Position numbers and translations under genes: made by a program. Positions 1 through 36,242 of a stretch of DNA of 36,242 nt are shown piece after piece. The DNA lies in contig JAICRP010000004.1 of NCBI GenBank assembly GCA_025966445.1, positions 1 to 36,242 of the forward strand. The letters run 5' to 3'. Source of the stretch: Nocardioides sp. (GTDB lineage Bacteria; Actinomycetota; Actinomycetes; Propionibacteriales; Nocardioidaceae). The notes beneath the pieces were generated by a model. It did not search any database. It worked only from the letters and a program-made list of their open reading frames with translations, and was not told the origin of the DNA. The stretch's first letter is position 1, and each line of letters opens with the position of its first letter.

Positions 1-1374
1 CGGCTGGCGAGGCACGAACAGCCCGTGCGGGTCGGCCGTCCCCCGGATCGCGGCCAGCCGACGCCACGAGGCGCCCGACCAGCCCCGGCGCTCGTCGACC
101 TCCTCGTCAGCCATCAGCAGGTACGCCGACTCCGTGGCCCAGGGCTGGAGCGCGTCCGTCACTCGGCGGGAGTCCTCCCGCACCGCCGCCCACCCGCCCC
201 GGCTCTGCAGGCCCACGCCGAGCACCAGGAACGAGCCGTCCACGCGGTCCAGTGCGCCGCCCCTCGGGTGCGGGGCAGCCAACGCCCCACCGAGCTGACG
301 CAGCTCCACGAAGAGGAGCTCCGACCCGGAGTCCGGCCCCGCAGCGGCGACGAGCGCCTCCACCGCGCGGTCAGGGAGGTCTGCCAGGAGGACGCTGTTG
401 GCGTAGACGGCCGTGGGGGCCTCCGGATCCAGGTGGAGGCGCGCGACGGAGCCCGCGGCGACGTCGTCGAAGGTGTCCAGCTCGGGCCGCAGGGCGCGCA
501 ACGGTGCGAGCTGCCGCGCCGCCGTCGATGGGTCCCCGGTGGCGACCGCGTCCACGATCACGAGCTGCCGCCCCCTGACCTCGCCCGGCACCCAGGCCTC
601 GTCGGGCGCCTGGAGGAGTCGGGCGATGCTGGTGATCGTGTGCGGCGCCTCGCCGGCCCATCCGCTCCAGGCGCGCAGCACCCGGTCGGCGTGCCGCCAG
701 TCCCAGGCGAGCGCGCCGGCGTAGACCCGGTGCACCGGCACGAGGTCGAACTCCAGCGCCGTGACGACGCCGAAGCCGCCGCCGCCTCCTCGGGCGGCCC
801 ACAGCAGGTCGCTGTCCGCGGTGTCAGTGGCGCGCACGAACGTGCCGTCTGCCAGCACCAGCTCCACGGCCGTGAGCGCGCTGCACTGCAGGCCCCGCTG
901 GCGCGCGTACCAGCTGAGCCCGCCGCCGAGCGACGAACCGGCGACGCCGACGCTGGGGCTGGTGGTGTGCATGGCCGCCAGCTGCACGCCCGCTGCCCGG
1001 TCGACGACGTCGCCCCAGCGGACACCGGCGCCGACCCGAGCGGTGCGTTGTTCGGCGTCGATGCGCAGCTCGGTCATCGCCGAGGTGCGCAGGAGCACGG
1101 CGTCCTCGAGCCGACCGGCGAGCGGTGGCGCACCGTGGCCGGTGCCCTGCGGGGCGACCCGGAGACCCACCGAGGCCGCCGCTCGCACCACGTCGGCCAC
1201 CTCGGACGGGAACGCCGGGTAGACCACGGCCGCCGGCCGGACGTCGACCTGCAGGTTCCAGGGCAGCCGGACCTCGTCGAAGGATGGATCGCCCGGCAGG
1301 TGGACGGCCCCACCGCACAGCCCACGCAGGACGTCGGCGTCGGATGCCGCCACCGAGGCGGAGTCGGGAACCAT
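1..1374 (-). CDS. FAD-binding oxidoreductase (BBE / FAD_binding_4 type), 3' end outside the window
   Basis: Minus-strand reading from ATG at 1374 gives MVPDSASVAASDADVLRGLCGGAVHLPGDPSFDEVRLPWNLQVDVRPAAVVYPAFPSEVADVVRAAASVGLRVAPQGTGHGAPPLAG..., typical of the family (GTGHG His motif, SLGGGLSW). No in-frame stop before the window edge. Confidence 0.85.
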   Translation of the reverse strand, partial: MVPDSASVAASDADVLRGLCGGAVHLPGDPSFDEVRLPWNLQVDVRPAAVVYPAFPSEVADVVRAAASVGLRVAPQGTGHGAPPLAGRLEDAVLLRTSAMTELRIDAEQRTARVGAGVRWGDVVDRAAGVQLAAMHTTSPSVGVAGSSLGGGLSWYARQRGLQCSALTAVELVLADGTFVRATDTADSDLLWAARGGGGGFGVVTALEFDLVPVHRVYAGALAWDWRHADRVLRAWSGWAGEAPHTITSIARLLQAPDEAWVPGEVRGRQLVIVDAVATGDPSTAARQLAPLRALRPELDTFDDVAAGSVARLHLDPEAPTAVYANSVLLADLPDRAVEALVAAAGPDSGSELLFVELRQLGGALAAPHPRGGALDRVDGSFLVLGVGLQSRGGWAAVREDSRRVTDALQPWATESAYLLMADEEVDERRGWSGASWRRLAAIRGTADPHGLFVPRQP

Positions 1375-1414
1375 GGCAATCCTCACGATCTGGGCGTTCG
1401 AGGGTGACAGCGGC

Positions 1415-1432
1415 GACTTGAGGATGACTTGA
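1415..1432 (-). promoter_or_regulatory. Putative SARP operator: TCAAGTC direct repeat with 11-bp periodicity
   Basis: Plus strand GACTTGAggatGACTTGA (1415-1421 and 1426-1432); minus strand TCAAGTC-N4-TCAAGTC, 40 nt upstream of the FAD oxidase ATG. Confidence 0.6.
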
Positions 1433-1444
1433 ACCGACCGCCGG

Positions 1445-4400
1445 TCACGGTCCGCGCTCCAGGGTCGACGCGAGGTCTGCACGCACCGTCCCGGGTGCGA
1501 GGAACAGTCGTTGGGCGACCTCGTTGACTCCTAGCCCGGCTGCGACCAGCTCCGTCACGCGCCGCTGCCGACCGGTCAGCCAGGTGTCGTCGTCGCCGGC
1601 GTCCATGGGCACCCGGCCCCGTCTCGTCAGCTCCGCGACGGCGTCGCTCACCACCGCGCGTGCGCCACACTCGCGGGCCGTGCCGAGCGCCGCCTCCAAG
1701 AGGGCCACGGCCTCGAGGTCGTCGAGCCCTGGCGAGCGTGCGAGCGACACCTGGGCGCGGGCTGCCTCCAGCACGACTCGCGTGTCCGACAGCACGTCCA
1801 CGGCCTCGCGGAGGTCCGCCGTCCCGTCGGCGCCGCGCAGCTCCCCGCGCAGCCGCAGGGAGCGACCCAGCGCCGACGCTGCACCCCAGCCGCGCAGGAG
1901 TGCCACCTCGTCGTCGGCCAACGCGAGGGCACGGTCGGCCTGTCCGAGCGCCGCGAGGGCCTGCGCCTCCAGTCCACGCCACGGGGCCCAGGCCGGGTTG
2001 CGGACCTCGGGGTAGTCGACGGGTGTGGCCAGCACGTCCAGCGCCTCGGCCGGGCGCCCCTCGTCGAGGAGAAACCGGGCGGCGGCCTCTCGCAGCAGCC
2101 GGCCCCCCTCACCGATCCAGGGCAGCTCCCGAGCGCTCACCAGGGTCTCGCTCGCGGCCTCCAGGTCGCCCTGGTCCAGCCGTACGCCCAGCGTGAAGGC
2201 GGCGGCGTACGTCGAGGTGACGGCCGAGACGCCCCACATCCGCTGCTGCTCGGCCGCGTCGACCAACGACTGGAGGGCGTCGTCGAGCCGACCGTGGCGC
2301 CACTGCGTGAAGCCGCGCCACAGGTTCACCGACAGGGCGGCGAAGAGCTCGCCGCCCGCATGTGCGCGGGCCATCGCGCGTTCCCAGAAGTCACCGAGGT
2401 CCTCGTCGGCCAGCAGCAGCACGTTGGCCGCGACGATCCAGAGCAACCCGTTGTCCACGACGAGCAGCCGGTCGTCCTCCAGGGCGAAGCGCGCCAGCGC
2501 GGCTGCCCGATCACGTTCCGTGCCGTCGCGCAGCAGCTCGTACGACAGCGCGGCCGCCAGCATCCGAGCGCCGTTGCCTTCACCGGACACCTCCGGGACC
2601 GGGTCGGCCCGGTAGCGCTCCACGGGGAGCCCGTGCATGAACCCCGTGATTCGCTGCAGGGCAACCAGGCCCTGCCGTTCGTCGTCGAGCCCGGCTCCTG
2701 CCTCGGCCGCGGCCCGCCCAGCGAAGTCGGTGGCCACGCCCGGAGGTGAGACGAAGACGTGGGTACGGGCGATGGCCATCGCGAGCCGGGCGCGCTCCTT
2801 GTCGTCGTCGAGGGTCGAGTAGGCCTCGGACAGGTGCGCGACGCCGGCGGGTCCGTCGACCAGGATCTCGGCGAGGCCCAGCTCGAGCAGCAGGCCGGTC
2901 CTCTCGTCGGCCTCGACGGGCTCCTCCAGTGCCCGCCGCAGGAGCACGACGGCGGAGTCCGACGCCCCACGCGTGCGTGCCGTCCGCGCGGCGGTCCGCA
3001 GCAGGTCCACGGTGGCGGCACTCCCCCGGCGAGGTGCCCGCAGCAGGTGCGCGGCGACCTGTTCGGGGGTGGCTCCCTGGTGGGTGAGGATGCGCGCGGC
3101 CCGCTCGTGGTGCAGTGCACGCTCGGCGGAGGGCATGTCCTCGTACACCGCATCACCGACCAGCGGGTGGACGAAGGTCGGGCGGTGCCCGTCGGTGAGG
3201 ATCTCGCTCCGGCTCAGGCTGTCCAGGGCGGTGGCCACGTGGTCCTCGGGCTGCTGGGCGAGGGAGGCGATGGTCGCCAAGCCCGCGGCCTCACCCAGCA
3301 CCGCGACGGCTCGGGCCGTAGCCGTGGCGGTCCTCGACATCCGGCGCAGGCGCAACGTCACCAGGGCCGACACCGCCCGCGAACCCACCGCGCGCACCGT
3401 GTCGACGTGGGACACGTCCGGGGGGATGTGCTCGTCCTCCAGCGCTCGGAGGAGCTGGCGCAGCAACAGCGGGTTGCCCGCGGTCATCCGGTGGCAGGCG
3501 TCGACGAAGGAGTCGGCGCCGTCACCGAGGCGTTCGCGCACCAGGGCCGCCGCGGCCTCGTGGGACAGCGGCGCCGGCCGCAGCACGGTCACCGACGTGT
3601 CGAGGGCGATCTCGGCGAGCAGCGCGTCGTCGGGATGCTGCTCTCCTGTGCGGAGGGCGAAGACGAGGAGCACGGGCAGCCCCTCGATCCGTTTGACGAG
3701 ATAGGCGAGGTACCGAAGCGACGCGCTGTCACACCACTGGACGTCGTCGACGCAGATCACGAGCGGCCCCTCGGAGGCGAGGTTGACGGTCGTCCAGTAG
3801 AGGCCGTGCAGGACGGCGAAGCCGCCCTGCTGGACGAGGGTGTCGCCCATCGCCCCGTCGAACACCGAGGACGCGGCCACCGCGGCGCCGACGAGCAGTG
3901 CCTCGCGGCGTACCGGGTCGCCGATGCACGGCTCGAACAGCTGCCGCACCGCTCCGAAGGCGAACGAGCGCTCCAGCTGGCTCCCCCGCGCCGAGAGCAC
4001 CCGAGCGCCGCGGCTCCTGGCGAAGCCGCCTGCCTCGAGCAGCAGACGACTCTTGCCGATTCCGGCCGGGCCCTCGATGAGGATGCATCCCGACGCCCCG
4101 GCGACCACGTCGTCCACCATGCGCCGCAGCACCGACGTCTCCTTGTCACGATCCACGAGGTCGAGCGGCACGACGCCGCTCTCATCGCTCACACGGTCGC
4201 CCGTGGCCGGACGAGGTGGCGGAGCCGGGGCGTCCAAGTCGGGCGACTGGGCGAGGACGTGTGCCTCGAGCGCGCGGAGGCCGGGGCCCGGGTCGACGCC
4301 CAGCTCCTCGGCCAGCGTCCTGCGGGCACGGCGCAGGGCCGCGAGGGCGTCGGCCTGACGCTGCGCGCGGTACAGGGCCAGCACCAGGAGCCGCCAGCGC

Positions 4401-5065
4401 TCCTCCCGGAGCGGATCCTCGGAGACGAGCGCCTCGAGGTCACCCACGAGCACCGCGGCGTCGCCCAGCTGCAGCCGGGCCTCGAGCAGCCGTTCGCGGG
4501 CGACGGCACGGAGCTCCGTCAGCCGGACGGTCTCGGGCTCGACCCACACCTCGCCGGCGTACTCGGCGTACGGGGCGCCTCGCCACAGGCGCAGCGCCTC
4601 CTCGAGCGAACGCACCGCATCGGCGGGCGGCAGCGTCGCAGCCTCGCCCACGGCCCGCTCGAAGCACCAGGCGTCCACCATCTCCGGGCCGAGACGGAGC
4701 ACGTAACCAGCGCCGGTGCTCGCGATCACGCCGTCCCGCCGTCGGGCTCCCACGTCCGGCTGGAGGCGACGGCGCAGGTGGCTCACATAGGCCTGGATGG
4801 CGCCGGTGCTGTCGGCCGGGGCGCGGTCGCCCCAGACACAGTCGGCGAGGCGTGCGGCGGGCACGACCTCGTTCCGGCTGACCACGAGTGCCGCCAGCAC
4901 CGCACGCTGGCGCCGGCCGCCGAGGTCGACGACCTCACCATCACGCGTCGCCGCGAGGTCCCCGAGCACCCGCAGGCGGAGCCTCGTGTCCTCCACCCTC
5001 TCCCCCACTCGTGCTCGGTCGAGGATAGCGAAGTCACGAGCTCCGAAAGGGCGCCCAACCTGCAC
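1445..5065 (-). CDS. AfsR/SARP-family regulator: N-terminal OmpR-type wHTH + BTAD, central AAA/P-loop ATPase, C-terminal LuxR-type HTH
   Basis: 1206 aa; LRVLGDLAATRDGEVVDLGGRRQRAVLAALV (SARP wHTH), BTAD region, ILIEGPAGIGKSRLL (Walker A), LTGRQRRVTELVAAGLGVNEVAQRLFLAPGTVRADL (LuxR HTH). A GTG start at 4996 is an alternative. Confidence 0.9.
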   Translation of the reverse strand: MQVGRPFGARDFAILDRARVGERVEDTRLRLRVLGDLAATRDGEVVDLGGRRQRAVLAALVVSRNEVVPAARLADCVWGDRAPADSTGAIQAYVSHLRRRLQPDVGARRRDGVIASTGAGYVLRLGPEMVDAWCFERAVGEAATLPPADAVRSLEEALRLWRGAPYAEYAGEVWVEPETVRLTELRAVARERLLEARLQLGDAAVLVGDLEALVSEDPLREERWRLLVLALYRAQRQADALAALRRARRTLAEELGVDPGPGLRALEAHVLAQSPDLDAPAPPPRPATGDRVSDESGVVPLDLVDRDKETSVLRRMVDDVVAGASGCILIEGPAGIGKSRLLLEAGGFARSRGARVLSARGSQLERSFAFGAVRQLFEPCIGDPVRREALLVGAAVAASSVFDGAMGDTLVQQGGFAVLHGLYWTTVNLASEGPLVICVDDVQWCDSASLRYLAYLVKRIEGLPVLLVFALRTGEQHPDDALLAEIALDTSVTVLRPAPLSHEAAAALVRERLGDGADSFVDACHRMTAGNPLLLRQLLRALEDEHIPPDVSHVDTVRAVGSRAVSALVTLRLRRMSRTATATARAVAVLGEAAGLATIASLAQQPEDHVATALDSLSRSEILTDGHRPTFVHPLVGDAVYEDMPSAERALHHERAARILTHQGATPEQVAAHLLRAPRRGSAATVDLLRTAARTARTRGASDSAVVLLRRALEEPVEADERTGLLLELGLAEILVDGPAGVAHLSEAYSTLDDDKERARLAMAIARTHVFVSPPGVATDFAGRAAAEAGAGLDDERQGLVALQRITGFMHGLPVERYRADPVPEVSGEGNGARMLAAALSYELLRDGTERDRAAALARFALEDDRLLVVDNGLLWIVAANVLLLADEDLGDFWERAMARAHAGGELFAALSVNLWRGFTQWRHGRLDDALQSLVDAAEQQRMWGVSAVTSTYAAAFTLGVRLDQGDLEAASETLVSARELPWIGEGGRLLREAAARFLLDEGRPAEALDVLATPVDYPEVRNPAWAPWRGLEAQALAALGQADRALALADDEVALLRGWGAASALGRSLRLRGELRGADGTADLREAVDVLSDTRVVLEAARAQVSLARSPGLDDLEAVALLEAALGTARECGARAVVSDAVAELTRRGRVPMDAGDDDTWLTGRQRRVTELVAAGLGVNEVAQRLFLAPGTVRADLASTLERGP

Positions 5066-5128
5066 CCTCGCTGACGTGGCGTAGCGACGCGGGCGCGCGG
5101 GCGGGGCCTTGTCGAGATCGCGGGGGCC

Positions 5129-5157
5129 TCAAGTCGGCCACAGGTGGCTCTCAAGAA
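5129..5157 (+). promoter_or_regulatory. Putative SARP operator: three heptamers at 11-bp spacing
   Basis: TCAAGTC(5129)-N4-ACAGGTG(5140)-N4-TCAAGAA(5151), 50 nt before the ATG at 5208; the first heptamer is identical to the 1415-1432 repeat. Confidence 0.5.
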
Positions 5158-5207
5158 CCGCCGGGCACGGTCTTCCCACAGAACCCGACAACACACACGG
5201 AGACACC

Positions 5208-5696
5208 ATGAACACGCGCAGCACCTTCACCACCACCATCGCCGCAGCCATCGCCGCAACCGCGCTCGTGCTCGTCGCCCCGGCGGCACAGGCGACTCAG
5301 GTCGACCGGTTCGACCGCAGCACCTTCGACAGCACTCCGGAGGTGAGCGACGCCGGCTACACGATGGCCGGCGCCACCGCCGGCGAGCTCGGTGGCTACC
5401 TCACCCTCGGGATCCAGGCTTCCGGCGGCACCCTTCCGGAGCAGGGCGACTGTGAGGCCGCCGACGTCCAGGCGGTGCTCACGGTCTCCCCCGGTGAGTC
5501 GTTCACGATCACGACCACGGGCGAGCTCTGCAGCCACTTCATGGACGGCACGCCGAGCCTCAACGCGTACTTCGGCGCCAAGCAGGTGAGCTACACCGGC
5601 ACCCACAGGCACGCCCGCGTCACCAACGGAAGCATCGGCTTCCAGCACACCTTCCTCGGCGCGCAGGGCCAGGTCGGTCTCTCTGTCCGGTGGTGA
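5208..5696 (+). CDS. Secreted hypothetical protein (Sec signal peptide, AxA cleavage motif, two Cys in mature part)
   Basis: MNTRSTFTTTIAAAIAATALVLVAPAAQATQVDRFD...; 162 aa, divergent from the SARP regulator. Confidence 0.8.
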   Translation: MNTRSTFTTTIAAAIAATALVLVAPAAQATQVDRFDRSTFDSTPEVSDAGYTMAGATAGELGGYLTLGIQASGGTLPEQGDCEAADVQAVLTVSPGESFTITTTGELCSHFMDGTPSLNAYFGAKQVSYTGTHRHARVTNGSIGFQHTFLGAQGQVGLSVRW

Positions 5697-5702
5697 TCGC
5701 CT

Positions 5703-5722
5703 GGGCGGGCTCGGGCCCGCCC
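5703..5722 (+). terminator. Strong GC hairpin immediately after the secreted-protein gene (putative terminator)
   Basis: GGGCGGGC-TCGG-GCCCGCCC, perfect 8-bp stem with a 4-nt loop, 6 nt after the stop codon; no T-tract. Confidence 0.55.
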
Positions 5723-5941
5723 GACCTCCGCGATCAGGGGAGCTCCCACGCTGCGCGACCTCTACCGCTCCCGGCGAGCGTCGCGCTTCCGGGGTTGGCG
5801 TCGAGAGTGCCTCGCTCCTGACCGGCAGCTCGTGGCGTCTCGGGGGCGCCATGGGACACACAGGGCGGGCAGCTGAGGGTGTGCCGACCGTGGTACAGCG
5901 TGCCGACGTCGGAACGCAGCCAGGAGCGATACGTTCGCGGC

Positions 5942-7531
5942 GTGGAGAGCGTGGAGCCCACCGAGGGCACGGGCCGTGTTCCCCGGCAAGGCATTCTGCT
6001 GGCTGCCGCGATGTTCGTGTTCGTCATCGACACGTCGTTCATGAACGTGTCGATCTCGGCGGTCGTCCACGACCTCGACACGACGGTGAGCGGGGTCCAG
6101 TCGGCCGTCGCGATCGAAGCGCTCGTCTCCGCCGCGTTCATCCTCATCAGCAGCAAGGTCGGTGATCTGTTCGGGCGCAAGCGCGCGTTCGTCGTCGGCA
6201 TGGTGTTCTACGCCGTCGGTGCGCTGGCCATGGTGTTCGCGCAGGGCCTGGCGGCGATCATCGTCTTCTGGGCGGTCCTCGGCGGGCTGGGCGCATCCCT
6301 CTACCTCCCCGCGATGCAGTCGCTGATCCACGGCAACTTCGACGGGAAGACCCGCGCGAAGGTCTTCGCGCTGGTCGGCGCGTCGGGAGCGATCGCCGCC
6401 GCGATCGGACCCCTGATCGGAGGCTTCGTCACGACCCTCCTGTCGTGGCGCGTCGGGTTCCTGATCGAGGCGCTCATCATCGCAGCCGTCCTTCTGGGGA
6501 GCCGAGGCATCCGCGACGTGCCCTACACAGGAGACCGGTCGATCGACATCACGGGCGCGTTCCTCTCAGTGATCGGCATGGGTGGCCTCGTCCTTGGGGT
6601 CCTCGCCTGGCAGGAGGGCGGCGAGTCCGTCGCGCTCCTCCTCGCGATCGGGGCGGCCGCGATGGCGTGCCTGGTGTGCTGGCTCGTCCGACGCAAGCGC
6701 CAGGGCAAACCCACGCTCCTCGATCCCACCCTGTTCGCGTCCAAGCTGTTCAGCAACGGCGTCGCCCAGATCATGCTCCAGCAAGTCGCGCTGGGCGGGC
6801 TCCTGATCGCCTTGCCGATCTACCTGCAGCTCGTCTGGGGCTACAACGCGCTCGAGGCGGGCATCACGCTCGCACCCCTGTCGCTCACGATGTTCGGCGT
6901 CGCCCTGCTCGCGGGACGCAGAGCTGGTCGTCGGAGGGCGAGCAGCATCATCAGGGCGGGCTTCGTGCTGCTCGCTGCCTCCATCGTCACCCTCATCCCG
7001 CTGGTGCCCAGAGCGGACTCCGGCTGGTACCTGGTGGTCCCGCTGATGCTCGCGGGCGCCGGGCTCGGCCTTCTCGCATCTCAGCTCAACAACTACGCAC
7101 TGTCCCCCATCTCGGAGGAACGGGTTGGCGAGGCCGCCGGCGTCACGTCGGCCACCGGGTCCTTCGGTCTGTCGCTCGGGCTGGCCTTCTCCGGGGCCAT
7201 CATGCTCGCCACGCTGTCCATCGCCTTCACCAACATGGCGGAGTCGAGCAGCGTCTTGCCGCCGGCCGACCAGCAGCGCGTCGCCGCCGTGCTCGAAGAC
7301 GACGCGCAGGTGATGAGCGACGCCCAGCTCGGCGAGCTCCTCGTCGGCCAGCCGGAAGCTGTCCAAGAGGAGATCCTCAGCATCAACACCGACGCTCGGA
7401 ACCTCGCGCTCCAGGTTGCCTTGCTCGTCTCGCTGCTCGCGGCGGTCGTCGGCGTCGCCATCGCATTCCGCATGATGCGCCTGCCCGATCCCGTGCAGAC
7501 GGCTGCCGGCAAGGACGCAGGGCTCGGCTGA
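5942..7531 (+). CDS. MFS transporter (DHA2-like drug/multidrug efflux family)
   Basis: ~529 aa, many TM segments; VGDLFGRKRAFVVGMVFYAVGALAMVFAQG motif region. GTG start at 5942 preceded by TACGTT -10-like hexamer at 5930-5935. Confidence 0.85.
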   Translation: MESVEPTEGTGRVPRQGILLAAAMFVFVIDTSFMNVSISAVVHDLDTTVSGVQSAVAIEALVSAAFILISSKVGDLFGRKRAFVVGMVFYAVGALAMVFAQGLAAIIVFWAVLGGLGASLYLPAMQSLIHGNFDGKTRAKVFALVGASGAIAAAIGPLIGGFVTTLLSWRVGFLIEALIIAAVLLGSRGIRDVPYTGDRSIDITGAFLSVIGMGGLVLGVLAWQEGGESVALLLAIGAAAMACLVCWLVRRKRQGKPTLLDPTLFASKLFSNGVAQIMLQQVALGGLLIALPIYLQLVWGYNALEAGITLAPLSLTMFGVALLAGRRAGRRRASSIIRAGFVLLAASIVTLIPLVPRADSGWYLVVPLMLAGAGLGLLASQLNNYALSPISEERVGEAAGVTSATGSFGLSLGLAFSGAIMLATLSIAFTNMAESSSVLPPADQQRVAAVLEDDAQVMSDAQLGELLVGQPEAVQEEILSINTDARNLALQVALLVSLLAAVVGVAIAFRMMRLPDPVQTAAGKDAGLG

Positions 7532-7571
7532 CAAGTAGCGCGCTCCTGCAACGATGGCTGCACGACTGCGA

Positions 7572-8603
7572 TCAGCTCGCGGATGCCAGGCCGTCCACCT
7601 CGCGGATCGCGTTGGCGATCACGTGGGGCACCACGGGCTCCATGACGTGTGGCGCTTCGACCCAGCGGAGGATGCCGGGCGAGAACCGGTCGGCGAAGGC
7701 CGCCTGGGCGTCGAGGATCCTGGCGTCGTACGCAGGTGACCCGTAGTCGTTCACGGTTCGAGGTTGCCACTTTGCAGCGAGGTAGACGGCGGGGATGTCC
7801 GGTTCTCGTCCGATGGTGGACTGGAGGGACCGGATGAGGTCGAACTGCGAGATGCGCTCCAGCGTGCAGCACTCGTCCTCCTTGTCGAAGTGCTTGAACG
7901 TGTGCTGCCGCGGAAGGTAGCGGTCCAGCCCCAGCTCGTCGGGGAACATGGCGTCGACGAAGACCACCCCGATCACGTCGTCGGGGTGTGCCTTCAGATA
8001 GGCCGAGGCCACCAGTCCCCCGAACGAGGCAGCCCACAGGATGTACGGCGGCTTCTCGCCGCCGGCCTTCAGGACCGCGCGCATGTCGCGAACCACATCC
8101 CGAGGCGTCTGGACCGCGTCCACGGTCTCACTCGAGCCCACGTTGCGTCGGTCGTAGAGGCACACCCGGAAGTCGTCGACGAGCCGGTCGCGGACTTCAG
8201 TGGCATGGTCGTGAGGGACGAAGGCATCGTCGATCCAGCCGTGCACGAACACCACGGTCGAGGGTCCGTCGCCTGCGCACGACATGTACAGCTTGTGCCC
8301 GCCGACGTCGTACATGCCGGTCGTATCGGTATCGGGGTTGCTCGCCGTCGGGGACTCGGCGGCGGACGGAGACCGACGAGGAGAAGCGCTGCCGGCGGCC
8401 CCAGACGTCTCTGCGCCCCCGCTGCAGCCGGCGAGGCCGATGATGAGCAGCACGGCCGAGATGCCGACCGCGAGCCCGACCGTGGGCCGCCGGCGACGTG
8501 CACGGAACCGGGGGCGGGGCCGCGTCTCGCCACCTCCCAGGTGTGCCCCGCCATCCGCATTCGCGGTGACGAGGGTCAGCTCTACCGGGTCGGACGCCGG
8601 CAT
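7572..8603 (-). CDS. Alpha/beta-hydrolase, membrane-anchored/lipoprotein
   Basis: MPASDPVELTLV... with TM + LAGC lipobox-like motif, VVFVHGWIDDAF, LWAASFGGLVAS nucleophile-elbow-like region; AAAGGAG SD 4 nt before the ATG at 8603. Confidence 0.8.
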   Translation of the reverse strand: MPASDPVELTLVTANADGGAHLGGGETRPRPRFRARRRRPTVGLAVGISAVLLIIGLAGCSGGAETSGAAGSASPRRSPSAAESPTASNPDTDTTGMYDVGGHKLYMSCAGDGPSTVVFVHGWIDDAFVPHDHATEVRDRLVDDFRVCLYDRRNVGSSETVDAVQTPRDVVRDMRAVLKAGGEKPPYILWAASFGGLVASAYLKAHPDDVIGVVFVDAMFPDELGLDRYLPRQHTFKHFDKEDECCTLERISQFDLIRSLQSTIGREPDIPAVYLAAKWQPRTVNDYGSPAYDARILDAQAAFADRFSPGILRWVEAPHVMEPVVPHVIANAIREVDGLASAS

Positions 8604-8942
8604 GTTGCTCCTTTCACGCTCAGTCACCACGTGGCAGCCGGGCGACTCTCCACACCACGTCGTAGACGTCCTTGTCGTCGATGGTCCCGGCTCGCTCCAG
8701 AGGCACCGAACTCGCTCTCGTCCCGCCGCCCCATCCCACCTCCCGCCGCCGCTCCTTCCCTACCAACGAGGTGTCGACACCAGCAGGTTGCACGCACGCG
8801 ATACCCCTCGCGAGGCTTCATGCCCAGAATTGCCAGGAAAGCTCCGGTGAGTCCCGAGGGCCGTACACGGCCGAGGTGAGCTGCGGCGGCCCGAGGGGGC
8901 GGATCTGCTCTCGAGCCGGACGAGCGCACCGCTGAGCGAGTC

Positions 8943-8959
8943 AACAGGTGCAACCTGTT
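8943..8959. promoter_or_regulatory. Perfect palindrome upstream of the ECF sigma gene
   Basis: AACAGGT-GCA-ACCTGTT (7-3-7), followed by TATACA at 8975-8980 and SD GGGAGG before the GTG at 9009. Confidence 0.5.
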
Positions 8960-9008
8960 CATGCCGACGCCTCGTATACATGGGGCAGAAGCGGCAGTGG
9001 GAGGCGAC

Positions 9009-9554
9009 GTGGCACGACGAGACGAGGACGAGTTCGTCGCGTTCGCGCAGGTGTGCCGCCCTTCGCTGCGCCGGACGGCGTATCTGATGTGCGGCGACTG
9101 GGAGCGTGCCGCCGACATCACGCAGGAGGCCCTCGTCCGGATGTACGTCGCCTGGCCCCGGCTTGAGCGGGATCGCGGCCTGCGGGCCTATGCCCGTCGG
9201 GCGGTGGTGAGCGTGGCGATCGAGCAGGCCCGCAAGCGGTCGTCGCGGGAGGTACCCACGGCCGACCCGGGTGACCGCGAGCTCGAGGATCCAGCCGGAC
9301 AGCTGGTCGACCGGCTGTTCCTGATGGCGGCCCTGGCCGACCTGCCGCCGCGGCAGCGCGCTTGTGTGGTGCTGCGGTACTACGACGATCTCAGTGTCGA
9401 GGCGGTCGCCGAGACCCTGGGGTGTCGCACCGGCACGGTCAAGAGCCAGACGGCCCGAGGTCTCGAAGCTCTGCGGTCGGCGTACGCGCGGCACGGCGGC
9501 GAGCTGTCGGCAGCCGGGCGCGACCATGACGAGGCGAAGGAGGCCACTTCGTGA
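9009..9554 (+). CDS. SigE-family (ECF) RNA polymerase sigma factor
   Basis: VARRDEDEFVAFAQVCRPSLRRTAYLMCGDWERAADITQEALVRMYVAWPRL...LPPRQRACVVLRYYDDLSVEAVAETLGCRTGTVKSQTARGLEALR; sigma-2/sigma-4 regions clear. GTG at 9009 has an SD; ORF can extend to ATG 8961. Confidence 0.92.
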   Translation: MARRDEDEFVAFAQVCRPSLRRTAYLMCGDWERAADITQEALVRMYVAWPRLERDRGLRAYARRAVVSVAIEQARKRSSREVPTADPGDRELEDPAGQLVDRLFLMAALADLPPRQRACVVLRYYDDLSVEAVAETLGCRTGTVKSQTARGLEALRSAYARHGGELSAAGRDHDEAKEATS

Positions 9555-10813
9555 GCACCGATCTGCGCGCGGCCCTGCACGAGGCAGTGGCGGACGCACC
9601 GTACGACGAGCCCGACCTCCGCGATGTGCTCGCCCGCGGGTCCCGCCGCGTCCGCCGCCGCACGGCGCTCGTCGTCGGGTCATCCGCCTTGGCCGTCGCG
9701 GCCGTGATCGCGTCCGTGGTCGCCGTGACGCACGATCCCGCCCAAGAGCCGCACCCTGCCCGTGTCGTGCGGCTGGATCTCGACCAGGCTCAGCCGCTCG
9801 ACCTCCAACCGACCAGGCAGGGCGGCCGCGACCGGTTCCTGGGGCTGACCGCGGACGGCCTGGTCCTGCGCAGCCGGCACCCCGACGGCGGAGACGGAGA
9901 CGAGCTCGGGCTGGTGGACCCCGGAACCGGGGTCACGGACTGGCTGCCGGATGCTACGGACCCGACCGGAACACTCGCACCGCCCGGTCGCCACGGCATG
10001 CCGCCCTGGCTTCTGCCGGTGCAGCTCGCCGCCGATCAGCTCGTGCTGCTCCACCTCGAACCCGCCATCTGGCGGTCGCGCAGCAGCTCGGGCACGCTGC
10101 TGGTCTTCGACAGAGGGTCGAGGACCTGGGAGAGCGGCGACGTCACCGTGCCGGCCGGGCTCGAGGCGCACCAGCCGCCCTCCGTCGGCATCGGCCTGGA
10201 CGGCCGGCTGTACCTCGGCCACTGGAACGAGGGCGAATCCGGCCCGATGCACTGGTGGTCCTACCAGGTTCCTCAGGGGGGCCAGGGCCGACCCGAGCCC
10301 GCCCTGACCGGCACCTCGATCGCCTTCGGCGACGGCGTCCAGGCACGAGCCGACTCGGACGGGCGCATCGTCCTCTCCACGCCGGGCGAAGACCGGCTCC
10401 TGGCCGAGCACCGGCCGCAGGGGTGCGAGCCACCCAGTGACCCGGACACGGCCCCGTGGCCGGGTTGGGTGAGGATGGCCGGCAGCCGCCCGGTCGTCAC
10501 GTACTGGTGCGGCGAACCGTCACCGCGGTCAGACACCGTCACGGTCGTGTACGACACCGACGGCGGCAGAACGATCCAAGTGCCTGGCGCCGGTCTCCTG
10601 GCCGCCGATCAGCGACACGTGCTTCTCGCCCCGCCTTCGGGGACTGCGCGCGGCATGTATCTCCTCGACCTGGACACGGTCACCATGGGGAAGGCGAACA
10701 CGTCGGTCGGCCCCTCCTTCCTGGCCCACATCGATTCGCAGCGCCACAACTTCCCGGTCGCTCTGGCCGCCGGACTGATCCTCTGGGACAACGGGATAGC
10801 GCCCCTGCCTTGA
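9551..10813 (+). CDS. Single-TM protein, probable anti-sigma partner with large extracytoplasmic domain
   Basis: Translationally coupled (GTGA overlap) to the sigma gene; short N-terminal cytoplasmic part, one TM (ALVVGSSALAVAAVIASVVAV), ~350 aa ectodomain. Confidence 0.7.
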   Translation: MSTDLRAALHEAVADAPYDEPDLRDVLARGSRRVRRRTALVVGSSALAVAAVIASVVAVTHDPAQEPHPARVVRLDLDQAQPLDLQPTRQGGRDRFLGLTADGLVLRSRHPDGGDGDELGLVDPGTGVTDWLPDATDPTGTLAPPGRHGMPPWLLPVQLAADQLVLLHLEPAIWRSRSSSGTLLVFDRGSRTWESGDVTVPAGLEAHQPPSVGIGLDGRLYLGHWNEGESGPMHWWSYQVPQGGQGRPEPALTGTSIAFGDGVQARADSDGRIVLSTPGEDRLLAEHRPQGCEPPSDPDTAPWPGWVRMAGSRPVVTYWCGEPSPRSDTVTVVYDTDGGRTIQVPGAGLLAADQRHVLLAPPSGTARGMYLLDLDTVTMGKANTSVGPSFLAHIDSQRHNFPVALAAGLILWDNGIAPLP

Positions 10814-10856
10814 TCACAGGGCGCGCCGCCGGTCCACCGTCCCGGCGCCCGGAGGG

Positions 10857-11498
10857 TCAGCCGGCTCGCGCCGCTCGCAGCATTCCGACGACAGCGCCGA
10901 GAAGCCACACCGCGAAGGCCACAGACGCCATCCCACCGCTCCAGAAGCCGGTCAGGCAAAGCCCAGCAACGACGTAGGACGCCCAGACGGCCCACGCCGG
11001 CAGGGCACGCGCCCGTTGGGCGACACGCGTCGTCACGGCGACCAGCACTCCGCCGCCGATCAGCCCGGTGAGCGCGACGACGTTCCCCGCCGTGCCCAGC
11101 GCGCGGACCGTGTCGGGGTCGGCCGTGAACTCCTCGGACAACGCGGCGTACGCGCTCGCCACGTCCAGCGACACCCCGATGATCATCAGCCCGCCGAACA
11201 GCGCTGCCGCCGGCACAATCGCATGCGCGAGCGGGTCCCCACCGGAAAGTCGATCCAGTACCCACCGCAGACCGGTGGCGAACCAGAGCAGCAGCGCGAC
11301 CCCAGCGGCGAGCACCGGCATTCCGACGCCGGCAGCGACCTGCCGTCCGTCGTCGTTGAGTCGCTCGAGGATGGCGGAGTCCGACATGCTCGGGTCGTCG
11401 ACGCCGACCAGGTAGCCCAATGTCACGGCGACGGTGAGCAGCGCGACCGAGCCAGCGCCCGCCCAAGCCGCATGCCGGAGTGCTCGTGGCTCGTCCAT
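10857..11498 (-). CDS. Hypothetical multi-TM membrane protein
   Basis: MDEPRALRHAAWAGAGSVALLTVAVTLGYLVG... with about 6 hydrophobic segments; 213 aa. Confidence 0.7.
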   Translation of the reverse strand: MDEPRALRHAAWAGAGSVALLTVAVTLGYLVGVDDPSMSDSAILERLNDDGRQVAAGVGMPVLAAGVALLLWFATGLRWVLDRLSGGDPLAHAIVPAAALFGGLMIIGVSLDVASAYAALSEEFTADPDTVRALGTAGNVVALTGLIGGGVLVAVTTRVAQRARALPAWAVWASYVVAGLCLTGFWSGGMASVAFAVWLLGAVVGMLRAARAG

Positions 11499-11613
11499 CT
11501 GCCTCCCGCGGTTGCCGCTCCGAAGGTCCGGTCCGAGTGTGCACCTGCACCCGGCAGGCAGCAACGCGCAGCCGGCGAACAGCAGCGTTGGGCGATCAGC
11601 TCGTTCTGACTCG

Positions 11614-11976
11614 TCACCACTCGCGTGTCTTCCTGATCGGGGCTCGGAGCCGGCGGGGCCGACACCCCGACCGGCCCGGGGGCCCGCGTTGACGGGCTCC
11701 CGCCGGAGGCCGCGCGGCATTCGTCGACGGCTCGGAGACGAGCCACCGGCGACGGCTGCGTCGCGGTCGACGCGGTCGGCCCCTGCCTCGCGCGGTCGGC
11801 GGCTCGGACGGAACTTCGGCGCCCCAGCCGGCGGCGACGATCTCCTCGAACTCCCGCCGGACCCAGTCGTCCTCCGCGACCACCAGGTCCAGCCAGGCTT
11901 CCGTGCTGGTCGCCTGCGCACCGTGCGTAACGGCACGAGGGACCCCGGGACCGGCGGGAGCCACGGATCGCATCAC
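11614..11976 (-). CDS. Small hypothetical protein with Arg/Pro-rich tail, coupled to hsp20
   Basis: Start overlaps the hsp20 stop (11973-11976); N-terminus [28 protein letters not shown] looks coding, C-terminal half is low complexity. Confidence 0.5.
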
Positions 11977-12407
11977 GCCCCGATCGCGGTGGTCTCCTCC
12001 TGCCGACCACCCGTGGTCACCTCGATCTTGCGCGGCTTGGCTCGCTCGGCCACGGGGACGGTCAACCGGAGCACGCCGTCGTCGTAACGGGCCTCCAGCC
12101 GGTCCAGGTCCAGGTTGTCCCCCAGGACGAGCTGGCGGCTGAACAGCCCGGTCGGTCGCTCGGCGGCCAGCATCTCCCAGTCGCCGTTCTTCGGCGGCCG
12201 TTCGGCGCGGACCGTGAGCACGTTGCGCTCGACGTCGATGTCGAGGGTCTCGGGCTGGACGCCCGGCAGGTCGAACTCGAGCACGAAGGAGTCGCCCTCG
12301 CGCCAGGCGTCGAGCGGCATCACGGACGGCCGCGTCGAGGTGCCGGCTCCCACGAGCTGCTGGGCAAGCCGGTCGAGATCGCGGAACGGGTCAGTGCGCA
12401 TCAACAT
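11973..12407 (-). CDS. Hsp20/alpha-crystallin family small heat-shock protein
   Basis: [20 protein letters not shown]...[30 protein letters not shown]...[27 protein letters not shown] upstream. Confidence 0.93.
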
Positions 12408-12443
12408 CTCTCACCTCCAGGGAGTAGGACGAGAATCCGATGC

Positions 12444-12487
12444 CGTTCAGATCGATAATGAACGACATAGATTTCATGTACCATGAA
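12444..12487. promoter_or_regulatory. Two dyads in the hsp20 / merR divergent intergenic region
   Basis: CGTTCA-N9-TGAACG (12444-12464) and TTCATG-TAC-CATGAA (12473-12487), both perfect arms in a locally AT-rich stretch. Confidence 0.55.
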
Positions 12488-12538
12488 GCACAAGTGCAAA
12501 TCAAGAGCCTGCTGGAAAACCAACGAGGACGACGGCCG

Positions 12539-12844
12539 ATGCCCACACCGAGCGACCCCGACCGCGCGGTGTACGCCATCTCGGTGGCCGCTGAGCTGAC
12601 CGGCGTCGACCCGCAGATGCTGCGGATCTACGAGACCCGGGGTCTGCTCACCCCGGTCCGCACCGACGGCGGGACGCGCCGCTACAGCGGACGCGACATC
12701 GACCGCATCCACCGCATCGCCAGGTACCTGGAGGCCGGCCTCAACCTCGCCGGCATCGAGCGCGTCCTTGCCTTGGAGGCGGAGACCGACGACCTGCGGG
12801 AGCACGTCCGACGCCTGGGTGGTCGCCCGCGTCGCCGGTCCTGA
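12539..12844 (+). CDS. MerR-family, HspR-like heat-shock regulator
   Basis: MPTPSDPDRAVYAISVAAELTGVDPQMLRIYETRGLLTPVRTDGGTRRYSGRDIDRIHRIARYLEAGLNLAGIERVLALE; divergent from hsp20. Confidence 0.88.
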   Translation: MPTPSDPDRAVYAISVAAELTGVDPQMLRIYETRGLLTPVRTDGGTRRYSGRDIDRIHRIARYLEAGLNLAGIERVLALEAETDDLREHVRRLGGRPRRRS

Positions 12845-12911
12845 ACGCGAGGATGACGACGCCCGGGCGGCGGGCAAGCGGAACGATCTGGTGCCTGGGC
12901 GGCGCGTCGCG

Positions 12912-13712
12912 TCATGTGGGTAGCCACGAGACGTGCTGGACCAGCAGGGCGTAGCCGACGAAGGCCCCGATGTCGAGCAGGGTGTGTGCCGCCACCAGGG
13001 GAGTGACTCGACCCCAGCGTCGGTAGAGCCAGCCGAAGAGCAGCCCCATCGCCAGGTTGCCGACAAAGCCGCCGATGCCCTGGTAGAGGTGGTAGCTGCC
13101 GCGCAGCAGCGCGCTCAGCCCGATCGCGGCCGGGTATCCGAGACCGAGCTGTCGCAGCCGGACCAGGACGTAGCCGAGGACGACGAACTCCTCGAGCACG
13201 GCGTTCTGGAGGGCCGAGAGCACCAGCACCGGGAACTTCCACCACACCGGCGGCAAACCGTCGGCGACGACCGTCAGGTTGAGCCCGAGCGCGTGCATCA
13301 CCAGGTAGAACGCGACGCCAACGGATCCGACCGCGGCAGCCACGGCAGCGCCGCGCCCCAGGTCACCGACACCGGCCCCGCGGAACCACACGTCCCGCAG
13401 GCTGGTGCCGGAGCGGACCAGCAAGTAGCCGGCCAGCGCTACCGGCACGACCGCGAAGACGATGCCGAGCAGCTGGAAGGTCAGGTCGAGCCATGGCCGC
13501 GACGGCGCCAAGGACCCGTGCATGGTCGTCGTCTGCGCGGACAAGCCACCAGGAGCCGTCGCGGCGCCGATGAACCGGACCAGCGCGTAGATCCCCGAGC
13601 GCCCCAGCGAGAGCGCCAGGACGATCACCAGCTCGATCACCAGGAGCGTGCGGCTCGGTAGCAGTGCGGAATCGACCGGCCGGGTCGCGGCCGGGGCCGG
13701 GGGAAGTGTCAC
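12912..13712 (-). CDS. CPBP (CAAX-like) intramembrane metalloprotease
   Basis: LQNAVLEEFVVLGYVLVRL, LRGSYHLYQG, AAHTLLDIG motifs plus multiple TMs. Start placed at GTG 13712 (VTLPPAP); the ORF extends to 13787. Confidence 0.82.
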   Translation of the reverse strand: MTLPPAPAATRPVDSALLPSRTLLVIELVIVLALSLGRSGIYALVRFIGAATAPGGLSAQTTTMHGSLAPSRPWLDLTFQLLGIVFAVVPVALAGYLLVRSGTSLRDVWFRGAGVGDLGRGAAVAAAVGSVGVAFYLVMHALGLNLTVVADGLPPVWWKFPVLVLSALQNAVLEEFVVLGYVLVRLRQLGLGYPAAIGLSALLRGSYHLYQGIGGFVGNLAMGLLFGWLYRRWGRVTPLVAAHTLLDIGAFVGYALLVQHVSWLPT

Positions 13713-13898
13713 TCGGCGAGTGTCGCGCCGCGCCCTGAGTGTCTGCTGAACGACCTGGCCGGCGCCCGACCCGAGAAGCAGAAACACTCAGGCTGGACTC
13801 GTGAACCCTTCAACGAACCTTCACGTTCGACTGATTGAGTCCTCGAGGCGGTGCCTCGGCGCGTACCCCGTGACGCCGGGGCATCGTCTTCCAGTACG

Positions 13899-15299
13899 TC
13901 AGTCCGGTGGGATGGCTTGTCCGCTCGGGGGTCGAAAGACGTTGGTGGGGTCGTAGCTGGCCTTGATCGTACGGAGGCGTGGCAGGTTGCTGCCGTAGTA
14001 CGCCTCGGCGGGCATGGCGAGGTCCAGGTCGGGGAAGGCGGGAAAGACCCCGCCCGATCCCCATGGATGCACGGTTTCCCACGACCGCCGCACGAACGCG
14101 AGGGCGGCGTCCTTGGCTGCGGCGGGCGCGTCGGGGCGGACGGCGCACGAGTGCTTGAGCTGGAACATCTGGTCGCGGTGGACGAAGGCGGTCGCGTCGG
14201 CGGCGACCCGGTTGTAGGCCCCGCCCCAAGGCATGAAGTCGAGCTCGCGCTCCTCCCCGGCGACCCGATCCCGGGTGAGCCCCTCGACCACCGCGGCAAC
14301 CGTGCCCGTCGGGATCGGTCGGCGGAAGAACTCGGACCGGATGGCCAGCCAGGGGTGGCTCCCGGTGGGAGGGACGATGTCGTGGTACGGCGTCCCGGGA
14401 GGAGGCAACTGGGCCCAGAGCTGCCGGGTCCCGGCGAACGGCAGGACCTCGGCCCAGCGCCAGGCAGGTTCGGCACCGACCCGGTCTCGAAGGTCGTCGA
14501 GGACGTGGGTCCCGTCCGAGTCGCCGACCAGGTGGACACCGTAGACGTTGACGCTGGGTGGCTCGGCCGGGTCGCCGGTGGCAATCACCTTGAGGCTGGC
14601 GGCGAGCTCGTCGGGCCCCGACGGCGCCCAGGTCTGCCAGGCCTCCACGACGTCGACTGCCTTGTCGAAGTCCCACGCGAGGTGGAAGTTGACGGCGTGC
14701 TGCACGGGAACTGTGCGAAACAGGAACGACGTCACCACGCCGAAGCCGGCGGCGCCGGCCCCACGCAGCGCCCAGAAGAGATCCGCCTCACGCCGCTCGT
14801 CGCACGTGACGACACTGCCGTCAGCCAACACGAGCTGCGCCGAGACCATCCGGTCGCTCGTGAGTCCGTAGCGGCGACCGAGCACGCCCAGGCCCCCGCC
14901 CAGCGCCAGCCCGGCGATCCCGACGGTGGGACAGGTCCCGGCGGGAAGGGCACGGCCGTCCAGCTCGAGGCGGTCGTTGACCGCACCCAGGCGCGCGCCG
15001 GCACCGACCGTGACCAGGTCGCCGTCCGGCGCAACGAGGCCCATCGGCGTGACGTCGAGCACGACCCCGGGGCTCGACGAGGTGCCGGCGAAGCAGTGGC
15101 CGCCGCTTCGTACGGCGAACGGCACGTCATGGAGGCGAAGGAACGACAGCGTCGCCGCCACATCGGCCGGCGACGTACACCAGACCGCCGCCCGAGGACG
15201 AACGTCGTGGAACCGGGCGTTGAACGTGGTCGGCTCGGGGTCGGGCACGACGCGGCCGTCGACGGCCGCCTGCAACCGGCGCCAATCCGGACTCGGCAT
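13899..15299 (-). CDS. FAD-binding oxidoreductase (BBE family), possible bicovalent flavin
   Basis: RSGGHCFAGTSSSPG (His) and GTCPTVGIAGLALGGGLG (Cys) motifs, C-terminal YGSNLPRLRTIKASYDPTNVFR; start ATG 15299 (MPSPDWRRL). Confidence 0.9.
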   Translation of the reverse strand: MPSPDWRRLQAAVDGRVVPDPEPTTFNARFHDVRPRAAVWCTSPADVAATLSFLRLHDVPFAVRSGGHCFAGTSSSPGVVLDVTPMGLVAPDGDLVTVGAGARLGAVNDRLELDGRALPAGTCPTVGIAGLALGGGLGVLGRRYGLTSDRMVSAQLVLADGSVVTCDERREADLFWALRGAGAAGFGVVTSFLFRTVPVQHAVNFHLAWDFDKAVDVVEAWQTWAPSGPDELAASLKVIATGDPAEPPSVNVYGVHLVGDSDGTHVLDDLRDRVGAEPAWRWAEVLPFAGTRQLWAQLPPPGTPYHDIVPPTGSHPWLAIRSEFFRRPIPTGTVAAVVEGLTRDRVAGEERELDFMPWGGAYNRVAADATAFVHRDQMFQLKHSCAVRPDAPAAAKDAALAFVRRSWETVHPWGSGGVFPAFPDLDLAMPAEAYYGSNLPRLRTIKASYDPTNVFRPPSGQAIPPD

Positions 15300-15362
15300 C
15301 ACCACCGTTGGAAAGTACCGCCCTCGGCGGCCACCCCCCATTCTTCTGGGGCCACCCAGCAA

Positions 15363-15381
15363 TGAGGTTAGGCTAACCTAA
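15363..15381 (+). promoter_or_regulatory. DtxR/IdeR-type iron box
   Basis: TGAGGTTAGGCTAACCTAA, one mismatch to TTAGGTTAGGCTAACCTAA; 4 nt before ATG 15386. Confidence 0.9.
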
Positions 15382-15385
15382 CCTC

Positions 15386-16435
15386 ATGGGCGCACCGGTC
15401 GTGGACCAGCCACGGCCGTCACGGTCCCTCCAGGTCGAGTCGCCGCGACGCCATCAGGTACGACTCCTGGTCGTGCTGCTGGCGCTGGTCGTGCTCGCTG
15501 GGGTGGCCAGCCTGGCCATCGGCAGCCGGCCGCTCTCCCCGGGCGCGGTGCTCGACGTCCTGTTCCACGACGACGGGTCGGACGCAGCGACCATCGTGCA
15601 CGCGCTGCGCGTCCCGCGCACCGTGCTCGCGCTCGCCGTCGGGGCGGCGCTCGGCGTCGCCGGCGCGCTGATGCAGGGTCACACCCGCAACCCGCTGGCC
15701 GACCCCGGCCTGCTGGGCGTCGAGGCGGGCGCGTCCTGCGCGGTGGTGATCGGGATCTTCGCGTTCGGCGTGGAGGACGTGAGCGGGTACGCGTGGTTCG
15801 CCCTGGCGGGAGCCGGCCTCGCGGCGGCCGCCGTGTTCGCGATCGGGTCGACCCGCCGCGGCCCCGACCCGGTCTCGCTCGTACTCGCGGGAGCCGCCGT
15901 GACCGCGTTCCTCGGCGCCGTCACGGCCTCGATCATCGTGCGCGACTCCGACACGCTCGACTCCTACCGGTTCTGGGTGGTCGGCTCCGTGGCCGGCCGC
16001 GACATGTCGGTGTTCTGGCAGGTGCTGCCGTTCCTCCTGCTGGGCCTGATCTTCGCCACGGCCAGCACGCCCGGGCTCAACCTCCTCCAGCTCGGCGAGG
16101 ACGTCGCCGCCTCGTTGGGCATGCACCCACGGCGCCAGAAGGCGATGGGCGTGGCCGCCGTGATGCTGCTCGCCGGCGGCGCGACCGCCGCGTGCGGACC
16201 GATCGGCTTCGTCGGCCTGGTTGTGCCCCACCTCGCCCGACGCATCGGTGGTGTCGACTACCGCTGGGTGGTCCCGTACTCGGCGCTGGTGGGCGCGCTC
16301 CTGCTCACCGTCGCTGACATCATCGGCCGCGTCATCGTGCGCCCCGCCGAGCTGCAGGTGGGCATCGTGATGGCGCTCATCGGCGGGCCCGCGTTCATCG
16401 TCCTGGTCCGAAGCAGCCCGATGATCAGGATCTAG
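15386..16435 (+). CDS. FecCD-family iron-siderophore ABC transporter permease
   Basis: LRVPRTVLALAVGAALGVAGALMQGHTRNPLADPGLLGVEAGA; GPIGFVGLVVPHLARRIGG. Confidence 0.93.
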   Translation: MGAPVVDQPRPSRSLQVESPRRHQVRLLVVLLALVVLAGVASLAIGSRPLSPGAVLDVLFHDDGSDAATIVHALRVPRTVLALAVGAALGVAGALMQGHTRNPLADPGLLGVEAGASCAVVIGIFAFGVEDVSGYAWFALAGAGLAAAAVFAIGSTRRGPDPVSLVLAGAAVTAFLGAVTASIIVRDSDTLDSYRFWVVGSVAGRDMSVFWQVLPFLLLGLIFATASTPGLNLLQLGEDVAASLGMHPRRQKAMGVAAVMLLAGGATAACGPIGFVGLVVPHLARRIGGVDYRWVVPYSALVGALLLTVADIIGRVIVRPAELQVGIVMALIGGPAFIVLVRSSPMIRI

Positions 16436-16440
16436 GGCCG

Positions 16441-17553
16441 ATGACCGTCCTGGAGTCGGAGCGGGAGACCGAGCGCGTCACCAGCGCAGCGGGAGGAGCG
16501 CCTCTGCGGATCGGCCCGTTGTCGTGGCTGGTGCCCCTGCGGGCCGGACTCGTCTGCGTCCTCGGCCTGGCCGTGCTCCTCGCCCTGGTCGCGGTGGACC
16601 TCGCCGTCGGCGACTTCCCGATCCCCGTGCCCGACGTGGTGCGCACGCTGCTCGGCGGCGGCGACGCCGGCCAGCGTTTCGTGGTGATGGAGCTGCGCCT
16701 GCCCCAGACCGTCGTCGCGGTGGCCGTCGGAGTGGCCCTCGGCCTGGCCGGCGCCCTCACCCAGACCGTTGCTCGCAACGCGCTCGCGAGCCCCGACATC
16801 CTCGGCGTCACCGACGGTGCCGCGCTGGCGGCCGTGGCCGTGATCGTGGTGGCCGGCGGCAGCGGGTACGGCGGTGGCCTGGTCACCGGATCGCTGCAGG
16901 AGATGGGGTTGCCGCTCGCGTCCTTCGTGGGGGCGATGAGCACCGCCGCCCTGCTGTACGTCCTCTCGTGGCGCCGCGGCCTCGACATCCAGCGGCTGGT
17001 CCTGGTGGGCATCGGCCTGAGCGCGACCCTGACGGCGGCCACGGCCTACCTCCTCGTCAACGCCCGCATCCAGGACGCGGCCAGCGCACAGGTCTGGCTG
17101 AGCGGGTCGCTGACCTCGCGCGGCTGGGAGCACGCCCGTCCCGTGGTGCTGACGCTGCTGGTCGCGGCGCCCGTCGCCCTGCTGCTCGTCCGCTCGCTGA
17201 ACGCGATGCTGCTGGGCGACGACACAGCCCGCACCCTCGGCCTGCGCCTGCAGCTCACCCAGCTCGCGGTGCTGGTGGTCGCGGTGGCCCTCACCTCGGT
17301 GGCGGTCGCGGCCGTCGGGCCGCTGGAGTTCGTGGCGTTCGTGGTGCCGCAGGTGGCCCTGCGGCTCACGGGTGGCTCCCGGCCACCGCTGCTCGCGGCC
17401 ATGGTGCTGGGAGGCATCCTCGTGGTCGGCGCCGACCTGGTCACCCGGGGCCTGCTGCCGTTCGCGCTCCCCGCCGGCGTCGTCACCGCGGCGATCGGGG
17501 CGCCGTACCTGATCTGGCTGTTGATCCGCACCAACCGGAAGAGGTCCGCATGA
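16441..17553 (+). CDS. FecCD-family iron-siderophore ABC transporter permease (second subunit)
   Basis: LRLPQTVVAVAVGVALGLAGALTQTVARNALASPDILGVTDGA; 5 bp after the preceding gene. Confidence 0.93.
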   Translation: MTVLESERETERVTSAAGGAPLRIGPLSWLVPLRAGLVCVLGLAVLLALVAVDLAVGDFPIPVPDVVRTLLGGGDAGQRFVVMELRLPQTVVAVAVGVALGLAGALTQTVARNALASPDILGVTDGAALAAVAVIVVAGGSGYGGGLVTGSLQEMGLPLASFVGAMSTAALLYVLSWRRGLDIQRLVLVGIGLSATLTAATAYLLVNARIQDAASAQVWLSGSLTSRGWEHARPVVLTLLVAAPVALLLVRSLNAMLLGDDTARTLGLRLQLTQLAVLVVAVALTSVAVAAVGPLEFVAFVVPQVALRLTGGSRPPLLAAMVLGGILVVGADLVTRGLLPFALPAGVVTAAIGAPYLIWLLIRTNRKRSA

Positions 17554-18341
17554 GCTCGTCACGCCTGGGCGCGGAGGGCGTCACCATCGGCTACGGCGGA
17601 GAGCCGGTCGTCCGCGATCTGACCCTCGACCTTCCCGACGGCCTGGTGACCACCGTCGTCGGACCCAACGGCTGCGGCAAGTCGACCTTGCTGCGGACCC
17701 TGGCGCGACTGCTCAAGCCTGCCGGCGGGACGGTGCGGCTGGACGGCGAGCCCATCGACGCCGTGTCCACGCGCGAGGTCTCCCGTCGGCTGGCCCTGCT
17801 CCCCCAGAGCCCGGTGGCGCCTGACGGCCTGCTCGTCCGCGACCTGGTGGGTCGCGGCCGGCACCCGCACCAGCGCTGGTTCCGCCAGTGGTCGCCCGAC
17901 GACGAGATGGTCGTCGAGGCCGCGTTGCGGACGACCGACACCTGGGACCTGCGCGACCGGGCCCTCGACGAGCTCTCCGGCGGGCAGCGGCAGCGGGCGT
18001 GGATCGCGATGACGCTGGCTCAGGACACCGACCTGGTCCTGCTGGACGAACCCACCACCTTCCTCGACCTCGCCCACCAGGTCGAGGTGCTCGACCTCGT
18101 GACCCGGCTGAACCGCGAGCGCGGCCGCACCGTGGTGATGGTGCTCCACGACCTCAACCTGGCGGCCCGCTACAGCGACCTCGTCGTGGTCATGAAGCAG
18201 GGCGCGGTGGTCCTGCAGGGGCCGCCGCGCGAGGTGTTCACCGAGGCGCTGCTGGAGGACGTCTTCGGCCTGCGCGCCGACGTCCTCGACGACCCCCGCA
18301 GCGGTCTCCCGGTCGTGGTCCCCGTCTCCGCCGGGGTGTAG
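17550..18341 (+). CDS. Iron-siderophore ABC transporter ATP-binding protein
   Basis: VVGPNGCGKSTLLRTLARLL (Walker A), LSGGQRQRAWIAMTLAQDTDLVLLDEPTTFLD (signature/Walker B); ATGA overlap with the permease. Confidence 0.95.
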   Translation: MSSSRLGAEGVTIGYGGEPVVRDLTLDLPDGLVTTVVGPNGCGKSTLLRTLARLLKPAGGTVRLDGEPIDAVSTREVSRRLALLPQSPVAPDGLLVRDLVGRGRHPHQRWFRQWSPDDEMVVEAALRTTDTWDLRDRALDELSGGQRQRAWIAMTLAQDTDLVLLDEPTTFLDLAHQVEVLDLVTRLNRERGRTVVMVLHDLNLAARYSDLVVVMKQGAVVLQGPPREVFTEALLEDVFGLRADVLDDPRSGLPVVVPVSAGV

Positions 18342-18351
18342 CCCCGAAGCG

Positions 18352-19389
18352 TCAGGCGGCGGGCGCGGGCACCTGGGTGGCCGGGTCGCCGTCGACCGCT
18401 GCGGCCAGCTGGGGCACGTAGCGCTCCAGCACGTACGGGATGCTCAGCGGCGTCACGAAGCTGTGGGCCACGTAGTAGTCGCCGTCGTCGGAGCTGATGT
18501 CGAACCACCGACCCTCGGCAGCCGTCGTGGTCTGGTCGAACACCTTCTTCACGGCCGGGTCGGCCTCGAGGTCCAGCCAGACCGCCACGTCGATCTTGTC
18601 CAGGTCGGAGGTCCGCTCGGCGCTCACCGAGGTGCCGAACTCCTCGCCCTCGCCACCGAACTCGTCGGTCGGGAACTCGAAGCCGAGGTCGACGAGCATC
18701 CGCGACCGGGGGTCCTCCGGGCCGTAGATGAACAGACCCTCGTACGGCGTGACCACCATGGCCGTCCTGCCGGCGAAGTCGGGGTTGGCCGCGGCGGCGT
18801 CCGCGATCTGCTGCTTGACCCCGTCGATGATCTCCTGCATCTGGTCGGGCCGACCGACGGCCTTTCCGATGGTCAGCGCCATCTCGTCCCAGGGTGCGCC
18901 GTAGTCGGCGTGGTCGCCGGACTGGGCCACCGTCGGTGCGATCTTCGAGAGCAGCTCGTAGTCCTTCTCGGTGAGCCCGGAGTACTGCCCGATGATCAGG
19001 TCGGGCGCCAGGGCGGCCACCTTCTCGACCTGGACACCGTTGCTGTCCTCGAGCACGTCGGGGAGCTCGGCGTCGCCCAGCTTGTCGACGGCCCAGGAGA
19101 AGATGTAGCCCGGGGCGTCCCCGAACCACTTGGTGACCGCGACCGGCACGATGCCCAGCGCGAGCAGCGCGTCCTGCTCGGTCAGGCCCACGCACACCAC
19201 GCGGCTCGGGGCCTTCTCCAGGGTGGTCTCGCCGTACTTGTGGGTGATGGTCACGGGGAACGCGCCCGCGGCCTCGGGGGCCGGCTCGTCGGTGCCGCTG
19301 GTGGTCTCGTCCTGGCCGCAGGCGGCGAGCAGCGGCGCGACGGCCAACGCGGAGAGGCCGGCGAGGAGATGACGGCGGGTGGGCTTCAT
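18352..19389 (-). CDS. Iron-siderophore ABC transporter substrate-binding lipoprotein
   Basis: MKPTRRHLLAGLSALAVAPLLAACGQDE (Tat-like + lipobox), PBP-type SBP pattern APSRVVCVGLTEQDALLALGIVPVAV; SD AGGAG. Confidence 0.92.
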   Translation of the reverse strand: MKPTRRHLLAGLSALAVAPLLAACGQDETTSGTDEPAPEAAGAFPVTITHKYGETTLEKAPSRVVCVGLTEQDALLALGIVPVAVTKWFGDAPGYIFSWAVDKLGDAELPDVLEDSNGVQVEKVAALAPDLIIGQYSGLTEKDYELLSKIAPTVAQSGDHADYGAPWDEMALTIGKAVGRPDQMQEIIDGVKQQIADAAAANPDFAGRTAMVVTPYEGLFIYGPEDPRSRMLVDLGFEFPTDEFGGEGEEFGTSVSAERTSDLDKIDVAVWLDLEADPAVKKVFDQTTTAAEGRWFDISSDDGDYYVAHSFVTPLSIPYVLERYVPQLAAAVDGDPATQVPAPAA

Positions 19390-19596
19390 GGGTGCTCCTG
19401 TGGGGACGGGTCGGGGTGGATCAGGACGGGTGCTCCCGCGGCGCCTCGCCGCGGGTGGCCACCTCGAGCTGGGGCGTCAGCTGCTCCAGCACGTGCTGGA
19501 GGCCGAGCGGGTGCCGAAGCAGGTGGCTCCGGCGAGGACCCGGTTTCCGCGTTCATGGGCCCCCCTCGGGTGCGACCATCGCTCGTCGCCGCGAAG

Positions 19597-19615
19597 TAAG
19601 GTTAGGCTAACCTAA
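19597..19615 (+). promoter_or_regulatory. DtxR/IdeR-type iron box (SIP / SBP divergent region)
   Basis: TAAGGTTAGGCTAACCTAA, one mismatch to consensus; 4 nt before ATG 19620. Confidence 0.92.
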
Positions 19616-19619
19616 TCAC

Positions 19620-20564
19620 ATGGCGATCACGACGTCACCCCCGTCCACGCAGCAGCCCAGGCGGTGCCCCGTGGGTGACGCACCTGACCAGCGCGTGTTC
19701 CGCGCCGAGGTCGTGCGGGTCGAGGACCTCTCCGCGTCGCTGCGGCGCATCGTCTTCGGCGGCCCCGACCTGGCGGGGTTCGCGAGCAGCGGCTCACCCG
19801 ACGAGTACCTCCGCGTCGTCGTGCCGGCCCCCGGCCGGACCGAGCCCGTGCTGCCCACGGTCGTCGACGGCCTCCTCGACTACGGCTCGATCGACATGGA
19901 CCTGCTGCGCACCTACACGGTCCGGCGCCACGACCCCGACGCCGGCGAGGTGACCATCGACTTCGTGCTGCACGACCACGGCGTGGTCACCGCCTGGGCG
20001 CGGGCGGCGGATCCGGGTGCCGTGGTCGGCCTCAACCTGCCGACCGGCATGTACGACGCCCCGACCGACCTGGCCTGGCAGGTGCTCGTGGCCGACTGCG
20101 CCGCCCTGCCCGCGCTGGCCCGGGTGCTCGAGCAGACACCCTCCGACGTCCGCACCCGGGTGGTGGTCGAGATCCCCGGCGACGAGCACCGCATCGACCT
20201 GCCCGCGCACCCGCGGACCGAGGTCACCTGGGTCCACGGTGGCAACGGGCACCGGCCCAGCCGCCTGGAGGACGTCGTCCGCGCCCTGCCCCACCCCGAT
20301 GCGCCCGGCGGCTACGTCTGGGTCGCCGGAGAGGCGCGCGCCCTGCGTGGTGTGCGCCGTTACCTGCGCCGGGAGCTGGGGCTACCCGCCTCGCGCTACA
20401 AGGCCGTCGGCTACTGGATCGAGCGCGCCGAGGAGTGGAACCAGCGCTACGACGCCCTCGACGAGGACACCCGTCGTTCGCTCGAGGCGATGTGGAGCGA
20501 GGACCGCCCCGAGGAGGACATCGAGAGCGACTACGACGAGCGGCTGGCCGCACTGGGACTGTGA
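19620..20564 (+). CDS. Siderophore-interacting protein (SIP/ViuB-type FAD-dependent ferric reductase)
   Basis: LRTYTVRRHDPDAGEVTIDFVLHDHGVVTAWARAADPGAVVGL..., VWVAGEARALRGVRRYLRRELGLPASRYKAVGYWIE. Confidence 0.94.
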   Translation: MAITTSPPSTQQPRRCPVGDAPDQRVFRAEVVRVEDLSASLRRIVFGGPDLAGFASSGSPDEYLRVVVPAPGRTEPVLPTVVDGLLDYGSIDMDLLRTYTVRRHDPDAGEVTIDFVLHDHGVVTAWARAADPGAVVGLNLPTGMYDAPTDLAWQVLVADCAALPALARVLEQTPSDVRTRVVVEIPGDEHRIDLPAHPRTEVTWVHGGNGHRPSRLEDVVRALPHPDAPGGYVWVAGEARALRGVRRYLRRELGLPASRYKAVGYWIERAEEWNQRYDALDEDTRRSLEAMWSEDRPEEDIESDYDERLAALGL

Positions 20565-20632
20565 GCACGCGGCCGAAGGCAGGTTCACACCGACGTCACC
20601 ACGAGCACCGCGATCGGACTAGCCTCGGCCCC

Positions 20633-21289
20633 GTGGAACCGGTTGGCCCCGATCACCCCGAGGACTTCGCCCTCGCGCGACCCGTGCAGCTGCTGCTCGC
20701 GGTCGGCATCGACGGCCAGGGGCCGCTGACATCCGCGATCGAGCTGGCCGAACGAGCCCGAGCGAGCAGCCGCAACGACGAGGAGGCCGTGGACCACCTG
20801 GTGCGCAGCTCGGTCATCTCCGGGTCCGCCGGCGGCTTCGTCACGGGAGTGGGCGGATTCTCGTCCGCGCCGCTGGCCATCCCGGCCAACGTGGTCGAGT
20901 TCTACGTGCAGGCGGCCCGGATGGTGGGCGCCATCGCGATCCTGCGCGGCCATGACATCGGCCAGACGCCGGTTCGTCAGGCCGTGCTGCACACGCTCGT
21001 GGCGACGCAGACCGACTCGGTGCTGACCAGGGCGGTGTCGGCGTCGCGCGGAGGCGCGGTCCCGCGGAAGCTGTTGGGCTTCCTGCCGTCCGGCGCCTTG
21101 CTCGTTGCCAACAAGGCGATCGGTTTCCGCGTGCTGCGCCTCATGATCCAGACGCTGTTCGGCTACCTCGGCCGCGGCGTACCTCTGGTCGGTGGCCTCG
21201 CGATCGGGTTCACCGACGGCTGGATGATGGGGCGGATCGCCGAGCAGGCCAAGGTCGACTTCCCGCTCGCCGCCCGCGAGGACCAGTAG
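20633..21289 (+). CDS. EcsC-family protein
   Basis: SGSAGGFVTGVGGFSSAPLAIPANVVEFYVQAARMVGAIAILRGHDI...; GTG start with TAGCCT hexamer 7 nt upstream. Confidence 0.75.
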   Translation: MEPVGPDHPEDFALARPVQLLLAVGIDGQGPLTSAIELAERARASSRNDEEAVDHLVRSSVISGSAGGFVTGVGGFSSAPLAIPANVVEFYVQAARMVGAIAILRGHDIGQTPVRQAVLHTLVATQTDSVLTRAVSASRGGAVPRKLLGFLPSGALLVANKAIGFRVLRLMIQTLFGYLGRGVPLVGGLAIGFTDGWMMGRIAEQAKVDFPLAAREDQ

Positions 21290-21312
21290 CCGTCCGGGCT
21301 CCCCTCGCGCGA

Positions 21313-21909
21313 CTACGCCTGGCGTACGGGGTAGCGCAGGTGCGTGACGCCGACGCCCGCGGTCACCGTCGGGTCACCGAGCACGGCGGGCACGCCGGCG
21401 AGGTGGTCGAAGAGCCGGACTCCGGAACCGAGCAGCACGGCCGCGACGTCGACGTTGATCTCGTCGAGGAGTCCGGCGTTCAGGAGCTGCTGGATGGTGT
21501 CCGCGCCGTGGACCGCGACGGACCTGTCGCCGGCGGCGGCCTTGGCCTGGGCCACGGCGCTCTCGATGCCGTCGGTCACGAAGTGGACGGACGAGTCGGG
21601 TCGCGGCCATCCGGTGGGGATGGTGTGGGTCACGACGAAGGCCGGTCCCCACGCGTGGTTCCCGCCCCAACCCTGGGCGACGTCGAACGTACGCCGGCCG
21701 GTGAGCACGGAACCGAGGCCGGCGGTGAGGCTGCGGAAGTGCTCGGCGCTCGGCTCGGACACGTGGAACGTCATGGGGTCCGACCCGCCGGTGTGGATCT
21801 CGACGTCCCCGGAGCCGACGTACCAGTCGAACACCTCGGCCACGCCGTCGTCGCGGTCGGCGACGAAGCCGTCGAGCGACATGGACATGATGGCGACCAC
21901 GCTTGACAT
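21313..21909 (-). CDS. Dihydrofolate reductase / RibD C-terminal-family protein
   Basis: MSSVVAIMSMSLDGFVADRDDGVAEVFDW...VLTGRRTFDVAQGWGG...VHGADTIQQLLNAGLLDEINVDVAAVLLGSGVRLFDHL. Confidence 0.9.
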   Translation of the reverse strand: MSSVVAIMSMSLDGFVADRDDGVAEVFDWYVGSGDVEIHTGGSDPMTFHVSEPSAEHFRSLTAGLGSVLTGRRTFDVAQGWGGNHAWGPAFVVTHTIPTGWPRPDSSVHFVTDGIESAVAQAKAAAGDRSVAVHGADTIQQLLNAGLLDEINVDVAAVLLGSGVRLFDHLAGVPAVLGDPTVTAGVGVTHLRYPVRQA

Positions 21910-22021
21910 GGCGATGCTCCTTCTCCTGGGCGGTCCTGGTCACACCCTCCTCCCCCACCACGAACGGCTTCCCACCGATCCGACAGGCCGGTCCGTGAGC
22001 CTTCCGTCAGAGCTGAGACCA

Positions 22022-22043
22022 ACGGGCCTACTGTCTGGCCCGT
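22022..22043 (+). promoter_or_regulatory. Dyad overlapping the start codon of the MBL-fold gene
   Basis: ACGGGCC-TACTGTCT-GGCCCGT; TACTGT (TANNNT) at 22029-22034 lies in the loop, GTG start at 22042. Confidence 0.45.
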
Positions 22044-22863
22044 GGAACTCGTGCTGCTGGGCGTCCGGGGCTCGACGCCGGCCCCCGGCTCTGACTACAT
22101 CAGATACGGCGGTCACACGTCGTGCGTGGCCGTCCTGGCCGACGGTGCGGCGACACCGACCCTCCTGATGGATGCAGGGACCGGGCTCCGCTCGCTCTCC
22201 GGCCTCCTGGGGTCCGAACCGTTCCGGGGCTCGATCCTGCTCAGCCATCTCCACTGGGACCACGTCGAGGGGCTGCCCTTCTCCCGGGCCGTGGACCACG
22301 ACGACGCCCGGGTGGACCTGCACGTCCCGGCGCAGGACGGTGTCTCGCCGCGCGACCTGTTGGCCCGGATGTTCTCGCCGCCGTCGTTCCCCATCGAGCC
22401 GGAGGGACTGCTCGGAGCGTGGCAGTTCCTGCCCGATCCGGCGAGCCCCTCGTCCATCGAGGAGTTCGAGGTGACTGCGGTCGAGATCAACCACAAGGGC
22501 GGACGCACGTTGGGCTACCGGGTGGCGACTGACTCGGGGTCGTTCGCGTACCTCCCCGACCACGCCCCGTCGCAAGGGATCGCCCCGGATGTGTGGAACC
22601 TGATCGACGGCGTCGACGTGCTCCTCCACGACGCCCAGTTCACCGAAGCCGAGCGCCCTCTCTCCGACCTCTACGGGCACGCCACGGTCGAGGAGACGGT
22701 CGAGATCGCCGCCAAGGCGGGGGTCGGCCAGCTGGTGCTCTTCCACCACTCCCCCGTGCGTACCGACGACCAGCTGGACCGGATCCTCGAGCTCGTCGAG
22801 TCGCCCTCGCCCCTGCCCATCGTGGTGGCTCGTGAGGGGATGCGGATCGCCGTCGGCGGCTGA
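22042..22863 (+). CDS. MBL-fold metallo-hydrolase
   Basis: GVRGSTPAPGSDYIRYGGHTSCVAV, LLSHLHWDHVEGLPF, LLHDAQFTEAE, LVLFHHSP. Confidence 0.88.
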   Translation: MELVLLGVRGSTPAPGSDYIRYGGHTSCVAVLADGAATPTLLMDAGTGLRSLSGLLGSEPFRGSILLSHLHWDHVEGLPFSRAVDHDDARVDLHVPAQDGVSPRDLLARMFSPPSFPIEPEGLLGAWQFLPDPASPSSIEEFEVTAVEINHKGGRTLGYRVATDSGSFAYLPDHAPSQGIAPDVWNLIDGVDVLLHDAQFTEAERPLSDLYGHATVEETVEIAAKAGVGQLVLFHHSPVRTDDQLDRILELVESPSPLPIVVAREGMRIAVGG

Positions 22864-22912
22864 CCCACGTGCGGCACGACCGACACGCCGCGCCACCCTC
22901 GGAGCGCTGAGG

Positions 22913-22934
22913 TTGTCGGTCCTGCCCCATGTGG
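22913..22934 (+). promoter_or_regulatory. LAL-cluster element, copy A
   Basis: TTGTCGGTCCTGCCCCATGTGG; upstream of 22998. Confidence 0.65.
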
Positions 22935-22997
22935 GGCCGGGCGCGGCCGGTGGATGCTTTCGAGGTCAGCCGAGCACCCGACCCCGAAGGGACCGAC

Positions 22998-23261
22998 ATG
23001 GTCACCGTCCTGATCACCCACGAAGTCGACGACGTGAAGGCCTGGCTCGAGTCGCCACACCGCGGCCCGGCGTTCGCGTCCGTCGGCTTCACCGTCGAGA
23101 CGTTCGTCGACCCGACGGCCACGAACAAGGTGGGCATCGTCCTGGAGGGTCCGAGCCTGGACCAGCTCCAGAGCATGCTCGACACGCCGTTCGCCGCGGA
23201 CGTCATGAAGCTCGACGGTGTCCGCCCCGAGACCATCACGACGTACGTCCACCAGGGCTAG
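22998..23261 (+). CDS. Small ABM-like (dimeric alpha/beta-barrel-like) protein, paralogue 1
   Basis: MVTVLITHEVDDVKAWLESPHRGPAFASVGFTVETFVDPTATNKVGIVLEGPSLDQLQSML...; 87 aa, similar to the protein at 27491-27802. Confidence 0.75.
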   Translation: MVTVLITHEVDDVKAWLESPHRGPAFASVGFTVETFVDPTATNKVGIVLEGPSLDQLQSMLDTPFAADVMKLDGVRPETITTYVHQG

Positions 23262-23297
23262 GCGCGGTGGAGCAGCAGTGAAGCCGAAGGTCGTGAC

Positions 23298-24512
23298 GTG
23301 AGCTCGCAACGTCCGCAAGGACGGGTCCACATCATCGGAGCGGGGCCGGTCGGCCTGCTCCTGGCCGCTCTCCTGCAGGATGGCGAGGGTCCGCGCGTCC
23401 GCCTCTACGAACGCCGCTCCGAGTACACGCGCACCCGGATGGTCTCCCTCGCCAAGTACCTCGTCGCCGACTCCATCGAGAGCTACAAGGAGGACCCCGT
23501 CGACGGGCAGGACGTCGAAGCGATGTTCGACCCGGTCGAGCTCCAGACCCGGCTCGCCTACCGGAGCGCCGTCGCGCCCGACCTGCGGGCGCTCCTGGAC
23601 GAGTGGACGCGTGGGTTCGTCCAGCTCAACGTCGTGGAGAACCGGCTGACCGAGCTGATCGAGGCCCGCGGCACCGGGACCGTCGAGCGCGTGTCCACCA
23701 CGCTCACCCGCGACGAGGCGCTGGAGCTGGTGGAGCCCGGCGACGTCCTCGTCGACTGCTCGGGCACCCGGGCCCTGATGCGCGACCTGCTGCTCCCCGG
23801 GTCGGACCTCGACGTACCCGGGCGGAACACCCAGCTGTTCCACCTCGAGCACACCCTGGTGATCACGTTCCTCTACGGCCAGCACTACGAGTGCAACGAG
23901 TACTGCAAGTACTACAAGAACCTCGAGAGCACCGGCTACAAGTTCATCCCGGCCGTGCACCGCACCTGCTACGAGGACGGCACGACACACGTCACCGGCA
24001 TCGTGAGCATCAGCAAGGAGGAGTTCGAGTCGATGCCGCCGCGCTTCGACGGCGACTGGCTGCGCGAGCACTTCCCCCAGATCGCGGCCTCGATGGACAA
24101 CTTCATCGTCCGGGTCAAGCGCGAGACCAACGGTGAGGTCATCAGCGACCTCGAGGTCACCCGCATCCCGCTCGACGTGTACCACGCGTGGAACCACACG
24201 ACCCGGCGCTGGTACGAGTCCGGCCTCGACCACCGGTTGGCGCGCACGCCCGTCTTCTTGTTGGGCGACTCGGCGATCGGGTCGCCGTACTTCCAGTCGA
24301 TCTCCCTCGGGTTCGAGTGCGCGTTCTTCCTCGCCGGCCACCTGGCGAACCGGACCCTGCCGATGCCGGTGGTCTTCGACCGGTACGAGACCTTCATGTA
24401 CCAGCAGTGGCTGCGCGTCTACATGCGCAGCCAGATGATCAAGCACAACAAGGACCTGCTCCACGTGGTCGACGACACGGAGGGCCTGCTGGCGAAGCTG
24501 CACATCTACTGA
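23298..24512 (+). CDS. FAD-dependent monooxygenase (group A flavoprotein / KMO-like layout)
   Basis: VHIIGAGPVGLLLAALLQ (GxGxxG), VLVDCSGTRA, LLGDSAIGSPYFQSISLGFECAFFLAGHL (GD motif). Confidence 0.85.
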   Translation: MSSQRPQGRVHIIGAGPVGLLLAALLQDGEGPRVRLYERRSEYTRTRMVSLAKYLVADSIESYKEDPVDGQDVEAMFDPVELQTRLAYRSAVAPDLRALLDEWTRGFVQLNVVENRLTELIEARGTGTVERVSTTLTRDEALELVEPGDVLVDCSGTRALMRDLLLPGSDLDVPGRNTQLFHLEHTLVITFLYGQHYECNEYCKYYKNLESTGYKFIPAVHRTCYEDGTTHVTGIVSISKEEFESMPPRFDGDWLREHFPQIAASMDNFIVRVKRETNGEVISDLEVTRIPLDVYHAWNHTTRRWYESGLDHRLARTPVFLLGDSAIGSPYFQSISLGFECAFFLAGHLANRTLPMPVVFDRYETFMYQQWLRVYMRSQMIKHNKDLLHVVDDTEGLLAKLHIY

Positions 24513-24525
24513 CGCTGGATCGCCC

Positions 24526-27462
24526 GTGGCTTCACGTACGGATCCAGGTGATACTCAGGCAGTGCGGGGCCTTCTGTGCCGAGAGCTGATCGGGCGCGAT
24601 CACGTCCTCGACACAGCCCGCACGGCGCTGGCCGATGCCCAGCGAGGCGCCGGAGGCGTGGTCTTCGTCAGCGGGGAGGCGGGCGTCGGCAAGTCGAGGT
24701 TGGTGGGCGAGATCGTCACCGGCGCCCGCGACTCAGGCGTGCAGGTGCTCTTCGGCCGCGCCGTGCAGGCCGACGTACCCGTGCCCTTCCGGCCGTTCTC
24801 CGAGGCCTTGCTCTCGCACTTCCGCAACCAGGGACTGCCCGACCTGCCAGGGTTGTCACCGTTCCGGCCCGCCCTGGGCAGGCTGCTGCCGGAGTGGCGG
24901 ACGCCCGGAGAGACGACCCACGAGCCACCGGTGGTGCTCGCCGAGGGAGTGGTACGGCTCCTCACCGCGGTGGCCGCCGAGTCCGCCGTGCTGCTGGTGC
25001 TCGAGGACCTCCACTGGGCGGACCCGGAGACGTTGGCCGTGCTCGAGTACCTCGTCGACGCACTCCGGACCCAGCCCGTGCTGTGCGTCGCGACCGTGCG
25101 GTCCGAGGAGGCCAGCGCGGCGCTCCGCATGCTGCAGGGTCTCAGGGCAGCCCGGACGGCGACCGTCCTGGAGCTCGAGGCGCTGGCGACCGACGACCTC
25201 GGGCGGATGACGGCCGCGTGCCTGGGCTCGGACGACGTCCCGAGCGGGGTGGTGGAGTACGTCCGGACCTGGTCCGACGGGCTGCCGTTCATGGTGGAGG
25301 AGGTGCTCGCCGGCGCCGTCGGCGCGGGGGCGCTCGCGTGGGACGGTGACCGCTGGTCGTTCGACACCGAGGCCGGCCCGTCGTTGCCGGTGAGCTTCGT
25401 GGACAGCGTCCGCGGCCGGCTGCGCGGGCTCGGCCCCGAGCCGGCGCGCTTGCTCCAAGTGGCGGCCGTCCTGGGGCGACGCTTCGACTGGACGCTGCTG
25501 CCTGCGGCAGCGCAGGTGTCCGACCTCGACGTGATGGCGGCGCTCCGCGCCGGTGTCGACGCGCAGCTCCTGGTCGCCGAGCCCGGGGCGCAGTTCCGCT
25601 TCCGGCACGCCCTGACCCGGGACGCCGTGCTCGACGACCTGCTGCCCGCCGAGCGCGGGCTCGTCTCCGGCGCCGTCCGCGACACGGTCGAGGCCGCGCA
25701 CCCGGGCCTGGCCGGCCAGTGGTGCGACGTGGCGGCCGGCCTGGCCGAGCGCTCCGGGCAGCGCGAGCGCGCAGCCGCCCTGCTCCTGGAGCTCGCGCGC
25801 CGGTCCCTGGCGGCGGGGGCGCTGGGCTCCGCCGAGCAGATCCTCGACCGGGCCAGGACGGCGACGACCGATGCGGTGCTCGAAACCGACATCGACGAGG
25901 TCGCCGCGGAGGTCCTGGCGCTGGCCGGGAAGACCGACCAGGCGATCGTCGTCGGCTCGCGCGTGGCCCACCAGCTCCGGGTCATCGACGGCCCGGCCGC
26001 CCGGCGTACGAACGCCCACCTCGGCGTCGCCCGGGCAGCCGTGACGGCGTGCGTGTGGGACATCGCCGACGAACACCTCGCCCGCGCACGCGAGTGCGCG
26101 GCCGAGGCGGCGGACGACGACCTGAGCGCCCGCGTCGACACCGTGGCCGCGCAGTCCGCGCTCGGGCAGGGTCAGCCGGAGGCCGCGCTGCCGCTGGCCG
26201 AACGGGCCCTCGCCACCGCAGAGTCGCTCGGCGACCACGAGCTGGCGTGCGAGGCACTCGAGGTCGTCGGTCGCTGCTGGCGGCTCAGTTCCGTTGCGGC
26301 GAGCGAGAAGGCGTTCGACCGTGCGCGCGTGATCGCGGAGACGCACGGGCTCACGCTGTGGCGCACCCGCGCGATGAGCGAGCTTGCCTGGCTGGACACC
26401 CTGAGCGGGGGCAGCGAGGAGCGGCTGCGGAGCGCTCACGAGCAAGCCCTGGCGTGTGGGGCCTGGGGCATCGCCGCCCACCTCGAGCTCGCCCACGGCC
26501 AGTGGTTCCTGCTGCGGTTTCGGATGGACGAGAGCATCTCGCGACTGCGGCGCAGCGCGGAGCTCGCCGAGCGCCTCGGCATGCCCTTGCTGCTGGCGAT
26601 CGCGCATGCCTCGGAGCTGTTGGTGCAGGCCGTGCTGGGGCGTGCCGACGCGGCCGAGCGGTCGGCTCGGGCGGCCAGGGCGGCGGTCAGCGACGAGCCG
26701 GGCATGAACGGGATGGTGTGGGCCGGGCTCGGGATGCTGGCGCTGGTCGAGGAGGACCTCGACACGACGCGGGACCACTTCGCGCGCGCGAACGAGGAGT
26801 TCGCCCGGCTGCCGACGACCCCACAGGACCCGACCCGGGGCCTCAGCGTGCTGTTGTCCGTGCTCGACTCGACCAGCCCCGAGGAGGCGGCGGCGCTGAT
26901 CGCCGCGGCCGACACCGCTGACGCGGCGATGACCTACCAGGCTCGCGGGTACCTCCGGTTCGCGCGAGCCGTGGCGCTCGGCCGGGCCGGCCGCCGTACC
27001 GAGGCCGAAGCGGAGCTCGCCGAGGGGGAGGAGCTGCTGCGCGTGATGGCGGACGGGTGGGTGCACCACGGCTTCCGTCTCGCCGCCCCGGCGGCCATCG
27101 ACGACGGCTGGGGTGACCCGGACCGCTGGCTGCTGGAGACGCTGGGCGGCTTCGAGGACCGCGGACTCACGCGGGGCGCCGATGCGGTGCGGGCGTTGCT
27201 CCGCGGCGCCGGCATCCCCGTACCACGCCGCGGACAGGCGGCCCCCGGGCTTCCCGCGCCCTGGGCGTCGGCCGGGGTGACGGTCCGAGAAGCCGAGGTG
27301 CTGGTGCTGCTGGCCGATGGCCTGACCAACCGCGAGATCGCCGAGCGCGTGTTCCTGTCGCCACGCACGGTCGAGCGGCACCTGGCCAACGTCGGCACCA
27401 AGCTCGGCACGCGGACCCGCTCCGAGCTCGTGGCCATGGCGGCCCGGGAGACCGCCGGCTAA
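24526..27462 (+). CDS. LuxR-family LAL-type regulator (AAA ATPase + C-terminal HTH)
   Basis: ELIGRDHVLDTART...GGVVFVSGEAGVGKSRLVGEI (Walker A), LLVLEDLHWADPETL, VREAEVLVLLADGLTNREIAERVFLSPRTVERHLANVGTKLGTRTRSELVAMA. Confidence 0.93.
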   Translation: MASRTDPGDTQAVRGLLCRELIGRDHVLDTARTALADAQRGAGGVVFVSGEAGVGKSRLVGEIVTGARDSGVQVLFGRAVQADVPVPFRPFSEALLSHFRNQGLPDLPGLSPFRPALGRLLPEWRTPGETTHEPPVVLAEGVVRLLTAVAAESAVLLVLEDLHWADPETLAVLEYLVDALRTQPVLCVATVRSEEASAALRMLQGLRAARTATVLELEALATDDLGRMTAACLGSDDVPSGVVEYVRTWSDGLPFMVEEVLAGAVGAGALAWDGDRWSFDTEAGPSLPVSFVDSVRGRLRGLGPEPARLLQVAAVLGRRFDWTLLPAAAQVSDLDVMAALRAGVDAQLLVAEPGAQFRFRHALTRDAVLDDLLPAERGLVSGAVRDTVEAAHPGLAGQWCDVAAGLAERSGQRERAAALLLELARRSLAAGALGSAEQILDRARTATTDAVLETDIDEVAAEVLALAGKTDQAIVVGSRVAHQLRVIDGPAARRTNAHLGVARAAVTACVWDIADEHLARARECAAEAADDDLSARVDTVAAQSALGQGQPEAALPLAERALATAESLGDHELACEALEVVGRCWRLSSVAASEKAFDRARVIAETHGLTLWRTRAMSELAWLDTLSGGSEERLRSAHEQALACGAWGIAAHLELAHGQWFLLRFRMDESISRLRRSAELAERLGMPLLLAIAHASELLVQAVLGRADAAERSARAARAAVSDEPGMNGMVWAGLGMLALVEEDLDTTRDHFARANEEFARLPTTPQDPTRGLSVLLSVLDSTSPEEAAALIAAADTADAAMTYQARGYLRFARAVALGRAGRRTEAEAELAEGEELLRVMADGWVHHGFRLAAPAAIDDGWGDPDRWLLETLGGFEDRGLTRGADAVRALLRGAGIPVPRRGQAAPGLPAPWASAGVTVREAEVLVLLADGLTNREIAERVFLSPRTVERHLANVGTKLGTRTRSELVAMAARETAG

Positions 27463-27490
27463 GCCACGACGGGGCCCGGACCGCGCTCCC

Positions 27491-27802
27491 TCACCCCTCG
27501 ACGTACGTCGCCATGGCCCTGCGCACGCCGTCGCGCCGCATCCGCTCGGCGGCCTCGGGTGAGCTGATCAGCCGCTGCAGGTCCTCGAGGCGGCCGCGGA
27601 CGGGGCGGTACGGCGCCACGAGCGTGGCGCGTCCGGCTGCCGGCATGCGTCGCTCGACGAGCAACGCGACCTGGTTGGCCACTGTCGGGTCGACGAACGG
27701 GCGAGCCGTGAAGCCGGCCGACTCGAAGACGGAGGTGCGGGTGGGCGAGGCCAGCCAGGCCTCCACGTCGTCGACGTCGTAGGTGATCAGGACGGTGGTC
27801 AT
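27491..27802 (-). CDS. Small ABM-like protein, paralogue 2
   Basis: MTTVLITYDVDDVEAWLASPTRTSVFESAGFTARPFVDPTVANQVALLVERR...RRAMATYVEG; parallels paralogue 1. Confidence 0.75.
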   Translation of the reverse strand: MTTVLITYDVDDVEAWLASPTRTSVFESAGFTARPFVDPTVANQVALLVERRMPAAGRATLVAPYRPVRGRLEDLQRLISSPEAAERMRRDGVRRAMATYVEG

Positions 27803-27861
27803 GGTGCGCTCCTCGGGATCGGTGTCGGACCCCGAACGATCCGCTCCCCACTGTCGCGACG

Positions 27862-27880
27862 CATGGGGCAGGACCGACAG
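27862..27880 (-). promoter_or_regulatory. LAL-cluster element, copy B
   Basis: Minus strand CTGTCGGTCCTGCCCCATG; upstream of 27802. Confidence 0.65.
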
Positions 27881-27907
27881 GTTCCCCGCGACGCCCACCG
27901 AGCCGGA

Positions 27908-27929
27908 TTGTCGGTTCTCCCCCATGTGG
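27908..27929 (+). promoter_or_regulatory. LAL-cluster element, copy C
   Basis: TTGTCGGTTCTCCCCCATGTGG; upstream of 28001. Confidence 0.65.
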
Positions 27930-28000
27930 CGGAGGTGTCGGTCACGGCACTCTCGGTGTCATGAAGCCAGCCGGGCTTCACGACTCGCAAGGAGAGCTCC

Positions 28001-28402
28001 ATGACCGCCGTTCTTCACCACGTCGCCCTGACCGTCACCGACATGGAGGCCAGCCTCGCCTGGTACTCCGACCTGTTCGGGTTCAAGGAGCTCGCCCGCG
28101 AGGACCACCAGGGCGGCAACGGCGGGTACGGCGTCGTGCTCGGCCCCGAGGACTGGTCGATGTTCATCGTCCTGAACGAGCACCCGACCAACGCCGGCGA
28201 GGGTTTCGACCCGGTGCGCACCGGCCTCGACCACGTCGGCTTCACCGTGGAAGACCGCGAGACGCTCGACGAGTGGGTCGCCAAGCTCGAGGCGAGGGGC
28301 GTCACCTACAGCCCGGTCTCGGAGCACGGGTGGGGCTGGTCGCTGAACTTCCGCGATCCCGACGACGTGCAGCTCCAGCTCGTCGTGTTCGCCACCTCCT
28401 GA
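28001..28402 (+). CDS. VOC-family (glyoxalase/extradiol-fold) protein
   Basis: MTAVLHHVALTVTDMEASLAWYSDLFGFKELARE...GLDHVGFTVEDRETLDEWVAKLEARGV...FRDPDDVQLQLVVF. Confidence 0.93.
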   Translation: MTAVLHHVALTVTDMEASLAWYSDLFGFKELAREDHQGGNGGYGVVLGPEDWSMFIVLNEHPTNAGEGFDPVRTGLDHVGFTVEDRETLDEWVAKLEARGVTYSPVSEHGWGWSLNFRDPDDVQLQLVVFATS

Positions 28403-28416
28403 CTCCGGAACCCGAC

Positions 28417-29214
28417 ATGACCACCCGGATGCCCGCAGCGTTCATCGGACACGGCAACCCGATGCACGCGGTGCGGCCCAACAGGTACACCGACGCGTGG
28501 GCCGACTTCGGCCGCTCGGTGCCGCGCCCGAGGGCGATCCTGGTGATCTCGGCGCACTGGTACACCAACGCCACGGCGGTGACCGGGATGGTGCGTCCGC
28601 GCACGATCCACGACTTCTACGGGGTCCCTCAGGAGCTGTACGACGTGACGTACCCGGCGCCGGGCCTGCCCGAGCTCGCCGAGGAGGTCGCCGACCTGGC
28701 GAAGCCGACCTGGGTGGGCTGCGACATCGACTCCTGGGGCATCGACCACGGGACGTGGATGGTGCTGCGGCACGCCTTCCCCGACGCGTCGATCCCTGTC
28801 GTGCAGCTCTCGCTCAACGCGTTCGAGAGCTGGGACTACCACCTCGAGCTCGGTCGCAAGGTCGGTGAGCTGCGCGACCACGGCGTGCTCGTCATCGGCA
28901 GCGGCAACGTCGTGCACAACCTGCGTGCGGTCGACCGGTCCCGGCCGGACGAGGGATTCGCGTGGGCCCGTCGCTTCGACGAGGCCGCGAGGGGCGTCCT
29001 GCAGAGCGGCTCCCCCGCCGACGTGGCGTCGCTCGACGGCCACGCGGACTTCGCCGACGCGGTGCCGACCCCTGACCACTACCTGCCCCTGCTCTACATC
29101 GCGGGTCTCGCCGGCGACGAGCCGATGTCCGTGCTCGTGGACGGCTACCAGGGCGGCTCGCTGTCCATGGCGGCGTACACCGTCGGCCACGCAGGGGTCG
29201 TGACCGGGTCATGA
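28417..29214 (+). CDS. Class III extradiol ring-cleavage dioxygenase (LigB / 4,5-DOPA dioxygenase-like)
   Basis: AAFIGHGNPMHAV, LVISAHWYTNA, IDSWGIDHGTWMVLRHAFP, VIGSGNVVHNLR, DHYLPLLYIAGLAG. Confidence 0.93.
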   Translation: MTTRMPAAFIGHGNPMHAVRPNRYTDAWADFGRSVPRPRAILVISAHWYTNATAVTGMVRPRTIHDFYGVPQELYDVTYPAPGLPELAEEVADLAKPTWVGCDIDSWGIDHGTWMVLRHAFPDASIPVVQLSLNAFESWDYHLELGRKVGELRDHGVLVIGSGNVVHNLRAVDRSRPDEGFAWARRFDEAARGVLQSGSPADVASLDGHADFADAVPTPDHYLPLLYIAGLAGDEPMSVLVDGYQGGSLSMAAYTVGHAGVVTGS

Positions 29215-29648
29215 ACGCCGTCACCGTGGCCGGGATCATCTCCACGCTGTTGTTCCTGGGGAGCAACCTGCCGATGGTGGTGCGCGCGGCCCGCACCCGC
29301 GACGTGAGGTCGTACAGCCGCGGGAACCTGGTCATGACGAACATCGGCAACGCGGTCTACACCGTCTACGTCCTCAGCCTGCCCGCCGGCCCGATCTGGC
29401 TGCTGCACCTCGTCTACACCGCGGTCTCCGCCTTCATGCTCCTCGTCCACGTGTACTGGACTCCCCGCGTCCTCTCGACGTGGAACGCCCGGCTGCCTCG
29501 GCGACTCAGCCGACGTGGCGGCGTGCCCACCGGCACCACCACCGTGGCGCTGTTCCTCGACCTGGACGTCATGGAGTTCGGCGGTCAGGCCTCGACGTAC
29601 GCCGGAGCGGCCCAGGCGTCGCCGGCGACCCTCACGGCGCGTCGATGA
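29211..29648 (+). CDS. Small PQ-loop/SemiSWEET-like membrane protein
   Basis: ISTLLFLGSNLPMVVRAARTRDVRSYSRGNLVMTNIGNAVYTVYVLSLPAGPIWLLHLVYTAVSAFML; ATGA overlap with the dioxygenase. Confidence 0.65.
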   Translation: MNAVTVAGIISTLLFLGSNLPMVVRAARTRDVRSYSRGNLVMTNIGNAVYTVYVLSLPAGPIWLLHLVYTAVSAFMLLVHVYWTPRVLSTWNARLPRRLSRRGGVPTGTTTVALFLDLDVMEFGGQASTYAGAAQASPATLTARR

Positions 29649-30084
29649 CCGCCATCGTGCACCGCGAGATGCACGCGAGCTTGTCGTTGCCGTCGACGAT
29701 CCGGACCTCCCACACCTGGGTACGTCGACCCAACGAGATCGGTCGTGCAGTGCCGGTGACCCAGCCAGAGGTGACCGGTCGCAGGTGGTTGGCGTTGATC
29801 TCCATGCCGACACACGCCTGCCCGGGTGCGGCGACGAACGTGGCCGCGCAGCTGACCAAGGACTCGGCAAGCAGCACCGAGGCGCCCCCGTGCAGGATCC
29901 CGAACGGCTGGCGGGTACGGCTGTCGACCGGCATCCGACCGCTCAGGTAGTCCGCGCCGAGCTCGGTGAACTCGATGCCGAGGTGGCCGATCGCCGAGCC
30001 GGCGCTCAGCTCGTTGGCGTGGTCCAGGTCGGGACGACCCCGCCAGATCGCTTCGGTCTCAGGGGTGAGGAGCATGTCCTCCAT
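29632..30084 (-). CDS. PaaI-like hotdog-fold thioesterase
   Basis: MEDMLLTPETEAIWRGRPDL...GRMPVDSRTRQPFGILHGGASVLLAESLVSCAATF...GMEINANHLRPVTSGWVTGTARPISLGRRTQVWEVRI. Confidence 0.88.
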   Translation of the reverse strand: MEDMLLTPETEAIWRGRPDLDHANELSAGSAIGHLGIEFTELGADYLSGRMPVDSRTRQPFGILHGGASVLLAESLVSCAATFVAAPGQACVGMEINANHLRPVTSGWVTGTARPISLGRRTQVWEVRIVDGNDKLACISRCTMAVIDAP

Positions 30085-30139
30085 GGTTCCGGCTCGGCGG
30101 CACCGGCACAGCCGTGGAACTACCTCACTTGCGTCCGCG

Positions 30140-32092
30140 CTAGGCGGTCTGCTGGCTGGCCGCGACCAGCACCCCGCCCGCGTCGTAACCCTCCACGCGG
30201 ATGACGGCGCCGTCGGCGGCCGGGACGGTGACCTGGGTGGTGGCCCCGGCGGTGGCCTTCGTCGCGACCGGCCGACCGTTGACCCAGACGTCGATGCTGG
30301 CGACACCTCCGGTCGTGACGGTGAGCTTGCGCTTGCCCGCGCCGGCGGCCGCGGACACGAAGCGCAGCAGCCGCGGCGTCCGAGCGGCGAGCAAGGCGCC
30401 GGCCGCCGCCATCAGGTCGACGTTCTCCTCCAGGAGGTCACGCTTGGTCAGCAGGTGGAGCGAGTCCGGCACCACCCCGAGGTCCTCGACCGGCTGGCCG
30501 GACCGCGTTCCGACGCGCAGGCACCGGCGGAGCGCGACGCGCATCTGCACGCCCTTGGGCAGCTGCTTGAGCGGCCCACCGGTCCACTCGGTGCGCAGGT
30601 CCTCGTGGGTGACGACGTTCGCGCCACCGGCGCCGGTGTTGGCCTCGACCCCGAGCACCGGGCCGATCTCGTGGTCCTGGAAGCCGGCGGCGAAGATGTC
30701 GCAGGCGCTGTAGCACTGGGCGTCGGTCACCAGCACGACCGGACCCTGGTACACCTGGCCGACGCTGTTGACGACGTCGGCGGGGTACAGCGAGAACGCC
30801 GTCGAGTACGCCGAGGCCGTGGTCACCGCCTCCTCGAGCGAGGCCTTCCAGCCTTCGTAGTCGGCGACCGCCCGGGCCAGTCCGGTCGTGCTGGGCGAGC
30901 TCACGAACTGGAACGGCTCCGGCACGACGCGACGCGGGCTGAGGAACTGGAGCAGGAACTCCGCCGCGATGACGTAGCCGCCGCCGTTGCCGCGGACGTC
31001 CAGGACCAGGCCGTCGGGCGGCAGCACGGAGAGCACGCGCGCAACCTCGTTGACGAACCCTTCGATGTCCTGGTCCTGCATGTGGAAGGTGAAGATCCGC
31101 AGGTGCCCGAACGTGCCGCTCGGGGTGTCGACGATCCGCGCCTTGATCTCGTCGGGGCGGTTGGTCGGCACGGGCCCGGCCGCGAGCGGCGCGTCGACGC
31201 CGGCCCTGCGGGCGGCGTCCCGGGCGGCCTTGACCCCCTTGGCGCCCCTGGCGGCCTTCGGTGCCTTCCCCGGCTTCATGGACGCCGGCGCGAACAGCCG
31301 TCGCTTCGCCCGGCGGGTCAGCTCGGTGCGGAGGTCCATGCCGACCAGGTGGTGCGCGGCGGCGCGAACGCCGGACGGCAGCGACGGCAAGGTCCCGGGC
31401 GCGGTCACCTCGGCACCGGACTCGAAGACCCGCCACGGCACCCGGGTCTCGTGGGTCGCGCCGCCGACCTTGTAGGTGATGTCGACCCAGTCCTCGTCCG
31501 GCGGCAGCGACATGTTGATCGCGCGGAGGGTCATGTTCTGCAGGCCCTGCGTGAGCTGGGCCGCCTTGTTGCTGCCGGCCTCCCGCGCCGCGTTGGCCAC
31601 CACGGCGAGATGGATGGGGGTGCCGTTCCAGTGGGTCACCTCGACACCCGCCTTCAGCTGCGGGTCGCCGGTGATGTGGTCGAACGTCTTGGTCACGACG
31701 TACAACGTGCGCCCGTTGTCGACGCAACGCTCGAGGAAGACCCCGAGGAAGGCGAAGCCGGCGAATCGCGACGGCAGGATGTAGTTCGTGTGCAGGTCGT
31801 GCAGGCCGAGGAAGATCCGCTGGAGCTGCACGTGGAACTCCGTCTCGGTGAGCTCGGCCAGCCGGTGGCGCAGGAGGCGGAGTGCCTGCAGCGGGTCGAC
31901 GGCGTGCATGGCGCGCTTGAGTGGCAGGTGGACGTAGATCTCCTCGATCAGGATCTGGGCCTGGTCGAGCACGAGCCGACGCTGGGCGTCGGAGAGTGGG
32001 CCCTGCTCGATGTGGGTGCGGAACTGGGGCATGGTGCGGACGGTGCCCAGGCCGTGGTCGGCGGTCAGGGCGACGGTGTCGGGGTGGGTCAT
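30140..32092 (-). CDS. S41-family (tail-specific/Ctp-like) peptidase
   Basis: FGHLRIFTFHMQDQDIEGFVNEVARVLSVLPPDGLVLDVRGNGGGYVIAAEFLLQFL...GPVVLVTDAQCYSACDIFAAGFQDHEIGPVLG; SD GAGGAG before ATG 32092. Confidence 0.8.
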   Translation of the reverse strand: MTHPDTVALTADHGLGTVRTMPQFRTHIEQGPLSDAQRRLVLDQAQILIEEIYVHLPLKRAMHAVDPLQALRLLRHRLAELTETEFHVQLQRIFLGLHDLHTNYILPSRFAGFAFLGVFLERCVDNGRTLYVVTKTFDHITGDPQLKAGVEVTHWNGTPIHLAVVANAAREAGSNKAAQLTQGLQNMTLRAINMSLPPDEDWVDITYKVGGATHETRVPWRVFESGAEVTAPGTLPSLPSGVRAAAHHLVGMDLRTELTRRAKRRLFAPASMKPGKAPKAARGAKGVKAARDAARRAGVDAPLAAGPVPTNRPDEIKARIVDTPSGTFGHLRIFTFHMQDQDIEGFVNEVARVLSVLPPDGLVLDVRGNGGGYVIAAEFLLQFLSPRRVVPEPFQFVSSPSTTGLARAVADYEGWKASLEEAVTTASAYSTAFSLYPADVVNSVGQVYQGPVVLVTDAQCYSACDIFAAGFQDHEIGPVLGVEANTGAGGANVVTHEDLRTEWTGGPLKQLPKGVQMRVALRRCLRVGTRSGQPVEDLGVVPDSLHLLTKRDLLEENVDLMAAAGALLAARTPRLLRFVSAAAGAGKRKLTVTTGGVASIDVWVNGRPVATKATAGATTQVTVPAADGAVIRVEGYDAGGVLVAASQQTA

Positions 32093-32173
32093 GTGGACTC
32101 CTCGAGGAAGGTGCTCTTCCCCTAAGAGGACACCCGGGACCGGCGCCACGTACATGGCGGGTACGTTCGCCGC

Positions 32174-32593
32174 ATGCGCACCGGCACGGCCAGGATGGTC
32201 ATGGCCGCCGTGGTCCTGCTGGCCCTCCACGGTTGCGGCGCGGAGCAGGAACCCGCGGACGGGCCCAGCGCGACCCCCTCCGCGACGCCGACGTCCATCG
32301 ACATCCTGCGCATCGGTGACGACGGGGCGAGCGTCGTCCTGGAGGTGGGCGGGACGGCGACGGTGTTCCTCCCGAGGACGTACGTCTGGGAGGAGCCGGT
32401 GGTCGACGGGGACGCGGTGACCGTCAGCGCCGACGTGTCGGACGAGGGCGGCGCGAGCCGCTCGTGGACGGTCACCGGCCGTCGGGCCGGGACCGCGACG
32501 CTCACGCTGACGGGGTCTCCGGCCTGTCGGTCGGAGACCCCGTCGTGCGCGACACCGGACGTCGTGTGGTCCGCTCGTCTCACGGTCCGGTGA
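32174..32593 (+). CDS. Small hypothetical lipoprotein
   Basis: MRTGTARMVMAAVVLLALHGCGAEQEP... lipobox; TACGTT hexamer 6 nt before the ATG. Confidence 0.7.
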   Translation: MRTGTARMVMAAVVLLALHGCGAEQEPADGPSATPSATPTSIDILRIGDDGASVVLEVGGTATVFLPRTYVWEEPVVDGDAVTVSADVSDEGGASRSWTVTGRRAGTATLTLTGSPACRSETPSCATPDVVWSARLTVR

Positions 32594-32617
32594 CGACGGT
32601 TCCTCCTGTGCGTCCCC

Positions 32618-35600
32618 TCACGGAGCGCTCTGCGTCGCGATCCGCTCGACGATGTCCTTCTGCGCTTTGATCTGGGCCTCGGTCGAGGCCGGGTTCATCC
32701 GGATCGTCTCGGCCGCGAACATCACCGCTCCGAAGGTGGTGTCGGGTGCCGGCCCACCGACGGAGTCGACCGGCGTGTCCAGCTCCACCGACCCGTTCGC
32801 GAAGTTCAGCCAGGCGCCGAGCGCGTGCTGGTCGAAGATCACGTCGGCCGGCGACTTCGCCGGGTCCTGGAGCACCAGGGTGGCGTCGGCCCGGGAGTCG
32901 GCGTCCTTGCCCTCGCTGAACACCAGGCTCAGGTAGTTCACGATGTCCAGGTAGCACTGGAGCGTCGCGTCGTCGAACGTCTGGCCCTTGGGGCGGTACT
33001 GGTTGAGCCACCACCCGTGACCCTTGCTCTCCGTGGCGTTGCCGGTGACCAGCACGACGGCGGAGTCCGTGCTCGAACCCAGGTCGTCGTCGGACACCGT
33101 GACGTCCAGGTCGTAGGCGCAGGCGTCGCTGTACGCGTGGGTGGCCTCGAGCGAGACGTTGCGCGGGTGGATGCTCGGGCTGAGCGCCGGGTCGGGATCG
33201 ACGCCGGCGTCGTTGAGCGAGGTCTGCTCGTCCGGCGTCTCACCGGTGAGCGCGCCGTCCCAGTCCCACACGAAGGTCAGGTCGTCCGAGCCCGGGTCCT
33301 CCGAGCTGGCCGGGACGGTCAGATCCTCCCCCGCCTCCAGGATGAACGCCGACACGCCGTCGTAGACCTGCTCGCCCGAGGTGTCGATGACCGAGGTCGG
33401 GTCGACATTGGCGACGGTGGCCTGGGCGTCGTCGCTGCCCGTGCCGCTGTCGTCGTCGGTGACCTCCACGGTGACGGTGTAGGTGCCGTCGTCGCCGTAG
33501 GTGACCTGGGCAGTGGCCGTCCCCTGGTCGGCCGTGGCCCCACCGGTGTCACCCGGGCCCTTGGCGCCCTGCGTGGTGACCGCGACGGCCGGGTCGACGT
33601 CCGGACGGTACGACGTCCCGAGGTCGACGTTGCCCGAGTAGGTGTCCTGCCAGCCCGGGTCGACGAAGCTGGCCGCGACGGTGCGCGTCTCGTTCTCCTC
33701 CATGCCGGCCAGGTCGGCCAGGTCGACCGTCACCGTGGGCACCACGTTGGTCGTGTTGAACGAGACCGAGGTGGTGTCGGAGTACCCCGAGGCGTTGCTC
33801 ACCTGGAGGCCGACCGTGTGAGCGCCGTTGTCGCCGAACGCCCACGTGGGCGTGGCCGACGTCGAGTCGTCGTACGCGCCGTCGTTGTCGAGGTCCCAGG
33901 CGTACGACAGGGCGTCGCCCGCGTCGCCGCCGGCGGTCGAGCCGGTGCCGTCGAAGACGATGTCGCTGCCCTCGGGGCGGTCGCCGACCGGGGCGATCGC
34001 GGCACCCGGGTCGCACTCGTCCGGGGTGTCGGTGCTGACGGTGATGCTGCCCGCGTTGGCGGTGTCCGGGTCGGACGCCGCCGTCACGCCGAGCTCGTTG
34101 TCGGCGAACACGAACCACAGCCGGCACCAGTTCGCCCCGACACCCGCGGTGGCGGTGGGGTTCTGGATCGAGTCGGCAACCAGGTAGCCGGTGCGGGCGT
34201 CGTGGAAGCTGGGCGTGTCGGCCGTGTTCTTGAGGCCGAGCATCATCAGCCGCTCGTGCTTGTCCTTGCCGGTGGCGGCACCGTACTTGGCGATCAGCGC
34301 GGCCCGGACCTCCCACATGTTCATCGCCCAGATCCGGCCGTTGTTGTGCTCGCTGGTGCCGGCGAAGTCGCCGTACTCGAGCGAGTCGTCGTCGTAGGCC
34401 ACCCCGCGGATGCCGTTGGTGTAGTCGCCGTTGTTGTACTCGCCGTACACCGGGTCGTCGTTGATCGACGTCGCGAAGGCGTCGCTCCAGCCCTCCCCCA
34501 GCGAGCTGGACTGGATGCCACCGGCGAGGTTGCCGTCCGAGACGATCCGGCCGCTGATGCCGTGGGTGTACTCGTGGATGATCGTGTCGCGGTTGTTGGC
34601 CCGCTGTGTCCGCCTTGCCATCCCGCCGGGGTTGGTGTCGCCGACGTACATCTGCATCCGCGGCTTGGTCCCGTCGGCGCCGTTGGCGTTGAAGTTGGCG
34701 TTGTTGAGGCACTTGACCGGGTTGCCGCCGGAGTCGCACTGCTGGCCGGTGAAGTTCGCGTCCGACTCGGCCTCCACGGCGTCGCCGCCGGAGCCGCCGA
34801 GGCCGAAGTTGTCGTTCTGGAAGTTGCGGGCGGTCTCGGTGAAGCCCAGGTCGTAGGCGTAGTCGTGGTACCAGTTCGTGTAGTAGAAGAGCTGGGTCAC
34901 GACCGCGTCCCGGTCGGCGCCGGTGAGCGGCAGGTCGGCCTCGGCGCCGGCGACGCTGGCGCCCCACGGGTTGTTCCACGCGTAGTTCCAGTGCCGGTCG
35001 GCGTCGTGCGGCTGGTCGTCGGCCTGGGCGCTGTTGTCGCCCTCGGCGTCCTGGTAGGCGTTCACGTTGTTGCCCGACGTGGTGTCGCCGGCCGTGGCCC
35101 AGCCGGCCGGGAAGGTGATCTGGCTGCGCCCACCGGCCTCGGGGTCCTCGCCCTGGAAGACGGTGCCCTGATTGTCCTCGCTGACCTGGTTCTGCCGCAC
35201 GAGCACCTCACCGGTCACGGCGTCCACGAGCACGACGTACGACGCGTTGGAGGCACGGTCGGCCTGGACCTGCCACGCCGTGCGCGGACCCTCCGCCGTC
35301 CCCACGGTGACCAGCTCGGCCGCCACGGGCGCACCGGCGTAGTCGGGCACCGCCAGCGTGTTCTCGAACGTGACGGTGCCGTCCTGGGCGCCGAGCCGGC
35401 GCGCGCGCTCCGCGTCCTCGTGCGGCGCGACGGCGTCGGCCACCAGCGCGACGGCGTCGCCCGCCGTCAGCCTGGCCACGTCGGCGGCGCCGGCACCGCT
35501 CACGAAGCTGCTGCTCGCCAGCAGCACGCGGCCCCTGCCGTCGACGGTCACCAGCCCGGTGCCGCCGAACACGTCGCGTCCACCGCTGACCTGCTGGTAG

Positions 35601-35986
35601 CGCAGGAAGGTCGCGCCGTCGCTGGCGTCGCTCATCGTCAGGCGCAGCTCGTCGACCTCCTCCGGGGTCAACCCGAACTCGCCCTGGTGAGCCTTGAGGT
35701 AGGCGCGCGCGATCGCGTCCGGTGCGTCGTTGCTGGCCTTGGTCAGGGCGCCGTGTTCGGCGACCTTCAGGACGCTGGGCGCCCCGGCTTTGCCGTAGCG
35801 GCCGTCCTGGTCCGGCAGGCCCGCCTGGCCCGGCTCACTCGTGTCCGGGTCCTGCTGCTGCTTCTGGGCCACGGCCGACGGCGATCCGGACGCCGGCGGG
35901 CCCAACGCCACGATCGGCACGGCAACGCTCAGTGCCACGGTGGCCACCGCGGCCACGGAGAGACGTGTGGACATGATCGAGTTCAT
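32618..35986 (-). CDS. M36-family (fungalysin-like) secreted metalloprotease with PKD-like repeats
   Basis: Signal peptide, FTP-like propeptide, IIHEYTHGISGRI zinc motif, PKD-like repeats (DGTYTVTVEVTDDDSG; ATHAYSDACAYDLDVTVSDDDLGSS). Confidence 0.93.
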   Translation of the reverse strand: MNSIMSTRLSVAAVATVALSVAVPIVALGPPASGSPSAVAQKQQQDPDTSEPGQAGLPDQDGRYGKAGAPSVLKVAEHGALTKASNDAPDAIARAYLKAHQGEFGLTPEEVDELRLTMSDASDGATFLRYQQVSGGRDVFGGTGLVTVDGRGRVLLASSSFVSGAGAADVARLTAGDAVALVADAVAPHEDAERARRLGAQDGTVTFENTLAVPDYAGAPVAAELVTVGTAEGPRTAWQVQADRASNASYVVLVDAVTGEVLVRQNQVSEDNQGTVFQGEDPEAGGRSQITFPAGWATAGDTTSGNNVNAYQDAEGDNSAQADDQPHDADRHWNYAWNNPWGASVAGAEADLPLTGADRDAVVTQLFYYTNWYHDYAYDLGFTETARNFQNDNFGLGGSGGDAVEAESDANFTGQQCDSGGNPVKCLNNANFNANGADGTKPRMQMYVGDTNPGGMARRTQRANNRDTIIHEYTHGISGRIVSDGNLAGGIQSSSLGEGWSDAFATSINDDPVYGEYNNGDYTNGIRGVAYDDDSLEYGDFAGTSEHNNGRIWAMNMWEVRAALIAKYGAATGKDKHERLMMLGLKNTADTPSFHDARTGYLVADSIQNPTATAGVGANWCRLWFVFADNELGVTAASDPDTANAGSITVSTDTPDECDPGAAIAPVGDRPEGSDIVFDGTGSTAGGDAGDALSYAWDLDNDGAYDDSTSATPTWAFGDNGAHTVGLQVSNASGYSDTTSVSFNTTNVVPTVTVDLADLAGMEENETRTVAASFVDPGWQDTYSGNVDLGTSYRPDVDPAVAVTTQGAKGPGDTGGATADQGTATAQVTYGDDGTYTVTVEVTDDDSGTGSDDAQATVANVDPTSVIDTSGEQVYDGVSAFILEAGEDLTVPASSEDPGSDDLTFVWDWDGALTGETPDEQTSLNDAGVDPDPALSPSIHPRNVSLEATHAYSDACAYDLDVTVSDDDLGSSTDSAVVLVTGNATESKGHGWWLNQYRPKGQTFDDATLQCYLDIVNYLSLVFSEGKDADSRADATLVLQDPAKSPADVIFDQHALGAWLNFANGSVELDTPVDSVGGPAPDTTFGAVMFAAETIRMNPASTEAQIKAQKDIVERIATQSAP

Positions 35987-36188
35987 TCGAGCAACCCCCG
36001 TTGCTGGATCTCGCCCCGGGACCGTCAGCCCCGAGGCCTGTGCCCCGATGGTTCGTCAGCGGCGACCGTCTCTGCCATAGCCCATCTGGACTAGTCGACC
36101 TCGGCCCGGCCGCTGCCACCTCGGAAAAGGGCGTGAGTTTCGCCGCGCTACTGTCCCGGACACCACAGACGTGCTAAGCCCGAGGGTT

Positions 36189-36242
36189 ATGGACACCCCG
36201 ACGCTCCTCAAGGAGCTGGCACCGACCGTCGAGGACAACCTC
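36189..36242 (+). CDS. 5' end of a CDS leaving the window; possibly acyl-ACP desaturase
   Basis: MDTPTLLKELAPTVEDNL... resembles the N-terminus of actinobacterial acyl-ACP desaturases; only 18 codons visible. Confidence 0.35.
   Translation, partial: MDTPTLLKELAPTVEDNL

Follow-up and report, generated by a model that had tools for sequence, protein, structure and literature searches.

The TCAAGTC heptamer repeats on either side of a large SARP-LAL regulator in Nocardioides sp. are very probably operators of this adjacent regulator, which would activate a FAD-linked oxidase (oxidase 1), a gene for a secreted protein where it is present, and a second FAD oxidase (oxidase 2). We favour this reading because the sequences, their conservation, the promoter geometry and the co-occurrence with regulator and targets agree. 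On sequence grounds the locus is a genuine conserved SARP regulon, with a known mechanism and a scope broader than three genes, and its compact target set is, provisionally, apparently undescribed. To our knowledge, SARPs have been studied almost only within Streptomyces antibiotic clusters. In the window, i.e., the whole stretch of 36,242 nucleotides that was analysed, the locus comprises:

1 to 1374, minus strand: oxidase 1, FAD-linked (mitomycin radical oxidase/EncM-like), with a FAD_binding_4 domain; truncated by the contig end
1401 to 1406, minus strand: predicted -10 hexamer CACCCT of site B, 8 nt past the last heptamer
1415 to 1432, minus strand: site B, predicted SARP operator of two heptamers (TCAAGTC-ATCC-TCAAGTC) upstream of oxidase 1
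1445 to 4996, minus strand: SARP-LAL regulator with winged helix and BTAD, STAND-type AAA, TPR-like region and incomplete LuxR HTH
5129 to 5157, plus strand: site A, predicted SARP operator of three heptamers (TCAAGTC-GGCC-ACAGGTG-GCTC-TCAAGAA)
5166 to 5171, plus strand: predicted -10 hexamer CACGGT of site A, 8 nt past the last heptamer
5208 to 5696, plus strand: small secreted protein of 162 aa with a signal peptide and two conserved Cys

Re-reading the DNA reproduced exactly the repeat sequences, coordinates and distances given in an earlier note on this stretch: site B precedes the start codon of oxidase 1 (ATG 1374) by 40 nt, and site A precedes that of the secreted protein (ATG 5208), which is divergent from the regulator, by 50 nt. 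All three copies of TCAAGTC in the 36-kb window fall within sites A and B. From base composition, the exact double of site B is expected 2.5e-5 times per window, and the 2.83-Mb genome assembly of the source strain contains no other match even when one mismatch is allowed. Site A alone is at chance level, with two window matches against 1.47 expected at up to three mismatches. Hence, its credibility derives from conservation in relatives and not from window statistics.

The regulator is a SARP by its N-terminal OmpR-type winged helix (Trans_reg_C) followed by BTAD, both above cut-off, and a SARP-LAL (SARP plus LAL/STAND ATPase) by an AAA_16 match above cut-off in the 1183–1206-aa protein. Its N-terminal SARP part matches the structures of AfsR and EmbR, and against the AfsR equivalog NF053617 it scores 144.8 bits, below the curated cut-off of 1430. 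The match to the LuxR helix (GerE) is incomplete and covers 41 of 57 positions. The earlier note had described a SARP of 1206 aa; the identity stands, but the length is probably too great. From the stop at 1445, the longest open reading frame reaches GTG 5065 and encodes 1206 aa. Relatives begin at a GTG equivalent to window position 4996, and GTG 5065 is therefore probably 23 codons too early, which would place the start at GTG 4996 and give a protein of about 1183 aa.

Scanning 84,980 species genomes with oxidase 1 yielded 80 loci from Nocardioides, Agromyces, Geodermatophilus, Dactylosporangium, Frankia, uncultured actinomycetes and others. Of the 25 SARP-linked loci, 23 have near-consensus doubles at an 11-bp pitch immediately upstream of oxidase 1, compared with one of 53 loci without a SARP neighbour (Fisher p 2e-16, a descriptive value, as the rows share ancestry and some loci come from genomes already in the first set). 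The two SARP-linked exceptions (L088 and L134) score below the threshold, and degenerate CAAG triplets are visible by eye in both. Every one of the ten loci with the secreted gene has site A, and all fourteen without the gene lack the site; the best triple score is at least 15/21 in the former and at most 12 in the latter (this comparison omits L074, where the contig ends). The sites thus recur in the loci of relatives, a check that the earlier note had asked for, and these counts for sites B and A support its claim that the repeats are predicted SARP operators facing both neighbours.

The claim of a three-gene system, in contrast, has to be given up. The order in all ten fetched loci is regulator, site B, oxidase 1, site C, oxidase 2; in these relatives oxidase 2 lies directly downstream of oxidase 1 and has its own three-heptamer site C, whereas the contig of the window ends inside oxidase 1. 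Searching the 58%-complete assembly of the source genome did not find oxidase 2 (the best hit, at 38%, is oxidase 1 itself), as expected from the incompleteness of the assembly and the position of the contig end. In the source strain, oxidase 2 and its site C would lie beyond that end. Nor is the secreted gene a fixed member: at least 14 loci lack both the gene and its site, and it is an optional, Nocardioides-restricted addition to the regulon. That the repeats flank the regulator is true of the window and fails in a clade of short regulators, where the operator of the oxidase falls within the final codons of the regulator gene. Membership was also considered for the MFS and hydrolase genes at 5942–8630 and rejected, as they have no homolog in the ten syntenic loci.

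The arrangement relative to the promoter is uniform. In an alignment of 51 sites (10 A, 23 B and 18 C), chosen by their heptamers and not by the hexamer, the CAAG core is nearly invariant and nAnnnT lies exactly 8 nt past the last heptamer in every site, while any other offset up to 24 is seen in at most 15; the -10-like hexamer reads CAnnnT in 44. According to the published rule, SARP operators have repeats at 11 or 22 bp and a 3' repeat 8 bp from the -10 element (PMC10936776), and the sites conform to both parts, with direct repeats at an 11-bp pitch and the last repeat 8 bp from the -10-like hexamer. Chance repeats, or coding constraint where site B and the 3' end of the regulator overlap, have next to no likelihood as an explanation: the short-regulator clade and G067 do have site B within the coding sequence of the regulator, and site A alone does not exceed chance in the window, but site B is still conserved past the regulator stop in the window and in G075, so that coding constraint fails, sites A and C are intergenic, and the 8-nt spacing is kept throughout.

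The full motif including the -10 has 24 matches in 14 Nocardioides genomes, 22 of them at the regulator locus, and a reversed control pattern has none in the same genomes. The two off-locus matches adjoin other SARP-LAL genes (L190:5129 in G296 and L191:7803 in G017), and the site in G296 faces a gene for an MMPL-type membrane protein. Since both adjoin SARP-LAL genes, the same grammar probably serves further regulators of this type in the genus, and Nocardioides may thus have a general NCAAG code for its SARP-LALs. Near-restriction of the motif to the regulator locus within each genome, and the way in which, across oxidase homologs, the motif before oxidase 1 goes together with the regulator, make it improbable that a different SARP from elsewhere in the genome binds the sites and that the neighbour is merely linked, although similar NCAAG operators accompany other SARP-LALs of the genus and a site occurs in G296, where no regulator ortholog is close.

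The adjacent regulator thus remains the preferred candidate, and its domains differ among relatives. Full-length orthologs occur in the same genus (68% and 53%), as does a set of orthologs of about 625 aa that consist of the SARP and ATPase parts only. In a tree of the SARP-ATPase part the short regulators form one clade with a support of 100/100, which amounts to a single loss of the C-terminal half; in this tree, the 'long' label of L038 stems only from an upstream-extended open frame and L083 is a broken frame. The LuxR helix has been lost separately in two further lineages, L070 and L102. Because this helix was lost repeatedly while the sites stay intact, the N-terminal SARP winged helix must be the putative reader of the sites. 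Binding of the repeats by the regulator's own LuxR-type helix at the C-terminus would agree with the presence of a GerE match in the window, yet this match is incomplete, the helix is missing in the 625-aa regulators, L070 and L102, whose sites are intact, and direct repeats at 11 bp that end 8 bp before the -10 are the signature of SARPs (PMC10936776). We regard this alternative as very unlikely.

With the SARP domain as reader, monomers would sit next to each other on heptamers spaced by one turn of the helix (11 bp), and the heptamers would stand in for the -35 element. The last heptamer lies 8 bp before a weak -10, and bound SARP would thereby recruit RNA polymerase, as for AfsR (PMC10936776). 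The regulator would switch on oxidase 1 via site B, the secreted protein, where present, via site A, and oxidase 2 via site C, which is seen in relatives. Presumably, the STAND ATPase part makes activation dependent on a signal. The output would be a small regulon of a covalent-flavin-type oxidase pair, joined in some Nocardioides by a secreted beta-rich partner. We infer binding, activation, signal gating and a role of the oxidases on an aromatic or quinone-like molecule from these comparisons.

The sites resemble those of the Streptomyces regulators PimR, SanG and PolR, which are likewise heptameric direct repeats with 4-nt spacers, arranged as doublets or triplets with a CAAG core. PimR is a SARP-LAL that also has no C-terminal LuxR HTH, and its heptamers, grouped in twos and threes with 4-nt spacers between them, share a CAAG core and have the consensus CGGCAAG (PMC5930380). 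However, the register and flanks of the heptamer differ (TCAAGTC here), and the predicted targets are two flavin oxidases and a secreted protein instead of a PAS-LuxR gene or a peptidyl-nucleoside cluster. Moreover, the sites lie 8 nt from the -10, whereas the main operator of PimR does not overlap the -35. In Streptomyces coelicolor, AfsR is similarly a SARP plus NOD (plus TPR) protein with a homologous DNA-binding domain, and the afs box has 11-bp repeats over the -35 region, the last one 8 bp from the -10 (PMC10936776). AfsR is global with one well-studied target, afsS, in contrast to the motif described here, which is almost confined to one locus per genome. A literature search, with most subscription journals outside its scope, found no publication joining Nocardioides and SARPs and none on a TCAAG SARP heptamer.

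The oxidases are flavin oxidases by FAD_binding_4 matches above cut-off and retain the invariant His80 in GTGHG, possibly the FAD attachment residue. Over their full length, the nearest solved structures of oxidases 1 and 2 are mitomycin radical oxidase (9r43) and EncM, both distant, so that the substrate is not transferable. Their best NCBIfam matches are BagK/FevA1 and BagG/FevA2; oxidase 1 (262 bits) and oxidase 2 of G075 (365 bits) score below the cut-off of 800 for BagK/FevA1 (NF041226). The fev/bag and gri clusters have FAD-dependent oxygenases of the same broad family (BagK/BagG, FevA1/A2 and GriA) beside SARP genes, two of them in bag/fev (PMC6692506). In contrast to these clusters, the oxidases here score far under the curated cut-offs, the SARP is large (LAL type), and 3,4-AHBA pathway genes were not seen among the conserved neighbours. 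A further FAD-linked oxidase with a BBE domain is encoded at 13902–15362 of the window on the minus strand and has 37% identity to oxidase 1; no TCAAGTC site lies near it.

Mitomycin radical oxidase, EncM and BagK/FevA-type enzymes have aromatic or quinone-like metabolites as substrates. As these related enzymes act on such metabolites, we see a roughly even chance that the oxidases here oxidise a small molecule of this kind, either in a synthesis or in self-protection. It is conceivable, if somewhat less than probable, that the locus represents an old stand-alone SARP regulon present in many actinomycete families without a recognisable biosynthetic cluster. It would then control a two-oxidase pathway for a small molecule that is made or detoxified, its sensor half would have been shed repeatedly, and the secreted protein would have been recruited later via a SARP promoter.

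The secreted protein has no Pfam or NCBIfam match, contains two cysteines that are invariant across its homologs, and is confined to Nocardioides among the 397 genomes of the order that were sampled. An AlphaFold model based on ten homologs is beta-rich at low confidence (pLDDT 64) and has no significant Foldseek match; an allene oxide cyclase barrel (prob 0.87, TM 0.39, E 0.07) was not accepted. G296 encodes an unlinked homolog (L157:7411–7980) that has its own TCAAGTC-N4-CCAAGCG-N4-CCAAGTC-N8-GACGCT with the correct 8-nt spacing; in this genome a close regulator ortholog was not found (best 37%), nor an oxidase pair near the secreted homolog.

A regulon outside Streptomyces with a one-line promoter code (TCAAGTC at an 11-bp pitch, 8 nt, nAnnnT) and three target promoters makes SARP recognition and the function of two orphan oxidases directly testable. 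The role of the STAND half becomes testable as well, with close relatives that have this half, have a truncated form of it or lack it. Further SARP-LAL targets can be found with the same code, as the off-locus matches next to SARP-LAL genes illustrate.

Several minor observations concern the regulator of relatives and the remainder of the window. In N. flavus (L083:5144–5957), the regulator frame is broken near 5835 by a frameshift or an assembly error, and the three sites are intact. Members of the short clade (L034–L041) have in common a motif that resembles an inverted repeat and reads about TGCCCAAATTCGGGGCA on the strand of the regulator; it lies upstream of the regulator start and precedes the regulator's own -10-like TATCCT/TACGCT. 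The motif, which was not seen in the window, may be a site for a controller of the regulator itself. Elsewhere, the window contains a siderophore uptake cluster (16441–20561) of a FecCD permease, a periplasmic binding protein and a siderophore-interacting protein, and a second large ATPase regulator of the LAL type (24526–27459) with a complete LuxR helix and without a SARP domain. At 32621–35986 it encodes a large M36 fungalysin-type metallopeptidase with a PKD domain and a propeptide motif.
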